64,000 nt of DNA, from contig NZ_NFJT01000006.1 of assembly GCF_002160015.1 (NCBI RefSeq), positions 62,001-126,000 of the forward strand, read 5' to 3'. The notes below the pieces were generated by a model. The model had not been told where the DNA came from, made no database searches, and saw only the letters and a program-made list of their open reading frames with translations. Shown piece by piece: positions 1 through 64,000 of this stretch; the first letter of the stretch is position 1, and each line of letters starts with the position of its first letter. The DNA is from Anaerofilum sp. An201 (GTDB lineage: Bacteria; Bacillota; Clostridia; Oscillospirales; Ruminococcaceae). The translations under genes were made by a program, and so were the position numbers.

Positions 1-1
1 G

Positions 2-973
2 TCCTACTTCACGCTGGTGTTCGGCGAGCTGGTGCCCAAGCGGGTGGCCATGTACAAGGCCGAGGCGCTGGCGCTGGGGATCTCGGGGCTTATCAGCGCC
101 ATCGCCCGGCTGTTTGCGCCGCTGGTGTGGCTGCTCACCGCCTCCACCAACGCCATCCTGCGGCTGTTGGGCATCGACCCCAACGCCGAGCAGGACGAGG
201 TGACCGAGGAGGAGATCCGCATGATGGTGGACGCGGGCAGCGAAAAGGGCGCCATCGACCGGGAGGAGAAACAGTTCATCCAGAACGTGTTCGAGTTCGA
301 CGACCTGACGGCCGGCGAGATCTCCACTCACCGCACCGGCCTGGTGCTGCTGCGCTGTGAGGACGAGATGGACCGCTGGGACGAGACGGTGCGCACCCAT
401 TCCTACAACCTCTACCCGGTGTGCTGCGGCGGCGCCGACCGCATCGTGGGCGTGCTGAACGCGCGGGAATACCTGTGTCTTTCCGACAAGAGCCGCGACA
501 GCGTGATGGCGCAGGCGGTACACCCGGCCTATTTTGTGCCGGAGACGGTGAAAGCGGACCTGCTGTTCCGCAACATGAAGCAGACCGGCAACACGATGGC
601 GGTGGTGCTGGACGAGTACGGCGGCCTGCAGGGCGTGGTGACCCTGAACGATCTGGTGGAGCAGCTGGTGGGCGAGCTTGCGCCGGACGACCCCAGCCGG
701 GGCGAGGGCGGCATCGTGCCGCTGGAGGAAGGCGTGTGGCAGATCCAGGGCAGCGTGCCGCTGGAGCAGGTGCAGCAGACGCTGGGCGTGCCGCTGCCCT
801 GCGACGAGTGCGACACCTTCGGCGGCTTTGTGCTGGGCCAGCTGGGCACGGTGCCGCAGGACGGCAGCTGTGCCCAGCTGGAGGCGGAGGGGCTGTCCAT
901 CCGCCTGGCCGAGATCCGCGGCCACCAGCTGGCCACCGCCATCGTGCGCCGCCTGCCGCAGCCGGAGGAATAA
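2..973 (+). CDS. CNNM/CorC-type transporter-associated protein (5' end outside window)
   Basis: The reading frame is already open at base 2, so the true start lies upstream and the first membrane helices are missing. What remains begins in the end of a CNNM (DUF21) membrane domain, recognised by the FGELVPKR motif, followed by hydrophobic segments. Next come an EEEIRMMV region, a paired CBS domain (about residues 90-220 of the visible part, including AVVLDEYGGLQGVVTLNDLVE) and a C-terminal CorC_HlyC domain. Family members are called hemolysin-like or HlyC/CorC proteins and are linked to Mg2+/Co2+ homeostasis; no haemolysis is implied. It converges on the DHHW gene and shares a terminator with it. 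Family call firm, substrate unknown. Confidence 0.9.
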   Translation, partial: SYFTLVFGELVPKRVAMYKAEALALGISGLISAIARLFAPLVWLLTASTNAILRLLGIDPNAEQDEVTEEEIRMMVDAGSEKGAIDREEKQFIQNVFEFDDLTAGEISTHRTGLVLLRCEDEMDRWDETVRTHSYNLYPVCCGGADRIVGVLNAREYLCLSDKSRDSVMAQAVHPAYFVPETVKADLLFRNMKQTGNTMAVVLDEYGGLQGVVTLNDLVEQLVGELAPDDPSRGEGGIVPLEEGVWQIQGSVPLEQVQQTLGVPLPCDECDTFGGFVLGQLGTVPQDGSCAQLEAEGLSIRLAEIRGHQLATAIVRRLPQPEE

Positions 974-1027
974 CACCGGATACCGTTTGAAAGCGTGCTT
1001 TGGCAGGGAAAGGCGTTCGGCCTCAGC

Positions 1028-1079
1028 AAAAAACGGCGCGTCCCTTTGCAAAAAAGGGGCGTGCCGTTTTGGTTTTTTA
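1028..1079. terminator. Bidirectional rho-independent terminator
   Basis: A near-perfect inverted repeat (arms 1030-1047 and 1053-1070, GU-tolerant) is flanked by A-rich sequence on one side and a T-run on the other. It lies between the convergent CNNM/CorC and DHHW genes and can serve both; the DHHW stop codon sits in the T-run. Confidence 0.8.
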
Positions 1080-2015
1080 TCGCAGCATCGCGCTGGTGTT
1101 CACCACCCAGTCGCTGTACAAAAACAGCACGTCCTGGTCGGTGAAGGTGATGTGCTCGGGCAGAAGGCGGCTGAACATATACCGCAGGTCGATCAGCGTG
1201 ATGGTGCGGTATTCGCCGCACAGCAGCGGCGCAAGGCTGCTGGCGTAGGAATCCCGGAAGATCACCAGCTCGCGGTCGGGCGCGCCGGGGTTGTGGATCA
1301 CCTCAAACGGCGTCGCCCCCGACAGGAACAGGTCGTAGGGCACGTCGCTCTCCAGCCGGGCGGTGTCGTACACCGCCGTCTGATCCGGCTGCTGCATATT
1401 CTCCACGGTCGCGGCGTCGGTGGCCGGGCTGGTGAGCCAATACAGGGATTCCGGCTCGGCTGAAAGGCGGCGGGAATAGTCCCCCAGGAATCCCTCGAAC
1501 CCGTTCGCTGCAAAGCTCTCCCAGCCCACCGAGAAGCCCATCGCCCCGCCCAGCGCGTCGGTCACCGGCCGCAGCTTCTCCTGCCGCCAGTGGCGGTCGG
1601 TGCGGTAGTAGCTGGAAAGGTCCAGCGCGTCCTCCAGCGGCACCGCCGTCATGGCGGGCAGCTGAGGGGAAAGGCGCTCCATCAGCGCCGCGTGGTCCAG
1701 CACCGGATACCCGGAATCGGCCGCATACCAGGATTTGTCCGGCACCACCGCCCAGAACACCCGGTTCTCGGGGGTGAACAGGTCGGCCTGCAGCTTGTTC
1801 AGCTTCTGCGCGAAGCGGTCCACCGACGCGGTGTCCAGCTCGCCCAGATACTGGAACAGCCCGTCCTCCACCCGGTACATGCCGTTCTCGTCCGGCTGTC
1901 TGGTCAGCTGCCGCCACACGCGCAGCGCCGGTCTCCAGGCCAGCGCCGTCAGCCCGGCCGCGCACACGACGGCGGCAGCGGCCGCCGCCAGGCGCTTCGC
2001 CCGCGGCGTCCTCAC
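1077..2015 (-). CDS. DHHW family protein (AlgX/AlgJ-like, SGNH-type fold)
   Basis: 312 residues with an N-terminal membrane anchor (about residues 8-26) and an extracytoplasmic domain. The YYRTDRHW segment is a variant of the DHHW signature and IFRDSYASSLAPLL matches the D-S-[YF] block of DHHW/AlgX-like proteins. Relatives are connected with O-acetylation of exported polysaccharides, usually beside an MBOAT membrane acyltransferase, but none is encoded here. The GTG start overlaps the TGA stop of the upstream lipoprotein gene (GTGA), so translation is probably coupled. It is the last gene of the ECF sigma operon. The Arg in place of the first His of the signature is a deviation. Function beyond family is not known. 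Confidence 0.8.
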   Translation of the reverse strand: MRTPRAKRLAAAAAAVVCAAGLTALAWRPALRVWRQLTRQPDENGMYRVEDGLFQYLGELDTASVDRFAQKLNKLQADLFTPENRVFWAVVPDKSWYAADSGYPVLDHAALMERLSPQLPAMTAVPLEDALDLSSYYRTDRHWRQEKLRPVTDALGGAMGFSVGWESFAANGFEGFLGDYSRRLSAEPESLYWLTSPATDAATVENMQQPDQTAVYDTARLESDVPYDLFLSGATPFEVIHNPGAPDRELVIFRDSYASSLAPLLCGEYRTITLIDLRYMFSRLLPEHITFTDQDVLFLYSDWVVNTSAMLR

Positions 2016-2500
2016 TCGGCCAGCGCCTTGAAGTTGGCGTCGATGGTCTCGGCGTTGTCGGCGGAAGCCATGATCAGGACCACCACGTCACCGATGCGGT
2101 CCACGATCGTCTCCTCGGCCGACACACACACCCACTTGTTGGGATTGGCTTTTTCCTCCACCTGCTTGGCCAGCTCCTCGGCGGCCTCGGCGCTCTCGGC
2201 GCGCAGCAGGCACACGGAATGCGCCACCGCATTGATCATCGCGTCGCTGGACAGGCCCTCCTTGAAGTTGTCGGCGGTCACGCCCACCATATACTCGGCG
2301 TTCTCCTCGGTGATGGGGGTGTTGGCCAGCATGGGCAGCTGGTCCTCGGGGATGCCCTCGTACAGCTTCTCCATGATCTCCTCCAGCGTGCCCTCCAGGT
2401 TGGCGTCCGCGGCGGGAGCGGAGCTGGAAGCGGGCGTGCCGCAGGCGGCAAACAGCAGAACAACCAGCACGGCGGCCAGCATCAAAGCGATCTTTTTCAT
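2012..2500 (-). CDS. DUF4358-type lipoprotein
   Basis: 162 residues. The signal sequence ends in a lipobox (LLFAACG) at about residues 15-21, so the mature protein should be lipid-anchored outside the membrane. An alanine/serine linker follows, then an alpha/beta domain of the kind annotated DUF4358, common in Clostridia and often near DHHW or MBOAT genes. No catalytic motif is evident. The RBS AAGGAG lies 10 bases before the ATG. It sits 60 bp downstream of the anti-sigma gene and overlaps the DHHW gene, so the two are probably produced together under the ECF sigma factor. The DUF assignment is by resemblance only. Confidence 0.75.
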   Translation of the reverse strand: MKKIALMLAAVLVVLLFAACGTPASSSAPAADANLEGTLEEIMEKLYEGIPEDQLPMLANTPITEENAEYMVGVTADNFKEGLSSDAMINAVAHSVCLLRAESAEAAEELAKQVEEKANPNKWVCVSAEETIVDRIGDVVVLIMASADNAETIDANFKALAE

Positions 2501-2560
2501 AATTTGTGGTCTCCTTTTTTTGTGTAGTGTTTGTCAGAGGTTGCGGGGATATACAGGGAA

Positions 2561-3172
2561 TCAGGCGGGCAGCACGCCTTCCGCCGCCGGGGCCCAGCAC
2601 AGCCCGCCGTCCGAAAGGCGGAACTGCCAGGCCGGCTGGCAGTAGCCGGCGCTGCACACATACACCAGCTCGCCCGCCTCGTTGGACAGCGGCCTGTCCA
2701 GCGACGCGCGGGCCTCGCTCTCGTCCACCAGCGCGAAGTCTCCCACCCACTCGCCCGGCGCACCGTCCGCGTCGCTGTACACCGGCAGACTGTCGGCGGC
2801 GGCGTCGAAGGGCGGCTGCGGGCTGCAGACGGTCACGTCGGCGGCGTCGAACAGCGGCCCGGCGCTGGCCAGCGCGGCCCGGGGCACGGCGGCCGCGTCG
2901 TTCTGCAGGCGCGCCTGTTCGGGAAGGGCGGCGGCGCCGGATGCATCCTGCGCGGTCGTGTTCTTGGTGCTCAGGCCGGGCGTCTGCAGCACTCCGCTGC
3001 CCAGCACCGCGGCCACCGCAAGACAGGCGGCCAGTCCTGCCGCCGCCCGTTTGGGCGACAGGCGAAACCGGCTGCGGCGTGCGTCGGCCATCTTTGCCAG
3101 TGTGTCGGCCTTCCACTGGTCGGTGGCGGTGATTTTTTCCATCGCGCTGCGGTAGTGGCGGTCATACTTCAT
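2561..3172 (-). CDS. Putative anti-sigma factor (single-pass membrane protein)
   Basis: 203 residues from the ATG at 3172; a TTG six bases further upstream is less likely. The N-terminal 45 residues are charged and cytoplasmic (MKYDRHYRSAMEK), followed by one transmembrane helix (about residues 48-66, AAGLAACLAVAAVLGSGVL) and an extracytoplasmic region of about 130 residues. The start lies inside the end of the sigma-factor gene with an 11-bp overlap. This is the usual arrangement for an ECF sigma factor and its cognate membrane anti-sigma factor. No zinc-finger HxxxCxxC motif of the ZAS type is present, so the role rests on topology and gene order. Confidence 0.7.
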   Translation of the reverse strand: MKYDRHYRSAMEKITATDQWKADTLAKMADARRSRFRLSPKRAAAGLAACLAVAAVLGSGVLQTPGLSTKNTTAQDASGAAALPEQARLQNDAAAVPRAALASAGPLFDAADVTVCSPQPPFDAAADSLPVYSDADGAPGEWVGDFALVDESEARASLDRPLSNEAGELVYVCSAGYCQPAWQFRLSDGGLCWAPAAEGVLPA

Positions 3173-3650
3173 CGGCAAATTCTCCTTTCAGCGCCTCGCG
3201 CAGCTTTGCCCGCGCACGGGACAACTGGCTGAGCACGGTGTTGGGGTTCGAGCGCAGAATGCGGGCGATCTCGGCGGCGGTGTAGCCCTCGATGTAGTGC
3301 AGATACACCACCTGGCGGTATTTCACCGGCAGGGCCGCCACCGCGTCCAGCACGATGTTTTCCTGCGGGGTGAAGGCGTCGGGCAGCGCGTCGTCCAGTT
3401 CGGTGCGGCGGCGCATCCAGGCGCTGGTGAGGTGGCTTTTGCTGCGGTTGATGGCCACCCGCAGCAGCCATGCCTTCTGGTGTTCCAAACTCTCGAATTG
3501 GGGCGACGCGCGCACCAGGCTCACGAAGGTGTCCTGTGCGATGTCCTCGGCGTCGGACAGGTTCTTCACCATTCCGAATGCGGCGCGCAGCACCGTGTCG
3601 GCGAAATATTCCACCGCCTGTTCGGGCGGAAGGGGCGGGCGTTGTTCCAT
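3162..3650 (-). CDS. RNA polymerase sigma factor, ECF subfamily
   Basis: 162 residues starting at the ATG at 3650 (MEQRPPLPPEQ), with AGGGAGG upstream. Region 2 is at about residues 15-80, including KNLSDAEDIAQDTFVSL and the helix QKAWLLRVAINRSKSHLTS. Region 4 is at about residues 105-158 with the HTH segment GYTAAEIARILRSNPNTVLSQLSRAR split around its turn. This is the standard two-domain ECF layout with no regulatory extension. It heads a leftward operon with the anti-sigma, DUF4358 and DHHW genes, which probably form part of its regulon. A longer reading frame extends upstream but lacks an RBS and runs through a terminator hairpin. Confidence 0.88.
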   Translation of the reverse strand: MEQRPPLPPEQAVEYFADTVLRAAFGMVKNLSDAEDIAQDTFVSLVRASPQFESLEHQKAWLLRVAINRSKSHLTSAWMRRRTELDDALPDAFTPQENIVLDAVAALPVKYRQVVYLHYIEGYTAAEIARILRSNPNTVLSQLSRARAKLREALKGEFADEV

Positions 3651-3711
3651 GCTTGTGACAGCCTCCCTCTGGATACAATACAAGTCAGCAGCCTCTATTA
3701 TTGCAGATAAT

Positions 3712-3762
3712 TCAAAAAAAGGCAAACAAAAAGCAGAGCCGGAAAAAATCCGGCCCTGCCCA
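3712..3762 (-). terminator. Rho-independent terminator
   Basis: On the minus strand a GC-rich hairpin (GCAGGGCCGGA / TCCGGCTCTGC with a T-rich loop) is followed by two long T-stretches. It lies between carB and the sigma-factor gene and should stop carB transcription before the sigma operon. Confidence 0.75.
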
Positions 3763-3833
3763 GCTTGTTTCAAATGTGTTTTTGCCATAGGTCTGCGGGA
3801 AAAGACTTCGAGAGGCGAAGGCTTCTTTTCCCA

Positions 3834-3926
3834 CGCAAAAGCGCCCGCCGGGAGCATCGCTTTTCCCGGCGGGCGCTTTGTTCGGGCTTCGGTTTTCCAC
3901 GATCTCTGCGCGAAATGTGGAAAACC
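3834..3926 (-). terminator. Hairpin/terminator downstream of carB
   Basis: Two hairpins lie just after the carB stop. A 13-bp GC stem (3841-3853 with 3864-3876) is followed on the minus strand by TTTT. A 10-bp inverted repeat GGTTTTCCAC / GTGGAAAACC (about 3891-3927) sits closer to carB. Together with the terminator at 3712-3762 they fill the 290-bp gap; no gene is seen there. Confidence 0.6.
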
Positions 3927-3941
3927 CGGCCCGCTTTTTTG

Positions 3942-6900
3942 TCACAGGGTAGAGATGTCGATCAGGTCCACGTCCTCGATGGTGCGGCCGCTGCGCAGGC
4001 AGCTGAGCAGCACACGGGCGGTGTCGATGGCGGTCAGGCAGGGGATGGACAGCTCCACCGCCTTGCGGCGCAGCTTCACGCTGTCCAGGCCCGGCAGACG
4101 CCCCTTCGACGAGGTGGACAGCACATAGTCCACCAGGCCGCTCTCCAGCAGGTCGAGGATGTTGGGGCCTTCCTCGCTGATCTTGCGCACCTCGTTGCAG
4201 GCCACCATGTTCTGGGCCAGATAGTTGGCGGTGCCGGCGGTGGCGTACAGCTTGTAGCCCAGCTGCTTGAACTGCCAGGCCAGCTCCACCAGCTCGGGCT
4301 TGTCGGAGTCCTTCACAGTCAGCAGCACGCACTTGCACTGCTTGGGGTCGGGGCGGCGCATCTGGTAGCCGGCGGCGATGAGGCCCTTCAGCATCGCGTC
4401 CTCGAAGCAGCGGCCGATGCCCAGCACCTCGCCGGTGGACTTCATCTCGGGCCCCAGCTGGGTGTCCACGTTGTGCAGCTTCTCAAAGCTGAACACCGGC
4501 ACCTTCACGGCGCAGATGTCGCCGGTGGGATACAGGCCGGTGCCGAAGCCCATGTCGGCCAGCTTCTCGCCCAGCAGGCAGCGCACCGCCAGCGCCACCA
4601 CCGGCACGCCGGTGACCTTGCTGATGTAGGGCACGGTGCGGGAGGAGCGCGGGTTCACCTCGATCACATACACCTGGTCGTTGTGCACCACATACTGGAT
4701 GTTCACCAGGCCCACCACCTTCAGCGCGCGGGCCAGGCGGCCGGTGTAGTCCACCAGGGTGCCCTTGATCTTCTGCTTGAGGGTCTGGGGCGGGTAGACC
4801 GAGATCGAGTCGCCGGAATGGATGCCCGCGCGCTCGATGTGCTCCATGATGCCGGGGATCAGGAATTCCTCGCCGTCACAGATGGCGTCCACCTCGCACT
4901 CCACGCCGGTGAGGTACTTGTCCACCAGCACCGGGTTCTCCAGCTCGTGGCTGGTGATGATGGCCATATACTCGCGCACATCGGCCTCGTTGTAGGCGAT
5001 GATCATGTTCTGGCCGCCCAGCACATAGCTGGGGCGCAGCAGCACCGGGTAGCCCAGACGCCCGGCCACCGCCAGCGCCTCGTCGCAGGTGAACACGGTG
5101 TCGCCCGCCGGACGGGGGATGCCGCAGCGCTCCAGCAGCGCGTCGAAGCGCTCGCGGTCCTCGGCCTCGTCGATGGCGTCGGCGCTGGTGCCCAGGATCT
5201 TCACGCCCAGTTTCTGCAGGTGCTTGGTGAGCTTGATGGCGGTCTGGCCGCCAAACTGCACCACGCAGGCCCAGGGCTGTTCGGTGTGGATGATGTGCGC
5301 AACGCTCTCCTCGTTCAGCGGGTCGAAGTAGAGGCGGTCGCCGGTGTCGAAGTCGGTGGAGACGGTCTCGGGGTTGTTGTTCACGATCACCGTCTCGCAG
5401 CCGTAGTCCTTCAGCGTCCACACGCAGTGCACGCTGCAATAGTCGAACTCGATGCCCTGGCCGATGCGGATGGGGCCGGAACCGAACACCATCACCTTCT
5501 TTTTGTCGGTGGGATGCTCGGCGATGAACTCGGCGGCCTCGTTCTCCTCGTCGAAGCTGGAGTAGAAATAGGGGGTGCGGGCGGCGAACTCGGCGGCGCA
5601 GGTGTCCACCATCTTATACGAGGCGTGCAGCTGGACCGGGATCTCTTTGCCGGTCAGGCGGCGGATGGTCTTGTCCAGAAAGCCGTACTGCTTGGCGGTG
5701 CGGTAGCTCTCCTCGGTCAGCTCGCCGCGGGCAAGCTCGTTTTCGATGTCGGCCAGATGCTGCATCTTGGCCAAAAACCAGCGGTCGATCCTGGTGATGT
5801 CGTGGATGATGTCCCAGGAAATACCGCGCTTGAGCGCCTCGTAGACCACGAAGGCGCGCTCGGAATCGCAGTGGTGCAGCTTTTCGACGATGGTCTCGTC
5901 GCTGTCGGCGGCGAGGGCGGGCAGGGTGAGGGTCTCGAGGCCCAGCTCGATGGAGGACACCGCCTTCATCATGGCGGCCTCGAAGCTGGTGCCGATGGCC
6001 ATCACCTCGCCGGTGGCCATCATCTGGGTGCCCAGGTCCTTCTTGGCGTAGACGAACTTGTCGAACGGCCATTTCGGATATTTGACCACCACATAGTCCA
6101 GCGCCGGCTCGAAGCAGGCGCAGCTCTCGCCGGTCACCTCGTTGGTCAGCTCGTCCAGGCCGTAGCCGATGGCGATCTTGGCGGCCATCTTGGCGATGGG
6201 GTAGCCGGTGGCCTTGGAGGCCAGCGCCGACGAGCGGGACACGCGGGGGTTCACCTCGATGACGGCGTACTCGAACGAGTCGGGCTTGAGGGCAAACTGG
6301 CAGTTGCAGCCGCCCTCGATGCCCAGCTCGGTGATGATGTCCAGCGCGGCGGTGCGCAGCATCTGGTATTCGTGGTCGGACAGGGTCTGGCTGGGGGCCA
6401 CCACGATCGAGTCGCCGGTGTGCACGCCCACGGGGTCGAGGTTCTCCATGTTGCAGACGGTGATCACGTTGCCCTTGGCGTCGCGCATCACCTCATACTC
6501 GATCTCCTTCCAGCCGGCGATGCACTTCTCGATCAGCACCTGGTGGATGGGGGACAGGCGCAGGCCGTTGGTGCCGATCTCGCGCAGCTCGGCCTCGTCG
6601 GCGCAGATGCCGCCGCCGGTGCCGCCCATCGTGAAGGCGGGGCGCACGATCACCGGGTAGCCGATCTGTCCGGCAAAGTCCAGCGCGTCCTCCAGCGTCT
6701 CCACCACCTTGCTGGGGATGCAGGGCTGGCCCAGCTTCTCCATCGTGTCCTTGAACAGCTGGCGGTCCTCGGCGCGGTCGATGGTCTCGGGCTTGGCGCC
6801 CAGCAGGCGCACGCCGCTCTTTTCCAGCCAGCCGCTGCGGGCCAGCTCCATCGCCAGGTTCAGGCCGGTCTGGCCGCCGAGGTTGGGCAGGATGGAGTCC

Positions 6901-7148
6901 GGCTGTTCGATCTCGATCACCCGCTTGACCACCTCGGCGGTGAGCGGCTCCACATACACGCGGTCGGCGATGTCGGGGTCGGTCATGATGGTGGCGGGGT
7001 TGGAGTTGATGAGCACCACCTCGATGCCCTCGCTTTTCAGCGCGCGGCAGGCCTGGGTGCCGGAATAGTCAAACTCGGCCGCCTGGCCGATGATGATGGG
7101 ACCGGAGCCGATCACCAGCACTTTTTTGATAGAACGATCTCTGGGCAT
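3942..7148 (-). CDS. carB: Carbamoyl-phosphate synthase large subunit
   Basis: 1068 residues, full length for the family. It makes carbamoyl phosphate from bicarbonate, ammonia released by CarA and two ATP, the first step of pyrimidine and arginine synthesis. The two homologous halves are visible: each starts with a Rossmann-like segment (VLVIGSGPIIIGQAAEFDYS near residue 10; KVMVFGSGPIRIGQGIEFDY near 555) followed by an ATP-grasp domain with an NPRxSR motif (NPRVSRSSALASKATG; NPRSSRTVPYISKVTG). The last 130 residues form the MGS-like regulatory domain. It starts 1 bp before the carA stop (RBS AAAGGAGG inside carA), so the subunits are co-translated. It closes the pyrF-K-D-E-carA-carB operon. 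Confidence 0.98.
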   Translation of the reverse strand: MPRDRSIKKVLVIGSGPIIIGQAAEFDYSGTQACRALKSEGIEVVLINSNPATIMTDPDIADRVYVEPLTAEVVKRVIEIEQPDSILPNLGGQTGLNLAMELARSGWLEKSGVRLLGAKPETIDRAEDRQLFKDTMEKLGQPCIPSKVVETLEDALDFAGQIGYPVIVRPAFTMGGTGGGICADEAELREIGTNGLRLSPIHQVLIEKCIAGWKEIEYEVMRDAKGNVITVCNMENLDPVGVHTGDSIVVAPSQTLSDHEYQMLRTAALDIITELGIEGGCNCQFALKPDSFEYAVIEVNPRVSRSSALASKATGYPIAKMAAKIAIGYGLDELTNEVTGESCACFEPALDYVVVKYPKWPFDKFVYAKKDLGTQMMATGEVMAIGTSFEAAMMKAVSSIELGLETLTLPALAADSDETIVEKLHHCDSERAFVVYEALKRGISWDIIHDITRIDRWFLAKMQHLADIENELARGELTEESYRTAKQYGFLDKTIRRLTGKEIPVQLHASYKMVDTCAAEFAARTPYFYSSFDEENEAAEFIAEHPTDKKKVMVFGSGPIRIGQGIEFDYCSVHCVWTLKDYGCETVIVNNNPETVSTDFDTGDRLYFDPLNEESVAHIIHTEQPWACVVQFGGQTAIKLTKHLQKLGVKILGTSADAIDEAEDRERFDALLERCGIPRPAGDTVFTCDEALAVAGRLGYPVLLRPSYVLGGQNMIIAYNEADVREYMAIITSHELENPVLVDKYLTGVECEVDAICDGEEFLIPGIMEHIERAGIHSGDSISVYPPQTLKQKIKGTLVDYTGRLARALKVVGLVNIQYVVHNDQVYVIEVNPRSSRTVPYISKVTGVPVVALAVRCLLGEKLADMGFGTGLYPTGDICAVKVPVFSFEKLHNVDTQLGPEMKSTGEVLGIGRCFEDAMLKGLIAAGYQMRRPDPKQCKCVLLTVKDSDKPELVELAWQFKQLGYKLYATAGTANYLAQNMVACNEVRKISEEGPNILDLLESGLVDYVLSTSSKGRLPGLDSVKLRRKAVELSIPCLTAIDTARVLLSCLRSGRTIEDVDLIDISTL

Positions 7149-7149
7149 C

Positions 7150-8238
7150 TCAGCAGCCTCCTTTTGCCGCGGCGATGCGGCTCACAAATTCGTCAAACAG
7201 GTACTCGGCGTCCTTGGGGCCGCCGCTGGCTTCGGGGTGGAACTGGACGGTGAAGCAGTTCCAGGCGGTGTACTCCACGCCCTCGCAGGTGCCGTCGTTG
7301 GCGTTCACATGGCTCACCTTGCCCATCTCGGCGGGCAGGGTGTCGCCCAGCACGGCGTAGCCGTGGTTCTGGCTGGTGACCAGCGTGCGGCCGCGGGCCA
7401 GGTCGGTGACAGGCTGGTTGGCGCCGCGGTGGCCGAATTTCAGCTTGCCGGTGGACGCGCCGGCGGCCAGGGCGGACAGCTGGTGCCCCAGGCAGATGCC
7501 GAACACCGGCAGCCCCAGCTCCATGATGGCGCGCAGGTTCTCGATGATCTGCAGGTTTTCGGCGGGGTCTCCGGGGCCGTTGGAGAGCATCACGCCATCG
7601 GCGCCGAGGGCCTTGATGTCGGCGGCGGTGGCGAAGCCGGGCAGCACCGTCACCTCACAGCCGCGCCCCACCAGGCAGCGCACGATGTTGTTCTTGCAGC
7701 CGAAATCCAGAAGGGCAACCTTGTATTTCCCGCCCTCGCCGTACACGCGCGGCTCGGTGCAGGTGACGGCCTTCACCGCGCCGGTGATGGCATAGCCGCG
7801 GATGGCGGCCAGCAGCTCCTCGCGCGTTTCGGGGGTGTATTCGGTGGTCACCGCGCCGTTCATCACGCCGTGGCTGCGCAGGATGCGGGTGAGGCGGCGG
7901 GTGTCGATGCCCTCGATGGCCACCACCTTCTCCTGTTTCAGGAAGGCGTCCAGCGTCTGCTCGCTGCGGAAGTTGCTGGGATAGCGGCAGCTCTCGCGCA
8001 CGATGTAGCCCCTGGCCCACACGCGGGGGCTCTCCTTGTCCTCGCGGTTCATGCCGTAGTTGCCGATGAGCGGGTAGGTCTGGGTGATGATCTGGCCGTA
8101 GTAGCTGGGGTCGGTGAGGGTCTCCTCAAAGCCCACCATGCCGGTGGCGAACACCACCTCGCCGATGGCGGTGCCGGCCGCTCCCAGGCTGACGCCTTCA
8201 AACAGGGTGCCGTCGGCCAAAAGCAGAAATGCTTTCAT
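7150..8238 (-). CDS. carA: Carbamoyl-phosphate synthase small (glutaminase) subunit
   Basis: 362 residues from the ATG at 8238, preceded by AAAGGAAC at good spacing. It hydrolyses glutamine and channels ammonia to CarB. The N-terminal CPSase domain (residues 1-150) has GMVGFEETLTDPSYYGQI, and the C-terminal class I amidotransferase domain carries the nucleophile motif GICLGHQ and the His/Glu motif HPEASGGP. The gene follows pyrE after a 98-bp gap containing a 15-bp perfect palindrome. A much longer open frame reaching back through pyrE is a GC-rich read-through and not the gene. Confidence 0.98.
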   Translation of the reverse strand: MKAFLLLADGTLFEGVSLGAAGTAIGEVVFATGMVGFEETLTDPSYYGQIITQTYPLIGNYGMNREDKESPRVWARGYIVRESCRYPSNFRSEQTLDAFLKQEKVVAIEGIDTRRLTRILRSHGVMNGAVTTEYTPETREELLAAIRGYAITGAVKAVTCTEPRVYGEGGKYKVALLDFGCKNNIVRCLVGRGCEVTVLPGFATAADIKALGADGVMLSNGPGDPAENLQIIENLRAIMELGLPVFGICLGHQLSALAAGASTGKLKFGHRGANQPVTDLARGRTLVTSQNHGYAVLGDTLPAEMGKVSHVNANDGTCEGVEYTAWNCFTVQFHPEASGGPKDAEYLFDEFVSRIAAAKGGC

Positions 8239-8285
8239 ACAAAAGTTCCTTTCTATAGGGTGTGTGGTATCGATCTGCCCACAAA

Positions 8286-8315
8286 GCGGCCCGGTCCCCC
8301 GGGGGACCGGGCCGC
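8286..8315. promoter_or_regulatory. 30-bp perfect palindrome between pyrE and carA
   Basis: Two 15-base arms (GCGGCCCGGTCCCCC and its complement) abut with no loop. On the transcribed strand it is followed only by CTTTGTGG, so it is a poor terminator. It could stabilise the upstream mRNA, or bind a protein. Confidence 0.5.
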
Positions 8316-8336
8316 AAATCGGTGCGGGGATCTTGC

Positions 8337-8933
8337 TCACAGGGTCTGCCTGGCCTGCTCTTTCATCTTGCGGCTGCCCAGGTGCACCAGGGGCAGCTTG
8401 CCTTCGGCGCAGATGGGGCACTCCTCGGGCAGATAGTTGGGCAGGTCCAGCTTCACGGCGCTGGCCAGGATGGGGATGGGGGAGGGGGCGTCGGCCTTGG
8501 TGCGGTCCACCACGCAGGTGATGCCGAGGCAGACGCCGCCGGCCTCCTCGATCACCCGCTTGGTCTCCAGGCTGGAGATGCCGGTGGTCACCACGTCCTC
8601 GGCGATGATGCACTTCTCGCCCGGCTGGATGGCAAAGCGCTTCAGGGTCATCACGTTGTCCACGCGCTCGGTGAAGATGGCGCGCTTGCCCAGCTGACGG
8701 CCCAGCTCGTAGGCGTAGACGATGCCGCCCATCGCCGGCCCGACGATGACGTCCACATCCACGTCCTTCAGCTTCTCGGCCACCACGGCCATCACTTCGG
8801 AGCATTTGTCGGGGTACTGCTGCAGAAACGCCATCTGGCAGTAGGCCGAGGAATGGCGGCCGGACGACAGCAGGAAATGGCCCTCCAGAAAGGCCTCGCA
8901 CTCTTTCAGCACTTCGATGGGATCACGATGCAT
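8337..8933 (-). CDS. pyrE: Orotate phosphoribosyltransferase
   Basis: 198 residues. It transfers the phosphoribosyl group of PRPP to orotate, giving OMP. The PRPP-binding signature is CIIAEDVVTTGISS near residue 108, and the flexible-loop region with KRAIFTERVDN is present. The C-terminus carries a short cysteine-containing tail (ECPICAEGKLPLVH) typical of clostridial-type PyrE. It follows pyrD in the operon with a 52-bp gap, and the RBS GGAGG is close to the ATG. Length and motifs are normal. Confidence 0.97.
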   Translation of the reverse strand: MHRDPIEVLKECEAFLEGHFLLSSGRHSSAYCQMAFLQQYPDKCSEVMAVVAEKLKDVDVDVIVGPAMGGIVYAYELGRQLGKRAIFTERVDNVMTLKRFAIQPGEKCIIAEDVVTTGISSLETKRVIEEAGGVCLGITCVVDRTKADAPSPIPILASAVKLDLPNYLPEECPICAEGKLPLVHLGSRKMKEQARQTL

Positions 8934-8985
8934 ACTATTTTCCTCCCTGTATTTTCTGTTTCTTTATGTCCAAACTGTACGCTCG

Positions 8986-9894
8986 TTACGGGCGGGCGCA
9001 GCCGCGGATCTCGTCCAGCGTTTTCACGCCGTTTTTGTCCATCCAGGCGGCGATCTCGTCGGTGATCTTCATGCAGACGGTGGGGTCGGAGAAGTTGGCG
9101 GTGCCCACCTGCACGGCGTGCGCGCCGGCCATGATGAACTCCAGCGCGTCGCGGCCGGTGGCGATGCCGCCCAGGCCGATCACCGGGATCTTCACCGCGC
9201 CGCAGGCCTGCCACACCATGCGCAGCGCGATGGGGCGGATGGCCGGGCCGGACAGCCCCGCAAACACGTTGTTGAACACCGGGCGGCGCTTTTCCAGATC
9301 GATGGCCATCGCCTGGAAGGTGTTCACCAGGCTCAGGGCGTCCGCGCCCGCTTCGGCGCAGGCGGCGGCCATGTCGGGGATGCTCTCGGCGTTGGGGCTG
9401 AGCTTGACGACCAGCGGCTTTCTGCACACCGCGCGCACCCGGCCGACCACCTCGCGGGCGCTTTCGGCCTTGACGCCGTAGGCGATGCCGCCGTGCTTGA
9501 CGTTGGGGCAGGAGATGTTCAGCTCGATGAAATCCACCGCCGTGTCGTTCAGAAGGCGCACGCCCTCCTCATAGTCCTCGATGCAGCCGCCGCCGAGGTT
9601 GGCAAAGATGGCGGTGCCGAGGGTCTGCATGTCGGGCAGCTCGTTCTCGATGAAGTGGCGCACGCCGGGGTTCTGCAGGCCGATCGAGTTGATGAGGCCG
9701 CTGGGGGTCTCCCACAGGCGCTCGCCCTCGTTGCCGGGCTTGCCGTGCAGGGTCAGGCCCTTGCTGCACACCCCGCCCAGACGGGCGCAGTCGATCATGT
9801 CGGCGTACTCCACGCCGTAGCCGAAGGTGCCGGACGCGCCGATCACCGGGCCGTTCAGGGTCTTGCCCAAAAAGTTCACCCGCAGGTCAGCCAT
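8986..9894 (-). CDS. pyrD: Dihydroorotate dehydrogenase class 1B, catalytic subunit
   Basis: 302 residues, a TIM-barrel FMN protein that oxidises dihydroorotate to orotate. It has the class 1 active-site motif NISCPNVKHGG with the catalytic cysteine near residue 133, the FMN/phosphate-binding region VIGLGGIATG, and GLQNPG. The adjacent pyrK overlaps its start by 8 bp, which marks it as the class 1B, NAD+-dependent heterotetramer rather than the fumarate- or quinone-linked forms. Confidence 0.97.
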   Translation of the reverse strand: MADLRVNFLGKTLNGPVIGASGTFGYGVEYADMIDCARLGGVCSKGLTLHGKPGNEGERLWETPSGLINSIGLQNPGVRHFIENELPDMQTLGTAIFANLGGGCIEDYEEGVRLLNDTAVDFIELNISCPNVKHGGIAYGVKAESAREVVGRVRAVCRKPLVVKLSPNAESIPDMAAACAEAGADALSLVNTFQAMAIDLEKRRPVFNNVFAGLSGPAIRPIALRMVWQACGAVKIPVIGLGGIATGRDALEFIMAGAHAVQVGTANFSDPTVCMKITDEIAAWMDKNGVKTLDEIRGCARP

Positions 9895-10654
9895 ACACGT
9901 CCTCTCCTTTCAGCACGGGGCCCTGCTTGCAGACGCTGATGGCCCCTTTTTTTCTGGAATGGCAGGTACAGCCCAGGCAGGCGCCGATGCCGCAGGCCAT
10001 CTTGTTCTCGAGGCTCACCAGGATCTCGGCGCCGGCTTCCAGCGCAAGCCCTGTGGCCGCCTTCATCATCGGGGTGGGGCCGCAGCAGCAGATGACGTCG
10101 TAGTCGGCGCTGTTGTAGAGCGCGGTCACCAGACCGTGGTGGCCGAAGCGGCCGCTGTCGGTGGCAACCGCCACACCGGAACAATACGGCTCGAAGGCGT
10201 CCAGACGGTACGGCTCGTCGCGGAACCCGCAGAACATCGCGGGTTTTTCGCCCGCCGCGGCCAGCTCTTTCGCCAGCTGCAGCAGCGGCGCGGTGCCGAT
10301 GCCGCCGCCCACCAGCGCCACCTTTTTGCCCAGCAGCTGGTCCACCGGCCAGCCGTTGCCGGCGGGGCCGGTCAGGTTCAGGGAGTCGCCCGGCCGCAGG
10401 GCGGCCAGCTTGCGGGTGCCCTCGCCGCGCACCTCGTACAGGAAGGTGACGACGCCCGCTTCGGCGTCCCACTCGTGCACGCTGATGGGGCGGGAGAGCA
10501 GCGGGGCCTCGTCGGAGCGCCAGCAGCGCAGCATGTAGAACTGCCCGGCCCTGGGGGCGTGCTCCCTGTCGGTCCACTCCACCTGCAGCAGGCGGATACC
10601 GGCGGTCACCTCGCGGTGGGCCAGAACTTTGCAATCACAGTTTTGCGCACGCAT
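9887..10654 (-). CDS. pyrK: Dihydroorotate dehydrogenase electron-transfer subunit
   Basis: 255 residues. It passes electrons from the PyrD FMN through a [2Fe-2S] cluster and FAD to NAD+. The N-terminal FAD-binding barrel carries RPIS near residue 55, then the NAD-binding segment VALVGGGIGTAPLLQLAKEL. The C-terminal iron-sulfur loop CGIGACLGCTC followed by a fourth Cys (VCKQGP) matches the Cx4Cx2Cx(n)C pattern. It overlaps pyrF by 20 bp upstream and pyrD by 8 bp downstream, indicating tight coupling. Confidence 0.97.
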   Translation of the reverse strand: MRAQNCDCKVLAHREVTAGIRLLQVEWTDREHAPRAGQFYMLRCWRSDEAPLLSRPISVHEWDAEAGVVTFLYEVRGEGTRKLAALRPGDSLNLTGPAGNGWPVDQLLGKKVALVGGGIGTAPLLQLAKELAAAGEKPAMFCGFRDEPYRLDAFEPYCSGVAVATDSGRFGHHGLVTALYNSADYDVICCCGPTPMMKAATGLALEAGAEILVSLENKMACGIGACLGCTCHSRKKGAISVCKQGPVLKGEDVYG

Positions 10655-11501
10655 CGGCGATCGCCCCCCTCATGGCCACACACTCGTTGTAGGCGGCCTC
10701 GTCGAAGGCCACGCCCGGCTGTTTCTTGTAGGCCAGCAGCACGCCGCGGCTGGAGTTCACCACGCCGCCGTTGCCCGCGGTCAGGTACTGGGCGATGTCG
10801 GTGGCGGTGCCGCCCTGCGCGCCGTAGCCGGGGATGAGGAAGAAGCTGTCCTTGTAGCGGGCGCGGATCTCGCTGGCCTCCTCGATGTGGGTGCCGCCGA
10901 TCACCATGCCCACGCTGGAATAGCCGCGCTCGCCGATGCACTCCTTGCCCAGCGCGTTCAGCTTGTCGCCCACCATGTCGTAGACGTGGCGGCCGTCGGC
11001 CAGCTTCTCATACTCGAAGTCCTTCGCGCCGGGGTTGGAGGTGCGCACCAGCACGAACACGCCTTTGCCGCCCTCCTTCACAAAGGGCATGTAGGGCTGG
11101 ATGGAATCCAGGCCCATGTAGGGGGCCAGGGTGACGAAATCGGCCTCGAAGTCGCCGGTGAAGTGGCCGCGGGCGTACATCTCGGCGGTCTTGGCGATGT
11201 CGCCGCGCTTGATGTCGGCGATCACGGGGATGCCGGCCTCGCGCACCATGCGCAGGGTCTCGGCGTAGGCGCGCAGGCCGTCCAGGCCCAGCGCCTCGTA
11301 GTAGGCCACCTGCACCTTGTAGCAGCCGGCGTCCGACTTGGTGGCCTCCAGCACGGCGCGGTTGAAGCGCACGATGTTCTCACCGGCGGTCAGCTCGGAC
11401 TTCACAAAATCGGCGGGCAGATAGCTGAAATCGGTGTCCAGGCCCACGCACACCGGGCCGCGGGCGGCCACTGCGTCGAACAGTTTGTCCATGTTGGTCA
11501 T
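10635..11501 (-). CDS. pyrF: Orotidine-5'-phosphate decarboxylase (type 2)
   Basis: 288 residues from the ATG at 11501, preceded by GGAGG at 8 bases; the longer open frame upstream has no RBS. It decarboxylates OMP to UMP. The catalytic motif VIADIKRGDIAKTAEMYA (near residue 88) with its D-K-x-x-D core and the longer chain identify the PyrF type 2 family. The phosphate-binding end (SSRGV) is present. It is the first gene of the pyrF-K-D-E-carA-carB transcript. Confidence 0.96.
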   Translation of the reverse strand: MTNMDKLFDAVAARGPVCVGLDTDFSYLPADFVKSELTAGENIVRFNRAVLEATKSDAGCYKVQVAYYEALGLDGLRAYAETLRMVREAGIPVIADIKRGDIAKTAEMYARGHFTGDFEADFVTLAPYMGLDSIQPYMPFVKEGGKGVFVLVRTSNPGAKDFEYEKLADGRHVYDMVGDKLNALGKECIGERGYSSVGMVIGGTHIEEASEIRARYKDSFFLIPGYGAQGGTATDIAQYLTAGNGGVVNSSRGVLLAYKKQPGVAFDEAAYNECVAMRGAIADACAKL

Positions 11502-11553
11502 GATTCGGTTTCCTCCGTCAGTCAGTTTTGGCCGGCAGGCCATTCGTGATTGT

Positions 11554-11582
11554 ATTATACCATGAAAGCGGGATGTTTTACA
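11554..11582 (-). promoter_or_regulatory. Promoter of the pyrF-carB operon
   Basis: On the minus strand an extended -10 (TGG TATAAT, -10 at 11554-11559) lies 17 bp from a weak -35 (TGTAAA, 11577-11582), about 50 nt before pyrF. No terminator or leader ORF is visible in this short leader. Confidence 0.65.
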
Positions 11583-11658
11583 GGGATCGCGGCCGTTTTG
11601 GCGCGCAGGGAGCCTTGGATTCGGCCGCACCTGCCTGCGGCAGAGCGGGGAACCCCGT

Positions 11659-11774
11659 CGGCTTCCCCCTGGGGGGAAGCTGGCGCGGATGCGCCTGATG
11701 AGGGGAGGGCCTCCGCCGACGCAGTGCTTCCGGGGCAGCTCCGACCTCATCCGCCCCCTTCCTCAGGGAAAGGC
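11659..11774. repeat. Dispersed hairpin repeat, copy 1 (module A forward, module B reverse)
   Basis: Module A (11659-11707) has GGCTTCCCCCTGGGGGGAAGC, a variable small hairpin and TGATGAGGGG. Module B in reverse (11740-11774) has CCGACCTCATCCGCC and a degenerate CCTTCCTCAGGGAAAGG hairpin. It lies between pyrC and the pyrF promoter. Confidence 0.8.
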
Positions 11775-11776
11775 GT

Positions 11777-12952
11777 TCACAGGTCCCGGTGGGTCACCTT
11801 GCCGCCGCACACCGTCAGGCACACCCTGCCGTACAGCTGCACCCCGTCGAAGGGGGTGTTGCGGCTCTTGCTGTGCAGATTGGCGGCGTCCACCGTCCAG
11901 GGATGTTCCAGGTCCACCAGCACAAGGTCGGCGTCGAAGCCGGGGCGGATCTCCCCCTTCTTCTCCAGGCCCAGGATGGCGGCCGGCATCCGGCTCATCA
12001 GATTCTCCAGCAGCGGCAGCGGCAGCCCCTCCTGCAGGCACAGCTTGGTGTAGCAGACGCCGAACGCCGTCTCGCTGCCCACCATGCCGGCCATGCCGTT
12101 CGCCTTGTCCTCGGCGGAATGGGGGGCGTGGTCGGTGGCGATGGCGTCCACATAGCCGCTCTTGATCGCCTGCACCAGCGCGGCCACGTCCTCGGCGGCG
12201 CGGATGGGCGGGTTGACCTTGTAGTCGAGATCGTGGAACCACAGGTGGTGCGGGGTCACCTCGCAGGTGACGTTCACGCCCCTGGCCTTCGCCTCGCTGA
12301 TGGCCAGGATGGCCTCTTTGGTGCTCACGTGGCACATGTGCAGCCGGGTGCCGTAGTATTCGCACAGGTGCAGATTGCGCACCGTCTCGATGTTCTCGGC
12401 CAGGCGGTAGTCCCACGGGGAGATGTCCATGTCCTCGGCGTGGCTCATCAGGGTGATGCCCTTTTCGCGGCAGATGGCGAAGGCGCGCGCCATCACTTCG
12501 CTGCTCTGCACGCCCTTGCCGTCCTCGGTGATGAATTTGATGTCGTCCGGCAGCTCCAGCAGGCGCGCCACGCTGTGGCCGTCGAAGTTCTCGGTGATGC
12601 TGACGGTCTGATTGGCGCCGCACAGGCCCACCTCGCGGGCCTTGTCCATCACGGCGCGCGCCTGTTCGGCAGAGGAGCAGACCGGCTTTGTGTTGGGCAT
12701 CAGGTTCACAAAGGTGTACCCGCCCGCGGCGGCCGCCCGGGAACCGGTGGCGATGTCCTCCTTATACTCGAAGCCGGGGGTGCGCCAGTGGCAGTGCAGG
12801 TCCACGAAGCCGGGCAGCAGGGTGCGGCCGGCGGCGTCGATCACCTCGGGGTCGCCGATGGTCAGGTTCTGGCCGATGGCCCGGATGCTGCCCTCGTACA
12901 CCCACACGTCGGCGGGGGTGCCGTCGGACAAAAAGGCGTTTTTGATCAGCAT
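11777..12952 (-). CDS. pyrC: Dihydroorotase
   Basis: 391 residues, class I amidohydrolase that closes carbamoyl aspartate to dihydroorotate. The metal-binding HCHWRTPG near residue 52 corresponds to the HxHxRxPG motif, with Cys-Trp in place of the more usual Val-Leu. A further metal-site His lies in MCHVSTKEAI, and the Asp motif is DAIATDHAPH near residue 300. The start ATG at 12952 has AAAAGGAG upstream. It follows pyrB after 14 bp, so pyrB and pyrC form one transcript controlled by the pyrB leader. Confidence 0.96.
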   Translation of the reverse strand: MLIKNAFLSDGTPADVWVYEGSIRAIGQNLTIGDPEVIDAAGRTLLPGFVDLHCHWRTPGFEYKEDIATGSRAAAAGGYTFVNLMPNTKPVCSSAEQARAVMDKAREVGLCGANQTVSITENFDGHSVARLLELPDDIKFITEDGKGVQSSEVMARAFAICREKGITLMSHAEDMDISPWDYRLAENIETVRNLHLCEYYGTRLHMCHVSTKEAILAISEAKARGVNVTCEVTPHHLWFHDLDYKVNPPIRAAEDVAALVQAIKSGYVDAIATDHAPHSAEDKANGMAGMVGSETAFGVCYTKLCLQEGLPLPLLENLMSRMPAAILGLEKKGEIRPGFDADLVLVDLEHPWTVDAANLHSKSRNTPFDGVQLYGRVCLTVCGGKVTHRDL

Positions 12953-12966
12953 GGCAAGCTCTCCTT

Positions 12967-14043
12967 TTACTCCTCGATGTGTACGGTGTAGTCGCAGTAG
13001 AGGCAGCGGTATTCGTTCGGGGCGATCTCCATCATCTGCTGCGGCTCATTCTCCAGGTTGCAGATGCAGCGCGGGTTCTTGCAGTGGTATTTGGTGGGGG
13101 TCAGGCGGGTCTGCTTGGGCTGGTAGCCCACCTCCAGCAGCTTCAGGATCAGGGCCATGCGGATGAACATGCCGTAGCGGGCCTGGCGGAAGTAGCGGGC
13201 GCGGGGGTCGTAGTCCACCTCGCGGCTGATCTCCTTCACGCGGGGCAGCGGATGCATGACGATCATGTTCTCCCGGGCCAGCTTCATCTTCTCGCCGTCC
13301 AGCACATAGAAGTCCTTCAGGCGCTCATACTCGGATTCGTCCGAGAAGCGCTCGCGCTGGATACGGGTCATATACAGCACGTCGCAGTCGGCGATGGCGT
13401 CCTCGATCTTCTCCACCTCGGTGAAATCCACCTTGTTGTCCTTCATGAACTGGCGCAGATAGCGCGGCACTCGCAGCTCCTCCGGGCTGATGAGGATGAA
13501 GCGCACGTTCTCGTAGCGGCTCATGGCCTGGATGAGGCTGTGCACCGTGCGGCCGAATTTCAAATCGCCGCAGATGGCCACCGTCAGGTCGCTGGTGCGG
13601 CCGAACACGGTGTGCATGGTGTACAGGTCGGTGAGGGTCTGGGTGGGGTGGTTGTGGCCGCCGTCGCCCGCGTTGATGACCGGGATGTCGCTGTAAAGGC
13701 TGGCCACCTTGGGCGCGCCCTCGTAGGGGTGGCGCATGACGATGATGTCGGCGTAGGCGCTGAGCATGCGGGCGGTGTCGGCCACCGTCTCGCCCTTGGT
13801 CACGCTGGAGGAGCCGGGGTCGGAGAAGCCCACCACGCGGCCGCCCAGCCGGTTCATGGCCGACGCGAAGGACAGCCGGGTGCGGGTGCTGGGCTCGTAG
13901 AACAGAGTGCCCATCAGCTTGCCCTCGCAGGCGTTGATGTACAGGCCGGGACGGTTCTTGATGTCGTCGGCCAGGGTGAACAGCTCCTCGATCTCTTCCA
14001 CCGAAAGATCCTGCGGCTCGATCAGAGAATGGGTTTTCAGCAC
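12967..14043 (-). CDS. pyrB: Aspartate carbamoyltransferase with C-terminal PyrI-type zinc ribbon
   Basis: 358 residues from the GTG at 14043 (AAGGAG 11 bases upstream). It joins carbamoyl phosphate and aspartate. Residues 1-310 are a normal catalytic chain: carbamoyl-phosphate motif [12 protein letters not shown], then [10 protein letters not shown]. The last 40 residues add four cysteines spaced C321-x4-C326-x20-C347-x2-C350, with an extra C328. The CX4C...CX2C spacing matches the zinc domain of the regulatory chain PyrI (C-x4-C-x23-C-x2-C in E. coli). The nucleotide-binding allosteric domain that precedes the zinc domain in PyrI is absent and no pyrI gene is in the window. The enzyme call is firm; the zinc function is inferred from spacing. 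Confidence 0.95.
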
Positions 14044-14088
14044 GATACAGCACACTCCTTTTCTGTTGGGCGCTTTCCGCGTTTGGGC

Positions 14089-14118
14089 AAAAAAAAACTT
14101 TTCCCCGAAAGGAAAAGT
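14089..14118 (-). terminator. Attenuator terminator of pyrBC
   Basis: On the minus strand ACTTTTCC - six-base loop - GGAAAAGT is followed by eight more T. It lies 45 nt before the pyrB start, and its first base is the last base of the leader ORF stop codon. It is expected to terminate most transcripts unless a ribosome covers its 5' arm. Confidence 0.85.
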
Positions 14119-14186
14119 CAAAACGCCAAAGGCGGGGCAAGCGGCCCCTGCGGCGCAAAAGAAAAGAAGGAGGAAGCACTGCGCAT
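14118..14186 (-). CDS. Candidate pyrB leader peptide (22 residues)
   Basis: A short ORF with ATG at 14184-14186 and AAGGAGG 10 bases upstream. It encodes 22 residues beginning [13 protein letters not shown] and ends with TGA at the first base of the attenuator hairpin. Codons 5-10 are very pyrimidine-rich (RNA CUUCUUUUCUUUU), a plausible UTP-sensitive pausing tract. The layout matches the E. coli pyrBI leader, where ribosomes following a slowed polymerase prevent terminator formation at low UTP. Other frames are also open here, but this one has the best RBS spacing. The peptide itself is probably not functional. Confidence 0.6.
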
Positions 14187-14204
14187 ATCACGTGTTCCTC
14201 CTTC
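14166..14204 (-). promoter_or_regulatory. Leader hairpin sequestering the leader-ORF ribosome binding site
   Basis: Ten-base arms GAAGGAGGAA (14195-14204, minus strand) and TTCCTCCTTC (14166-14175) pair perfectly, extended by CAC/GTG, and are followed by TTTTCTTTT. The 5' arm is the leader RBS. It could act as a first terminator or hold the RBS closed. Confidence 0.65.
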
Positions 14205-14220
14205 CCCGTAGTTTCAAGTT

Positions 14221-14250
14221 ATTGTATCACGCCGGGCGCGGGATTGTCAA
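14221..14250 (-). promoter_or_regulatory. Sigma-A promoter of pyrBC
   Basis: The -35 TTGACA (14245-14250) and -10 TACAAT (14221-14226) are separated by 18 bp, near-consensus. Transcription would start around 14214, immediately upstream of the leader hairpin. Confidence 0.85.
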
Positions 14251-14305
14251 ACCGAACTTTTGCGCGGTTTTTCGGGCGTTTCCGTTCAGGTTGCACAAAC
14301 CCCGC

Positions 14306-15235
14306 TCACACCAGCACCAGCAGCAGCGCCACCAGCAGCGCCAGCAGCACGAAGGCGCCCATGCCCCAGGTGAACAGGGCGGCGCGCACCGGGTGCGGGG
14401 GCAGCGCGCAGGGCGGCAGCGAGAAACCGCCGCGCCGTATTTCCAGCGCCAGCAGCACCAGGCCCGCCGCGATGCACACCAGCACGAACAGGCCCAGCAG
14501 CGTGGCCCCCGCCACGCTGGAAGCCAGGTACATCGCCGCCACCGTGCCCATCAGGTTGATGCAGAAGTGCACTGCCATGCACAGCGCGATCTTGCCGGTG
14601 CGCAGGTAGAGGTAGGCCAGCAGCACGCCCAGCGCGAAGGCGTAGAAGATCTGGTAGAGGTTGCCGTGGAACAGCGCAAAGCACGCCGCCGACACCACCA
14701 CATACACCCTGGCGCCCAGGCCGGCCGTCAGGCGGTACATCCCGGCGCGGAACACCAGCTCCTCGCACACGGCCGGCACCACGCACAGCATCAGCACGTT
14801 CAGCAGGGGGTTGCCGGCGCTGGCGGCCGTCTGCAGCGGGTTGGTGACCGAAGCGCCCTTCAGCCAGGTGACCAGCTGCATCAGCATCAGCGTGAGGAAG
14901 TTCGCCAGGTACATCACGCAGAAGCCCATCACCAGCGTGCGGAGAGTGAGAGCGAGACCGCCCTTGTCCCGCAGCGGGGGCGCGCAGCGCGGCAGGCGGC
15001 GCACCACCAGAAAGGCCAGCGGCAGGCCGATGCCGTAGAGCCCCAGGTCGGTGATGAGGAACAGCGCCAGCGCGGTGGCGGCGAAATCGGGCGCCAGCAG
15101 CCGCAGCACGAAGGCCACCAGGATCTGGCCCAGCTGTCCGGCGGCGAAAAAGACAGCCATGCCCCAGCCCACCCGGCTGAGCGTTTTGCGGTAGTCCGGC
15201 GCGGCCGGAGCCGACGGGGAAAACAATTCTGTCAT
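14306..15235 (-). CDS. CPBP family intramembrane metalloprotease
   Basis: 309 residues from the ATG at 15235 (AAGGAGGG upstream). About eight hydrophobic helices are visible. The Abi/CAAX-protease-and-bacteriocin-processing motifs are present: CEELVFRAGMYR (EExxxR, near residue 158), FALFHGNLYQI (FxxxH) and MAVHFCINL. Family members are membrane-embedded glutamic-type proteases; the bacterial substrate is usually unknown. It is monocistronic and just upstream of the pyrB promoter in the same direction. A link with the peptide cassettes 22 kb away cannot be supported. Confidence 0.88.
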   Translation of the reverse strand: MTELFSPSAPAAPDYRKTLSRVGWGMAVFFAAGQLGQILVAFVLRLLAPDFAATALALFLITDLGLYGIGLPLAFLVVRRLPRCAPPLRDKGGLALTLRTLVMGFCVMYLANFLTLMLMQLVTWLKGASVTNPLQTAASAGNPLLNVLMLCVVPAVCEELVFRAGMYRLTAGLGARVYVVVSAACFALFHGNLYQIFYAFALGVLLAYLYLRTGKIALCMAVHFCINLMGTVAAMYLASSVAGATLLGLFVLVCIAAGLVLLALEIRRGGFSLPPCALPPHPVRAALFTWGMGAFVLLALLVALLLVLV

Positions 15236-15296
15236 AGCGGGAAACTCCCTCCTTTTCGATGGATGGTACAGCGCCGGCCGGGCGCACAGGCGGCGG

Positions 15297-15336
15297 CCGG
15301 GGATCACAGTTTCATCATACCATCCCCGGCCGGGCC
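15297..15336 (-). promoter_or_regulatory. Extended -10 promoter within GC palindrome
   Basis: On the minus strand TGG TATGAT (-10 at 15314-15319) lies about 80 nt before the CPBP gene. It sits in the loop of a 10-bp inverted repeat (GGCCGGGGAT / ATCCCCGGCC). No good -35 is visible, and the hairpin may equally end the upstream ABC operon. Confidence 0.4.
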
Positions 15337-15338
15337 GG

Positions 15339-16070
15339 TCAATCTTCTTTTACGTCCACCCGCAGCGCGCAGCGCACCGCCAGCAACAGCAGCACCACCA
15401 GCAGCGCTGCGGCCGCCCCCAGCTTGGGAGCCAGGCCCACCGTCTGCATCCACAGTGCCACCGGCCGCACCAGGATCGCCAGGCGGCTGGATCCGTTCGG
15501 GTCGAAGAAGGGCACGATGGCGGTGGGGATCACCCATGCAAAGGCGAGGACTCCCCACAGCACATACAGACCGCGCCGCCCGAACAGCAGCGGCAGCGAG
15601 CCAACCAGCATCGAGACCAGCGGCAGCACCAGCACCCCCAGCGGCAGCACATACCACCACCGCAGCAGCTCCCCGGCCACTTCGCCCGCCTCCGCAAAGG
15701 CGGAGCGGTAGATCAGCCCCTGCGCCAGGACATCCAGCCCGAACATGACCAGCGCCGCGGCCACCAGCAGCAGGCATTCCACGACCCCCACCACATACAG
15801 TCCCGCCAGCATCTGGCGGCGGGTGCGGCCCATGCGCACCCCCATCGGGAAGCTGACCGCCAACTGCACGGCGAGGAAGATCGCGACCAGGGCCGTGCCC
15901 ACGAACAGGGCGAACGCCGACCCCAGCGGCGCAAACCCGTCGATCGCTCCGCTGTACCACAGGCCGCCATAGACCAGCATGGCAAACACCAGGCTCAGCC
16001 CGCTGCTGAGGGCCACGGTCTGCCAGATGGTGTCCCATTCGGCGCAGATGGTTTTGTATATGTCTTTCAT
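15339..16070 (-). CDS. ABC-transporter membrane protein of the YtrA-type operon (permease 2)
   Basis: 243 residues from the ATG at 16070 (GGAAGGAGG upstream). Six hydrophobic segments are visible, with a MGVRMGRTRRQMLAGL loop between helices 2 and 3, a feature shared by integral ABC-2-like subunits of GntR-linked exporters. It ends with a short charged tail (RVDVKED). It is the last gene of the GntR-ATPase-permease-permease operon and follows the first permease after 22 bp. Substrate unknown; in Bacillus the comparable ytr operon responds to cell-wall-active peptide antibiotics. Confidence 0.7.
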   Translation of the reverse strand: MKDIYKTICAEWDTIWQTVALSSGLSLVFAMLVYGGLWYSGAIDGFAPLGSAFALFVGTALVAIFLAVQLAVSFPMGVRMGRTRRQMLAGLYVVGVVECLLLVAAALVMFGLDVLAQGLIYRSAFAEAGEVAGELLRWWYVLPLGVLVLPLVSMLVGSLPLLFGRRGLYVLWGVLAFAWVIPTAIVPFFDPNGSSRLAILVRPVALWMQTVGLAPKLGAAAALLVVLLLLAVRCALRVDVKED

Positions 16071-16092
16071 CTTGTCTGCCTCCTTCCCGTAT

Positions 16093-16728
16093 TCATGCCT
16101 CGGCCCGGCGCAGCAGCGCCCAGCTTCCCGCCGTACACACCGCGCCCAGCACCAGCTGGGCCACGGCCATGCCCGCGCCGCCGCGCAAAATCGCCTGCAG
16201 CAGATGGGCCAGCACCATATTTCCGTTGGCCGCCATCGCCACCGACATGCCCAGCACGCCGCCGCCCACCGCGCACAGCAGCACAAACAGCCACATCGCC
16301 TTCTGGCCGAAGCGCAGGCAGATGGCGCCGAACAGTTCGCCCATGCAGGCAACTGCCAGCCCGGTGCACAGCGAGAGGGAGAACCGGAAGCCGACGCCCC
16401 CCTCGCCCAGCGCGTTCAGCGCCCACAGCCCGGCCGGCAGGAACAGCGCTCCCGCCAGCTTGACCAGCTGGGCGGCTGCGAAAAAGCCCCGCCGGGTGGC
16501 GCCGAAGCTCAGCGCGATGGGGAACAGCCCCGTGATGAGGGTCATGGGCAGCATCAGCGCCAGCATCGGCCCCAGGGCCGACTGGATGCCGGACAGCATC
16601 CCGCCGCCGAAATCGTCCCCCGGCGCCAGCAGGAAATACACCGCCGCCAGCATCACCGCCATCACCGCCGCAAAGGAAACCAGCTGGATGGCCAGCCAGC
16701 GCAGCACGAATGCATTACTTCGTTTCAT
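16093..16728 (-). CDS. ABC-transporter membrane protein of the YtrA-type operon (permease 1)
   Basis: 211 residues, with six predicted transmembrane segments. SFGATRRGFFAAAQLVK between helices 2 and 3 parallels the MGRTRRQMLAG loop of the next gene, so the two are probably paralogous halves of one channel. The RBS AAGGAGGAGG lies within the end of the ATPase gene and the start overlaps it by 14 bp. No enzymatic motif is present. It probably pairs with the ATPase encoded at 16715-17617. Confidence 0.7.
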   Translation of the reverse strand: MKRSNAFVLRWLAIQLVSFAAVMAVMLAAVYFLLAPGDDFGGGMLSGIQSALGPMLALMLPMTLITGLFPIALSFGATRRGFFAAAQLVKLAGALFLPAGLWALNALGEGGVGFRFSLSLCTGLAVACMGELFGAICLRFGQKAMWLFVLLCAVGGGVLGMSVAMAANGNMVLAHLLQAILRGGAGMAVAQLVLGAVCTAGSWALLRRAEA

Positions 16729-17617
16729 GGCTGTCCTCCTCCTTGTGGCCGGTCAGCGCCACGAACACCTTCTGCAAATTCATCGGCGCAACGTCCACAT
16801 CGTGGGCGGAAATCCGGGCCAGTGCCTCGTCATTGCACCGCACGCACACCGCTTTGCTGCGGCCCAGCTGCTCGCAGAACAGCACCGTGCAGCCGGCAAC
16901 GGCGGCGTCCACCTCGTCGGCGCGGCCCGAGATGTGGTGGAACTGGCCCACCAGCTCTTCGGTGGGGGCGTTCTCGATGATCCTGCCGTCGTCCATCACG
17001 ATCACCTGCTCGAACACATTGCTGGCTTCATCCAGAATGTGGGTGGACACGATGAAGGTGCGGCCGGTCTCGGCGTAGTCCTCCAGCAGCAGCTGGTAGA
17101 ACCGCTCCCGCGCCACGATGTCCAGACCCGCCACCGGTTCGTCCAGAATGGTGACCGGGGCGCGGCTGGCCAGCGCCAGCACGATGGTCACCATGCTCAG
17201 CATGCCCTTGGACAGCCGGCAGATGCGCTTTTTCTCGTCCAGCCCGAACTCCTTCATCAGCCGCCGGGCGTATTCCTCGTCCCAGTGGGGATAGTAGTAG
17301 CGGGCGGCGCGCAGGTATTCCTTTACCTTGTAGGTGTTCTGGCCGAACATCAGCATGGGCGACAGCTCGCGCGAAAAGCAGATCTCGCCCAGCGCCCTGG
17401 CGTTTTCCCACACCGGCGCCCCGCCGTAGCTCACCATGCCGCCGGTGGTGCGCAGCTGGCCGGTGAGGCAGCCCAGCAGGGTGGTCTTGCCCGCGCCGTT
17501 GCGGCCGATCAGGCCGTAGATATGCCCCGGCTCAAAGGCCACGTCCAGCCCGTGCAGCACCTCCTTTTTGCCGTATCGTTTCACAAGCGCCTCGGCGCGC
17601 AGGATCTTGGTTTCCAT
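16715..17617 (-). CDS. ABC transporter ATP-binding protein (YtrB-like)
   Basis: 300 residues. Walker A is GRNGAGKTT near residue 39, the signature is an unusual LSKGM, Walker B is VTILDEPVAGLD, and a switch His sits in STHILDEA. A C-terminal domain of about 75 residues follows the NBD. The SKG signature is common in ATPases of GntR/YtrA-linked exporters. It starts 30 bp after the GntR gene with RBS AAAGGAGG. Confidence 0.88.
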   Translation of the reverse strand: METKILRAEALVKRYGKKEVLHGLDVAFEPGHIYGLIGRNGAGKTTLLGCLTGQLRTTGGMVSYGGAPVWENARALGEICFSRELSPMLMFGQNTYKVKEYLRAARYYYPHWDEEYARRLMKEFGLDEKKRICRLSKGMLSMVTIVLALASRAPVTILDEPVAGLDIVARERFYQLLLEDYAETGRTFIVSTHILDEASNVFEQVIVMDDGRIIENAPTEELVGQFHHISGRADEVDAAVAGCTVLFCEQLGRSKAVCVRCNDEALARISAHDVDVAPMNLQKVFVALTGHKEEDSHETK

Positions 17618-17647
17618 CTTGATTCCTCCTTTAATATGGCGGGCGCA

Positions 17648-18028
17648 TCACTGCGCCCCGGCAGCCCGCCGGATCATCTCCAGCAGCTCGGTCTGGGTGA
17701 TTTGCAGGTTCGCCGCTTCGCTCACCAGCGACTTGACATATTGCTCGTAAAAGGCGGCTTTGCGCTTTTCGCGGATGGCGGCCACCGCGCCGGCGGATAC
17801 AAACATTCCGATCCCTCGTTTCTTGTACAGTACGCCCTCGTCCACCAGCAGGTTCACACCCTTGGCGGCCGTGGCCGGGTTGATGCGAAACTGGCGCGCC
17901 AGCTCGTTGGTGCTGGGCACCTGTTCCTCCTCGGCATAGATGCCTCGCAGGATGTCGTTTTCCATCATCTGCGCGATCTGCAGGTAGATGGAGGTCTGTT
18001 CGTTCAGCATTCCATTCAACAGGTTCAC
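17648..18028 (-). CDS. GntR family regulator, YtrA subfamily
   Basis: 126 residues. A winged HTH (about residues 10-78) contains the typical EEQVPSTNELARQFRINPATAAKGVNLL region broken at its turn, and RGIGMFVS in the wing. Only about 40 residues follow, too few for a ligand domain, which defines the YtrA subfamily. These repress the ABC operon they head. The start is GTG at 18028; an ATG at 18010 is an alternative and neither has a well-spaced RBS. The promoter overlaps a probable operator, consistent with autoregulation. Confidence 0.88.
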   Translation of the reverse strand: MNLLNGMLNEQTSIYLQIAQMMENDILRGIYAEEEQVPSTNELARQFRINPATAAKGVNLLVDEGVLYKKRGIGMFVSAGAVAAIREKRKAAFYEQYVKSLVSEAANLQITQTELLEMIRRAAGAQ

Positions 18029-18055
18029 CTCGCTTGGAGTTGCTTAGTTATGTGG

Positions 18056-18103
18056 TTCATTACTTCTGTAACTAACCATACCACTAACTTGGCGGTTTGT
18101 CAA
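18056..18103 (-). promoter_or_regulatory. Promoter and probable GntR operator
   Basis: The -35 TTGACA (18098-18103), 17-bp spacer and -10 TATGGT (18075-18080) precede the GntR gene. An imperfect palindrome TTAGTTAC-N4-GTAATGAA (18056-18075) starts at the -10, as expected for a repressor site. Confidence 0.7.
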
Positions 18104-18164
18104 TGGCTTTGCGCAAAATTTTGTGCTACAATATCCCCAAACACGAGAAAAGGGGACGAGAACT

Positions 18165-19112
18165 ATGCAGACAGTGGGACGCTTTGCCCCCACCCCCAGC
18201 GGCGAGATGCATCTGGGCAACGTGCTGTGCGCGCTGCTGGCGTGGCTGGCGGCGCGCAGCGAAGGGGGGCGCATCCTCCTGCGGGTGGAGGATCTGGACA
18301 CCCAGCGCACTCGCCCGGAATACGCCGCCCGGATGGAGGACGACCTGCTGTGGCTGGGGCTGGGCTGGGACGAGGGCGGCAGCAAGGGCGGGCCGCACGG
18401 CCCCTATTACCAGAGCGCGTGCAGCCCGCTCTACCAGAAGGCGCTGGATGTGCTGGAGAGGCAGGGGCTTTTGTACCCGTGCTTTTGCAGCCGCGCCGAG
18501 CTGCACGCCGCCAGCGCCCCCCACCTGAGCGACGGGCGGTATGTGTACACCGGCGCCTGCCGAAACCTGACGCCGGAGCAGGCGGCGGAAAAGCGGGCGA
18601 AAAAAAGCCCGGCCACCCGCATACGGGTGCCGGACGAATGGGTGGGCTTCACCGACCTCGCCTGCGGGCCGCAGGGGGAAAACCTGGCGCGGACGGCGGG
18701 GGACTTCCTGCTGCGGCGGTCGGACGGGGTGTTTGCCTATCAGCTGGCGGTGGTGGTGGACGATCTGCGGATGGGGGTGACCCAGGTGGTGCGCGGGCGC
18801 GACCTGCTGGACTCCACGCCCCGGCAGATCTGGCTGGCCCGGGCGCTGGGCGCACAGGAGGTGCCGCAGTACGGGCACATCCCGCTGCTGCTGGCCAGCG
18901 ACGGGCGCAGGCTGTCCAAGCGGGACGGCGACCTGGGCCTTGCGGCGCTGCGGCGGAAGATGACCGCCCCCGCGCTGGTGGGGCAGCTGGCGCACCTGGC
19001 CGGCCTGATCGACCGCCCCGAGCCGGTCACCCCCGCCGAGCTGGTGGGGGAGTTTGCCTGGGACAAGCTGCCCAGAGAGGACATCCGGCTGCCGGAGGGC
19101 TTCGGCTCATGA
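18165..19112 (+). CDS. gluQ: Glutamyl-Q tRNA(Asp) synthetase
   Basis: 315 residues from the ATG at 18165 (AGGGGA upstream). It resembles the catalytic half of glutamyl-tRNA synthetase and lacks the anticodon-binding domain. HIGH-like motif PSGEMHLGN near residue 11 and KMSKS-like LSKRDG near residue 246. The zinc pattern CFC...Y...C (YPCFCSR then VYTGACR) is the one used by GluQ-RS. Family members glutamylate the queuosine at the wobble position of tRNA-Asp. It stands alone on the plus strand, divergent from the GntR operon, and converges with the next gene, sharing the bases of both stop codons. Confidence 0.9.
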   Translation: MQTVGRFAPTPSGEMHLGNVLCALLAWLAARSEGGRILLRVEDLDTQRTRPEYAARMEDDLLWLGLGWDEGGSKGGPHGPYYQSACSPLYQKALDVLERQGLLYPCFCSRAELHAASAPHLSDGRYVYTGACRNLTPEQAAEKRAKKSPATRIRVPDEWVGFTDLACGPQGENLARTAGDFLLRRSDGVFAYQLAVVVDDLRMGVTQVVRGRDLLDSTPRQIWLARALGAQEVPQYGHIPLLLASDGRRLSKRDGDLGLAALRRKMTAPALVGQLAHLAGLIDRPEPVTPAELVGEFAWDKLPREDIRLPEGFGS

Positions 19113-19442
19113 GGTGACGAGCACCGACACCTTCGCGGGCAGGCAGGCGGCCCAGTCGTCCTCGTTCTGCAGCACACCGAACCCGGCGCAGCGGTGGTCG
19201 GGGCATTCGGGGTCGGCAAAGCGGATGCCGCCGTCCTCCACCACGAGGTGGACGGTGATGCCGTCTTGGGCGGGGATGTCGTAGCGGGCGTCCTCGTCCA
19301 GCGGGAGAGCACGGGTGCTGCCGTCGGGCAGGGTGACCTCGGCGTAGACGCCGCTGTCGTGGGAGCGCAGCAGGAACAGCGCCCCCGCCACCGCCAGCAC
19401 GGCGGCGGCAAAGAGAAGGTTTTTGCGCATGGAAGGGGTCAT
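19107..19442 (-). CDS. NusG domain II-containing protein
   Basis: 111 residues, start ATG at 19442 with AGGA 8 bases upstream (an internal ATG at 19430 is possible). One N-terminal transmembrane segment (LLFAAAVLAVAGALFLL) precedes a small extracytoplasmic beta domain of the NusG_II type. The domain contains DGITVHLVVEDGGIRFADPE and conserved cysteines in ADPECPDHRCAGFG. In Clostridia such small secreted proteins commonly stand alone or near ApbE/FMN genes; their function is unknown. The stop overlaps that of gluQ in the hexamer TCATGA. Confidence 0.75.
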   Translation of the reverse strand: MTPSMRKNLLFAAAVLAVAGALFLLRSHDSGVYAEVTLPDGSTRALPLDEDARYDIPAQDGITVHLVVEDGGIRFADPECPDHRCAGFGVLQNEDDWAACLPAKVSVLVTS

Positions 19443-19553
19443 GGAAGGAGTCCTTTCGTGGAAAAAATATGTGCGGAAGGAGGGCGGTGTATGCCGCGCC
19501 CGCGGGGGAGCAGGCGCCGGCCGGAAGCCTGCCCGGATGTTCACCTGCTGTAC

Positions 19554-19598
19554 AGTATACCACAAACCGCAGCTTTTTTGCGCCGTTTGTGGTATACT
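19554..19598. promoter_or_regulatory. Divergent promoters in an inverted repeat
   Basis: Each strand carries GTTTGTGGTATACT, an extended -10 (TGG TATACT; plus strand 19593-19598, minus strand 19555-19560), facing the dipeptidase and the NusG-II gene. The two copies form an inverted repeat around a T-rich centre. No good -35 is seen on either side. Confidence 0.6.
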
Positions 19599-19642
19599 AA
19601 AGCTGCTGTTTGCAACACCATTGCACAAAGGAGTGTTTGAAT

Positions 19643-21046
19643 ATGAAATTTGCAGATTGGATGCCGTCTGTGGAGCGGTTCGTGGCCGAGAACCACGAGA
19701 ATATCGTGCGGGACATCCGCCGCGTGGTGGAGATCCCCAGCGTGGAGGACACCCCGGCCCCCGGCGCTCCCTACGGCGCCGGCGCCCGCGCCGCATTGGA
19801 CGAGGGCCTGAAAATCGCGCAGGAGATGGGGCTGGACACCCACAACGCCGACGGCCACATCGGCTGGGCCGAGGTGAAGGGCCGCACCGACAAGACCATC
19901 GCCACCATCACCCATCTGGACGTGGTGCCCGCCGGCAACGGCTGGGACGCCGACCCGTTCGTGATGCGCCGCCGCAACGGCTGGCTGATCGGCCGCGGCG
20001 TCTGCGACGACAAGGGCCCCAGCATCCTGTGCCTGTATATCGCCAAATTCCTGAAAGAGCAGGGCATCACCCCGCGCTACAACTTCCGCGTGCTGCTGGG
20101 CTGCAACGAGGAGACCGGCATGGGGGACGTGGAGTACTACCTGCACAACTTCCCCGCGCCCGACTTCTGCTTCTCGCCCGACGCCGAATTCCCGGTGTGC
20201 AACGGCGAAAAGGGCGTGTATGAGGCCGACGTCTTCAGCCCGGTGCTGCACGGCTGCATCGTTGATTTCGCGGGCGGCGTGGCCAGCAACGCGGTGCCCG
20301 ATCTGGCCCACTGCATCGTCAAGGCGGACGCCGCCGCCCTGCCCGCCGCCGACCGCATCACGGTGGAGAGCGCGGGCGAAGGTCTGGCCCGCATCGAGGC
20401 CCGCGGCAAGGCCGGTCATGCCGCCAGCCCGGCCGGCACCGTGAACGCCATCGGCCTGATCGTGGACTATCTGCTGGACAACGCCCTGTGCAAAGGGGAG
20501 GAACGGGCCTATCTGGAATCGCTGCGCCGCCTGTTCTCGGCCACCGACGGCAGCGGCGTGGGCGTGGACAGCGACGACGGCCTGTTCGACCCGCTGACCA
20601 TCATCGGCGGCACCATCCGCATGGAGGAGGGGCGTCTTTTGCAGAACGTCAACAGCCGGTTCCCCACCTCCACCACCGGCGAGGCCATCACCGCCGGGCT
20701 GGAAGCGGCGTTCGGGCCGGGCTGCACCGTCCGGGCCGAACGCGCCAGCGAACCCTTCTATATCAGCGCCGACCATCCCGCCATCCAGACGCTGCTGAAC
20801 GTCTACAACGAGGTGACCGGCGAGGACGCCAAGCCCTTCACGATGGGCGGCGGCACCTACGCGCGCCACTTCCCGCTGGCGGTGAGCTTCGGGCCGGAGG
20901 CCAGCCTCGGCGCGATGCCGGCCGACGTGCCCTCCTTCGTGGGCAGCATCCACGGCCCCAACGAGGGCGTGAGCGAGGAGCACCTGCTGAAGGCGCTGAA
21001 GATCTACCTGCTGGCCGTGCTGGCCCTGCAGGACGTGGATCTGTGA
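19643..21046 (+). CDS. pepV: M20 family dipeptidase (PepV/Sapep-like)
   Basis: 467 residues from the ATG at 19643, with AAAGGAG upstream. Zinc-dependent M20A peptidase expected to cleave dipeptides in the cytoplasm. Metal and catalytic motifs: THLDVVPAGNGW (near residue 91), GRGVCDDKGP (the usual DDKGP), and GCNEETGMGDVEYY with the catalytic Glu pair. The lid domain lies between about residues 180 and 380, and the C-terminal His motif is FVGSIHGPNEG. Length is normal. It is monocistronic, read from the palindromic promoter. Confidence 0.9.
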   Translation: MKFADWMPSVERFVAENHENIVRDIRRVVEIPSVEDTPAPGAPYGAGARAALDEGLKIAQEMGLDTHNADGHIGWAEVKGRTDKTIATITHLDVVPAGNGWDADPFVMRRRNGWLIGRGVCDDKGPSILCLYIAKFLKEQGITPRYNFRVLLGCNEETGMGDVEYYLHNFPAPDFCFSPDAEFPVCNGEKGVYEADVFSPVLHGCIVDFAGGVASNAVPDLAHCIVKADAAALPAADRITVESAGEGLARIEARGKAGHAASPAGTVNAIGLIVDYLLDNALCKGEERAYLESLRRLFSATDGSGVGVDSDDGLFDPLTIIGGTIRMEEGRLLQNVNSRFPTSTTGEAITAGLEAAFGPGCTVRAERASEPFYISADHPAIQTLLNVYNEVTGEDAKPFTMGGGTYARHFPLAVSFGPEASLGAMPADVPSFVGSIHGPNEGVSEEHLLKALKIYLLAVLALQDVDL

Positions 21047-21107
21047 GCCGAACACAGCCCCTTCGGCAGCTTTTTTGAAAAAAAGCAAAAAAGTTTTCAA
21101 AAAGGGG

Positions 21108-21136
21108 TTGACAGCAGCTTCCCGGTTTGATATAAT
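21108..21136 (+). promoter_or_regulatory. Consensus promoter of the tRNA pair
   Basis: TTGACA (21108-21113), 17 bp, TATAAT (21131-21136): a perfect sigma-A promoter 16 bp before tRNA-Glu. Confidence 0.92.
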
Positions 21137-21152
21137 CGAGAAGCTGCAACGT

Positions 21153-21227
21153 GGCCCGTTGGTCAAGCGGTCAAGACGACGGCCTCTCACGCCGTAAACG
21201 GGAGTTCGATTCTCCCACGGGTCACCA
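21153..21227 (+). tRNA. tRNA-Glu (anticodon CTC)
   Basis: Cloverleaf with acceptor GGCCCGT / ACGGGTC, anticodon loop containing CTC, T-arm GGGAGTTCGATTCTCCC and an encoded CCA end. 75 nt. Confidence 0.93.
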
Positions 21228-21232
21228 TGTAT

Positions 21233-21308
21233 GCCTCTTTAGCTCAGTCGGTAGAGCGCCGGACTGTTAATCCGTAGGTCGTTGGTTCGAGCCCAACAAG
21301 AGGCGCCA
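21233..21308 (+). tRNA. tRNA-Asn (anticodon GTT)
   Basis: Acceptor GCCTCTT / AAGAGGC, D-arm TAGCTCAGTCGGTAGAG, anticodon GTT in ACTGTTAAT, T-loop GTTCGAGCC and encoded CCA. It follows tRNA-Glu by 5 nt on one transcript. Confidence 0.94.
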
Positions 21309-21312
21309 GCAC

Positions 21313-21349
21313 AAACCGCCCCGAAACGAACGTTTCGGGGCGGTTTTTT
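21313..21349 (+). terminator. Terminator of the tRNA transcript
   Basis: Perfect 14-bp stem AACCGCCCCGAAAC / GTTTCGGGGCGGTT with a 4-base loop, followed by T-run. Confidence 0.9.
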
Positions 21350-21379
21350 GCGTGCGGCACCGGAGGGCTTCCACGAAAA

Positions 21380-21430
21380 GGCTTCCCCCTGGGGGGAAGC
21401 TGTCACGCGGAGCGTGACGGATGAGGGGAG
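21380..21430 (+). repeat. Dispersed hairpin repeat, copy 2 (module A only)
   Basis: GGCTTCCCCCTGGGGGGAAGC, then a variable stem TCACGC-GGA-GCGTGA, then GGATGAGGGGAG. It lies directly after the tRNA terminator. Confidence 0.8.
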
Positions 21431-21475
21431 AGCCATCGGCACGCACCGATCCGCCCCCGGAACACTTTCCAAATA

Positions 21476-21521
21476 GCAAAGCGCCCCCGCACCGAAAAAC
21501 CGGTGCGGGGGCGCTCTGCGT
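21476..21521 (-). terminator. Hairpin terminator of the ABC exporter gene
   Basis: Long GC stem GCGCCCCCGCACCG / CGGTGCGGGGGCGC (plus strand) just beyond the stop codon. On the minus strand the downstream T content is low (CTTTGC), so it may work mainly as an mRNA end structure. Confidence 0.6.
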
Positions 21522-21538
21522 TTGTATACAGCCCGGGT

Positions 21539-23305
21539 TCAGTCCAGCTGGCCCTTTTCCAGGGCGGCTGCGGTATTCCACAGGTGGTAATACGCACCCT
21601 TCTTCGCCAGCAGCTCCTCGTGGGTCCCCTGCTCCTCGATGCCGTTTTCGCCCAGCACAAGGATGCGGTCGGCGTTCTGGATGGTGGTCAGGCGGTGGGC
21701 GATGGTGAGGGTGGTGCGGCCCTGCGCCAGCTTTTGCAGGCTGCGGCCCACCAGAGCCTCGCTCTCGTTGTCCAGCGCGCTGGTGGCTTCGTCCAGGATC
21801 AGGATGGGCGGGTTCTTCAGGAACACCCGCGCGATGCTGATGCGCTGTTTCTGCCCGCCCGACAGCTTCACGCCCCGCTCGCCCACATAGGTGTCGTAGC
21901 CGTCCTTCAGCTGGGTGATGAACTCGTGCGCGCCCGCCATCTTCGCGGCCTCGACGGCCTCCTCGCGGGTGGCGCCGGGGCGACCGTACAGGATGTTGTC
22001 CAGCACGGTGCCGCTGAACAGGTACACCTCCTGCTGCACCATGCCGATGGCGCTGCGCAGGCTTTTCAGGGTGAGGCCGTGGATGTCCTGCCCGTCGATG
22101 GTGATGCGGCCGGCCGTGGGGTCGTAGAAGCGGGGGATCAGGTTGCACAGGGTGGTCTTGCCGCCGCCCGACGGCCCCACCAGCGCCAGCTTTTCGCCCG
22201 GCCGGATGGTGAGATCCACGTGGCTGAACACGCGGTTGTGGTCGTCGGGGTACTCGAAGCTCACGTCCTCGAACCGGATCTCGCCCTTCACAGGGCCCAG
22301 CTCCTTCGCGCCCGGCTCGTCCAGGATCTCGACGTCGGCATCCATGATCTCATAGAAGCGCTCGATGCCGGTCACGCCGCGCTGGAACTGCTCGGCAAAC
22401 TCGATGATGCGGCGGATGGTGGCGATCAGGGTGGTGACATACAGCATATAGGCCACCAGGTCGCCCGGCTCGATCGCGCCGTTCACCAGAAACAGGCCGC
22501 CCGCCACCAGCACCACCAGGTACATCAGGCCGTCGAACATGCGGGTGGTGGTCTGGAACGCGGCCATCGAGCGGTAGGTCACCCGCTTGATGCCCAGGAA
22601 ACGGCCGTTGTCGCTCTCGAACTTCTCGCGCTCCACTTCCTCGTTGGCGAAGGCCTTCACCACCCGCTCGCCCAGGAGGTTGTCCTCGATGCGGGCGTTC
22701 AGCTCGCCGATCTGCTGGCGCTGGCCGCGGAACGCCGCCCGCAGGCGCAGGTTGAAGGGAACGCAGCACAGGATCATCAGCGGCACGCAGGCGAACAGGA
22801 TGAGGGTCAGCGCCACGCTGCTCTGGCACAGGATGATGAAGGACACCACGATCTTGATGCCCGCGATGAAGAATTCCTCCGGGCAGTGGTGGGAGAACTC
22901 GGTGACGTCGAACAGGTCGTTGGTGATGCGGCCCATGATCTGGCCCACCTTGGTGTTGGAATAGTAGGTGTGGCCCAGACGCTGCAGGTGGGCAAAGGCA
23001 TCGCGGCGCATGTCGGTCTCGATGCGGGCGCCCATGATGTGGCCCACGCCGGCCATGTAGTAGTTGGCCACGCCGTCGATGATGCGCAGCACCAGATACA
23101 GGCCGCCCAGCCGCAGCACGGTGGCGGCGGACAGGCTGGCCAGGTCGCTGATGCCCTGGTTGGTGATGTAGCGCATGATCAGCGGCAGCACCAGCTCGCA
23201 GACGGTGGTGAGCGCCGCGCAGAACAGATCCAGCGCGATGATGTGCTTATAGCGGGCCATGTAGGGCCAAAAGCGCCGCAGAGCGCCTTTTTTCTTTTGA
23301 TGCAA
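21539..23305 (-). CDS. ABC exporter, fused membrane and ATP-binding domains
   Basis: 588 residues with a TTG start at 23305 (GGAGG 8 bases upstream). Type IV exporter fold: six-helix membrane domain (about residues 15-320) and a nucleotide-binding domain with Walker A LVGPSGGGKTT, Q-loop MVQQEVYLFSG, signature LSGGQKQR, Walker B ILILDEATSALD and switch His in IAHRLTT. It should work as a homodimer. The N-terminus is short and no accessory domain is present. It is 25 bp downstream of the SGNH lipoprotein gene in the same direction. Substrate not predictable. Confidence 0.9.
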   Translation of the reverse strand: MHQKKKGALRRFWPYMARYKHIIALDLFCAALTTVCELVLPLIMRYITNQGISDLASLSAATVLRLGGLYLVLRIIDGVANYYMAGVGHIMGARIETDMRRDAFAHLQRLGHTYYSNTKVGQIMGRITNDLFDVTEFSHHCPEEFFIAGIKIVVSFIILCQSSVALTLILFACVPLMILCCVPFNLRLRAAFRGQRQQIGELNARIEDNLLGERVVKAFANEEVEREKFESDNGRFLGIKRVTYRSMAAFQTTTRMFDGLMYLVVLVAGGLFLVNGAIEPGDLVAYMLYVTTLIATIRRIIEFAEQFQRGVTGIERFYEIMDADVEILDEPGAKELGPVKGEIRFEDVSFEYPDDHNRVFSHVDLTIRPGEKLALVGPSGGGKTTLCNLIPRFYDPTAGRITIDGQDIHGLTLKSLRSAIGMVQQEVYLFSGTVLDNILYGRPGATREEAVEAAKMAGAHEFITQLKDGYDTYVGERGVKLSGGQKQRISIARVFLKNPPILILDEATSALDNESEALVGRSLQKLAQGRTTLTIAHRLTTIQNADRILVLGENGIEEQGTHEELLAKKGAYYHLWNTAAALEKGQLD

Positions 23306-23330
23306 GGCAGATTCCTCCTTATGGTTGCCG

Positions 23331-24821
23331 TCAGGGGGTCACTTCGGGAGTGGCCTCGGGAGCAGGGGTGATGTCCGGAGTGGGGGGAACGGTGGGTTCC
23401 GGCTCCGGGGTGGGAGTGGGCGGCGCCGGCGTGGGGGTAGCAGGTACCGGGGTGGGGGTCGGCGCAGGCGTCGGCACCGGAGTGGGGGTGGGACGCGGCT
23501 GCCCCTTGCACTCGTTCGGCCAGGCCGCGCAGAAGGCGCAGTTCTGGTTCACCTGCCCGTTCTCGCACTTCTGGCCGCAGGTGCAGGAGGCCTTTTTGAA
23601 GCTGGCGGTGACCACCACGCCCTCCTTGCCGGCGTTGCCCGGCACCGTGAAGGTGAGGGAGGGGTTGTAGATGTCCGCGATGCGGCCGATGGTGCAGGCC
23701 CATCTGTCGAACACATAGCCGGTCGCCGGGACGGCGCGCACGGTGGTGCAGTCGGCGGCGGCGCGCACCGTCTGGTTCACCGTCCCCTGCAGGCTGCCCA
23801 TGCTGCGGCAGTCCTCCCGCACGACGAACTTGATGGGCAGGCCCTTGGGCGCCTTGCTGGACGCCTCCTTCTCCATGCTGTTGGCGCTGCCGCGCACGGC
23901 CAGCGGGTCCTCGGTGATGATGTCGGGCGGGGTCTCCTTGCGGCCCGGCACCTCCTTCAGCGGCTTGGGCCGGTCGTCGGGGGTGATGTAGCTGTGGGTG
24001 CGGATGTAGTCGAACAGCGCCTGCATGCCCTTTTTGCTCAGGTGCACGCCGTCCGAGATGGTGTAGTCGGTCTTGGCAAAGCCGGTCTCGGGGTCCTTCA
24101 GCGCCTCGCTGGAGTTCAGGAAATGATAGCCCAGCTCGCTGGCCAGCTCGGCCAGTGTCTGGTTGAAGGCGTCGATGGTCTGCATCGTGATGCCGGTGTT
24201 CCGGCGCAGCTTATCCACCGGCGGCACCGCGTTGATGATGATGTCGGCGCTGGGGTAGGCCTCGTTGATGGCCGCCAGCGCGGCGGTGTACTCCTCTTTC
24301 AGCTTCTGGGTGGTCCAGCCGATGGTGTTGTTGGTGCCGAAGGTGATGATGATGCGCTCGGGCTGCATCACCGAAACCGCTTTGGGGATGGTGACGGCGC
24401 CGCTGCGGTCGGTGAAATAGACGCTGGGCTTGGTGGCGATGTGCTGCACGCCCATCGAGATCACGCCGATGGTGTTTTCCAGCGTGGTGTGGCCGTAGGC
24501 CATCATGCGCACCGTGTTGGAATCGCCGATGAAGAGGGTGCTGTCCACGTATTCCTGCCCGGCGTCGTCGGTGGCCTGCAGGATGGTGTTGCCATAGCGC
24601 TCCTGCTCCAGCTTGCCGGCCTCGGCGTCGTACTCCTGGTCGGCCAGCGGCTCGCTCTGGCTGGCGGCGGGCAGCGGGCTGGTCTGTGCGGCCAGCGGCT
24701 GGGCGGGATCGGCGGGCTTCGTCCACATCGTGCAGCCGGCCAGCACGGCGATCGCCACGGCGGCCACGGCAGCGGCGGCAATCCCGGCGATGGCGGCGCG
24801 CTTGCGTTGGATCTGGTTCAC
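23331..24821 (-). CDS. SGNH-hydrolase lipoprotein with Cys-rich and P/T-rich C-terminus
   Basis: 496 residues, GTG start at 24821 (AGGAG upstream). The signal peptide ends in the lipobox VLAGCT near residue 26. SGNH/GDSL blocks are present: LFIGDSNTV (block I Ser), ITFGTNNT (block III) and SDGVHLSKKG (block V Asp-x-x-His). After about residue 340 comes an InlB-type repeat-like beta domain (GYVFDRWACTIG...VVVTASFKKA), then a segment with seven cysteines (CTCGQKCENGQ...CAFCAAWPNEC). A terminal stretch of about 60 residues is almost only Pro, Thr, Val, Ala and Glu. The P/T tail is not followed by a sorting signal. Probably a cell-surface esterase or deacetylase-like protein; substrate unknown. 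Confidence 0.82.
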   Translation of the reverse strand: MNQIQRKRAAIAGIAAAAVAAVAIAVLAGCTMWTKPADPAQPLAAQTSPLPAASQSEPLADQEYDAEAGKLEQERYGNTILQATDDAGQEYVDSTLFIGDSNTVRMMAYGHTTLENTIGVISMGVQHIATKPSVYFTDRSGAVTIPKAVSVMQPERIIITFGTNNTIGWTTQKLKEEYTAALAAINEAYPSADIIINAVPPVDKLRRNTGITMQTIDAFNQTLAELASELGYHFLNSSEALKDPETGFAKTDYTISDGVHLSKKGMQALFDYIRTHSYITPDDRPKPLKEVPGRKETPPDIITEDPLAVRGSANSMEKEASSKAPKGLPIKFVVREDCRSMGSLQGTVNQTVRAAADCTTVRAVPATGYVFDRWACTIGRIADIYNPSLTFTVPGNAGKEGVVVTASFKKASCTCGQKCENGQVNQNCAFCAAWPNECKGQPRPTPTPVPTPAPTPTPVPATPTPAPPTPTPEPEPTVPPTPDITPAPEATPEVTP

Positions 24822-24891
24822 TTGCTCACTCCTGTTCTTGTGTTGGGCACGCCCGTCCGGGCGCAGTGTCGGCAGTTGGTCAATCTTATAT

Positions 24892-24900
24892 ATTTTACCA
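24892..24900 (-). promoter_or_regulatory. Extended -10 upstream of the SGNH gene
   Basis: Minus strand TGG TAAAAT (-10 at 24892-24897), about 70 nt before the GTG start. The -35 is poor. Confidence 0.45.
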
Positions 24901-24925
24901 CGTTTTGCGCCGCCCGAAAAGCCCA

Positions 24926-24966
24926 AAAAAAGCCGAAACAGCCCCGGCTGCCTCGGCTTTTTTGGT
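24926..24966 (-). terminator. Terminator of the ECF S-component gene
   Basis: Stem AAAAAAGCCGA / TCGGCTTTTTT with T-runs on both sides and an internal GC hairpin; functional on the minus strand. Confidence 0.8.
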
Positions 24967-24976
24967 ATAAGTTTGC

Positions 24977-25564
24977 TCAGTTTTTCAGCATGTCGCGGAA
25001 CAGGCCGCTGCGCGCCAGCGCCGGGCGCAGCACCATATACAGCAGCACGGCCACGATCGTGTTGGTGACGGCGTTGAAGGCGGTCACGCCGATGTCCCAC
25101 GCCAGCGCCACCTCGGCGGCCGGCTTGCCCAGGATGTACAGCTTGTAGAAGTAGCCCACCAGCGGGTCGAACACGGCGTTGAACAGCATGCCGGACGCGG
25201 CCGCCACCGTGGCGCGCACCAGCGCCGAACGCCCCGTATGTTTGGAAAGGTGCAGCAGGCCGTGGCCCACCCAGCCGGCCACCAGGCCGATGAACAGCTT
25301 GAGCACAAAGGTCTTGGGCGCCGAGACGATGTAGATGGGATCGAACAGGTCGCCGATGGTCATGCCGATCGCGCCGCCGAGGCCGCCCCAGATGCCGCCG
25401 AACAGCAGCGCGCCCAGCACGCAGATGGTGTTGCCGAAGTGGATGGACACCGCGCCGCCGCCGGGCAGCGGCAGCTTGATCTGCAAAAACGTGAAGATCA
25501 CATACGCCAGCGCCGCCAGCAATCCCACCAGCGCCACCCGCTGGACCTGTCTGTTCTGTTTCAT
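24977..25564 (-). CDS. ECF transporter S component (candidate vitamin B6 precursor uptake)
   Basis: 195 residues from the ATG at 25564, with AGGAGG upstream. Six hydrophobic helices; the motif region HFGNTICVLGALLFGGIWGG and IGDLFDPIYIVSAPKTFVLK is typical of substrate-binding S components of the riboflavin-transporter-like group. The shared energizing module (EcfA, EcfA', EcfT) is not in the window, as expected for group II systems. It is divergent from a MocR/PdxR-type regulator 144 bp away. In other Firmicutes that pairing marks vitamin B6 genes, so pyridoxine or pyridoxal is the best guess. Confidence 0.78.
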   Translation of the reverse strand: MKQNRQVQRVALVGLLAALAYVIFTFLQIKLPLPGGGAVSIHFGNTICVLGALLFGGIWGGLGGAIGMTIGDLFDPIYIVSAPKTFVLKLFIGLVAGWVGHGLLHLSKHTGRSALVRATVAAASGMLFNAVFDPLVGYFYKLYILGKPAAEVALAWDIGVTAFNAVTNTIVAVLLYMVLRPALARSGLFRDMLKN

Positions 25565-25708
25565 TTCATAACCCCTCCTTGCGTCAAACCGGCTTGACAG
25601 CGCGGCCGGTTTGCGGTATGGTTCCATTATACACATTTCTGACCTGTGCAAAATAGCCAGAACAGAACTTTTTTACCAGTCCAGTTTACCCAAAAAGGAG
25701 GATGCACC

Positions 25709-27088
25709 GTGATCTCGCTGCCCGATCTCCTCTCTGCGCGCAGCCCGCTGCCGCTCTACCGCCAGCTGTACGAGGGCGTCTCCGCCGCCGTGCGGGACGG
25801 ACGCCTTTCCCCCGGCACCCGGATGCCCGGCAAGCGCAGCCTGGCCGCCCAGCTGGGGGTGAGCGTCAGCACGGTGGACGCCGCCTACCAGCAGCTGGCC
25901 GCCGAGGGCTACCTCGAGAGCCGGCCGCGGTCGGGCTTTTATGTGATGGACTGCGCGGGCCTGCCCGCTCCGGCGGCGCTGCCCGCCCTGCCCGCGCCGC
26001 CCCCCGCGCCGCGCTGGCGGTTCGATCTGGGCACCAGCGGCGCCGACCCGGCGCTGTTCCCCTTCCGCACCTGGGGGCGCATCCAGAAAGAGCTGCTCTA
26101 TTCCCGTCCCGAGCTGCTGGGCCGCGGCCACGGGCAGGGCGACGAGGCGCTGCGGGCGGCGCTGGCGGCCCATCTGGAGCAGTACCGCGGGGTGCGGTGC
26201 ACCTCCGAGCAGATCGTGGTGGGCGCGGGCATCGAGTATCTGCTGGGGCTGCTGGCCCATCTGCTGGGGCCGTCGCCGCTGGTGGCGGTGGAGGACCCCG
26301 GCTACCGCCGCGCACGGCGTGTTCTGGAAAACGAGGGGGTGCCGTGCGTCTGCGTGCCGGTGGACCGGCAGGGGTTGTCGGTGGAGCAGCTGGCGGCGGG
26401 AAAGGCGAACGTCGCCTATGTCACCCCCAGCCACCAGTTTCCCACCGGCGCGGTGATGCCGGCGGCGCGGCGGGCGGCGCTGCTGCGCTGGGCCGCCCGG
26501 CAGCCGGGACGGCTGGTGATCGAGGACGACTACGATTCCGAATTCCGCTTTGCCACCCGCCCGCTGCCCAGCTTGCAGGGGATGGCGGGGGGACAGGGGG
26601 TGGCCTATGTGGGCACCTTTTCCCAGAGCCTCGCGCCCAGCATCCGCATCGCCTACATGGTGCTGCCGTCCCAACTGCTGGAGGCCTATCGCGAGCGGTA
26701 CGGCAGCTATGCGTCCACCGTGAGCCGGTTCGAGCAGCAGACCCTCTGCCGCTTTCTGACCGAAGGACACTTCTCCCGCCATCTGGCGCGGCTGCGCAGC
26801 CGGTACCAGAAGCGGGCGGCCGCCCTCACCGCCGCGCTGGCCGGGGCGTTCCCGGCGTGGCCCATCCGCGGCGCGCACACCGGGCTGCACCTGCTGCTGG
26901 AGGTGCCGGACCGGGAAGCCGAACGGGTCGCCGCCGCGCGGGCGGCGGGCATCCGGCTGAGCGGCCTGGCCGAGTATGCGGTCCAGCCGCCCCAGCGGGC
27001 GGGCGTGGTGCTGGGCTACGGCGCGCTGCCCGACGCCGACCTGCCCGACGCCGTGCAGGCGCTGGCCGAGGCGTGGCGGGGGATGTGA
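25709..27088 (+). CDS. MocR/PdxR-type GntR regulator with aminotransferase domain
   Basis: 459 residues, GTG start at 25709 with AAGGAGG 7 bases upstream. The N-terminal winged HTH (residues 1-75; LSPGTRMPGKRSLAAQLGVS) is joined by a proline/alanine linker to a fold-type I aminotransferase domain. The PLP-site Asp is in VIEDDYDSEFRF. The expected Schiff-base Lys motif (usually S-K-x-x-x-P) reads YVGTFSQSLAPSIRIAY: the lysine position appears to be Gln. Loss of the lysine would prevent internal aldimine formation, which is notable for a PLP-sensing regulator. It probably controls the divergent S-component gene. Confidence 0.85.
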   Translation: MISLPDLLSARSPLPLYRQLYEGVSAAVRDGRLSPGTRMPGKRSLAAQLGVSVSTVDAAYQQLAAEGYLESRPRSGFYVMDCAGLPAPAALPALPAPPPAPRWRFDLGTSGADPALFPFRTWGRIQKELLYSRPELLGRGHGQGDEALRAALAAHLEQYRGVRCTSEQIVVGAGIEYLLGLLAHLLGPSPLVAVEDPGYRRARRVLENEGVPCVCVPVDRQGLSVEQLAAGKANVAYVTPSHQFPTGAVMPAARRAALLRWAARQPGRLVIEDDYDSEFRFATRPLPSLQGMAGGQGVAYVGTFSQSLAPSIRIAYMVLPSQLLEAYRERYGSYASTVSRFEQQTLCRFLTEGHFSRHLARLRSRYQKRAAALTAALAGAFPAWPIRGAHTGLHLLLEVPDREAERVAAARAAGIRLSGLAEYAVQPPQRAGVVLGYGALPDADLPDAVQALAEAWRGM

Positions 27089-27110
27089 ATGGAATATACA
27101 AGGAAAGCCC

Positions 27111-27134
27111 GGCGCTTTGTCCTAAAGCGCCGGG
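27111..27134 (+). terminator. Hairpin after the MocR gene
   Basis: CCCGGCGCTTT / AAAGCGCCGGG with a 4-5 base loop, 22 bp past the stop codon. It lacks a T-run, so termination is uncertain. Confidence 0.45.
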
Positions 27135-27178
27135 CTGCAGACTGTCGATCCAGTCCCGCTCTTCGCAGCGGGAGAGAT

Positions 27179-27230
27179 TCGACCTCATCCGGCCCCTTGC
27201 GGGGCCACCTTCCCCTGCCAGGGGAAGGCG
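27179..27230 (-). repeat. Dispersed hairpin repeat, copy 3 (module B)
   Basis: Read on the minus strand: GCCTTCCCCTGGCAGGGGAAGG, variable stem GGCCCC-GCAA-GGGGCC, then GGATGAGGTCGAA. The rest of the 347-bp gap (27089-27435) holds a short degenerate piece of module A and a terminator, but no gene. Confidence 0.8.
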
Positions 27231-27362
27231 TTCCAGCGGGGGAAGCTGTCGCCGTATATGCGTATACGCCAATTCAATCAAATTGTGTGGAAGAGGAATA
27301 AAAAGAGACCGCCTCTTGTGAAACGCTCCAAAAAAGCGGGCAAAATTTCGGATAAACAGCCA

Positions 27363-27403
27363 AAAGGGCTTGTCGTCTGCGAAAAGCAGGCGGCAAGCCC
27401 TTT
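27363..27403. terminator. Terminator of the LUD gene
   Basis: 18-base arms AAAGGGCTTGTCGTCTGC / GCAGGCGGCAAGCCCTTT with GU pairs; A/T-rich flanks on both sides. It lies 33 bp past the LUD stop codon. Confidence 0.7.
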
Positions 27404-27435
27404 CGGTTTGGTATCTTTTTTGCTATGACCCGGAT

Positions 27436-28071
27436 TCAATACCCCAGCGGCTGGCCCACCAGAATGACGGTGATGCGCCCCGGGACGCGCTGCTGCGCGT
27501 GGATGACGGTGGTGCAGCAGATGCGGCCGGGAGAATGGCAGTTCTCACACTTGCCGGTCTGGGCGCAGGGGGTGGGGCAGGACAGACGCTCGGCGTTGGC
27601 CGGGGCGGCGATGTCCTTCACACGGCGCTCGGCGGCAGCCAGGTCGGGCACGATTTTGTTGCAGCCCACCACACAGATCACCTTGTCGGGGCCGTAGGTC
27701 ATGGCGGCCACCCGGTTGGCGTTGCCGTCCACGTTGTACAGCTCGCCCTGCTCGGTGACGGCGTTGGAGCTGGTGAGGTAGAAGTCGGCCGAGAAGGCGC
27801 GGCGGTAGAGCGCGGGCACTTCCTCGGGCGGGACGGCGGTGCGGTCGAGGTACTCATACTTCCCGCTCTGCAGCAGGTCGATGACGCCGGTCTCTGCCAG
27901 CGTCATGCTGCCGCCGGTGGCCACCAGCGCGCCGGGACGCAGCAGGCTCTCCACCAGCGGCGCCACCTCGTCGGCGGTGGCGGCGTACAGGGCGGTCATC
28001 TTGTTGGCCTCCAGCGCCTTCATCGTGCGCCGGATGCGCTTTTCCACAACGGATCGCAGCGGATCAGACAT
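27436..28071 (-). CDS. LUD domain protein (lactate utilization family)
   Basis: 211 residues. A single LUD domain (DUF162) spans about residues 15-205, with the conserved GSMTLAETGVIDLL, NAVTEQGELYNVDGNANRVAAM and VCVVGCNKIVPDL-type segments. Near the C-terminus is a cysteine-rich stretch (CPTPCAQTGKCENCHSPGRIC) that could bind a metal or cluster. LutC-type proteins take part in lactate oxidation complexes, but no lutA or lutB is nearby. Stand-alone short LUD proteins of this kind are common in Clostridia with unproven roles. RBS AAAGGAG 9 bases before the ATG. Confidence 0.85.
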   Translation of the reverse strand: MSDPLRSVVEKRIRRTMKALEANKMTALYAATADEVAPLVESLLRPGALVATGGSMTLAETGVIDLLQSGKYEYLDRTAVPPEEVPALYRRAFSADFYLTSSNAVTEQGELYNVDGNANRVAAMTYGPDKVICVVGCNKIVPDLAAAERRVKDIAAPANAERLSCPTPCAQTGKCENCHSPGRICCTTVIHAQQRVPGRITVILVGQPLGY

Positions 28072-28093
28072 ACAAAACGCTCCTTTCTGTTTG

Positions 28094-29083
28094 TCAGGTG
28101 ATCTTCAGCGCGCGCTGGGCGCGGTAGACGATATACTGGAAAAGCCCCCCCACCAGCCACAGCTGCACCAGCACATAATACGGCAGATTTTTCACGCGGA
28201 AACGCGGTTTATCCAGCTTCGGGATGGCCTTGAACGCCTCCTTGAAGCCCTGCCCGTAGGCCGGGCCGAACCCCCGCAGGCGGAACATCACCGCCTTCAG
28301 CAGATACCCCGCCGCCAGAAACGGCAGGTTCAGCAGCAGCATCAGCAGCGGCATGTTCTTGTAGGGCAGCAGGATGCTGTTGCGGCCGCTCTGGATGCTC
28401 TTGAACGGGTTGTACCGCACCGCGCCGGTGGTGGCGCCGCAGATGTGGTAGCACTTGGCGGCGGGGCAGAAGACGTTCTTATACCCGTGGTTGTTGCCGC
28501 GCCAGCTGAGGTCCACGTCCTCGTAGTAGGCGAAGAAATTCTCGTCGAACAGGCCGATCTCGTCCAAAATGCTCTTGCGGTAGAGCGCCGCGCCGCCGCA
28601 GGCCGAAAACACCCGGCAGGGCCTCTGATACCGCTCGGCGCGCAGGCCGTCCCCCCGCTTGCAGGCAAAGCCCAGCAGGGTGACATAGTCGCCCGCGTCG
28701 TCGGCCAGGGTGCGCTCAAAGTGGCGGATCATCAGGCTGGACACCGCAAAGATGCGCTTGTCCTTGTCGGCGGCGGCGATGAGGTTTTCCAGCCAGTCCG
28801 GCTCGGCAAAGGCGTCGTTGTTGAACAGCGCCACATACTCGCTGTCCGCCAGCCGGATGCCCTGGTTCACCGCGTGGGAAAAGCCGGTGTTCTCCCTGTT
28901 CTCGATGAGGGTATACCGCTCGCGGCCCACATAGCTGCGCGCGATGGCGAGGCTCTCGTCGGTGGAGCCGTTGTCCACGACGATCAGCTCGAAATCCCGG
29001 CAGGTCTGGGCCCAGATCGACTCAATGCTGTCTTTCAGCCAGCCGGCGCCGTTCAGGTTGGGGATGACTACGGTCGCTTTCAT
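28094..29083 (-). CDS. Glycosyltransferase family 2
   Basis: 329 residues. The N-terminal GT-A domain shows VVIPNLNGAGWLKDSIES, VDNGSTDES and the nucleotide/metal motif FNNDAFAEPDW (N-D-D/A variant). Later DENFFAYYEDVDLSWR is the ED motif typical of rhamnosyl/galactofuranosyl transferases (WcaE/RfbN-like). Two amphipathic or membrane-associated stretches follow in the C-terminal third. Transfers a sugar to an envelope glycan or lipid-linked acceptor in the cytoplasm; the sugar cannot be told. It lies 10 bp downstream of the permease gene. Confidence 0.87.
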   Translation of the reverse strand: MKATVVIPNLNGAGWLKDSIESIWAQTCRDFELIVVDNGSTDESLAIARSYVGRERYTLIENRENTGFSHAVNQGIRLADSEYVALFNNDAFAEPDWLENLIAAADKDKRIFAVSSLMIRHFERTLADDAGDYVTLLGFACKRGDGLRAERYQRPCRVFSACGGAALYRKSILDEIGLFDENFFAYYEDVDLSWRGNNHGYKNVFCPAAKCYHICGATTGAVRYNPFKSIQSGRNSILLPYKNMPLLMLLLNLPFLAAGYLLKAVMFRLRGFGPAYGQGFKEAFKAIPKLDKPRFRVKNLPYYVLVQLWLVGGLFQYIVYRAQRALKIT

Positions 29084-29093
29084 ATCATTCTCC

Positions 29094-30203
29094 TTACATC
29101 ACAAGCATTGCGCCGGCCAGCAGAACCGCCAGCAGGCCGAAGTTCACCGGCAGAAAGACCTTCAAAAAGCGGCCGGTGCTCTCGCCGGGGGTGCGGGCGT
29201 AGATCTTCAGCGAGATCAGGCTGGCCAGGCTGGCCACCGGCGTGCCCAGGCCGCCCAGATTCACGCCCAGCAGCAGCGGGGCGGCCTTGTCGGTGAAGCC
29301 GGACAGCAGCACCGCCGCCGGCACGTTGCTGATGACCTGGCTGGCCAGCGCGCCGCACACAAGCTCCCTGCCCTGCACAAGGCCCTGCAGCCAGGCAGCG
29401 GCGGCGGGGATGCGCCCCAGATTGCCCACGAAGATGAAAAAGAACACAAAAGTGAGCAGCAGGGCATAGTCCGCCTGCCGCAGCAGGGTGGGGCGGGCGG
29501 CCAGCGTGATGACCACCACCAGCACCAGCATCAGCGGCCAGTCGATCAGCCGCAGCACGCACAGCAGGCACACCGCGAACATCGACAAGCACAGCCACAA
29601 AAGGCGGTGGTTGAGCGGGTCGGCCTCGCCGTCCAGCTCCACCGCGGCGGGCCGGGCGGGCGTGAGCAGGCACAGCCCCGCCGTGACCGCCAGGCACGCC
29701 AGAGTGGCCGGCGCGGTGACGGACAGAAATTCCGGCGCCGACATGTTGTAGAACGTGTATAAGTAGAGGTTCTGCGGGTTGCCCAGCGGGGTGAGCATGC
29801 TGCCCAGGTTGGCCGCCACCGTCTGCAGCACCACCACCCACACCAGCAGCTGCTTGTGCCCGGTGAGCACCAGCACCAGCACCGAGAAGGGCACGAAGGT
29901 GAGCAGGGCAACGTCGTTCGTCACCAGCATCGAGCTGAAAAAGCACAGCATCACCAGCACAAAACACAGCCCGCGGCTGGTTTTCACCCGGGTGCACAGC
30001 CCGCGCGCCAGCCGCCCGAACAGCCCTGCCTGCCGCAGGCCGGCCACCGTGACCATCAGGCTGAACAGGAGCGCCAGCACCCGCCAGTCGAGGTAGCCCA
30101 GGTAGTCCGCCGAGGGCGGCACAAACAGGCAGCTGAACGCCGCCGCCGCTCCCGCGGCCAGCAGCATCGGCTCGGTTTTCATCCAGTGTAGCAGCCGTTG
30201 CAT
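29094..30203 (-). CDS. SLC13/ArsB-like anion permease (CitMHS fold)
   Basis: 369 residues with about ten hydrophobic segments. Characteristic pieces are FSSMLVTNDVALLTFVPF near residue 88, GSMLTPLGNPQNLYLY near residue 134 and SNVPAAVLLSGF near residue 292, matching the two inverted signature motifs of the DASS/citrate transporter superfamily. The substrate may be a di- or tricarboxylate or another anion; the sequence does not decide. First gene of a two-gene leftward unit with the GT2 gene. Confidence 0.82.
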   Translation of the reverse strand: MQRLLHWMKTEPMLLAAGAAAAFSCLFVPPSADYLGYLDWRVLALLFSLMVTVAGLRQAGLFGRLARGLCTRVKTSRGLCFVLVMLCFFSSMLVTNDVALLTFVPFSVLVLVLTGHKQLLVWVVVLQTVAANLGSMLTPLGNPQNLYLYTFYNMSAPEFLSVTAPATLACLAVTAGLCLLTPARPAAVELDGEADPLNHRLLWLCLSMFAVCLLCVLRLIDWPLMLVLVVVITLAARPTLLRQADYALLLTFVFFFIFVGNLGRIPAAAAWLQGLVQGRELVCGALASQVISNVPAAVLLSGFTDKAAPLLLGVNLGGLGTPVASLASLISLKIYARTPGESTGRFLKVFLPVNFGLLAVLLAGAMLVM

Positions 30204-30321
30204 CCAAAAAAACTTCCTTCCCCGTCAAACTGCCGCGCAAACGCGATTATCCGCCCCTCATCCGGCCCATACTGCCTGCGGACGGCGCAAACGCACGCGC
30301 CGCAGAAAACGGAGGGAAACG

Positions 30322-30504
30322 ATGATGAAGGTTGTTGTGAACGAAAAATGCATCGGCTGCGCCCTGTGCGCCGAGACCTGCCCCGAGGTGTTCCATATGG
30401 AGAACGGGGTGGCGGTGGCCGGGCCGGCCGACGACGGCTGGGCCACCCCGGTGGCCAACGCGGCGGCCGGCTGCCCGGTGGGCGCCATCGAAGCCGAGCT
30501 GTAA
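30322..30504 (+). CDS. Small [4Fe-4S] ferredoxin
   Basis: 60 residues. CIGCALCAETCPEVF provides Cx2Cx2C plus an additional CP, and GCPVGAIE gives the last ligand, so one cubane cluster is expected. This is the Thermotoga-like single-cluster type. The start is the first of two ATGs, 6 bases after GGAGGG. It acts as a low-potential electron carrier in the cytoplasm, possibly serving the radical SAM enzymes among many others. Followed by its own terminator. Confidence 0.93.
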   Translation: MMKVVVNEKCIGCALCAETCPEVFHMENGVAVAGPADDGWATPVANAAAGCPVGAIEAEL

Positions 30505-30505
30505 A

Positions 30506-30551
30506 GCCGGGCAGGGGCGGGGCGGCAAAGCGCCGCCCTGCCGGCCTTTTT
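30506..30551 (+). terminator. Terminator of the ferredoxin gene
   Basis: Long GC stem around an AAA loop (GGGCGGC / GCCGCCC core) followed by TTTTTT; also reaches the end of the convergent small gene. Confidence 0.85.
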
Positions 30552-30742
30552 TACGGTGTGAAGTATTTTTTCAGCTCGTCGCGCTGCTCGTACTCACAGA
30601 ACACATACAGCCCGAAGCAGAACACCTTCTCCTCCGGCGAGAGGTCCTGCGGCAGGCCGGCGCCGTCCCACATCAGGCGGGCCAGGCGCTCCTTCTGCGC
30701 AGCGGTGAGCATCGCTTCCGCCTGTTCAAAGCTCATTTCCAT
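30551..30742 (-). CDS. Small conserved-looking hypothetical protein
   Basis: 63 residues, acidic/basic mixed and probably helical (MEMSFEQAEAMLTAAQKERL... ending FCEYEQRDELKKYFTP). Not recognised. It has AAGGAG 12 bases before the ATG, a good promoter at 30798-30826 and a shared terminator, so it is likely a real gene. No membrane segment or metal motif. Confidence 0.6.
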   Translation of the reverse strand: MEMSFEQAEAMLTAAQKERLARLMWDGAGLPQDLSPEEKVFCFGLYVFCEYEQRDELKKYFTP

Positions 30743-30797
30743 CGGTCAACGCGTCTCCTTTCGCACGGCCGTCTCCGGCCGCGTCCCTGTCTCTGTC

Positions 30798-30826
30798 ATT
30801 ATACCCGTTTTGCGGGCAAATCTCAA
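30798..30826 (-). promoter_or_regulatory. Sigma-A promoter of the small gene
   Basis: TTGAGA (30821-30826), 17 bp, TATAAT (30798-30803) on the minus strand. Confidence 0.75.
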
Positions 30827-30853
30827 CATTTTCACAAAAAGGAAGTGGATACT

Positions 30854-31312
30854 ATGCAACTGAACAAGGCCGAATACGCCGCGCTGGTGAAAAAAGCCTC
30901 GCCGCGCTCGGCGGTGGGGCGCAACTGCGTGTGGGCCTTTGCGGTGGGCGGCTGCATCTGCGCGGTGGGCGAAGGGCTGCGCCAGTGGTTCCTGGCCGCC
31001 GGATACACCCTGTCCGACGCCTCGCTGCTGGCGTCGGTGGGGCTGATCTTCCTGTCGGCCGTCACCACGGCGCTGGGCTGGTACCAGAAGCTGGCCTCCC
31101 GCGCGGGAGCCGGCACGCTGGTGCCGATCACCGGGTTTGCCAACGCGGTGGTCAGCCCGGCCATCGAGTTCCGCTGCGAAGGGCTGGTGACCGGGTCGGG
31201 CGCGAAAATGTTCGTCATCGCCGGGCCGGTGATCGTCTACGGCACGCTGGCCGGGTCGGCATGGGGGCTGGTGTGGTATCTGATCCGGCCGTATGTGGGG
31301 GGGATGGTATGA
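30854..31312 (+). CDS. spoVAC: Stage V sporulation protein AC
   Basis: 152 residues from the ATG at 30854; a GTG at 30845 is possible. Four hydrophobic segments; AFAVGGCICAVGEGLRQ and GTLVPITGFANAVVSPAIEF are typical of SpoVAC. It is a membrane component of the channel that moves Ca-dipicolinate into the forespore and out at germination. First gene of spoVAC-spoVAD-spoVAE, a short version of the locus. Expected to be sigma-G dependent, but no clear -35/-10 of that class is visible upstream. Confidence 0.93.
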   Translation: MQLNKAEYAALVKKASPRSAVGRNCVWAFAVGGCICAVGEGLRQWFLAAGYTLSDASLLASVGLIFLSAVTTALGWYQKLASRAGAGTLVPITGFANAVVSPAIEFRCEGLVTGSGAKMFVIAGPVIVYGTLAGSAWGLVWYLIRPYVGGMV

Positions 31313-32331
31313 ACTGCATCCGAAAAGGGGACGCCATCGTCTTTTCCCGGCCGCCGTCGCTGCCCGCTTTCGCGGCGGTGGCGGGCAAGCGGGAAGGGGA
31401 GGGGCCGCTGGGCAGCTGCTTCGACGAGGTGCTGCACGACAACGCCCTGGGGCAGAAATGCTGGGAGAAGGCCGAGAGCCTGCTGCAGCAGCGCGCCGCC
31501 TCGCTGGCGCTGAAAAAAGCCGGGCTGGACCAGACCGAGCTGGACGCCGTGCTGTGCGGCGACCTGCAGAACCAGTGCACGGCCTCGGGTTATGCGCTGC
31601 GCGAGCTGGACATGCCCTCCATCGGGCTGTACGGCGCCTGCTCCACGATGGTGCAGGCGCTGGCGCTGGCCGGATGTCTGGTGGCGGGCGGCGCGGCCCG
31701 GCGGGCGCTGGCGGTGACCAGCAGCCATTTCTGCGCGGCCGAACGCCAGTTCCGCACCCCGCTGGACTACGGCGGCAAGCGCGCGCCCACCGCCCAGTGG
31801 ACGGTGACCGGCGCAGGCGCGGTGGTGGTGCAGCCGGACGGGCCGGGGCCTTTCCTGCGGGCGGCCGCCTTTGGGCGGGTGCGGGACGCAGGCGTGAAGG
31901 ACCTGGCCAACATGGGCGCGGCGATGGCGCCGGCGGCGGCGGAGACCCTGCTGCGCTTTTTTGCCGACACCGGCGCCGCCCCCGACGATTTCGACGGCAT
32001 CTACACCGGCGACCTGGGCCTGGTGGGCAGCCGGCTGCTGCACACCCTGCTGGAGAAGGAGGGGGTGCGGATGACCAACCACCACGACTGCGGCCTGCTG
32101 ATCTTCGACCGCGCCCGCCAGCCGGTGCAGGCGGGGGGATCGGGCTGCGGGTGCTGCGCGTCGGTGCTGGCGGGACGCCTGCTGCCCGCGCTGCGCACCG
32201 GCGAGATGCGGCGCATCCTGGTGGCCGCCACCGGCGCGCTGATGAGCAGCACCACCGTCCAGCAGGGCGAGAGCATCCCGGCGGTGTCGCATCTTGTGGA
32301 ACTGGCCGCAGGGCCAAAGGAGGAGCTATGA
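31309..32331 (+). CDS. spoVAD: Stage V sporulation protein AD
   Basis: 340 residues; the ATG overlaps the spoVAC stop (ATGA). Thiolase-like fold with LYGACSTMVQALALAGCLVAGG near residue 105 and SSHFCAAERQFRTPLDYGG, as in SpoVAD, which binds dipicolinic acid rather than acting as an enzyme. Normal length. Acts on the outer surface of the inner forespore membrane with SpoVAC and SpoVAE. Confidence 0.95.
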   Translation: MNCIRKGDAIVFSRPPSLPAFAAVAGKREGEGPLGSCFDEVLHDNALGQKCWEKAESLLQQRAASLALKKAGLDQTELDAVLCGDLQNQCTASGYALRELDMPSIGLYGACSTMVQALALAGCLVAGGAARRALAVTSSHFCAAERQFRTPLDYGGKRAPTAQWTVTGAGAVVVQPDGPGPFLRAAAFGRVRDAGVKDLANMGAAMAPAAAETLLRFFADTGAAPDDFDGIYTGDLGLVGSRLLHTLLEKEGVRMTNHHDCGLLIFDRARQPVQAGGSGCGCCASVLAGRLLPALRTGEMRRILVAATGALMSSTTVQQGESIPAVSHLVELAAGPKEEL

Positions 32332-32684
32332 ACTATCTGTGGGCATTCGTGGTCGGCGGCGGGCTGTGCGTGATCGGCCAGCTGCTGATCGACCTCACCG
32401 CGCTCACCCCGGCCCGCATCCTGGTGGGCTATGTGGTGGCGGGGGTGGTGCTGTCGGCGGCGGGGGTATACCAGCCGCTGGTGGAATTTGCCGGGGCGGG
32501 GGCGTCGGTGCCGCTGCTGGGCTTTGGGCACACGCTGGCGCAGGGCGCCGTGCGCGCGGTGGAGCTGCACGGGCTGATCGGCGTGCTCACCGGCCCGCTG
32601 GCCGCCGCGGCGGGCGGCATCACCGCCTCGCTGCTGGCTGGATTTTTGATGGCGCTGGTGGCCCACAGCCGCGACCAGAACTGA
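32328..32684 (+). CDS. spoVAE: Stage V sporulation protein AE
   Basis: 118 residues; ATG overlaps the spoVAD stop (ATGA), RBS AAAGGAGGAG. Four hydrophobic helices, with AFVVGGGLCVIGQLLID resembling the start of SpoVAC and GAGASVPLLGFGHTLAQGA. This is the SpoVAEb-type subunit. It completes the minimal C-D-E set. Confidence 0.94.
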   Translation: MNYLWAFVVGGGLCVIGQLLIDLTALTPARILVGYVVAGVVLSAAGVYQPLVEFAGAGASVPLLGFGHTLAQGAVRAVELHGLIGVLTGPLAAAAGGITASLLAGFLMALVAHSRDQN

Positions 32685-32715
32685 CCGCCCGCCCCCCCTC
32701 CCTTCCCCCCTGCGC

Positions 32716-32764
32716 GCAGCCGTGCGACCCCGCTCGAACAGCCGGGCCTGCACGGCTGCTTTTC
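32716..32764 (+). terminator. Terminator of the spoVA operon
   Basis: GCAGCCGTGC / GCACGGCTGC stem with a 24-base structured loop and TTTT. The gap from 32765 to 32921 is AT-rich and shows no gene. Confidence 0.7.
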
Positions 32765-32921
32765 TGCCGCGCCCACCGTGTTTCCTTGGATGATTTTACA
32801 AAAAATTTACTCATTTTTGCACATCCTGCACAAACGCAAAGAAACCACACACCATAGTTGTTTTTTGTCCCATATATCTCCTCTTTTTCCATCTTTTGAA
32901 AGGTTACAAAACTGTTTCGCG

Positions 32922-32964
32922 GGCGGATTTTGTATACAGTTTTGGCGGATTTTGTGTTATAATG
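32922..32964 (+). promoter_or_regulatory. Capsule-locus promoter with two direct repeats
   Basis: The 12-mer GGCGGATTTTGT occurs at 32922-32933 and 32945-32956 (period 23 bp). The second copy ends 2 bp before an extended -10 (TGT TATAAT, -10 at 32959-32964). There is no good -35, which suggests an activator site. Confidence 0.6.
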
Positions 32965-33025
32965 GTAGAAATATCGGAATCATGTGCCGAATTCGATCTT
33001 TCGGAACGGGAAAAGGGGTTATTGT

Positions 33026-34912
33026 ATGCACAGGCAGGCGTCTCGCTTCTACCACAGCAAGGAAGCGCTGCTGAAGAGTGCGGCTTTGCTGCTGTTGGAC
33101 ATCACGCTGGTCATTTGTTGCATGGTGGGGGCTTTGTGGCTGCGGTTCGATTTCAGCTTCACGAAGATCCTGCCTGTTTTCTGGCAGTCGCTGCACACCT
33201 ACATGTGGATCAACGTGGCCTGCACGGTGGCGATCAACGCGGCCTGCAAGCTGTACACCAGCCTGTGGCGGTTCGCCAGCATCGTGGAGCTGCGCAATGC
33301 GGTGATCGCCATTCTATCGTCCTCGGCTCTGCAGTACATAGGCATGTGGCTGCTCGACTGCCCCATGCCCCGCAGCTACATCTACATCTACACGCTGCTG
33401 CTGTCCTTCTGCATCATCCTGCCGCGCTTCTCCTACCGCTTTCTCAGCATCGCGCTGCGCAACCACGAGAACTTCGCCCACTCCAAGCCCATCGTCACGA
33501 TGGTGGTGGGCGCGGGCGCGGCCGGCTACATGCTGGTGCGCGAGATGAAGAACAGCCAGCACCTCAACCGCAAGATCCCCTGCATCATCGACAACGACCC
33601 CCAAAAGCAGGGCACCTACCTGCAGGGCATCCCGGTGTTCGGCCCCAAGGAGGCCATCCCCGAATACGCCAAAAAATACGGCATCGAGGAGATCATCATC
33701 GCCATCCCCACCCTGTCGGCCGAGAGCCAGCGGGACCTGCTGGAGATCTGCCAGGAGACCGCCTGCAAGGTGCAGATCCTGCCCGGCATCTACCAGATGG
33801 TGAACAAGGAGATCGACGTGTCGATGCTGCGCGACGTGTGCATCGAGGACCTGCTGGGGCGCGACCCCATCCAGCTGCGGATGGACAAGATCACCGAATA
33901 CATCGGCGGCAAGGTGATCCTGGTCACCGGCGGCGGCGGTTCGATCGGCAGCGAGATCTGCCGGCAGGTGGCGCTGCACAATCCGCGGCAGCTGATTCTG
34001 GTGGACATCTACGAGAACAACGCCTACGACCTCCAGATGGAATTGAAGCGGGAATACCCCGACCTCGACCTCGTCACCCTCATCGCGTCGGTGCGCGACA
34101 AAAAGCGCATGGAGGACATCTTTGCAGCCTACCGGCCGGACATCGTCTACCACGCGGCGGCGCACAAACATGTGCCGCTGATGGAGGACAGCCCCAACGA
34201 GGCCATCAAGAACAACGTGCTGGGCACCTTCAACGTGGCGGCGGCGGCCGACAAATACAAGGTCAAGCGGATGGTGCTGATCTCCACCGACAAGGCGGTG
34301 CGGCCCACCAACGTGATGGGCGCATCCAAGCGGATGTGCGAGCTGATCGTGCAGGCGTTCAACCAGCTGTCGAGCACCGAATACGCGGCGGTGCGGTTCG
34401 GCAACGTGCTGGGCAGCAACGGCAGCGTGATCCCGCTGTTCTCCAAGCAGATCAAGGAGGGCGGCCCGGTCACCGTCACACACCCGGACATCATCCGCTA
34501 TTTCATGACCATCCCCGAGGCGGTGAACCTGGTGCTGCAGTGCGGCGCCTACGCCCGGGGCGGCGAGATCTTCATCCTGGACATGGGCAAGCCGGTGAAG
34601 ATTCTGGACATGGCAAAAAAGATGATCCGCCTGTCCGGGCATGTGCCCGACCAGGATATCAAGATCGAATTCACCGGCCTGCGGCCCGGCGAAAAGCTGT
34701 ATGAGGAGCTTCTGATCGACGAGAAGAACCTGGTCCGCACCGAGAACGACCGCATCTTCGTGGTGCGGATGGGCGAGATCAATGCACAGGCCATGTGCGG
34801 GCAGATTCAGCGTCTGATCGACATGGCATACAACGAAACCAGAGACATCCGGCAGGCGATCCAGCAGATCGTGCCGGAATATCGCATGCGGGGCGAGGAG
34901 AATCATGGATAA
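33026..34912 (+). CDS. FlaA1/CapD/EpsC-type nucleotide-sugar 4,6-dehydratase
   Basis: 628 residues from the ATG at 33026 (AAGGGG upstream). Four N-terminal transmembrane helices (about 17-115) are followed by a CoA-binding-like Rossmann domain (VVGAGAAGYMLVREM) and an extended SDR domain. The SDR domain has VTGGGGSIGSEICRQV near residue 292, AAAHKHVPLMED, and STDKAVRPTNVMGASKR. The Ser-Met-Lys arrangement replacing Tyr is that of the WbpM/CapD class, which makes UDP-4-keto-6-deoxy-GlcNAc. The product feeds the initiating transferase encoded next, with an 8-bp overlap. First gene of the capsule/EPS locus. Confidence 0.9.
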   Translation: MHRQASRFYHSKEALLKSAALLLLDITLVICCMVGALWLRFDFSFTKILPVFWQSLHTYMWINVACTVAINAACKLYTSLWRFASIVELRNAVIAILSSSALQYIGMWLLDCPMPRSYIYIYTLLLSFCIILPRFSYRFLSIALRNHENFAHSKPIVTMVVGAGAAGYMLVREMKNSQHLNRKIPCIIDNDPQKQGTYLQGIPVFGPKEAIPEYAKKYGIEEIIIAIPTLSAESQRDLLEICQETACKVQILPGIYQMVNKEIDVSMLRDVCIEDLLGRDPIQLRMDKITEYIGGKVILVTGGGGSIGSEICRQVALHNPRQLILVDIYENNAYDLQMELKREYPDLDLVTLIASVRDKKRMEDIFAAYRPDIVYHAAAHKHVPLMEDSPNEAIKNNVLGTFNVAAAADKYKVKRMVLISTDKAVRPTNVMGASKRMCELIVQAFNQLSSTEYAAVRFGNVLGSNGSVIPLFSKQIKEGGPVTVTHPDIIRYFMTIPEAVNLVLQCGAYARGGEIFILDMGKPVKILDMAKKMIRLSGHVPDQDIKIEFTGLRPGEKLYEELLIDEKNLVRTENDRIFVVRMGEINAQAMCGQIQRLIDMAYNETRDIRQAIQQIVPEYRMRGEENHG

Positions 34913-36737
34913 CTATCGTGTGGAGGAACGCAATACCCTATACCATCCCGGCTTCACGCGGGGACAGCGGCTGTATATGGGCGTGCAGAGGGCGGCAAGC
35001 TTTCTCTGTGCGCTGCTTGGGCTTGTGCTGCTGTCGCCGGTGTTCCTGGCCCTGTCGCTGTGGATCGTGCTGGACAGCCGGGGGCCGGTGTTCTTTGTGC
35101 AGAAACGGGTGGCGCGGTCGGCCGATGACGGCAGCTACCGCTTTTTCCCCATCTACAAATTCCGCACCATGTACACCGACACCCCGCACGACATGCCCAC
35201 CCATCTTTTGCAGAACTCGGACGCCTGCATCACCCGGGCCGGGCGTTTCCTGCGGCGCACCAGCCTGGACGAACTGCCTCAGCTGTTCAACGTGCTGAAA
35301 GGGGACATGAACCTCATCGGCCCGCGCCCGGCGCTGTACAACCAGGAGAACCTGATGGCCGAGCGCGACCGCTACGGCGCGAACTTCGTGCGCCCGGGCA
35401 TCACCGGCCTGGCGCAGGTGCTGGGCCGCGACGAGCTGCCCATCCCGCAGAAAGCGCGCTACGACGGCATATATGCCCAGCATGTGGGCCTGCGGCTGGA
35501 TCTGTTCTGCCTTGTGCGCACCGTGCGGGTGGTGCTGAAAAGCGAGGGCGTGGTGGAGGGCGGCACCGGCGCGATGGCCGCCGCCGAAAAAAAGAAAAAG
35601 ATCCTCATCTGCACCAACCACTCCTATATGCTCTACCAGTTCCGCCGCGAACTGATCGAGCAGCTGGTGCAGGACTACGAGGTGGTGCTCAGCATGCCCT
35701 TTGTGGGCCACGAGGACGATTTCGAGGCGATGGGCTGCCGCTGTGTGAAAACCAACCTGGACCGCCGCAGCATCAATCCCTTCACCGACCTCAAGCTGCT
35801 TACCTTTTATAATAAGCTGCTCAAGCGCGAAAAGCCGGACAAGGTCATCACCTACTCCATCAAGCCGAACATCTACGCGGGGCTTTTGTGCCGCCTGCGG
35901 CGCATCCCCTACTGCGCCAACGTGCAGGGGCTGGGCACCGCGTTCCAGAAAAAGGTGCTGGCGCAGTTTGTGGGCATGCTGTACCGGCTGGCCTTCGGCC
36001 GGGTGCAGGTGGTGTTCTTCGAGAACTCCACCAACGCGCAGGAGTTCGCGGCGCGGCATCTGGTGCGCACCAGCCGCATCCGTATTCTCAACGGCGCCGG
36101 TGTGAACCTGGAGCGGTATACATATCTGCCCCACCGGAACCGCTCGGAGGAGCAGGCCGATACCCGGCATTTCCTGTTCGTGGGACGCATCATGCGGGAA
36201 AAGGGCGTGGACGAGCTGTTTGAAGCCATGCGCCGGCTGCGCCGCAAATACGGCAGCCGGGTGATTCTGGATATTGTGGGCTTCTTCGAGGAGGAGTACG
36301 CCGGCACCGTCAAGCAGCTGCAGGAGGAGGGCGCGGTGATATACCACGGCTTCCAGACCGACCCGCGCCCCTTCTATGAACTGGCGGACGTGGTGGTGCT
36401 GCCGTCCTACCATGAGGGCATGAGCAACGTGCTGCTGGAGGCGTCCGCGATGGGACGCCCGGTGATCACCAGCAACATCCCCGGCTGCCGGGAGGCGGTG
36501 GAGGACGGCCGCACCGGCTATCTGTGCACCCCCAAAAACGCGGATATGCTCTACAACAAGATGGAGCTGATGATGGGCAAGACGATGGCCGAGCTGGACG
36601 AGATGGGCTGCGCGGCCCGCCGCCGGATGGAGGCCATGTTCGACAAGCGGCAGATCGTGGTGCAGACGATGGATATGCTGGGGCTGCACGAGAGCAGCCC
36701 GGCGCAGGAGCGGAAAACACCGGCCGTGTCTCTGTGA
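34905..36737 (+). CDS. Fusion: initiating phosphoglycosyl transferase + GT4 glycosyltransferase
   Basis: 610 residues. Residues 1-220 form a small monotopic sugar-phosphate transferase: membrane helix around 30-52, KFRTMYTDT, RRTSLDELPQLFNVLKGDMN, LIGPRPAL and RPGITGLAQVLGRD. Residues 230-600 are a complete GT-B glycosyltransferase 4: KILICTNHSYMLYQFRREL, HFLFVGRIMREKGVDELF and YHEGMSNVLLEASAMGRP. The fused protein would load a sugar phosphate on undecaprenyl phosphate and add the next sugar. The two halves are usually separate genes. The frame is continuous through the junction (about 35565-35600), with an AAAEKKKK linker. Confidence 0.9.
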   Translation: MDNYRVEERNTLYHPGFTRGQRLYMGVQRAASFLCALLGLVLLSPVFLALSLWIVLDSRGPVFFVQKRVARSADDGSYRFFPIYKFRTMYTDTPHDMPTHLLQNSDACITRAGRFLRRTSLDELPQLFNVLKGDMNLIGPRPALYNQENLMAERDRYGANFVRPGITGLAQVLGRDELPIPQKARYDGIYAQHVGLRLDLFCLVRTVRVVLKSEGVVEGGTGAMAAAEKKKKILICTNHSYMLYQFRRELIEQLVQDYEVVLSMPFVGHEDDFEAMGCRCVKTNLDRRSINPFTDLKLLTFYNKLLKREKPDKVITYSIKPNIYAGLLCRLRRIPYCANVQGLGTAFQKKVLAQFVGMLYRLAFGRVQVVFFENSTNAQEFAARHLVRTSRIRILNGAGVNLERYTYLPHRNRSEEQADTRHFLFVGRIMREKGVDELFEAMRRLRRKYGSRVILDIVGFFEEEYAGTVKQLQEEGAVIYHGFQTDPRPFYELADVVVLPSYHEGMSNVLLEASAMGRPVITSNIPGCREAVEDGRTGYLCTPKNADMLYNKMELMMGKTMAELDEMGCAARRRMEAMFDKRQIVVQTMDMLGLHESSPAQERKTPAVSL

Positions 36738-36843
36738 GGGCAAAGCGCCGAAAATCCGGCCGTCTGCCGGGCCGGGACTGTACAATTTGCCCCGTGCATC
36801 AATCTGATAGACAACTGTGCAAAAAATTTTACAGAAAACCCCG

Positions 36844-36871
36844 TTGACAATGATAGAAACTGTGTTAAGAT
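36844..36871 (+). promoter_or_regulatory. Promoter of cassette 1
   Basis: TTGACA (36844-36849), 16 bp ending in TGT, -10 TAAGAT (36866-36871); 45 bp before the PqqD-like gene. Confidence 0.7.
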
Positions 36872-36915
36872 AAAGAAGAGACGACAAGTGGTGTTGCCTC
36901 TTGGAGGGGAGGGGG

Positions 36916-37227
36916 ATGCTGTTGGAGCAAACCATGGAAAAGCGATATGCGGCAAATCCCAACTTTCTGCTGCGGGAGATCGGCGGCGAAGCCGTGCTGG
37001 TTCCGCTGAGCGACGCGGGTGTGTTCGAAAACACCGTGCTTTCGCTGAACGAGACCTGCCGGTTTTTGTGGCAGCTCTTTCAGACGCCTACCACAGTGCA
37101 GGGAGCCATCGACGCGGCGGTGGGGGCGTATGAAGGCCCCCGCGAGGAGATTGTTTCGGGCGTTTGCAGTTTTATCCAGGAATACGTACGGTATGGATTA
37201 TTAAGGGAGGAACAACACAATGAGTAA
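36916..37227 (+). CDS. PqqD-like peptide-binding protein (cassette 1)
   Basis: 103 residues from the ATG at 36916, GGAGG 8 bases upstream. Single PqqD/RRE-like domain: NPNFLLREIGGEAVLVPLSD, then a winged helical part (LSLNETCRFLWQLFQTPTT) and C-terminal helices. PqqD proteins bind the leader of a ribosomal peptide and present it to a radical SAM enzyme. It overlaps the candidate substrate gene by 8 bp, and a radical SAM/SPASM gene follows, so the same role is likely. Family call good, function by context. Confidence 0.82.
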   Translation: MLLEQTMEKRYAANPNFLLREIGGEAVLVPLSDAGVFENTVLSLNETCRFLWQLFQTPTTVQGAIDAAVGAYEGPREEIVSGVCSFIQEYVRYGLLREEQHNE

Positions 37228-37609
37228 GAATGTATGGGTACAGCCCCAGACGGCTGTGCAGCAGTTTGTGGCCAACGAGTATGTGGCGGCCTGCGGCGAC
37301 GAGAACAAGGTTTATAAGTTTACTTGTGAAGCCGGTGGTGGCGGCAACGGCACCGTATATCTGGATAGTAATGGGAATGGCCAATGGGATTTTATTGGCG
37401 ATGAGATGTTGACTCTGGCCGGGTATCATGCCTGCGGCGCAACGCACGAGGCTCCTACTACCGACGACTTTCAGGAAGGTTTCTTCATTACGGGCGTAGT
37501 CCCTCCTTACAATGTACAGAAAGTTATTGTTTGGAGAGGCGAAGATGGTCACAATGTTCACTGCACCACCAACCTGGACATGACTACTTGGCCTACTGCC
37601 AAGTCTTAA
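37220..37609 (+). CDS. Candidate modified peptide/protein substrate (cassette 1)
   Basis: 129 residues, RBS GGGAGGAACAAC before the ATG. Not a recognised enzyme. The N-terminus K3-x2-W6-x2-P9...F16-x2-N19-x2-V22-A23-x-C25 matches the pattern in the second candidate (48699-49055) and looks like a recognition leader. The rest has four Cys (25, 36, 72, 115), a DSNGNGQWD loop (49-57) resembling a calcium-binding DxDxDGxxD, and a conserved-looking end VHCTTNLDMTTWPTAKS with a C-terminal Ser. AT-richer than its neighbours. Followed at once by a terminator, which would give more substrate than enzyme. Size is large for a RiPP precursor; a modified secreted protein is possible. Confidence 0.6.
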   Translation: MSKNVWVQPQTAVQQFVANEYVAACGDENKVYKFTCEAGGGGNGTVYLDSNGNGQWDFIGDEMLTLAGYHACGATHEAPTTDDFQEGFFITGVVPPYNVQKVIVWRGEDGHNVHCTTNLDMTTWPTAKS

Positions 37610-37631
37610 CCGCAAGAAACAAAAATACAGC

Positions 37632-37677
37632 ACCGGCGCTTCGGCGGGGTATTCCCCGTTTGGGGCGCCGGTTTTTT
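37632..37677 (+). terminator. Terminator directly after the candidate substrate gene
   Basis: ACCGGCGC / GCGCCGGT outer stem with an inner GGCGGGG/CCCCG hairpin and T6; partial read-through would express the downstream enzymes at lower level. Confidence 0.8.
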
Positions 37678-37686
37678 GCACCCCAA

Positions 37687-37853
37687 GCCTTCCCCTGGCA
37701 GGGGAAGGTGCCCCCGTATGGGGGCGGATGAGGTCGAATCTTTCCCCTTCCACCGCACCCCTGGGCCGGGGACTTGGGGCGGGATTTGCGAAAACCGGCA
37801 GACTTCCCCTCATCAGTCGCCGTCCGGCGACAGCTTCCCCCCAAGGGGAAGCC
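37687..37853. repeat. Dispersed hairpin repeat, copy 4 (module B forward, module A reverse)
   Basis: B at 37687-37738 (variable stem GCCCCC-GTAT-GGGGGC, then GGATGAGGTCGAA). A in reverse at 37802-37853 (CCCCTCATCAG, variable stem GTCGCCG-TC-CGGCGAC). Located inside the cassette 1 gene cluster. Confidence 0.85.
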
Positions 37854-37897
37854 TTTGGCGGCCGCCAACATTTTTTCTGCCCGAAAGGAGCCTTTGT

Positions 37898-39010
37898 ATG
37901 GACGACATCCGCGAATTTTCCACCGTCGAGCAGATGCTGCTGGACAATGCCCGCAAAAAACACATCCCGGCCAACGGCAGCATCGAGCTGCTGCCGCTGT
38001 GCAACATGAACTGCGACATGTGCTATGTGCGCCTGAGCCGCGAGGAGATGGAGCGGCAGGGCCGTCTGCGCACGGCGGAGGAATGGCTGGAGATCGGCCG
38101 CCAGATGCAGGCTGCCGGCGTGCTGTTTCTGCTTCTCACCGGCGGCGAGCCGCTTTTGTATCCCGGCTTCAAAGAGCTGTATCTGGGCCTGAAACAGCTG
38201 GGCATGATTCTCACCATCAACACAAACGGCACCCTGATCGACGAGGAATGGGCCGATTTCTTCGCCGCCCACAAGCCCCGCCGCATCAACATCACCCTCT
38301 ACGGCGTGAACGAAACCACCTATGCGAACCTGTGCCATTATCCGGGCGGCTTTGAAAAGGCGACCCGGGCCATCCGCCTGCTGCGCGAGCGGAAGATTGA
38401 CGTAAAAATCAGCAACAGCGCTGTGAAATCCAACCGGGAAGATCTCACTCGTTTGCACAGCATCGGCAAGGATTTGGATTGCCCGGTGCGGGTGGACAGC
38501 TACATGATGCCCGCCGCCCGGGAGCGCACCCAGCCCTTTGCGATGCAGTCCCGGCTAACACCGGAACAAGCAGCTTCCATCTGGATACAATCGCTGAAAC
38601 TTGAGATGGAACCCTACTTATTCCGCCAGTATGTGCAGCAGAGCATCCAGCGCGCCCGGCAGACCCCGGAAGGCCCGGCCGAACCCGGCCGGATGACTTG
38701 CATGGCCGGCAGCTGCTCCTTCACCATCAACTGGCAGGGCGAGATGCGCCCCTGCGTGATCCTCTCCAGCCCCTCGGTGCCGGTGTTTTCGCTGGGATTT
38801 TCCGCCGCCTGGGAGAAAATCGTGCAGGAATGTGATACAATACGGTTGAACCCCCAGTGCTCGGTGTGCAGTCTGCGGCATCTGTGCCGCACCTGCGCGG
38901 CCAGCGCGCTGCTGGAGGAGGGCCGCTATGATGCCGTGCCGCGGTATATGTGCCGCTATGCCGCCGAGACGCTGCGCCTTTTGCAGCAGGAGGATCTGGA
39001 AAATGGATAA
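37898..39010 (+). CDS. Radical SAM/SPASM peptide-modifying enzyme (cassette 1)
   Basis: 370 residues from the ATG at 37898 (AAGGAG upstream). Radical SAM cluster motif C35-x3-C39-x2-C42 (PLCNMNCDMCY) and the SAM-binding LLTGGEPLL near residue 86. The C-terminal third is cysteine-rich (CMAGSC, RPCVIL, NPQCSVCSLRHLCRTCAAS, YMCRY), a SPASM-type arrangement for auxiliary 4Fe-4S clusters. Such enzymes form thioether, C-C or epimerised residues in peptides. The neighbouring PqqD-like gene and substrate-like ORF support this; the reaction cannot be predicted. Homologous to the enzyme at 47576-48718. Overlaps the kinase gene by 8 bp. Confidence 0.88.
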   Translation: MDDIREFSTVEQMLLDNARKKHIPANGSIELLPLCNMNCDMCYVRLSREEMERQGRLRTAEEWLEIGRQMQAAGVLFLLLTGGEPLLYPGFKELYLGLKQLGMILTINTNGTLIDEEWADFFAAHKPRRINITLYGVNETTYANLCHYPGGFEKATRAIRLLRERKIDVKISNSAVKSNREDLTRLHSIGKDLDCPVRVDSYMMPAARERTQPFAMQSRLTPEQAASIWIQSLKLEMEPYLFRQYVQQSIQRARQTPEGPAEPGRMTCMAGSCSFTINWQGEMRPCVILSSPSVPVFSLGFSAAWEKIVQECDTIRLNPQCSVCSLRHLCRTCAASALLEEGRYDAVPRYMCRYAAETLRLLQQEDLENG

Positions 39011-39854
39011 GACATTTTGCATCGGGGAGTTCGTGTTCCGGCTGCGCTGCCCCGACGAGATACAGCCCCCCGCCAACTTTTTGCAGTTCGCCGCCGACGA
39101 CGGCCGCCCCGTGCAGTTCACCTACGACATTGAGGTGGCCGATGAACTGCCCCGGCCGGAAACCATCCTCGTGCGCCATCCCGACCTCGCGGTCTTTTCC
39201 ACGCCGGGCGGGGAAGGGCGGCTTCTGAATGTCCGCGGGGAGACCGAGTTCTACGCCTGCTACCGGGAGACCGACGCCGCACACGCCCGCATCTCCGTGA
39301 CGCCCGAAAAGCTGGACAGCCTGCGCATCGACACCATGTTCGTCTCGCTGCTGGCGCTGGAACGCCGGATGATCGAGCGCGGCGGCATGGTGCTGCACTG
39401 CGCGTATGTCCACTACAACGGGAAGGCCATCCTGTTTTCGGCGCCGTCCGGCACCGGCAAGAGCACGCAGGCCGGTTTGTGGGAGCAGTATCGCGGCGCC
39501 GACACCGTGAACGGCGACCGCGCGCTGCTGGCCTGCCCGGGCGGCGTGTGGACGGCGCAGGGCTGGCCGGTGTGCGGCAGCTCGAAGATCTGCCACCTGC
39601 GCGCGCTGCCCATCCACGCCATCGTGATGCTGCGGCAGGCGCCCGAAAACACGGTGCAGCGGCTGCATCCGGCCCGGGCCTTTGCCCTGCTCTACACCCA
39701 GATCACCGCCAACCGCTGGAACCAGGCCGCCCATCTGCGCACCATCGGGCTGATCGAACAGCTGGCGGGGCAGGTGCCGGTGTTCGAGCTGGGCTGCACC
39801 ATCTCGCAGCAGGCGGTGGACTGCCTGGCACAGGCGCTGTATCCCGCCGAATAA
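39003..39854 (+). CDS. HprK-like kinase (cassette 1)
   Basis: 283 residues. The C-terminal half carries the HPr kinase/PEPCK-type P-loop: LHCAYVHYNGKAILFSAPSG followed by TGKST (Walker A about 147-155), then TVNGDRALL. The first 130 residues have no recognised match. HPr itself is not encoded nearby and the N-terminal HprK domain is missing, so it is probably not the carbon-catabolite kinase. HprK relatives in lasso-peptide clusters (paeninodin) phosphorylate the C-terminal Ser of the precursor. The candidate substrate here ends in Ser. Start at 39003 inside the radical SAM gene. Confidence 0.78.
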   Translation: MDKTFCIGEFVFRLRCPDEIQPPANFLQFAADDGRPVQFTYDIEVADELPRPETILVRHPDLAVFSTPGGEGRLLNVRGETEFYACYRETDAAHARISVTPEKLDSLRIDTMFVSLLALERRMIERGGMVLHCAYVHYNGKAILFSAPSGTGKSTQAGLWEQYRGADTVNGDRALLACPGGVWTAQGWPVCGSSKICHLRALPIHAIVMLRQAPENTVQRLHPARAFALLYTQITANRWNQAAHLRTIGLIEQLAGQVPVFELGCTISQQAVDCLAQALYPAE

Positions 39855-39876
39855 GACCTCGCAAAAGGAGAGCATC

Positions 39877-41661
39877 ATGGAAGAACAGAACAACCAGCAC
39901 AAGGGCATTTCCTTCGATTCGCTGGAGACGCTCGTCCGCCGCTGGAAGGACGGCACCTTCGGCGAGATCGTGGACGACTGGAAATGGATCTTTTCCTACA
40001 GCGCGCGCTACAAGGGCGCCATCGCCTTCTATCTGTTCCTGGGCATCTTCAGCACCACGCTGGGCCTTGTGAGCAGTGTGGCCGGCAAATACATCATCGA
40101 CATCATCACCGGCCACGATTCCAGCCGCCTGTGGGTCATGATCGCGGTGATGGTGGGCAGCACGGTGTTCAGCCTGGTATTCGGCAGCCTCATCAGCCGC
40201 ATCACCGCCAAGCTGAACATCGCCATCAACAACGATATCCAGGCCGACATCTTCGACAAGATCGTCGACGCCGACTGGCTGGCCCTCAACGACTACCCCA
40301 GCGGCGACATCCTCAACCGCTTCAACGGCGACATCGGCACCGTCAGCAGCAACGCCATCAGCTGGCTGCCCTCCATCCTCATCGCCGTCTACAACTTCGT
40401 GGCCACCTTCTTCGTCATCCTCTACTACGACTGGATCATGGCGCTGTTCGCGCTGGGCACCGCGCCCTTCATGCTGCTGATGTCCCGCTTTGTGCTGAAA
40501 AAGCAGCGGGAATACAACAAGAAGATGCGCGAGATGAGCAGCGACATGATGAGCTTCGAGGTGGACACCTTCTACAACTTCGACACCATCAAGTCCTTCG
40601 GCGTGGCGCCCCACTACAGCAAAAAGCTGCGCTGGTGGCAGGGCAAATTCCGCGACGTGAGCCTGAAATACAACCTGTTCTCGATCAAGACCAACATCCT
40701 GATGTCGGTGGTGGGCACGCTGGTGCAGTTCGCGGCCTTTGGCTACTGCCTGTTCCGTCTGTGGACCGGCGGCATCACCTACGGCACCATGACCCTGTTT
40801 CTGCAGCAGCGCAGCAAGCTGTCCAGCGCGTTCAGCAGCGTGGTGAGCATCATCCCGTCCTTCCTGAACAGCTCGGTGTCGGCCCACCGCATCCGCGAGC
40901 TGGTGCAGCTGCCGCGCGAGGTGCACATCCCCGAGAGCAGCCGGATGGACCGGTTCGCCGGGCAGGGCTTCACGGTGCGCATGAAGGGCACCACCTTCTC
41001 CTACAAGGCCGGCGCCCGGGTGATCACCGATTCGGCCTTTGAGGCGAATCCCGGCGAGATCGTGGCGCTGGTGGGGCCGTCCGGCGAGGGCAAGACCACG
41101 ATGATCCGCCTGATCCTCGGCCTGATCCGCCCGCAGGAGGGCGAGGTGCTGCTGGAGGCGGGCGGCGAAGCGGTGCCCATGAACACCGAGACCCGCCACC
41201 TGTTCGCTTATGTGCCGCAGGGCAACACGATCCTGTCCGGCACCATCGCGGAGAACATGCGGGTGGTGAAGGAGGACGCCGCCGACGAGGAGATCGTGGA
41301 GGCGCTCAAGATCGCCTGCGCGTGGGATTTCGTGCAGAAGCTGCCGGGCGGCATCGACGCGCCGGTGGGCGAGCGGGGGCGCGGGCTGTCGGAAGGGCAG
41401 GCCCAGCGCATCGCCATCGCGCGCGCGGTGCTGCGCGACGCGCCCATCTTGCTGCTGGACGAGGCCACCAGCGCGCTGGACGTGACCACCGAGCGCACCG
41501 TGCTGCGCAACATCGTGCAGCGGCATCCCAACAAGACCTGCATCGTCACCACCCACCGCCCCAGCGTGCTGAACCTCTGCCAGCGCGTCTACCGCGTGAT
41601 GGACACCCGCGTCACCGCGCTGAGCGAGGAGGAGTCGAGCCGGATGGCGATGGACTTCTGA
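39877..41661 (+). CDS. ABC exporter, fused domains (cassette 1)
   Basis: 594 residues, RBS AAAAGGAG. An N-terminal extension of about 40 residues precedes a six-helix membrane domain (about 45-335). NBD: Walker A LVGPSGEGKTT, signature LSEGQAQR, Walker B ILLLDEATSALD, switch His in VTTHRPS. No peptidase C39 domain, so leader cleavage would need another protein such as the S26-type product encoded next. Placement within the cassette suggests export of the modified product; cassette 2 has no exporter and might share it. Confidence 0.87.
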   Translation: MEEQNNQHKGISFDSLETLVRRWKDGTFGEIVDDWKWIFSYSARYKGAIAFYLFLGIFSTTLGLVSSVAGKYIIDIITGHDSSRLWVMIAVMVGSTVFSLVFGSLISRITAKLNIAINNDIQADIFDKIVDADWLALNDYPSGDILNRFNGDIGTVSSNAISWLPSILIAVYNFVATFFVILYYDWIMALFALGTAPFMLLMSRFVLKKQREYNKKMREMSSDMMSFEVDTFYNFDTIKSFGVAPHYSKKLRWWQGKFRDVSLKYNLFSIKTNILMSVVGTLVQFAAFGYCLFRLWTGGITYGTMTLFLQQRSKLSSAFSSVVSIIPSFLNSSVSAHRIRELVQLPREVHIPESSRMDRFAGQGFTVRMKGTTFSYKAGARVITDSAFEANPGEIVALVGPSGEGKTTMIRLILGLIRPQEGEVLLEAGGEAVPMNTETRHLFAYVPQGNTILSGTIAENMRVVKEDAADEEIVEALKIACAWDFVQKLPGGIDAPVGERGRGLSEGQAQRIAIARAVLRDAPILLLDEATSALDVTTERTVLRNIVQRHPNKTCIVTTHRPSVLNLCQRVYRVMDTRVTALSEEESSRMAMDF

Positions 41662-41672
41662 CAGGAGGAAGC

Positions 41673-42131
41673 ATGGAACAGCAAACACTCGACACCCGCG
41701 GCTATGTGAGCCTGCTGCGCGACGCGGTGCGGGAGGGGCGGACCGTCTCGATGCGCATCGTGGGCAGCAGTATGTCGCCCTTTCTGGCGCACGACCGCGA
41801 CCTCATCACCTTCGCCGCCCCCCACCGGGAGCTGCGGGCCGGGGATATGGTCTTTTACCAGCGCGACAGCGGCCAGTTCGTGATGCACCGCATCCATAAG
41901 GTGCGCCCCGAGGGCCTGTACCTGGTGGGCGACGGGCAGACCGAGATCGAAGGCCCCCTCTCGCCCGACCACGTGTTCGCGCTGGTGGGCAGGGTCTGCC
42001 GCAAGGGGCGCTGGATGCAGCCGGGCGATTTCTGGTGGGAATTTTTCGAGCACGTCTGGCCGCGCCTGCTGCCGCTGCGCCCCGCGATCAGCCGCGCATA
42101 CGGCTTTGTGTACAAACACCGACCGTTCTGA
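41673..42131 (+). CDS. S24/S26 signal-peptidase-like protein (cassette 1)
   Basis: 152 residues, RBS AGGAGG. The motif GSSMSPFL with the Ser33-Met34 pair corresponds to box B of type I signal peptidases. VMHRIHKV (His72) corresponds to the His of the ER/SipW-type enzymes that use Ser-His instead of Ser-Lys, and LVGDGQTE to the later Asp-containing box. There is no N-terminal membrane anchor. It could remove the leader of the candidate substrate; the paralogue at 49948-50421 ends cassette 2. Confidence 0.75.
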   Translation: MEQQTLDTRGYVSLLRDAVREGRTVSMRIVGSSMSPFLAHDRDLITFAAPHRELRAGDMVFYQRDSGQFVMHRIHKVRPEGLYLVGDGQTEIEGPLSPDHVFALVGRVCRKGRWMQPGDFWWEFFEHVWPRLLPLRPAISRAYGFVYKHRPF

Positions 42132-42162
42132 CAAATCGGGGCGGTTGTGCCGCCCGCGCTGT

Positions 42163-42300
42163 TTATGGTATAATGGCCGCAGGGCGGCCATTATATCGCC
42201 TTATTTGAATGCTCTTTTTCTCGCCCCTTGCGGGGCAACCGAAAAAGATAGAAAAATTATACCATTTCGCTTGCGCTTCATGGTATAATAGAATGCGCGA
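42163..42300 (+). promoter_or_regulatory. Two extended -10 promoters and a hairpin before cpsB
   Basis: TGG TATAAT occurs at 42169-42174 and again at 42284-42289. Between them ATAATGGCCGC / GCGGCCATTAT forms a perfect 11-bp hairpin with a 3-base loop that includes the first -10, and TTATACCAT...ATGGTATAA forms a wider inverted repeat around the second. This region probably restarts transcription for the capsule regulatory genes. Confidence 0.55.
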
Positions 42301-42326
42301 ATAAAAGGGGAAAGGGGGGCGCGCCT

Positions 42327-43088
42327 GTGGTGGACATCCACTGCCATATCCTGCCCGGCCTGGACGACGGGGCGGGCGCCGTCTACGACACGCTGGCCAT
42401 GGCCGACCTGGCCGCGCGCAGCGGCACCCGGACGATCGTGGCCACCCCCCACTGCAATATTCCCGGCGTCTACGAGAACTATCTGGGCGAGGAATACTGG
42501 CAGGCCTTTTCACTGGCGCAGGAGGCCATCCGGCAGGAGGGCATCCCGCTGACGCTGCTGCCGGGCATGGAGGTGTTCGCCACCGAGTCGCTGCCCCGGC
42601 TGATCGCCGACGGGAAACTGCTGGGCCTCAACCGCACCCGCAATCTTCTGGTGGAGTTCGAGTTTGTGGAGGACCCCGATTTTGCCCGCCATGTGCTGGC
42701 CCGGGTGGCCGAGGCCGGGATGCGCCCGGTGGTGGCCCACGCCGAGCGGTACCTGTTCGTGCAGGACGACCCGCAGATCGTCTTTGAATGGCAGGCGCTG
42801 GGCTATGCCGTGCAGGCGAACAAGGGCAGCTTTGTGGGTCGGTTCGGCTCCCACGCCGCCCGCACCGCCTGGCGCCTTCTGGACCACAACCTCATCACCG
42901 CCATCGCCAGCGACGCCCACACGCCGGTCATGCGCACCCCGTATATGGCCGACGTGTTCGACATGCTGGCGGCCGACTATCCCCCCGCATACATAGAGCA
43001 TCTGTTTTTCACCAACCCGCGACGCCTGTGCCGCGGCGAGGACCCGGTGACGTTCCGGGCCGTTCCCTTCGATGAATCAGCACAGTAA
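42327..43088 (+). CDS. CpsB/YwqE-type tyrosine-protein phosphatase (PHP fold)
   Basis: 253 residues, GTG start (two successive GTG codons, GGGGGG upstream). PHP metal motifs: MVDIHCHILPGLDDGA at the start, ATPHCN, GMEVFA, VVAHAERY near residue 138 and ASDAHTPVMRTP near residue 196. CpsB proteins dephosphorylate the tyrosine cluster of the capsule BY-kinase and control chain length. The two kinases at 44035-47027 are the obvious substrates. Confidence 0.92.
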   Translation: MVDIHCHILPGLDDGAGAVYDTLAMADLAARSGTRTIVATPHCNIPGVYENYLGEEYWQAFSLAQEAIRQEGIPLTLLPGMEVFATESLPRLIADGKLLGLNRTRNLLVEFEFVEDPDFARHVLARVAEAGMRPVVAHAERYLFVQDDPQIVFEWQALGYAVQANKGSFVGRFGSHAARTAWRLLDHNLITAIASDAHTPVMRTPYMADVFDMLAADYPPAYIEHLFFTNPRRLCRGEDPVTFRAVPFDESAQ

Positions 43089-43103
43089 AAAGGAGCAGCA
43101 ACA

Positions 43104-44030
43104 ATGAGAAAGATACGCATCGCTGTGGTGGCTGTGTTCCTGCTGTCCGCCATTGCCTACGGGTGGCTCACCCTGTTTGCAGACCGCGGCAAGGACACCA
43201 CCCCGCCCACCATCCAGTGCAGCCAGGACACCCTCCAGCTGAGTGTGGAGGACGACGAGAGCAAACTGCTGGAGGGCATCACCGCGCAGGACAACGTGGA
43301 CGGCGACCTCACCGCCGCCATCCGGGTGTCCGCCCTCTCGCGGTTTGCCGCGCAGGGCAGGCGGACGGTGGACTATGTGGTGTTCGACAGCGCCAACAAC
43401 TTTGCCACCTACAGCCGCACCGTGCAGTACACCGACTACCAGCCGCCCCGCATCTGGCTGGACGAGCCGCTGCGGGTGGACATCAACCAGCTGGAAAAGT
43501 TCGACCCCTCCGCCTCGCTGCGCGCCGAGGACGTGCTGGACGGCGACATCTCCAACAAGGTGCGGGTGTCGGTCAACAGCGGCGCCTATGTGGGCGACGC
43601 GGGCAACTACCCCATCACGGCGCAGGTCAGCAACAGCGCGGGCGACACCGTCACCGTGCCGCTGGAGATGACCGTGATCGACTCCACCGACCCCGACGAG
43701 AGCGGCAAATACTACCCCATGCTCTCCCAGTACATCGCCTACACCAAGGTGGGCCAGGGCATCGACCCGATGCAGTTCCTGTGCGGCGTGATGCGCGGCA
43801 GCCAGACATATCTGTTCCCCGAGAGCACCGTGACCGATGACGACGAGGACGAGGACGAGGATGAGGACATCCCCTCTGCCGGCGGTGTGATGGGCATCGA
43901 GCGCAGAGACATCACCGTGAACAACACGGCGGACGCCGCCACCCCCGGCACCTATACCGTGGAATATTCCTACACATCGGACGACGATATTACCGCCGTG
44001 ACCAAACTGGTGGTAGTGGTAGAGGAGTAA
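43104..44030 (+). CDS. Membrane-anchored Ig/cadherin-like protein in capsule operon
   Basis: 308 residues. N-terminal signal anchor (residues 4-25), then two DUF5011-like Ig repeats, each with a D-x-V-D/L-D-GD motif (ITAQDNVDGDLTAAI; LRAEDVLDGDISNKVR). A region with YTKVGQGIDPMQF and an acidic run (DDDEDEDEDED, about residue 248) follows, then a third beta-rich end. Not recognised as an enzyme. Between cpsB and the co-polymerase genes, so it may sit in the periplasm-like space with the assembly machinery. RBS AAAAGGAG. Confidence 0.75.
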   Translation: MRKIRIAVVAVFLLSAIAYGWLTLFADRGKDTTPPTIQCSQDTLQLSVEDDESKLLEGITAQDNVDGDLTAAIRVSALSRFAAQGRRTVDYVVFDSANNFATYSRTVQYTDYQPPRIWLDEPLRVDINQLEKFDPSASLRAEDVLDGDISNKVRVSVNSGAYVGDAGNYPITAQVSNSAGDTVTVPLEMTVIDSTDPDESGKYYPMLSQYIAYTKVGQGIDPMQFLCGVMRGSQTYLFPESTVTDDDEDEDEDEDIPSAGGVMGIERRDITVNNTADAATPGTYTVEYSYTSDDDITAVTKLVVVVEE

Positions 44031-44034
44031 AACG

Positions 44035-45501
44035 ATGAACAAAGACGAAAACTTCAACGAGATACTGCAGACCAGCCGGCTGGAGCCGTTCACGCTGGTG
44101 CGCGATATTCTGGTGAACTGGTGGGTGATCCTGCTGGGCGCGCTGGCGGCGGCGATGCTGGCGGCCACCGTGCTGAGCCTGCGCTGGCAGCCCGCCTACA
44201 CCACCTCGGCCACCTTCGCGGTGTCCAGCCGGGTGGGCGCCAGCTCCTACGCCGACCTCAACAGCGCCAGCGAGATGGCCGGCACCTTCCAGAAGATCCT
44301 GCAAAGCTCGGCCCTCAACAAGATCCTGTGCGAGGAGCTGGAGGTGGATTCCATCGACGCTGCCATCACCAGCAACGTCATCCCCAACACCAACCTGCTG
44401 GAGCTGTCGGTGTCCTCCTCCTCGCCGCGCGAAGCGTTCGACACCATCCACGCCGTCATGGACAACTACGCGCAGGTGTCCTATTTCTCGCTGGGCAACG
44501 CCGTGCTGGAGCCGCTGGACGAGCCGGAGATCCCGCTGTATCCCTCCAACCCGCTGAACACCTCCCGCGCCATGAAGCTGGCCTTCCTGGCGGCGGCCGC
44601 GGCGCTGGCGGCGCTGTTCGGCCTGCTGTCCTTCTTCCGCGACACCGTCAAGCAGGAGGACGACGTGGAGGCGAAGCTCGACACCCGCAGCCTGGGCGCG
44701 CTGGTGTATGAGCCCAAGGCCAAGAACCTGCGCGAGCTGTTCCAGAAGCAGAAAAAGGCCCTGCTGGTGAGCCAGCCGCTGGCCGGCTTCGGGTTCGTGG
44801 AGAGCTACCGCAAGTTTGTGTCCAAGCTGGAATACCAGATGGAAAAACACCACAGCAAGGTGCTGGTGGTGAGCAGCGTGTCCGAGAACGAGGGCAAGTC
44901 CACCGTGGCGGCCAACATCGCCATCAGCCTGGTGCAGCGCGGCAAAAAGGTGCTGCTGATCGACGGCGACCTGCGCCGCCCGTCCCAGTTCCTGATCCTG
45001 GGCATCGAGACCCAGGACAAGAACGAGCTGGGCGAATACCTCAAGAGCGGGCGCTTTTCCGACGAGATCATCACCAAAACCGACATCGGCGGCCTCTACT
45101 TCATGGGCGGGCGCAACTGCTACTCGATGTCCACCGACATGCTGCAGAGCGGCAACATCGAAAAGCTGCTGAAAACCTGCCGCCGCCTGGTGGACTATGT
45201 GGTGATCGACACGCCGCCGGCCGGGCCGCTGGGCGACGCCGAGCTGTTTGCCCGGTACGCCGACGAGGTGCTGCTGGTGGTGCGCCAGAACTACATGCTG
45301 GCCGAGGACATCAACGATGTGTTGGACCATTTCCGCGAGGTGGGCTGCCATGTGGTGGGCGTTGTGCTGAACCGCGTGCAGTCGTTTGAAAACCTCACCG
45401 CCCAGACGGTGGGCCGCTATGCCGGCCGCTACGGCTACGGGTATGGGTATGGATACGGCGCGTACGCACAGTACGCCAACGACAGAGGGGAACAGCAATG
45501 A
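44035..45501 (+). CDS. Polysaccharide co-polymerase fused to BY-kinase (CpsC-CpsD), first copy
   Basis: 488 residues. N-terminal Wzz/CpsC part with two membrane helices (about 29-48 and 181-203) and an outer domain between them, joined to a cytoplasmic tyrosine kinase. Kinase motifs: Walker A VSENEGKSTVAANIA, Walker A' LLIDGDLRRP, Walker B YVVIDTPPAGPL. The tail GRYAGRYGYGYGYGYGAYAQ is the autophosphorylated Tyr cluster. In most Firmicutes the two parts are separate proteins. It controls length and export of the capsule polymer with CpsB. Confidence 0.92.
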   Translation: MNKDENFNEILQTSRLEPFTLVRDILVNWWVILLGALAAAMLAATVLSLRWQPAYTTSATFAVSSRVGASSYADLNSASEMAGTFQKILQSSALNKILCEELEVDSIDAAITSNVIPNTNLLELSVSSSSPREAFDTIHAVMDNYAQVSYFSLGNAVLEPLDEPEIPLYPSNPLNTSRAMKLAFLAAAAALAALFGLLSFFRDTVKQEDDVEAKLDTRSLGALVYEPKAKNLRELFQKQKKALLVSQPLAGFGFVESYRKFVSKLEYQMEKHHSKVLVVSSVSENEGKSTVAANIAISLVQRGKKVLLIDGDLRRPSQFLILGIETQDKNELGEYLKSGRFSDEIITKTDIGGLYFMGGRNCYSMSTDMLQSGNIEKLLKTCRRLVDYVVIDTPPAGPLGDAELFARYADEVLLVVRQNYMLAEDINDVLDHFREVGCHVVGVVLNRVQSFENLTAQTVGRYAGRYGYGYGYGYGAYAQYANDRGEQQ

Positions 45502-47027
45502 GTGAGAGATATGAACGGGAGGACAGCCGCCCGTCTTCCCAGCCGGAAAAGATCGACCTGCTCCACATCGTGGCGGATTTTCTGTATGGGCTGAAAAAGC
45601 TGTGGGTGCTGCTGCTGGTCGTGGTGGTGGCCTGCACGCTGCGCTCGTATTTCGCCACCAGCAGCAGCTACACGCCGAGCTATGTGGCGTCGGCCACCAT
45701 GTCGGTGACCACCGTCAGCGGCGGCGGCGGATATATGGACTCCAAATCGGCCGAGCAGATGGCCACCGTCTTTCCGTATGTGCTCACCAGCGGCGTGCTG
45801 GCCGACGTGGTGGCCGACTATATGGGGCTGGACGCGCTGCCCGGCAGCGTGAGCGTGACCGCCGAGGAGGGCACCAACCTGCTGACCGTTTCGGCCACCT
45901 CGTCCGACCCGCAGGCGGCCTACGACCTGCTGCACGCGATGATCGAGTGCTATCCCCAGGTGGGCGAGTTCGTGTTCGGCCAGACCACTCTGGAGATCCT
46001 GGACGAGACCGGCGTGCCCACCGACACCCAGAAGGAGGTCGTCATCCGCGGCTCCTATAAGCGGGGCGCGGTGCAGGGCCTTGTGCTGGCGCTGGTGATC
46101 CTGTGCGTGTATGTGCTGTCCCACCGCACCGTGCAGTCGACCGACCAGCTGAAAAAGCAGGTGAACCTGAGCCGTCTGGCCAGCATCACCTATGTGCGCG
46201 GCAAAAAGCGCAAAAAGAAAAACGGCGCTCCGCTGTGCATTCTGAACAGCCATGTGCCCGAGACCTATCTGGAATCCATCCGCAAGCTGCGCATGCGCGT
46301 GGCCCGCGAGATGGAGGAAAAGGGCTATAAGACCCTGATGGTGACCAGCTCGGTGCCGGGCGAAGGCAAGACCACCATCGCGGCCAACCTGGCCGTCGCG
46401 CTGGCGCGGCAGGGCAAAAAGGTGATCCTGGTGGACTGCGACGCGCGCAACCCGTCGCTGGCGCACGTGCTGGGCAGCACCGACGAGCACCCCGGCCTGG
46501 GGCAGGTGCTGCGCGGCGAGGCCGAGCTGGACACGGCGCTGTGCGACGTGAGCGTGGACAGCAGCAATGTGCTGCGGGTGCTGTACGGCGGCAAGCCCAG
46601 CAAGGCGGACGCCCTGCTGCTGGGCCGCACCCAGATGGAGGAACTGATCGGCAAGCTGCGCGAGCAGGCGGACATCGTGATCCTGGACACCGCCCCGGCC
46701 CAGCTGCTGGCCGACGCCTCGCTGATGGCGCGGTATGTGGACGCGGCGCTGTATGTGGTGCGGTACGACTACACCAAGATGAAGCGCATCCGGGCCGGCA
46801 TCCAGGCGCTGGACGTCAGCGGCATCCATATGCTGGGCTACGTCTTCAACAGCGACCAGAGCGCCAAAGGCAAGCGCCACAGCCGCGGCTACGACTACGG
46901 ATACGGCTATGGCTACGGATACGGCCGCTACTGGCGCTACAGCCATTACAGCCACTACGCCCAGCAGGACAAGCTGCGGGAAACCGGCAAACAGCAGGAC
47001 GGCTCCGGGCGCGTGATCAAAAACTGA
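45498..47027 (+). CDS. Polysaccharide co-polymerase fused to BY-kinase, second copy
   Basis: 509 residues, ATG overlapping the previous stop (ATGA). Same layout as the preceding gene: membrane helices near 36-50 and 193-209, kinase with TSSVPGEGKTTIAANLA, VILVDCDARNPS and IVILDTAPAQLL. The Tyr-rich tail is GYDYGYGYGYGYGRYWRYSHYSHYA read in two pieces. Sequence similarity to copy 1 is moderate, so this is an old duplication. A basic loop RGKKRKKK precedes the kinase. The two proteins may form a mixed complex. Confidence 0.92.
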   Translation: MSERYEREDSRPSSQPEKIDLLHIVADFLYGLKKLWVLLLVVVVACTLRSYFATSSSYTPSYVASATMSVTTVSGGGGYMDSKSAEQMATVFPYVLTSGVLADVVADYMGLDALPGSVSVTAEEGTNLLTVSATSSDPQAAYDLLHAMIECYPQVGEFVFGQTTLEILDETGVPTDTQKEVVIRGSYKRGAVQGLVLALVILCVYVLSHRTVQSTDQLKKQVNLSRLASITYVRGKKRKKKNGAPLCILNSHVPETYLESIRKLRMRVAREMEEKGYKTLMVTSSVPGEGKTTIAANLAVALARQGKKVILVDCDARNPSLAHVLGSTDEHPGLGQVLRGEAELDTALCDVSVDSSNVLRVLYGGKPSKADALLLGRTQMEELIGKLREQADIVILDTAPAQLLADASLMARYVDAALYVVRYDYTKMKRIRAGIQALDVSGIHMLGYVFNSDQSAKGKRHSRGYDYGYGYGYGYGRYWRYSHYSHYAQQDKLRETGKQQDGSGRVIKN

Positions 47028-47037
47028 ATCAGGGCCG

Positions 47038-47085
47038 CACAGCCCGGCACAGGCGAGCATATCCTGTGCCGGGCTGTGTTTTTTT
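47038..47085 (+). terminator. Terminator of the capsule regulatory operon
   Basis: Perfect 16-bp stem CACAGCCCGGCACAGG / CCTGTGCCGGGCTGTG, 9-base loop, T7. Confidence 0.95.
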
Positions 47086-47120
47086 GCCGTTCGGCAGATG
47101 CAGCGGCAACATAATTTTTT

Positions 47121-47154
47121 ATTCGCTTGCAATCGACAGAAATTCGCTTATAAT
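47121..47154 (+). promoter_or_regulatory. Promoter of cassette 2 with direct repeat
   Basis: TTGCAA (47127-47132), 16 bp, TATAAT (47149-47154). The octamer ATTCGCTT occurs at 47121-47128 and 47142-47149, period 21 bp, flanking the spacer. Confidence 0.65.
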
Positions 47155-47222
47155 AGTATCAGTGAAATTGCCTATCAAATCGATGGCAGTTTCCGTCACA
47201 ACTCTATAGAAGGGGGAATCGT

Positions 47223-47579
47223 ATGTCTCATCCGTTTAAAAACAATTGTCCCCCTCCCAAGGACGTTTTTTGTCCCAGCGGGGCATCTGAAGCGCCGCCG
47301 GGGCCGGTCTATCAGGCCTCCTCCCACTACATCCACCGCAAAGTGGCAGACATGGATGTGCTGATTTCGGTGGGGGGGAACATCGCCAATTTCAACGGAT
47401 ACATAGAGCTGAATCCCAGCGCCTCGCTCCTGTGGGAGACACTGGCGCAGCCCAAAACGGCCGCGGAATTGGCCGCTGCGCTGCAGAGCGCCTACGGGAT
47501 CGCGCCCGAACAGGCCCGCGCAGACGTGCAGGAATTCCTGGAGCTGCTGGTGCAGCATGAAATGGTGGTGGCGCCGTGA
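47223..47579 (+). CDS. PqqD-like peptide-binding protein (cassette 2)
   Basis: 118 residues. A 30-residue proline-rich N-terminal stretch is followed by a PqqD domain: YIHRKVADMDVLISVGGN, then NPSASLLWETLAQPKTAAEL and the helical end. The NP-SAS-LLW element is the canonical PqqD hallmark. The radical SAM gene starts inside its stop (GTGA), supporting a leader-binding role. Paralogue of the protein at 36916-37227 by fold, not closely similar in sequence. RBS AGAAGGGGG. Confidence 0.85.
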   Translation: MSHPFKNNCPPPKDVFCPSGASEAPPGPVYQASSHYIHRKVADMDVLISVGGNIANFNGYIELNPSASLLWETLAQPKTAAELAAALQSAYGIAPEQARADVQEFLELLVQHEMVVAP

Positions 47580-48718
47580 CAAGCGAAACACCCGCCATTC
47601 CACCCGGCGCACAGCGCCTGGCCGAGATGCCGCGCCGCATCCCGGTGAACGGGACATTCGAGCTCACCGTGCGCTGCAACCTGCACTGCAAGATGTGCCT
47701 GTTCCGCCACGCCGACAGCGAAAACGCCCGCCTGCTGGCCGAGGAGATGACGGCGGACGAGTGGATCGAGATGGCGCGCCAGGCGGCCCGGGCAGGGACG
47801 GTGAACCTGCTGATCACCGGCGGTGAACCGCTGCTGCGCCCGGATTTCTGCGAGATCTGGGAGGGCGTTTACCAACAGGGGTTTCTGATCACCCTGTACA
47901 CCAACGCCACGCTGGTGACGCCGAAGGTGATGGAAACGCTCCGCAGATATCCGCCGCACAAGATCGGCGTGACCATCTACGGCGCGTCGCCCGAGACCTA
48001 CCGGAAGGTGTGCGGCGATGCAGCGACCTTTGCGCGCACCATTGCCGGGATTCACCAATTGCAGACGCTGCCGTCGGTGCTGGAATTCCGCACCACGATC
48101 ATAAAGGACAATTATGCCGATGCGGACGCCATCGACGAATTGGTGCAGCGGGAGTTCGGGAAAGAATTTCGGGTGACCCAGGCCCGCATGGTCACCAAAG
48201 CGGTGCGAGGCGCCTGTGCCGACGTGGAAAGCTGCCGGCTGGACCCGGAAGACAACGTGCGGCTGGCATTCCGGCGGGGGATCAATCTCATCAAGCAGTA
48301 TGTGGGCGACCGTTACGATGAGCGGAACCTTTTGCTTGAGCATGTGAACGTAAGCGAAGATGATGCATTCCAGCCGCGCCTGACCTTATTTGGCTGCGAT
48401 GCCGGGATGCGGGACTATGTGATCTCATGGGACGGACAGCTTTTGGGCTGTCAAATGTTGGGGGTATTCCACACAGACGCTCGCGGGCAAGGATTCCACA
48501 CAGCCTGGGAACGTTTCCCTCTGGAGGTGAAATTACCTCCTGTAAACAACACCTGCCTGTCTTGCAAAAGCCGAAACATATGCAACTGCTGCTATGCATC
48601 GCGTTATGCGGAAACCGGCTTTTTGGATGGGCTGCCCGACTATGTATGCAAGGATACTTCCATACTGCAAGCAATGTATGATAGAGGAGAGAGCAAACAT
48701 GGAAAAAACGAATTATGA
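47576..48718 (+). CDS. Radical SAM/SPASM peptide-modifying enzyme (cassette 2)
   Basis: 380 residues, GTG start overlapping the PqqD stop. Cluster motif C34-x3-C38-x2-C41 (VRCNLHCKMCLF), LLITGGEPLLRPDF near residue 85, GVTIYGASPETY. C-terminal cysteines (FGCDAG, LGCQML, CLSCKSRNICNCCYASRY, YVCKD) form a SPASM-like region. Clearly homologous to the enzyme at 37898-39010. The last third of the gene is AT-richer than the first, continuing into the substrate gene, which overlaps by 20 bp. Reaction unknown. Confidence 0.88.
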   Translation: MTSETPAIPPGAQRLAEMPRRIPVNGTFELTVRCNLHCKMCLFRHADSENARLLAEEMTADEWIEMARQAARAGTVNLLITGGEPLLRPDFCEIWEGVYQQGFLITLYTNATLVTPKVMETLRRYPPHKIGVTIYGASPETYRKVCGDAATFARTIAGIHQLQTLPSVLEFRTTIIKDNYADADAIDELVQREFGKEFRVTQARMVTKAVRGACADVESCRLDPEDNVRLAFRRGINLIKQYVGDRYDERNLLLEHVNVSEDDAFQPRLTLFGCDAGMRDYVISWDGQLLGCQMLGVFHTDARGQGFHTAWERFPLEVKLPPVNNTCLSCKSRNICNCCYASRYAETGFLDGLPDYVCKDTSILQAMYDRGESKHGKNEL

Positions 48719-49055
48719 GAAACCTGAGGTAAAGCTTGTTTCGATCCGCAATGACCGCGCGGTGGCAAACACTTGCTGGGGAGGACATGGGAATTCGACG
48801 ACCTGGTATTACGATATTTCCGGTCAGGGATATGTGTCGTTTCAAATCGGCGGCGGAAAGTGTACGCTGAACTTTTCCAATGTTACATACTACGACAAGC
48901 AGAACGATGAAAGCCCCGAAATGTTGCTGGAAAGCGATCCCAAATATCACGAACTGTACGATGCATTGATGACTTCAGGTGGCGACACCGGAAACCCCTT
49001 CAAAGGCGAGGGCATTAACTTTATTCCCGATAACCCCGATCCCGAATGGAGCTGA
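48699..49055 (+). CDS. Candidate modified peptide/protein substrate (cassette 2)
   Basis: 118 residues from the ATG at 48699 (AGAGGAGAG upstream). The N-terminus shares K3, aromatic Y6, P9, aliphatic L13, I16, Asn18, V22-A23 and then a Cys (26) with the cassette 1 candidate. After that the two diverge: this one is rich in Gly, Asn, Ser, Tyr and Trp (CWGGHGNSTTWYYD), has only one more Cys (55), an acidic middle and a C-terminal PDNPDPEWS ending in Ser. No membrane segment or enzyme motif. AT-rich. Position after the radical SAM gene and before the kinase gene suggests it is the substrate. Confidence 0.6.
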   Translation: MEKTNYEKPEVKLVSIRNDRAVANTCWGGHGNSTTWYYDISGQGYVSFQIGGGKCTLNFSNVTYYDKQNDESPEMLLESDPKYHELYDALMTSGGDTGNPFKGEGINFIPDNPDPEWS

Positions 49056-49058
49056 CCC

Positions 49059-49958
49059 ATGCCGCACACCTTTGACGTCCGGCTGGCCGGGCTGCACTGG
49101 CAGTTTTCCAAAAGCCCTGCCGGCCTGTGGCAGATCTGGCCCTGGAAGCTGGACCCCTTCCGGATGCACGGCGCCGCGGAAAAGCCCTGCGTGTGCGTAG
49201 ACCTGTGTCCCTGCGGCACTCCCGCGGATATGCCGGAGACTTTCCCGCCCCTCTTGCGGAAAGCCTCCGGCTTTTTCACCAACACGGTGCACCGCCTGCC
49301 GGACGGGGATGTGCTGTGGCAGATGAGCCGCACCTCCACCGAACAGCCGGTCCTCCGCATGCGCACCGACGCCGGGTGGCGCCGCGTTTCCCTTCTGCTG
49401 GACGAGACCGCCAGCGCCGGAGCCGCCGCCTTTGAATATCTGTCTCAGATCACACCGGGGCTGTTTTTGCAGCGCGGCCGGATCACCTTTCACGCCGCTC
49501 TGGTGGAATACCGGGGCAGCGCATTCGCCGTCTGCGCCGATTCCGGCACCGGCAAGACCACCCATGCCCGGCTGTGGCGCGACTGCGCGGACGCCCTCAT
49601 CCTGAACGGCGACCGGGCGGTGTGCGCCCCGACCGAAACCGGCTGGACCGCCTTCGGCACCCCCTGGTCCGGCACCAGCGGCGAACAGCTGGCCCGCTGC
49701 GCACCGCTGCGGGCCTTTGTCGTGCTGGAGCGCGCCGGCGAAAACACCGCATGCCGCCTGGAGCCGTCGGAGGCGTTCGCGGCGCTGCTGCCGCATCTCC
49801 TGTACCCCTCGTGGGAGCGTGCGCTGGCCGAACGCGCGCTGGCCTTGATCGACGATCTGCTGCGCCGCCTGCCGGTCTACCGGCTGCGCTGCCGCCCCGA
49901 CGAACAGGTCGTGGCGGTCCTGCGCCGGGTGCTGTGGGAGGACGAAGATGCAGACTGA
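49059..49958 (+). CDS. HprK-like kinase (cassette 2)
   Basis: 299 residues. P-loop region FHAALVEYRGSAFAVCADSG followed by TGKTT (Walker A about 160-168), then LILNGDRAVCAPTETGW, the same H-x5-Y-x-G-x(n)-SGTGK[ST]T layout as the cassette 1 kinase. The N-terminal 140 residues are divergent and include several Cys and Trp. Expected to phosphorylate a Ser of a protein or peptide; the adjacent candidate substrate ends in Ser. It starts 4 bp after the substrate gene and overlaps the S26 gene by 11 bp. Confidence 0.78.
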   Translation: MPHTFDVRLAGLHWQFSKSPAGLWQIWPWKLDPFRMHGAAEKPCVCVDLCPCGTPADMPETFPPLLRKASGFFTNTVHRLPDGDVLWQMSRTSTEQPVLRMRTDAGWRRVSLLLDETASAGAAAFEYLSQITPGLFLQRGRITFHAALVEYRGSAFAVCADSGTGKTTHARLWRDCADALILNGDRAVCAPTETGWTAFGTPWSGTSGEQLARCAPLRAFVVLERAGENTACRLEPSEAFAALLPHLLYPSWERALAERALALIDDLLRRLPVYRLRCRPDEQVVAVLRRVLWEDEDAD

Positions 49959-50421
49959 AAAGCGCTGGATCACCGCACAGCTGCTGTTCTCTGCCATCTC
50001 CGAGGAGCTGGCTTCCCACCGGCGTGCAAGTTTCACCGTCACCGGTATGAGCATGTGGCCTTTTTTGTGCCACGGGCGCGACCAGGTGATCCTGGAGGAG
50101 TACATCCCGGGCACGCTGCGCAAAGGGGATGTGGTCCTGCTGCAAACGCCGCTGGGGAACTATCTGCTGCACCGCGTCACCCGCGTGCTGCCGGATGGCT
50201 TTGAAACCACCGGCGACGGCAACTGCTTCCGGGACGGCCGCTTCCCGTTTTGCTGCATTCGGGCACGGGCATCCGCGTTTGTCCGCAAGGGCAAGACCAT
50301 CGACTGCCGTTCCGCCGCATGGCGGACGCTGTTCGCCGTCTGGATGGCGCTGTTTCCGGTGCGCCGCCCTCTGTTTCTCCTGTGGGGGCACCTGCGCCCC
50401 TATATCCGGCATATCCGATGA
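49948..50421 (+). CDS. S24/S26 signal-peptidase-like protein (cassette 2)
   Basis: 157 residues. VTGMSMWPFL (Ser35-Met36) and NYLLHRVTRV (His75) correspond to the Ser and His boxes of ER/SipW-type signal peptidases, then TTGDGN. The C-terminal 45 residues are hydrophobic/basic (FAVWMALFPVRRPLFLLWG) and may associate with the membrane. Last gene of cassette 2, which lacks an ABC exporter. Confidence 0.75.
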   Translation: MQTEKRWITAQLLFSAISEELASHRRASFTVTGMSMWPFLCHGRDQVILEEYIPGTLRKGDVVLLQTPLGNYLLHRVTRVLPDGFETTGDGNCFRDGRFPFCCIRARASAFVRKGKTIDCRSAAWRTLFAVWMALFPVRRPLFLLWGHLRPYIRHIR

Positions 50422-50438
50422 CAGCCAAACGCAAAACA

Positions 50439-50464
50439 GGGCCGCCCCCATCCGGGGGCGGCCC
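50439..50464 (+). terminator. Hairpin after cassette 2
   Basis: GGGCCGCCCCC / GGGGGCGGCCC with a 4-base loop; no T-run, so weak as a terminator. A second hairpin with T7 follows the repeat at 50643-50668. Confidence 0.5.
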
Positions 50465-50506
50465 TTGCCGTATCGAAAAAGCGTCAGCTTGTGCGGAACG
50501 GAAGAT

Positions 50507-50622
50507 TTCCCCTCATCAGTCCCCCTACGGGGGACAGCTTTCCCCCAGGGGGAAGCCAACGGTATCTAAAGCCTTCCCCAGCAGGGGAAGGTACCGCCGA
50601 AAGGCGGCGGATGAGGTCGAAG
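50507..50622. repeat. Dispersed hairpin repeat, copy 5 (module A reverse, module B forward)
   Basis: A reverse at 50507-50556 with variable stem GTCCCCC-TAC-GGGGGAC. B forward at 50571-50622 with variable stem ACCGCC-GAAA-GGCGGC, then GGATGAGGTCGAAG. Confidence 0.85.
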
Positions 50623-50642
50623 CCTTCCCGCTGCACAGAACC

Positions 50643-50668
50643 CCGTCGGCAGGACCGGCGGTTTTTTT
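50643..50668 (+). terminator. Terminator between cassette 2 and the GH43 gene
   Basis: CCGTCGG / CCGGCGG stem (one GU) followed by T7 on the plus strand, 19 bp from the GH43 stop codon. Confidence 0.65.
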
Positions 50669-50686
50669 GTGCGGCGAAGCGCGGGC

Positions 50687-53452
50687 TCAGCGGCGGCTGC
50701 GGCGGCGCACGGCGAGCGCTCCGGCCGCACCGGCGGCGGTGAGAGCGGCACACAGCGCAAGCGGGGCGCTGTCGCCGGTGGCGGGCAGGACGGGCTCCGG
50801 CGCGGCGGTGGGCTGCGCGGTGACATCGGGACTGGGTTCCGGCGCCGGGGTGGCGGTGGGCCGGGCAGTCGGTTCCGGGGTGGGCTGCGCAGTGGGCGCG
50901 GCCGTGGGCTGCACGGTCGGCTCTGCGGTGGGCTGGGCCGTGGGAGCGGGCGTCGGGGTGGCGGCGGGCGCTTTCACCAGCGCGCCCACCGCGGCGGACA
51001 GCGCTTCCCGGGCGGCAGACACCTGCGCGGCGGTGGCATCGGCGTCGTTCAGCACCGCACGGGCGGCGGTGCGGGCGGCCTCCAGCTGCTGCCAGCTGTC
51101 GGCGGTGTAGTCGGCCTGCACCAGCGCGTCGGCGGCTTCCAGCTCGGCGGCGAGGGCGGAGGTGTCCACCGTCTGGCCGCCCCACTGCTGCATCACCAGA
51201 CTGTACTCCTCGGCGGTGATCCGCATCGGGGTGCCGTGACGGGCACGGCTGGGCATTTTGTAGCTCACCGAAGGCCTGGCGAACACGCCGCCGGACAGGT
51301 CGTCGGTGACCAGCGGGTAGTATCCGCCGCCGCCGTAGTTATCCACCAGCAGGCAGTATTCGCCGGCACTGCGGTCGTCCTGGTTCAGCCGGAAGATGGC
51401 GGGGCCTTCCACCCACTGGTTGGCGTTCAGCGAATCGGAGGGGATATGGGTCCACTCGCCCAGCAGGCTGTCGGCCGTTTCGATAAAGACGGTCTTGGTC
51501 TTGGCGCCCAGCTCGTTGGTGCTGGAGCCCTCGTTCTTGGTGTAGCGGTAGTAGACGCCGTCCTCCTCGATGATGGTGGTGTCGATGCTGGACTGGTCGT
51601 ATTCGATCCAGAGTTTTGGCTCGGTGAAGGTGTAGAAATCGCGCGTCTTTGCGTAGTAGATGCGGTGCACCCGGTCGATCTGGGGGGTGCGGGAGGCCCA
51701 GTAGACGATGTACTCGCCGGTGAGCGGGTCGTAGGTGGCCTCAGGCGCCCAGGTGCAGCCGGCGCCGATCTCGGCGCTGACGGTGACCATGCGCTGGTCG
51801 GACCAGTTCACCAGGTCGTCCGATTCCCAGATCATCAGCGCCTGGCTGCCGTTGCTCTGCGCGCCGGACCAGTCGCCGTTGCCGTAGATCTTGAGGTCGG
51901 TGGCGATCATATAGAAGCGGTCGCCCTCCGCCGAGCGCAGAATGAAGGGGTCGCGCACGCCCTGTTCGCCCAGGGTGGAGGTGAGGACGGGTTTGTTGTC
52001 GTTCAGGTCGGTCCAGTTCATGCCGTCCTGGCTGGCGGCAAAGTAGAGCTGTTCGCCGTCCGCGTAGCCCTCGCCCGCGAAGTAGGCGAAGAAATAGTCG
52101 GTGAAGTCCTCGTCGGAAAGCGCCTCGGGGGCGGCCTTCACCCGCAGCCGGATCTCCTTTTGCACGCTCTGGCCGGCCAGCGACAGGGTGGCGGTGAGGG
52201 TGACGGCGGTGTCGGCTTCGGGACGGGTGACCACGCCGGCGGGGGCGTCGTCATAGCCCTCCACCGCGGCGGGGATGGGGTCCACGTTGACGATGTCGGG
52301 GCGGTCGGTCTGCCATTCCACCGACACGATGCCCACCGTCTCGGGCAGGGTGATGTTGCCGCGCACGTCGTCGGCGCCGGGAATGGCGAGCTGTTCGGCG
52401 GCAGCTTCCAGCTCGGCCTGCACGTCCACGCCCTTCACGGTGACGGCGAGGGTGCGGCTGTACTGCACACCGTTCAGGGTGAACTGCACCGGCAGGCTGG
52501 CAGAGGCGTCGGTCTCCATCGGGCGGGTGACGGTGCCGTCATCCCCCAGCACCTCCGGGTTGGAGGAGGCGCCCCAGGCAAGGGAGACGCCGTACAGGCT
52601 GGCGGGCAGCGACAGGTCGCCGGTGACGGCGTCGGCCGAGCGGTTGTCGCCCAGCGCGGCGGCGGTGAGGTCGGCCATGAACAGGTCGGCCAGCTGCTGG
52701 GCGGTGGGGGCCTGCTGCCGCACCTCTTCCTCGGACAGCGCGCGGTCCCAGATCTTCAGGTCGGCCAGGTTGGCGGTGAGCAGGGGGTCGGCGGTGTAGA
52801 GCGAGCGGCCGATATAGCCGGTGATGCCGGTGTCGGGCAGGATCTCGGACAGCGGCACGCCGTGCTGGAGGGTGGAGATCAGCTCGCCGTCCATATACAG
52901 CCGCAGCTGACCGTTTTCGCCCACCAGGGTGACGGCGGCGTAGCCCTGCACCTTGGACAGGCCGGTGGAGGCGGCCGGCATGCGCTGTTCCTTCCAGGCG
53001 CTGCCGGTGCCCGCCTTGATGGCGGCCAGGAAATTGCCGCCCTTCTCGCTGGCAGACGGGTTGACAAAGATGTAGTTGCCCACATTTTTCTCGTTCCAGC
53101 TGCCGAAGCCGTCGCCGATGGTGAACAGCCAGTGGGCGGCGTTGGTGGTGGTGGCAGCCACCGCCTGCACGGTGAAGCTCTCGCCGGTGAGCAGGCCGCC
53201 GGGCAGGGTGGCATAGCTGTCCGCCTGCATATGCCAGCTGCCGCCCGAGAAGCTGCCGTCGGTGGTGCCGGTGAGGGCGGCGTCGTGGCCATTGCCGGAC
53301 ACGTCGGTCAGCACCGCGCCGGTGTGGCTCATGTCGTAGTGAGCGACGGGGCCGTCGTCCCGGGCGGGAGCGGCGGCGGCGGGCAGAGTCATGGCGGCGG
53401 CCATGCAGACGGCCAGCGCGCCGGACACGGCCCGGCGAATGAGTTTGCGCAT
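50687..53452 (-). CDS. Sortase-anchored GH43-type glycosidase with LamG, Ig-like and FIVAR modules
   Basis: 921 residues from the ATG at 53452 (GAGGAGGAG upstream). In order: signal peptide (1-27), LamG/concanavalin-like domain (about 30-230), two atrophied bacterial Ig domains (about 240-440), GH43-like five-bladed propeller (about 445-765), FIVAR helical module (about 770-830), P/T/A/E-rich stalk, LPATGD sorting signal, membrane helix and RRRSRR tail. GH43 catalytic candidates are the Asp in GVRDPFILRS and the Glu in WVEGPAIFRLN. GH43 enzymes act on arabinan, xylan and related plant side chains. Exact activity not predictable. Cell-wall anchored on the outside. Confidence 0.88.
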   Translation of the reverse strand: MRKLIRRAVSGALAVCMAAAMTLPAAAAPARDDGPVAHYDMSHTGAVLTDVSGNGHDAALTGTTDGSFSGGSWHMQADSYATLPGGLLTGESFTVQAVAATTTNAAHWLFTIGDGFGSWNEKNVGNYIFVNPSASEKGGNFLAAIKAGTGSAWKEQRMPAASTGLSKVQGYAAVTLVGENGQLRLYMDGELISTLQHGVPLSEILPDTGITGYIGRSLYTADPLLTANLADLKIWDRALSEEEVRQQAPTAQQLADLFMADLTAAALGDNRSADAVTGDLSLPASLYGVSLAWGASSNPEVLGDDGTVTRPMETDASASLPVQFTLNGVQYSRTLAVTVKGVDVQAELEAAAEQLAIPGADDVRGNITLPETVGIVSVEWQTDRPDIVNVDPIPAAVEGYDDAPAGVVTRPEADTAVTLTATLSLAGQSVQKEIRLRVKAAPEALSDEDFTDYFFAYFAGEGYADGEQLYFAASQDGMNWTDLNDNKPVLTSTLGEQGVRDPFILRSAEGDRFYMIATDLKIYGNGDWSGAQSNGSQALMIWESDDLVNWSDQRMVTVSAEIGAGCTWAPEATYDPLTGEYIVYWASRTPQIDRVHRIYYAKTRDFYTFTEPKLWIEYDQSSIDTTIIEEDGVYYRYTKNEGSSTNELGAKTKTVFIETADSLLGEWTHIPSDSLNANQWVEGPAIFRLNQDDRSAGEYCLLVDNYGGGGYYPLVTDDLSGGVFARPSVSYKMPSRARHGTPMRITAEEYSLVMQQWGGQTVDTSALAAELEAADALVQADYTADSWQQLEAARTAARAVLNDADATAAQVSAAREALSAAVGALVKAPAATPTPAPTAQPTAEPTVQPTAAPTAQPTPEPTARPTATPAPEPSPDVTAQPTAAPEPVLPATGDSAPLALCAALTAAGAAGALAVRRRSRR

Positions 53453-53503
53453 GATATCTCCTCCTCTTTGGTGTGCCGGCAAGACCCGGCAGTACTGTGG
53501 ACT

Positions 53504-53533
53504 ATCCTATCACAATCCGGTCGTTGTGCACAA
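53504..53533 (-). promoter_or_regulatory. Possible GH43 promoter
   Basis: Minus strand TTGTGC (53528-53533), 18 bp ending in TGA, -10 TAGGAT (53504-53509), about 50 nt before the start. Confidence 0.45.
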
Positions 53534-53666
53534 TGCATCCGGACAAAGTGGAAGAAATAGTGGAGGATATAGAGAAAAAGGGCATGAAACAGCCGTCCGG
53601 CGGCGCGGGAGAGGGGGAGGGCTGGCCCACTTACACCGAACGCGGGCGCGAGGGAAAGGGGCAAGC

Positions 53667-53781
53667 CTCGACCTCATCCGCCCCCTTCGGGGGCACCTTC
53701 CGCCGCCAGGGGAAGGCTTGCCGTACCGTCGGCTTCTCCCCTGGGGGGAAGCTGCCGCCGGATGGCGGCTGATGAGGGGAG
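53667..53781. repeat. Dispersed hairpin repeat, copy 6 (module B reverse, module A forward)
   Basis: B reverse at 53667-53717 (CGACCTCATCCG, variable stem CCCCCTTCGGGGG). A forward at 53730-53781 (variable stem GCCGCC-GGAT-GGCGGC, then TGATGAGGGGAG). The rest of the 470-bp gap 53453-53922 shows no gene. Confidence 0.85.
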
Positions 53782-53922
53782 GGCTTCCCCCTTTGCGCCG
53801 AGGGTGGCGCGGAGGAAAGGGGGGAGATTTGACCGCATCCGCCCCCATTGCGCAAACCTGCCGATGCAGTGCCCTTGCACAGCTCCGCCGGTGTGCGTCC
53901 GGCGGCATCCCCGCGCAAAGGG

Positions 53923-55188
53923 TCAGTCCGCCGGCAGCACCGCCCAGAAGGTGACGCCGCCGCCCGGGGTGTCCTCCACCACCAGGCGGCCCCCCATCAC
54001 CCCGCACAGCTCCGCCGCCACCGACAGGCCCAGCCCGAAGTGGCTCTTGCCGGTGCGGCTCTGGTCGCCGCGGTAAAACCGGCGCAGCACCGCTTTCTTT
54101 TCGTCATCCGACAGCCCCGTCCCGTGGTCGCGCAGGCCCAGCCACACCTGCCGCCGCTCGGCTTTTGCGCACAGCTCCAGCGGGCTTTCGGGCGGGGTGT
54201 ATTCCAATGCGTTCGACCAGAACACCGCCAGCACCTGCTCGGTGCGCTGGCGGTCGGCCCGGATGCAGGGCAGCTCGTCCGGCAGCTCCAGCCGCAGCGT
54301 CCGCCGCTGTCCCGCCGCCACCGGCTGCCAGCTCTCCCACAGGCAGATCAGCAGCGTGTCGGTCTCCACCCGGTCGGCGCGGACGGCCCAGCGGTCGGTG
54401 TCCGCCCCCGCCAGCACCAGCATGTCCCCCACCAGCCGCCCCAGCCGCCGGGTCTCCCGCCGGGCCGTCGCCAGCAGCCGGGCGTCGGCCGCGGTGCGGC
54501 CCTGCACGCCGTCCAGGCTGGCCTGCAACACCGTCAGGGGGCTGCGCAGTTCGTGGCTTGCCGCGGCCACGAATTCGGTCTGGCGCGCCATCGCCTCGGC
54601 GGTGGGGCGCAGCGCCCACCCCGCCAGCAGCCAGTTCACCGCCGCCAGCGCCGCCAGCCCCGCCGCGAACAGCCCGCCGTACAGCAGATACAGCTGCCCC
54701 AGCGCCCGGTTCTGGCCGTCCAGCGTCTGCACCGCCAGCAGCGTGTACCAGCCGCGGCCCGCCTCGATGTACTGTCCCGCCGCCCGGATGCCCTCCCCGC
54801 ACACGTTCGTGCGCGCCGGCGCGGGGCGCAGCGAGGGCAGCACCGACAGGTCCGTCCCCTTCTGCGCCAGCGCCTCCCGCCCCCGCCGCAGCAGGCCGGT
54901 GCGCGCTTCCGTCTGCCGCTGGGAGGAATAGAGGGAGGGCAGGCCGTTGTCGGTGATCTCCACCACCAGCCCCTCCTCCTCCAGCTGGGCCAGCCAGGCG
55001 GTGTGGATGGCCTGCCCGCTCTGCAAGCGGGCGGCGATCTCGTCCACCTGCGCGTCGAATCCCGCCTGGAAGGAGGCCACCGTCTGCCCCCGCGCCGCCG
55101 CCAACGCCGCCGCCAGCAGGCCCGCCGCCACCGCGCCGGTGACCAGCGTGAACACCACCGTCAGCCGCCGCCGCAGACCGCTCAGCAT
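53923..55188 (-). CDS. Sensor histidine kinase
   Basis: 421 residues from the ATG at 55188 (GGAGGTGGG upstream). Two membrane helices (about 10-32 and 168-192) enclose an outer sensor region of about 135 residues. There is no clear HAMP domain. Cytoplasmic part: H-box AASHELRSPLTVLQ, N-box FWSNALEYTPPES, G1 DHGTGLSDDEK, F-box RRFYRGDQSR, G2 HFGLGLSVAAEL. It overlaps the response-regulator gene by 7 bp. Signal unknown; the divergent lipoprotein gene may be its target. Confidence 0.92.
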   Translation of the reverse strand: MLSGLRRRLTVVFTLVTGAVAAGLLAAALAAARGQTVASFQAGFDAQVDEIAARLQSGQAIHTAWLAQLEEEGLVVEITDNGLPSLYSSQRQTEARTGLLRRGREALAQKGTDLSVLPSLRPAPARTNVCGEGIRAAGQYIEAGRGWYTLLAVQTLDGQNRALGQLYLLYGGLFAAGLAALAAVNWLLAGWALRPTAEAMARQTEFVAAASHELRSPLTVLQASLDGVQGRTAADARLLATARRETRRLGRLVGDMLVLAGADTDRWAVRADRVETDTLLICLWESWQPVAAGQRRTLRLELPDELPCIRADRQRTEQVLAVFWSNALEYTPPESPLELCAKAERRQVWLGLRDHGTGLSDDEKKAVLRRFYRGDQSRTGKSHFGLGLSVAAELCGVMGGRLVVEDTPGGGVTFWAVLPAD

Positions 55189-55859
55189 CGGCCCACCTCC
55201 AGCCGGTAGCCCACGCCGCGCACCGTCACCACTTGTGCGCGGCTGCCCACTGCGCGCAGACGGCGGCGGATAAAGTGGATGTAGCTGTCGAGGTTGCCGC
55301 TCTCCACCTCCGAGTCGGGGCCCCACACCCGCCCGAACAGCACCGTGCGGTGCAGCGTCCGGCCGGGCGCGCGCATCAGGGCCTCCAGCAGCTGGGCCTC
55401 CCGGCGGGAGAGGGTCACCTGCCCGGCCGGGCCCGACAGGAGCAGTCCCCTCGCGTCCAGCACGAGGTCGCCGGCGTGCAGCTGCACCGGCTCTCCCCCG
55501 CCCGGACGGCGGCAGAGCGCCCGCAGCCGCGCCAGCAGCTCCCGCACGTCGAAGGGCTTGCCCAGATAGTCGTCGGCGCCCGCGTCCAGCCCGGCCACCC
55601 GGTCCTGCACACGGTCCAGCGCGGTCAGCAGCAGCACCGGCGTGGCGATCCCCTGTGCCCGCGCCCGCGCCAGCAGCGTCACCCCGTCCAGGCCCGGCAG
55701 CATCCGGTCCAGCACCGCCGCGTCGTACACCGGCTGGCACAGGTAGTACAGGCCCTCCTCGCCGTCGTGGCAGCAGTCCACCGCGAAACCCGCCTGTTCC
55801 AGCCGGGGCCGCAGCACCTCACACAGGTCGCGGTCGTCCTCGATCAACAAAATGCGCAT
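55182..55859 (-). CDS. OmpR/PhoB-type response regulator
   Basis: 225 residues from the ATG at 55859 (AAAAAAGGAGAAGG upstream). Receiver domain: LLIEDDRDLCEVL acidic pair, phospho-acceptor Asp in AAVLDRMLPGLDG near residue 51, Thr in LLLTALDR and Lys in DDYLGKPFD. C-terminal winged helix (about 130-222) with TLSRREAQLLEALM, SYIHFIRRRLRA and TVRGVGYRLE. First gene of the two-component pair, divergent from the solute-binding lipoprotein with a 188-bp shared upstream region. Confidence 0.95.
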   Translation of the reverse strand: MRILLIEDDRDLCEVLRPRLEQAGFAVDCCHDGEEGLYYLCQPVYDAAVLDRMLPGLDGVTLLARARAQGIATPVLLLTALDRVQDRVAGLDAGADDYLGKPFDVRELLARLRALCRRPGGGEPVQLHAGDLVLDARGLLLSGPAGQVTLSRREAQLLEALMRAPGRTLHRTVLFGRVWGPDSEVESGNLDSYIHFIRRRLRAVGSRAQVVTVRGVGYRLEVGRC

Positions 55860-56047
55860 TGCGTTCCTTCTCCTTTTTTGCGGCATCTGGTATCCTTATC
55901 ATACCCCATCCCCCGCGCGCGGAGCAAGGGGCGCTGTGTGCAGTATACCGCAAAGTGTCTGGAAAAATCCTGCAACCGTTTCCAGGATATTTTGAGAAAA
56001 AGGATGGTATGCTGTTGCCACAACACAGGAAAGGTGGAAAACGACCC

Positions 56048-58318
56048 ATGCGATGGTTCAAACCGATGGCCGCCGCGCTGGCGGTGTGTATATTAGCCGG
56101 GTGTGCCCCGGCGTCCTCCTCTCCCCTACCGGAGGCGTCCGGCGCGCCGGTGCAGGCGGCGGGGCGGTATGTGGAGACCGACATCACCCCCGACGGTGCA
56201 CAGGAGATGAGCACGCTGCTTTTGCAGGCAAACGGCGATACGCTGGATTTTGCGGGAATGGAGCGGGAAGCGCCCCATGCGGTGCACCACTGGCGCAGCA
56301 CCGACGGCGGCGACAGCTGGACCGAACAGCCGGTGGCCTGGTCCGGGCAGATCTACCCGATGCGATGCGCCGCGGCCGCGGACGGGACGCTGTATGTCTA
56401 CGGCGAAGCGACCGGCGGCGGCGAGCCGGACGGGCAGGGCGAGAAGGCCCTCTGGCGCGCCGCGCCCGGCGGGGAGGCCGAGCGGGTGCAGGGGAGCGGC
56501 TGGCCCGACCTCTCGGCCTCCTCGGTGTGGGAGCTGAAGATGCTGCCCGGCGACCGCCTGCTGCTGTCCTGGATGGCGGAAAACGACGGCCCGCTGGTGA
56601 TGGTGGAGGGCCAGCCGCAGACCGGTTCGCTCACCCCGCAGGTTCTTCTTCTGGATAAAGACGGCAACCCGGCGGCGGATACCTCCGGTTTGCAGATGGA
56701 GCTGTTCGGAAACCGTTTTACGGGCAACGCCGACCAGCTGTTTGCGGTGGACAGCCGCGGCGGCGTGTGCGCGGTGCCGCTGTCCGGGGCGCTCTCCTCC
56801 CTGAACGGCCAGACGCTGGACGGCTACCAGGCCGGCGTGCTGGCGGCGGACGCCGCGGGCAACCTCTACTACCCCACCGACGACGGCATCTCGCGCGCTT
56901 CGGCGGGCGGCAACCTGCGCGAGGTGGTGCTGGAGAGCGGGCAGTATTCCTTCGGCGACCCGATGAACGGCCTGGAACAGCTGGCGGTGGCCGAGAACGG
57001 CGATTTCTACACCGCGCTGGTCGGGGCGGACGGTTCCAGCCGTCTGTGCCGCATCCGGTTCGACGCCTCCCTCTCCTCCCAGCCCTCGGGGCGTCTGGAG
57101 GTCTACTCCCTCTACGACAGCTACACGGTGCGCGCGGCCATCTCGGCCTTCCGCGCGGTCAGCCCGGACACGCTGGTGGAGTGGCAGCCCGCGCTGGACG
57201 CCGACGCCACCGCCCAGCAGAAGGAGGACGCGCTGCGCGCGCTCAACGCGCGCCTGGCGGCGGGCGACGGCCCCGACGTGCTGATTTTGGACGGCATCGA
57301 CCTGGACGCGCTGGCCGGAAAGGGCGCGCTGGAGGAGCTGTCCGGCCTGGTGGACACCGGCGGCCTGCTGCCCGCGGTGGCGAAGGGGATGCAGACCGAG
57401 GAGGGGCTCTTTGCGGTCCCGGCGCGGTTCTCGATGCCGGTGCTGCTGCTGGAACAGGGCGAGAAGGAGCAGTTCTCCAACTGGGACAGCATCCTCGCGC
57501 TGGCCGAATCGCAGCCGGCCCAGGTGACCATCGACCCCGCCCAGCCGTTCGGCGGGCTTTCCAAGGACAGCCAGCCCGCGCTGAGGCTGGAGAATATGGA
57601 CCAGCTGACCGGGCTGCTGTGCAATCTGTACGGCTCCCGCCTGCTGACCGACAGCGGCCTCGACCGCGACACGGCGCTGCGCCTGTTCGAGGACGGCGCA
57701 CGGCTGGCCAGGGTCTATTTCACCGGCGAAAACGACGGAGAAGCGAGCGCGGCGCTGTCGGCGGGCGGCAACGGGAGCCAGGCCGGGATGAGCGTGGACG
57801 GCGGCGCCAGCTTCTCGTTCAGCAGCGGGCAGACCCGCATCGGCTACGCCGACCTCACCGAATTCACGCCCCTGGGCAACACGGCGCTGCGCGGCGTGCC
57901 GGTGGAGGCGGTGCCGCTGCCCGGCACACAGGCCGGCGTGTGGACGCCGCGGGTGCTGGCGGGGATCAGCGCGGCGTCGCAGCAGAAGGAGCTGGCGGCG
58001 CAGTTCATCCAGACGATGCTGGGCGAGCAGGTGCAGAACTACACGCTGGGCGACGGCCTGCCGGTGCTGGAAAGCGGGTTTGCCAACGCCTGGCAGCGCC
58101 GGATGGAGGAGGTCCAGAACTACGACGGCCGCAAAAACGTCCTGGCCGACCCGCTGGCGCTGGCCGGCGCACTGGACCAGCCGCTGCTGCTGCCCGACCT
58201 TCTCACCGGCACGCTGGCCGACTGCCTGGAAAAATGCCGCACCGGCGAATTCACGCCCCGGCAGGCGGCAGACGAGCTGGAAAAGCAGATGCAGCTCTAC
58301 TTTGCCGAGCAAGGATAA
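56048..58318 (+). CDS. Lipoprotein fusing a beta-propeller to an extracellular solute-binding domain
   Basis: 756 residues from the ATG at 56048 (AAAGGTGG upstream). The signal sequence ends in the lipobox CILAGCAP. Residues 40-345 have repeated WRSTDGGDSWTE-like Asp-box and short beta motifs typical of a propeller. Residues 350-756 resemble family 1 solute-binding proteins: RLEVYSLYDSYTVRAAISAF, GDGPDVLILDG, and a C-terminal helical lobe. No permease or ATPase genes are adjacent, so it is probably a sensor or adaptor for the divergent two-component system or serves a distant permease. Beta-propeller call is by pattern only. Confidence 0.75.
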   Translation: MRWFKPMAAALAVCILAGCAPASSSPLPEASGAPVQAAGRYVETDITPDGAQEMSTLLLQANGDTLDFAGMEREAPHAVHHWRSTDGGDSWTEQPVAWSGQIYPMRCAAAADGTLYVYGEATGGGEPDGQGEKALWRAAPGGEAERVQGSGWPDLSASSVWELKMLPGDRLLLSWMAENDGPLVMVEGQPQTGSLTPQVLLLDKDGNPAADTSGLQMELFGNRFTGNADQLFAVDSRGGVCAVPLSGALSSLNGQTLDGYQAGVLAADAAGNLYYPTDDGISRASAGGNLREVVLESGQYSFGDPMNGLEQLAVAENGDFYTALVGADGSSRLCRIRFDASLSSQPSGRLEVYSLYDSYTVRAAISAFRAVSPDTLVEWQPALDADATAQQKEDALRALNARLAAGDGPDVLILDGIDLDALAGKGALEELSGLVDTGGLLPAVAKGMQTEEGLFAVPARFSMPVLLLEQGEKEQFSNWDSILALAESQPAQVTIDPAQPFGGLSKDSQPALRLENMDQLTGLLCNLYGSRLLTDSGLDRDTALRLFEDGARLARVYFTGENDGEASAALSAGGNGSQAGMSVDGGASFSFSSGQTRIGYADLTEFTPLGNTALRGVPVEAVPLPGTQAGVWTPRVLAGISAASQQKELAAQFIQTMLGEQVQNYTLGDGLPVLESGFANAWQRRMEEVQNYDGRKNVLADPLALAGALDQPLLLPDLLTGTLADCLEKCRTGEFTPRQAADELEKQMQLYFAEQG

Positions 58319-58329
58319 AAAACGAAAAC

Positions 58330-58376
58330 CAGCCGCGCGGCCCCCTGTCTGCAAGGGAGGCCGCGCGGCTGTTTTG
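58330..58376 (+). terminator. Terminator of the propeller/solute-binding gene
   Basis: CAGCCGCGCGGCC / GGCCGCGCGGCTG stem, 16-base loop, TTTT. Confidence 0.85.
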
Positions 58377-58456
58377 GCGGGAAGCGGGGGAAGCGTTCGG
58401 CTGATCTTTTGCCAAAAAAGAGAAAGGCAATTTATGGATTTTCGGCCTTTTTCGGC

Positions 58457-58486
58457 TTGTAAATCCTGCTTGTGATATAGTATTAT
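58457..58486 (+). promoter_or_regulatory. Promoter of the LCP gene
   Basis: TTGTAA (58457-58462), 18 bp, TATTAT (58481-58486). A stem-loop TTCTGC...GCAGAA (about 58540-58560) precedes the RBS. Confidence 0.55.
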
Positions 58487-58572
58487 ATATGAGATAGACA
58501 TCGTTTGACTTTTATCCCCATCTACAGACAAAACTTCTGCCGCAAAAGGCGGCGCAGAAAGAAGGCAGGAAA

Positions 58573-59616
58573 ATGCAGACGAAAACAAACAAAAAGCGCA
58601 AATGGCTGATCGTGGCGGCGGTGATTCTGGCGATCCTTCTGCTGCTGGTATCGGCCGGCGCGCTGTACTATGTCACCAAGCTGAATATGCTGAACTACGA
58701 CGACGGAAGCCGCGAGATCGACACCAGCACGGTGTACCCGGTGGACAACGACGAACTGGACCTCCCGGACCTGCCCGACGGCCCCAACGAGATCAACCCC
58801 GCCGACGGCGAGATCTACAAGGATGAAAACGTGATGAACATCCTGCTGCTGGGGACCGACGAGCGGTCGAACACCTTCAGCGACAACGCCCGCGCCGACG
58901 CGATTATGGTGCTGAGCCTGAACACGAAGGAGCACACCATGAAGCTGGTGAGCATCGAGCGCGGCATCGGCGTGCCGGTGCCCGGCCGCAACGACGACTG
59001 GATCACCCACACCTTCCGCTACGGCGGCGCCGCCCTCACGATGCAGACGGTGCGCGAGTGCTTCAAGCTGGACGTGGAGCGCTACATCCGCGTGAACTTC
59101 AACGTGTTCCAGGACGGCATCGACACCATCGGCGGCGTGGACATCAACCTGACCCAGGCGGAGGCCAACGAGCTGGACCAGTACGCCCAAAACACAAATT
59201 CCGGCCTGCAGCGCGTGCAGCCGGGCTGGAACCATCTGAACGGAACCACTGCGCTGGCCTACGCCCGCCTGCGCGCCATCGACAGCGACTGGCAGCGCAT
59301 CGAGCGGCAGCGCACGGTGGTGCAGGCGGCCATCAACCAGGTGAAGGGGCTGGATCTTGTCACGCTGGACAGCCTGCTGAACCAGATCCTCCCGATGGTG
59401 CAGACCAATCTCACCAAAGGCGAAATCACCTCTCTGCTGCTGGAGATGCCCGGCTTTATCGCGAACGGCGCCCAGATGGAGCAGATGACCATCCCCACCG
59501 ACGACACCTGCTGGAACAGCGTGGGCGTGGACGGGCGCAAGCTGATCGGCGTGGACTTTGACGCCAACGCCAAGATCCTGCGCGAGTTCTTCTACGGCGT
59601 GACCGGCGAAGAATAA
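58573..59616 (+). CDS. LytR-CpsA-Psr (LCP) family glycopolymer transferase
   Basis: 347 residues. Short basic N-terminus, one membrane helix (about 11-32) and an external LCP domain: NILLLGTDERSNTFSDNARADAIM read in two pieces, VSIERGIGVPVPG, then DWQRIERQRTVV with the basic residues that bind the lipid pyrophosphate. LCP enzymes attach teichoic acids or capsule to peptidoglycan. The capsule locus ends 9 kb upstream, so this may attach that polymer. RBS GCAGGAAA; start ATG at 58573. Confidence 0.9.
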   Translation: MQTKTNKKRKWLIVAAVILAILLLLVSAGALYYVTKLNMLNYDDGSREIDTSTVYPVDNDELDLPDLPDGPNEINPADGEIYKDENVMNILLLGTDERSNTFSDNARADAIMVLSLNTKEHTMKLVSIERGIGVPVPGRNDDWITHTFRYGGAALTMQTVRECFKLDVERYIRVNFNVFQDGIDTIGGVDINLTQAEANELDQYAQNTNSGLQRVQPGWNHLNGTTALAYARLRAIDSDWQRIERQRTVVQAAINQVKGLDLVTLDSLLNQILPMVQTNLTKGEITSLLLEMPGFIANGAQMEQMTIPTDDTCWNSVGVDGRKLIGVDFDANAKILREFFYGVTGEE

Positions 59617-59629
59617 AAATATACGAGCA

Positions 59630-59664
59630 CAGGGCCGCTCCCGGATGGGAGCGGCCCTGCGGCT
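59630..59664 (+). terminator. Terminator of the LCP gene
   Basis: 13-bp perfect stem CAGGGCCGCTCCC / GGGAGCGGCCCTG with a GGAT loop; short T-run (CTTTC), so efficiency uncertain. Confidence 0.65.
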
Positions 59665-59695
59665 TTCGACGGCGGCCTTTGCGGGGCCGGAAGGC

Positions 59696-59880
59696 TTCGA
59701 CCTCATCCGCCGCCTTTCGGCGGCATCTTCCCCTGCCAGGGGAAGGCTTTAGATACCGTTGGCTTCCCCCTTGGGGGGAAGCTGCCGCCGCAGGCGGCTG
59801 ATGGGGGAAAGCGGCCGCTGCGCGCTGCGCTCACGGCCGAAAGCTGCTGCCCGCGGGACAGCTTCGACCTCATCCGGCGC
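59696..59880. repeat. Dispersed hairpin repeat, copy 7 (B reverse, A forward, extra B fragment)
   Basis: B reverse at 59696-59747 (variable stem GCCGCC-TTTC-GGCGGC). A forward at 59761-59808 (variable stem GCCGCC-GCA-GGCGGC). A further CGACCTCATCCGGCGC fragment is at 59860-59880. No gene in 59617-59972. Confidence 0.85.
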
Positions 59881-59916
59881 GCACAAGGCCCTTTGAACAC
59901 ACGTCCCCGGCAAAAG

Positions 59917-59963
59917 AGAAACCGCCGGTCCCGCAATCCTGTCTGCGGGGCCGGCGGTTTTTT
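59917..59963 (-). terminator. Terminator downstream of the first URO-D gene
   Basis: AAACCGCCGGTCCCGC / GCGGGGCCGGCGGTTT stem with T-runs on both strands. Confidence 0.75.
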
Positions 59964-59972
59964 ATGGGGAGA

Positions 59973-60977
59973 TCAGTGCTTGTAGAAGCTGGTCACTTCG
60001 TCGAAGAAGGCGTCGATGTTGTCCCAGCTGGAGGCGGGGGGGATGTCGCAGCCGGAGGAGATCACGAAGTTGGAGTGCACGCTGCACTCTTCCAGCAGGC
60101 TGCGGGTGGCGGTGCGGATGGATGCGGGGGTGCCGTTGCAGAACTCGCCCGCCGGGTCGACGTTGCCCATCACGAGGCAGTCGGCCGGGAGGTGCTCCAG
60201 CGCCAGCTTCATCGGGGTGGCGTTGCCGATGTGGTAGACCGAGAAGTGCATGGCGGCCAGGTCGTCCAGCTGCTGGGGCACGGCGTTGCCGCAGTTGTGG
60301 TAGGCGGCCAGGAAGGAGTCGTCCTCGGTGGCGTCGACGATCTGTTTCACATAGGGCAGCGAGAACTCGCTGTTCATCGCCGGGGGCAGCAGGCCGGCCA
60401 GAGGCTCGGCCATCACAAAGCCGTTGGCGCCCGCCTCTTTGTAGGCCTTGATGTAGGCGATCAGGAAATCGGTGGCCTTCTGCAGCACGGTGTGCACCAT
60501 CTCGGGCTCGTCGTAGCACAGGATCATCGCGTCGGACACGCCGATCAGACGCCCGGCCAGCGAGAACGGCCCGATCACGCCGGCGAATACCGGGCGGTCG
60601 GTGATCAGGGTGCAGGCCTTGCGGATGGCCTCCACATAGATGCCGGTGCGGCCCGCGCCCACGGTGGGCACCTGCAGCGCCTCGGCCTGCTCGGGGGTCT
60701 CGACGATCTGGTCGATGACGGTGGGGACCTCGTCGTCCGAGAAACGGATGGCGGAACCAAAGGCCTCCGCCTCCACAGACAGGTCCATCATGCTCACGGC
60801 GGCGGCGCTGTCCACGCGGTCGGCCACCAGTTTCATGCCGCGGGCCTGCAGGTCGCTGTCGGCCACCAGCTGGCGCACGGTCACGCCCAGCAGCTGGGTG
60901 GAGGGGAAGGAAAGCACCGGCATCGCCTTTTTGGCCGGGGCGGCCAGCGTCTGCTGCATCCACTGTTTCATGTTCAT
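59973..60977 (-). CDS. Uroporphyrinogen decarboxylase family protein (MtaA/CmuA-like), copy 1
   Basis: 334 residues, ATG at 60977 with AAGGAG 10 bases upstream. TIM barrel with GVIGPFSLAGRLIG near residue 132, FVMAEPLAGLLPP, AAYHNCGNAVPQQLDDL near residue 232 and VMGNVDPAGEF. The HxCG segment resembles the zinc-binding motif of MtaA/CmuA corrinoid methyltransferases rather than true HemE. No corrinoid protein gene is nearby. Methyl donor and acceptor unknown. Divergent from the acetyltransferase gene. Confidence 0.85.
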   Translation of the reverse strand: MNMKQWMQQTLAAPAKKAMPVLSFPSTQLLGVTVRQLVADSDLQARGMKLVADRVDSAAAVSMMDLSVEAEAFGSAIRFSDDEVPTVIDQIVETPEQAEALQVPTVGAGRTGIYVEAIRKACTLITDRPVFAGVIGPFSLAGRLIGVSDAMILCYDEPEMVHTVLQKATDFLIAYIKAYKEAGANGFVMAEPLAGLLPPAMNSEFSLPYVKQIVDATEDDSFLAAYHNCGNAVPQQLDDLAAMHFSVYHIGNATPMKLALEHLPADCLVMGNVDPAGEFCNGTPASIRTATRSLLEECSVHSNFVISSGCDIPPASSWDNIDAFFDEVTSFYKH

Positions 60978-61034
60978 TGTTGCTGCACTCCTTGTATGTT
61001 GGTGTTGGTTTGTTCGGGGGTTCCTGTTGCCATT

Positions 61035-61140
61035 ATTATACGGCGGCACACGATTGCGTTCTTGTACGCATCCGGCGATTTTTGGTAGGATTTTTTCTTT
61101 TTGAAACCGCCTTGCCTTTTGCCGCCGGGAAGGATACAAT
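61035..61140. promoter_or_regulatory. Divergent promoters between the URO-D and acetyltransferase genes
   Basis: Minus strand -10 TATAAT at 61035-61040 (weak -35). Plus strand TTGCCT (61112-61117), 17 bp, TACAAT (61135-61140), 28 bp before the acetyltransferase ATG. Confidence 0.6.
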
Positions 61141-61168
61141 AGACCCAGAACAAACCAGGAGGTGCCGT

Positions 61169-61789
61169 ATGGAATATACCGAGATGATCGAGCGCATGAA
61201 GGGAGGGCGGCTCTACTACTGCTCCGATGAGCGCCTGCAGGCCGAACAGATGCAGCGGATGGACAAAGTGTTTGCCTTCAACCAGCTGCCGCCCAGCCAT
61301 CTGGAGGAGAAGGCCGCGCTGCTGCGCGAGATGTTTGCCGAGATCGGCGAAAACTGCTATCTGGAAACGCCCTTTTTCTCCAACTGGGGCGGCAAGCACG
61401 TCCATTTTGGGAACGGCGTATACGCCAACTTCAACCTGACGCTGGTGGACGACGGCGACATCTATGTGGGCGACAGGGTGATGATGGGCCCCAACGTGGT
61501 GCTGGCCACCGCCGGGCATCCGGTGGAGCCGGAGCTGCGGCGGAACGTGGCGCAGTTCAACCTGCCCATCCACATCGGCGCAAACGTCTGGCTGGGCGCG
61601 GGCTGCATCGTGCTGCCGGGCGTGACCATCGGGGAGAACAGCGTCATCGGCGCGGGCAGCGTGGTGACCAAGGACATCCCGGCCAACGTGGTGGCGGTGG
61701 GAAACCCCTGCCGGGTGCTGCGGCCGATCGGCCCGCGCGACCGCGAATACTACTACCGCGACCGCCCCATCGACCTCGAACTGGAATAA
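61169..61789 (+). CDS. Sugar O-acetyltransferase (maltose/galactoside type)
   Basis: 206 residues from the ATG at 61169 (AGGAGG upstream). N-terminal Mac domain (residues 1-55; MIERMKGGRLYYCSDERLQ) and a left-handed beta-helix of hexapeptide repeats. The catalytic His lies in the ATAGHPVEPELR segment, followed by IGANVWLGAGCIVLPGVTIG and VVTKDIPANVVAVGNPCRV. It transfers acetyl from acetyl-CoA to a sugar; the physiological acceptor is usually unknown. Monocistronic. Confidence 0.92.
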   Translation: MEYTEMIERMKGGRLYYCSDERLQAEQMQRMDKVFAFNQLPPSHLEEKAALLREMFAEIGENCYLETPFFSNWGGKHVHFGNGVYANFNLTLVDDGDIYVGDRVMMGPNVVLATAGHPVEPELRRNVAQFNLPIHIGANVWLGAGCIVLPGVTIGENSVIGAGSVVTKDIPANVVAVGNPCRVLRPIGPRDREYYYRDRPIDLELE

Positions 61790-61811
61790 ACGAAACCCCA
61801 CGGTGCGGGCA

Positions 61812-62034
61812 AGCCTTCCCCAGGGGAAGGTGGCGCGAAGCGCCGGATGAGGTCGAAGCCATCCCCGCTGCACAGACCCGGCGGGGGGATCGAACAGCCC
61901 GCGGGCGCGCTCCCCTTTTGCGGAGGGCCGGTGGGCACCGAAAGACTTCCCCTCATCAGCCGCCTGTGGCGGCAGCTTCCCCCCCAGGGGGAAGCCAACG
62001 GTGCGGGAAAGCCTTCCCCTGCCAGGGGAAGGCT
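61812..62034. repeat. Dispersed hairpin repeat, copy 8 (B forward, A reverse, B half)
   Basis: B forward 61812-61858 (variable stem GGCGC-GAA-GCGCC, then GGATGAGGTCGAAG). A reverse 61944-61996 (variable stem GCCGCC-TGT-GGCGGC). A lone CCTTCCCC-TGCCA-GGGGAAGG hairpin at 62010-62034. Confidence 0.85.
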
Positions 62035-62081
62035 TGCGGTTAGACCCGCCGCTCGCCCGACAGGCGGATGGGCGCGCCGGT

Positions 62082-62618
62082 TCAGCTCTCCAGATGCCGC
62101 GCCAGAAAGGCGGCGGTGAGGCGGGTCTGCTGCTGGCGGCAGTCGTCGGGGGCGCTGCCGTCCTCCCCCGCCAGCACCACCACCGCGCCGGTGATGTCGC
62201 CCTGCACCAGGATCGGAGCAGCCAGCAGGATGGGGCGCGGCGCCCCCTCGCAGGGGTACAGGGTCTCTCCCGGGCGCTGCGCATAGAACCGCCGGTCGCT
62301 CATCATCTGCTCCAGCGGCAGCGAGATGCGCTGCCCCTCGCACTCCTTGCGGCCCGGCCCCGCCGCCGCCACGATGTGGTCGCGGTCGCACACCAGCACC
62401 GCCAGGCCCAGGTTTTTGGCCAGCACCTCGCCGCACTGCGCCGCCATCGGGGCCAGCTCGCCCACCGGCGAATATTTGCGGAAGATCACCTCGCCGTCGT
62501 GGCTGAGGAAGATCTCCAGCGGATCGCCCTCCCGGATGCGCTGGGTGCGGCGGATCTCCTTGGGGATCACCACCCGTCCCAGATCGTCGATTCGTCTTAC
62601 GATGCCTGTGGCTTTCAT
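62082..62618 (-). CDS. spoVT: Stage V sporulation protein T (AbrB + GAF)
   Basis: 178 residues from the ATG at 62618 (GGAGG upstream); longer readings upstream lack an RBS. N-terminal swapped-hairpin AbrB domain (MKATGIVRRIDDLGRVVIPK) and C-terminal GAF-like domain from about residue 55. SpoVT tunes the sigma-G regulon in the forespore. Its own promoter here fits sigma-G. Length and order match SpoVT; the AbrB/SpoVT alternative is excluded by the long C-terminal domain. Confidence 0.94.
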   Translation of the reverse strand: MKATGIVRRIDDLGRVVIPKEIRRTQRIREGDPLEIFLSHDGEVIFRKYSPVGELAPMAAQCGEVLAKNLGLAVLVCDRDHIVAAAGPGRKECEGQRISLPLEQMMSDRRFYAQRPGETLYPCEGAPRPILLAAPILVQGDITGAVVVLAGEDGSAPDDCRQQQTRLTAAFLARHLES

Positions 62619-62651
62619 ATCCGTTCCTCCAAATGCAAATATCGGTACTGG

Positions 62652-62680
62652 TAGTATTTGCATCGCACGGAAAAATATGC
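62652..62680 (-). promoter_or_regulatory. Sigma-G/F-type promoter of spoVT
   Basis: GCATA (62676-62680), 17 bp, AATACTA (62652-62658) on the minus strand, close to the GHATA / CATnnTA consensus; 34 nt before the ATG. Confidence 0.65.
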
Positions 62681-62690
62681 GCTGTTCTGG

Positions 62691-62747
62691 AAAAAAACGG
62701 CCGGGACCGCCCTCGTTATGCGCGCAGAGGGCGGTCCCGGCCGTTTG
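62691..62747 (-). terminator. Terminator of the second URO-D gene
   Basis: Perfect 18-bp stem (62697-62714 with 62727-62744), 12-base loop, T-run on the minus strand. Confidence 0.95.
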
Positions 62748-62775
62748 TTATGAAAATGGAAAAGGAAGGCGTTTT

Positions 62776-63846
62776 TCAGCGGTGCAGCGGATATTCGCGG
62801 CAGGCCTGCACATAGGCGAGGATGTTCTGCCAGGGCACTTCCGGCTCCAGCAGATGGGTGGGCGCCACGAACAGCCCGCCGTCCTTGGCGATGTCGAGGT
62901 TCTTCCACACCTCGGCGCGCACCTGCTCGGGCGTGCCGAAGGGCATCACCGTCTGGGTGCCGATGGTGCCGTGGAACACCAGCCGGTCGTGGTATTTTTC
63001 ATAGATCTCGGCGAAGTCCATGCACTCGCTCTGGATAGGGTTCAGCACATCGATGCCGGCGTCGATCAGGTCGTCGATCAGCGGCTCGATGTAGCCGCAG
63101 GAGTGGTAGAACACGATGATGTCCGGCCGCACCGCTTTCACGGCGGCGATCAGCTTTTTCAGGCGGGGCTGGATCCAGGTGGTGTACAGCTCGCGGCTCA
63201 TCATGATGCTGCGCTGCATGCCGATGTCGTCGCCCAGGAACAGGATGTCGCAGCCGGCGTTCGCATACAGCAGCGCGCGCTGGGTGCTCATCTCGGTGAC
63301 GCGGTCGAGGATGGCGGCGGCCATCTCCTCGTCGGCGATCATGTCCATCATCAGGTTCTCCATGCCGCGGATGTACCACGAGGTCTCCCAGATGGTGCAC
63401 TGCATGTTGCCCACCGAGGCCAGGCCCCGGTCGTGCAGCGCCTGCACACGGCCGGCCAGGTCGGCGTTGTTTTTCAGCGAATAGGTGGGCAGCGGATAGT
63501 CCAGGATGTCCTGCACGTCCTCCGCTTCGCCCAGCGGGAAGAGCATCTTGGTCATGTGCATCGAGGTGGGGGTGGACTCGTGCCCCACGCCCCACTCGTC
63601 GATGGTCACCCGGTCGTTCAGGCGGCCTTCGTGGTATTTTTCAAAGCGGGACAGGTCGGTGTCGTCGGGCACAAGGTCTCCCACCCGGCGCCAGGGCAGC
63701 TGGAAATAATCCTCATAGGACAGGTCGGGCTGGTGTTCCTCCCGGCGGTAGTCTTCGATCAGACTGGGGCACAGCATAAATTCCACCGGCACAAATTCAT
63801 GGGGCTGGCGGCGCAGAAGCGCCAGCAGGTTTTCGCGCTGGGTCAT
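62776..63846 (-). CDS. Uroporphyrinogen decarboxylase family protein, copy 2
   Basis: 356 residues from the ATG at 63846 (AAGGAG 10 bases upstream). N-terminus MTQRENLLALLRRQPHEFVP; further GDDIGMQRSIMMS near residue 209, FYHSCGYIEPLIDDLID near residue 247 (HxCG zinc-type motif) and HGTIGTQTVMPFGTPEQV. The last two segments are typical of the URO-D-like group associated with corrinoid methyl transfer. Not closely similar to the copy at 59973-60977. No methyltransferase partner or corrinoid protein in view. The gene ends with a very strong terminator. Confidence 0.88.
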   Translation of the reverse strand: MTQRENLLALLRRQPHEFVPVEFMLCPSLIEDYRREEHQPDLSYEDYFQLPWRRVGDLVPDDTDLSRFEKYHEGRLNDRVTIDEWGVGHESTPTSMHMTKMLFPLGEAEDVQDILDYPLPTYSLKNNADLAGRVQALHDRGLASVGNMQCTIWETSWYIRGMENLMMDMIADEEMAAAILDRVTEMSTQRALLYANAGCDILFLGDDIGMQRSIMMSRELYTTWIQPRLKKLIAAVKAVRPDIIVFYHSCGYIEPLIDDLIDAGIDVLNPIQSECMDFAEIYEKYHDRLVFHGTIGTQTVMPFGTPEQVRAEVWKNLDIAKDGGLFVAPTHLLEPEVPWQNILAYVQACREYPLHR

Positions 63847-63882
63847 GGTGGGGCATCTCCTTTGCGGTATTTGTTGTGGAAT

Positions 63883-63891
63883 ATTGTACCA
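63883..63891 (-). promoter_or_regulatory. Extended -10 promoter of the second URO-D gene
   Basis: Minus strand TGG TACAAT (-10 at 63883-63888), 37 nt before the ATG; -35 weak. From 63892 to the window end no gene or motif is recognised. Confidence 0.55.
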
Positions 63892-64000
63892 GAAATTTTC
63901 TGAAAACACTTTCAAAAAGATGGGCATCACCCCCACCCGCTATTTCGGGGCGCAGTCAGAAGTCTGAGGCGGGTCCGGCCGTGCCGGGCAGCGCCGAGGC

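Follow-up and report, generated by a model that had tools for sequence, protein, structure and literature searches.

A second radical SAM, kinase and protease cassette in Anaerofilum sp. An201, predicted to make a long cysteine-containing peptide that ends in serine

Two gene cassettes, c1 (36916-42131) and c2 (47223-50421), lie in a 64,000-nucleotide window of the Anaerofilum sp. An201 genome (contig NZ_NFJT01000006.1, positions 62,001 to 126,000). The first-pass annotation had proposed c2 as a second five-gene set with the substrate gene behind the radical SAM gene and no exporter. The set is confirmed at 47223-50421 with all five genes on the + strand, and both the substrate position and the lack of an ABC gene are as claimed. 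The features of c2 are:

47223..47579, +, free RRE of the PqqD type, a leader-binding protein of 118 aa (passes the Pfam PqqD cut-off at 2.1e-17; top NCBIfam match lasso_PqqD_Strm 5e-9, under curated cut-off)
47576..48718, +, radical SAM/SPASM maturase, 380 aa (Pfam Radical_SAM 5e-24; GTG start, overlapping the PqqD-like gene by 4 bases)
48699..49055, +, precursor, 118 aa, starting within the radical SAM gene
48699..48767, +, predicted leader, residues 1-23, YEKP motif to AVA, with a putative cut site
48768..49052, +, predicted core, residues 24-118, with two cysteines, C26 and C55
49050..49052, +, codon of the C-terminal Ser, the predicted site of phosphorylation
49059..49958, +, HprK/PEPCK-fold kinase-like protein, 299 aa
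49948..50421, +, S26 signal-peptidase-like protease, 157 aa

Those of c1 are:

36916..37227, +, PqqD-like RRE (Pfam PqqD 1.6e-10)
37220..37609, +, precursor, 129 aa, C-terminus TAKS, leader pattern and terminal Ser as in c2
37898..39010, +, radical SAM/SPASM maturase (Pfam Radical_SAM 2e-26)
39003..39854, +, HprK-like kinase, 34% to the c2 copy (NCBIfam ScmC 6.7e-14, under cut-off)
39877..41661, +, ABC exporter (Pfam ABC_membrane and ABC_tran)
41673..42131, +, S26-like protease (Pfam Peptidase_S24 1.3e-5, over cut-off)

Pairwise alignment of both enzyme sets (blastp), the check suggested by the annotation, finds the RRE and the enzymes homologous: the radical SAM proteins of c2 and c1 share 29% over 341 aa (E 5e-48), the HprK-like proteins 34% over 220 (E 2e-31), the S26-like proteases 28% over 144 (E 8e-17) and the PqqD-like proteins 22% over 86 (E 1e-4). 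The precursor pair (28% over 67, E 0.28) is by itself not significant. PqqD and Radical_SAM pass the Pfam cut-off in both cassettes, Peptidase_S24 passes in c1 only, and neither HprK-like protein has a Pfam match. The description of c2 as paralogous with rearranged gene order is right, but by sequence comparison c1 and c2 are two anciently separate lineages with kin in other genomes. Local duplication is rejected as their origin, because the two HprK copies sit in separate starred clades of the HprK tree, together with other species.

Eight close relatives of c2, retrieved by radical SAM alone, all carry PqqD and HprK in the cassette. The c2-type order is intact in six; one of the remaining two has kinase and protease swapped, and the other (L025) is ended by its contig, which stops 90 bases past HprK. 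S26 is present in 7/8, as are all five parts, and a precursor counterpart occupies the same position at seven loci with 32-52% identity. This recurrence with radical SAM, incomplete in L025 at the contig end, supports the annotation's idea of a coherent system. Across a wider set, radical SAM distances are tracked by those of HprK (Mantel r 0.84, n 44), S26 (0.85, n 26) and PqqD (0.62, n 30), with 0/2000 permutations as high and common species history still in the correlations. Frequent occurrence of one component without the others, named beforehand as grounds for doubt, is half borne out. HprK-like genes without radical SAM of this type make up 42/55 HprK regions, a subset of HprK matches that is mostly best-ranked and partly cut by contig ends, and 28 of these 42 still hold PqqD, S26 or a related ABC gene; radical SAM without HprK, in contrast, is rare (L013, L158 and L203). 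The 13/13 genome overlap of two profile searches is partly circular, because profile A3 includes rows found through HprK. Records of Blautia, Fusicatenibacter and Ruminococcus, genera known from the gut, are among the relatives.

The c2 precursor has no family match in Pfam or NCBIfam, and its model as a folded protein (pLDDT 43) has no confident fold. Leaders follow the pattern [YW]xxP ... [VI]A in ungapped register. The motif is partly built in because the precursors are by-eye choices among listed [YWF]xxP ORFs near the radical SAM gene, other motif ORFs being dropped as unlike; the choice did not use P+14 Ala, Cys or terminal Ser as criteria but may have favoured them, and the counts are phylogenetically non-independent. 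Excluded from these counts are L072 (near copy), L019 (Ser-ending, frame broken near the start in the assembly), L130 (N run) and the candidates L018 and L078, which have no leader motif and end in Arg and Thr; at L007, L017, L068, L149, L165, L167, L201, L206 and L208 the precursor was not taken or the contig is cut. Ala occupies leader position P+14 in 43/50 precursors, the misregistered leader of L016 counting against this figure. The lasso leader motif YxxPxL has its Pro at -14 in BsfA, according to PMC10368454, which places the conserved leader Ala within one residue of the lasso cut.

Both core cysteines, C26 and C55, are invariant in 8/8 aligned precursors. A core Cys is present in 50/50 precursors next to radical SAM genes versus 0/11 same-leader peptides in HprK cassettes without radical SAM (Fisher 2e-12). 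Core sequences vary widely, and 35 Ser-ending cores fall into 17 clusters with 23 distinct last triplets. With a conserved leader, a variable core and an adjoining RRE and modifying enzyme, the precursor shows the general hallmarks of a RiPP; a core of ~95 residues is large for this class. In the radical SAM enzyme, three radical-SAM Cys (CxxxCxxC) and six SPASM-type Cys are invariant in 22 aligned relatives, with a seventh SPASM Cys in at least 90%; the Pfam SPASM cut-off is not reached in c1 or c2. The c2 enzyme meets no curated NCBIfam maturase model, its best sactipeptide/ranthipeptide-type matches being StsB (58/625 bits) and PapB (58/340 bits). The core Cys pattern agrees with a putative cross-link at the cysteines, most likely a thioether.

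The AF2 model of the c2 HprK-like protein (pLDDT 87.9) adopts the HprK/PEPCK fold, aligning with PEPCK 2pc9 at a VIA Z of 15.8 (245 residues, 4.3 Å) and matching HprK/P 1knx and 1jb1 in Foldseek; its sequence match to HprK in the PDB is marginal (E 0.024). P-loop, H145 and D185 are invariant in 9/9 HprK-like sequences; the modelled protein combines a predicted kinase fold with a P-loop. At HprK loci, a terminal Ser is found in 33/47 precursors and in 31/34 of those with at least 60 aa, one of the three long exceptions having a penultimate Ser; the background is 22/631 Ser-ending ORFs, chosen mechanically (at least 200 aa, longest first) and not all real genes. Precursors under 60 aa mostly lack it (11/13), as do peptides of cassettes without radical SAM (8/11), and the idea that terminal Ser universally marks the kinase is therefore rejected. 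HprK is absent from the loci of three of the 50 precursors, of which those of L013 and L158 end in Ser and that of L203 in Ala. In the midpoint-rooted HprK tree, one half (48 rows) holds 34/36 rows labelled terminal-Ser and the other 41/43 no-radical-SAM rows, with L019 and L130 labelled terminal-Ser (L130 groundlessly, its end being unreadable) and the copies L022/L172, L148/L210 and L071/L072 kept. Terminal Ser therefore tracks kinase lineage.

The S26-like protease has S35, H75 and G89-D90 invariant in 11/11 sequences, and we take their roles to be those of the S26 catalytic motif; its predicted Ser nucleophile and His/Lys base are present. NCBIfam sigpep_I_arch matches the c2 protein at 7e-8, under cut-off. 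A hydropathy scan for an N-terminal membrane anchor gives a top 19-residue value of 1.45 near residue 127 in c2 and 0.54 in c1. The searched text of a RiPP protease review mentions neither S26, S24 nor signal peptidase.

The c1 ABC exporter has membrane and ATPase parts, with no peptidase domain among its Pfam matches. Its gene is the sole own-genome match at E 1e-60 or better, one such gene alongside three radical SAM units. The suggestion that this single exporter serves both cassettes is a plausible proposal: such ABC genes occur in 5/8 c2 genomes vs 16/299 in the family of G632, but G635 and G636 yielded none. Unlinked ABC genes were rejected as proof of service to c2, because additional radical SAM genes of c1-like type, which could be their clients, are present in G631, G634 and G840.

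Among known systems, the phosphorylated lasso peptides of Firmicutes (paeninodin, pseudomycoidin) share the free PqqD-like RRE, the YxxP leader, the HprK-type kinase and, in most long precursors, the C-terminal Ser. A nucleotidyltransferase (Pfam PF14907) also adjoins c2 in L023 and lies between c1 and c2 in L026; in one lasso cluster such an enzyme adds sugar to the phosphate. The own genome has a single nucleotidyltransferase match; it lies on contig C5, the surrounding 16 kb contain no cassette gene, and it was rejected as a pathway part. Unlike the lasso systems, c1 and c2 have a radical SAM enzyme and an S26 protease, and the predicted c2 core has ~95 residues with Cys. Pfam finds no lasso cyclase (Asn-synthetase-like) or B2 leader protease in the 10 cassette proteins, in seven window proteins (32984-36737, 39877-47027) or in two right of c2. 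SynChlorMet (Scm, NCBIfam) resembles the cassettes in its HprK-like ScmC, PqqD-like ScmD and radical SAM ScmE, all three among the named relatives matched; NCBIfam names two Scm radical SAMs (ScmE, ScmF), whereas a c2-type cassette has one, and the S26 protease and ABC gene are further differences on the cassette side. Membership is rejected, c2 scoring 27/125 (ScmC), 20.6/100 (ScmD) and 86.8/400 (ScmE) bits against the curated cut-offs. Sactipeptides and ranthipeptides likewise pair a radical SAM/SPASM enzyme and RRE with Cys-containing precursors, and lasso-like free RREs next to radical SAM enzymes are described by RRE-Finder (PMC7470986); unlike sactipeptide and ranthipeptide systems, c2 has a kinase and an S26 protease and no curated maturase assignment. 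The protease has weak family matches to the Ni-SOD maturation protease and archaeal/SipW-type signal peptidases and shares their Ser-His pattern; it is small and may lack a clear membrane helix, stays under their curated cut-offs and adjoins a RiPP precursor.

In the best reading of the cassettes, the free RRE, the YxxP leader and the HprK-type kinase form a front end of lasso type, which is joined to a radical SAM enzyme and a signal-peptidase-like leader protease. The five c2 genes are probably the enzyme set for one RiPP without its own exporter, leader-bound, Cys-modified, phosphorylated at Ser118 and leader-trimmed. Gene content, order, homology, folds, motifs and the leader, Cys and Ser patterns are observed, and from them we infer the chemical steps, cut site and export. 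The free RRE protein (47223) would bind the YxxP leader and deliver the 118-aa precursor to its partner proteins; the radical SAM/SPASM enzyme would act on the core cysteines, most likely installing thioether cross-links; the HprK-fold kinase would place phosphate on Ser118; the protease would cut near the leader Ala, around Ala23, and so free a core of some 95 residues; and an ABC exporter encoded elsewhere, perhaps that of c1, would export it.

The serine step has a rival explanation. Terminal Ser might mark the peptide for recognition by protease or exporter, the kinase having another residue or target and the core pathway being right. The short and radical-SAM-less kinase cassettes whose peptides lack this residue would fit, as would the lasso kinase BsfK, which acts on Ser3 instead (PMC10368454); the split of the HprK tree by terminal Ser and the paeninodin-type lasso kinases, which do phosphorylate a C-terminal Ser, argue the other way, and we regard this account as rather unlikely. 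Another rival, in which the precursor yields a cofactor or a small functional protein and not a secreted peptide, as in PQQ or mycofactocin synthesis, is very unlikely: the cores differ too widely for a cofactor precursor (17 clusters), and c1 and many c1-type relatives have an ABC gene, although the large core, the exporterless c2 and radical SAM matches to, among others, PqqE, mycofactocin and heme models (each far under cut-off) lean towards it.

The neighbourhood raises a further reading, in which the cassettes serve exopolysaccharide loci and kinase and peptide regulate or decorate polysaccharide in place of yielding a free peptide. Within the window, c1 and c2 flank a CpsB gene as well as two genes for tyrosine-kinase-like ATPases, of which one carries a Wzz domain, and CpsB, an Ig-like protein or those ATPases occur in 16/49 radical SAM plus HprK regions vs 3/42 HprK-only regions (Fisher 0.0025), sets that differ in region length and taxa. 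Among the eight c2 relatives, however, such neighbours occur only in L026, which also carries c1; the association follows c1 more than c2, and a polysaccharide role seems distinctly improbable.

With a phosphorylated, Cys-modified RiPP as the preferred product, a broader picture can be drawn tentatively, at somewhat less than even confidence. HprK-type kinases may mark a large clostridial phosphopeptide superclass built on an RRE/kinase/S26 protease/ABC chassis, with radical SAM added where the core has Cys; c1 and c2 would represent two lineages within it, whose long peptides would be cross-linked through Cys, carry phosphate on the last residue and leave by one shared exporter. No published account of the radical SAM, PqqD, HprK and S26 combination was recognised in the mainly freely accessible literature, which is weak evidence of absence. 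If true, C-terminal phosphorylation would be a common tailoring step, combinable with radical SAM chemistry and not a lasso oddity, and the signal-peptidase-like enzyme would stand out as unusual among RiPP leader proteases. Three clean, testable predictions follow from the terminal Ser, leader Ala and core Cys.

The second cassette (c2) is composed of overlapping or closely spaced genes:

47223-50421, + strand: PqqD-like protein, radical SAM/SPASM enzyme, 118-aa orphan ORF (the predicted precursor), HprK-like protein and S26-like protease

Pairwise blastp upholds the proposal in the first-pass annotation that this enzyme set is paralogous to that of the first cassette (c1, 36916-42131), as four proteins have a c1 homologue with E values between 5e-48 and 1e-4; for the precursor pair, blastp aligns just the first 57-66 residues, weakly and below significance. 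Pfam assigns the PqqD and radical SAM proteins. The HprK-like protein received no Pfam or NCBIfam name above cut-off, and its structure model (pLDDT 87.9, built from a nine-row alignment) resembles PEPCK (VIA Z 15.8, 245 residues, 4.3 Å) and, by Foldseek, HprK/P (E 4.5e-5 at best). Ser35, His75 and Gly89-Asp90 are retained in 11/11 S26-like proteins, and the CxxxCxxC motif plus six SPASM-type Cys in 22/22 radical SAM rows, with a seventh Cys in at least 90%.

As sole query against genome contigs, the c2 radical SAM protein retrieved nine loci, eight from close relatives (55-67% identity) and the ninth encoding a distant planctomycete protein. PqqD lies upstream of the radical SAM gene, and precursor and HprK downstream, in all eight close loci. 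The full c2 order with S26 last is kept in six; S26 and HprK are swapped in L023, and the L025 contig stops 90 bases past HprK. Across 44 cassettes (three near copies removed; S26 and PqqD used where present), tree distances track those of the radical SAM enzyme for HprK (r 0.84), S26 (r 0.85) and PqqD (r 0.62), with a contribution from shared species history. The kinase is broader than the radical SAM enzyme: its profile matches 105/391 genomes of the class, and only 13 of the 55 regions fetched around such matches contain this radical SAM. PqqD, S26 or a related ABC occurs in 28 of 42 HprK regions without it. The radical SAM profile (A3, E 1e-70) matches 13/391 genomes, all among the 105 kinase genomes, an overlap that is partly circular because A3 includes rows found through HprK. 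The c2 type itself is rare (E 1e-90 or better), occurring in 1/247 genomes of its own family, the window's own genome, and in 4/397 of the family of G632 (a Ruminococcus turbiniformis record), probably Lachnospiraceae. The cassette parts are already known individually; the RRE-Finder report describes free RREs of lasso-like type next to radical SAM enzymes, and a 2014 survey (PMC4289311) describes HPr kinases in anaerobe lasso clusters. Their combination in c2 was not recognised in the literature searched.

Precursors were gathered by position, leader motif and eye (51, one near copy dropped, n=50). Ala stands exactly 14 residues past the leader Pro in 43/50, and Ile/Val/Leu/Met comes before that position in 49/50; the lasso leader motif reported in PMC10368454 is YxxPxL, its Pro falling at -14 in BsfA. 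The S26-like protease would cut near the conserved Ala at the leader end, a residue that fits a cut at a small side chain by a signal-peptidase-like enzyme.

Terminal Ser is found in 33/47 precursors at loci with HprK (31/34 if at least 60 aa long, 2/13 if shorter), against 22/631 among the remaining long ORFs in these regions as background. Blastp sorts the 35 cores that end in Ser, including two whose loci lack HprK, into 17 groups, and 23 different last triplets occur among them. Our best guess, predicted from this pattern, is that the kinase would phosphorylate Ser118, the last residue of the c2 precursor. Paeninodin-type lasso kinases act on a C-terminal Ser; BsfK, an exception reported in PMC10368454, phosphorylates Ser3. 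A PF14907 nucleotidyltransferase gene adjoins c2 in L023 and lies between c1 and c2 in L026; in the window's own genome a single such gene is located on contig C5.

Cys is present in 50/50 cores beside radical SAM (150 Cys in 3611 residues), whereas 11 same-leader peptides beside HprK without radical SAM contain 0 Cys in 395 residues. The scan behind these 11 gave 16 matches in 15/43 loci (five unlike, set aside) and 12 chance matches on the opposite strand, so their choice rests on position and length. The presence of Cys with radical SAM and its absence without make core Cys the likely predicted target on which the radical SAM enzyme would act. Three of the 11 Cys-free peptides (L088, L093, L094, L102, L111, L112, L115, L116, L118, L121, L122) end in Ser, and several carry PKT-x-Y or IKT-x-Y near the start of the core; the 11 may represent a separate, more widespread RiPP class.

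The first-pass annotation suggested that a single exporter may serve both cassettes. No ABC gene of its own accompanies c2 in 8/8 loci, ~10 kb on both sides being covered only in L020, L021 and L022; the ABC gene in L026 belongs to the adjacent c1. A c1-type ABC (E 1e-200 or better) occurs in 5/8 c2 genomes versus 16/299 in G632's family (Fisher 4.5e-5); G632 and G634 belong to both sets, and some of the eight may come from another family. Restricted to the 299, the figures are 2/3 c2 genomes versus 14/296 others (p 0.008). The own genome combines one c1-type ABC (E 1e-60 or better) with three radical SAM genes of the c1/c2 family. One such ABC each is present in G634, G637, G638 and G840 (the last at E 1e-200), and G631 has one plus a distant second (31%); these five genomes carry two to four c1/c2-family radical SAM genes each. 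None was found in G635 and G636, a weak absence, several of these records being metagenome bins. In G631, G634 and G840 the ABC region is devoid of cassette genes, and c1-like radical SAM genes lie elsewhere, so the unlinked ABC need not serve c2.

In an HprK tree built from 96 proteins (94 different), c2 HprK falls in a 17-row clade (support 100/98) and c1 HprK in a 28-row clade (98/91). The nearest kin of c1 (58%) is in G637, a Blautia record, and that of c2 (46%) in Lachnospiraceae locus L024. Separate supported clades with nearest kin in other genomes argue that c1 and c2 represent old lineages that either came together or stayed together; they likewise stand side by side in L026, a Fusicatenibacter contig. 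G637 has a second c2 cassette (L207) whose S26 gene is present in two copies (11362-13056), one short and one longer, ~1 kb apart. On own-genome contig C67 (L013, 7419-9461), a third unit combines PqqD and a c1-like radical SAM (57%) with a precursor whose last residues are HPNRS; no HprK or S26 match lies within its 16-kb region, and it may borrow those of c1.

Between c1 and c2 are genes for CpsB, an Ig-like surface protein and two tyrosine-kinase-like ATPases, one with a Wzz domain; the ATPase genes lie in tandem (44035-47027) and encode GY-rich tails. CpsB, Ig-like or ATPase relatives occur near 16/49 radical SAM+HprK regions versus 3/42 HprK-only regions. Polysaccharide genes lie upstream in the window; downstream, on the opposite strand, are genes for a GH43/LamG protein and a histidine kinase. 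An intergenic repeat (37676-37880, also 50509, 53767, 61949 and others), with one copy between the c1 precursor and radical SAM genes and one just after c2, has at least 59 matching places in the own genome, 40 of 176 candidates having been scored.
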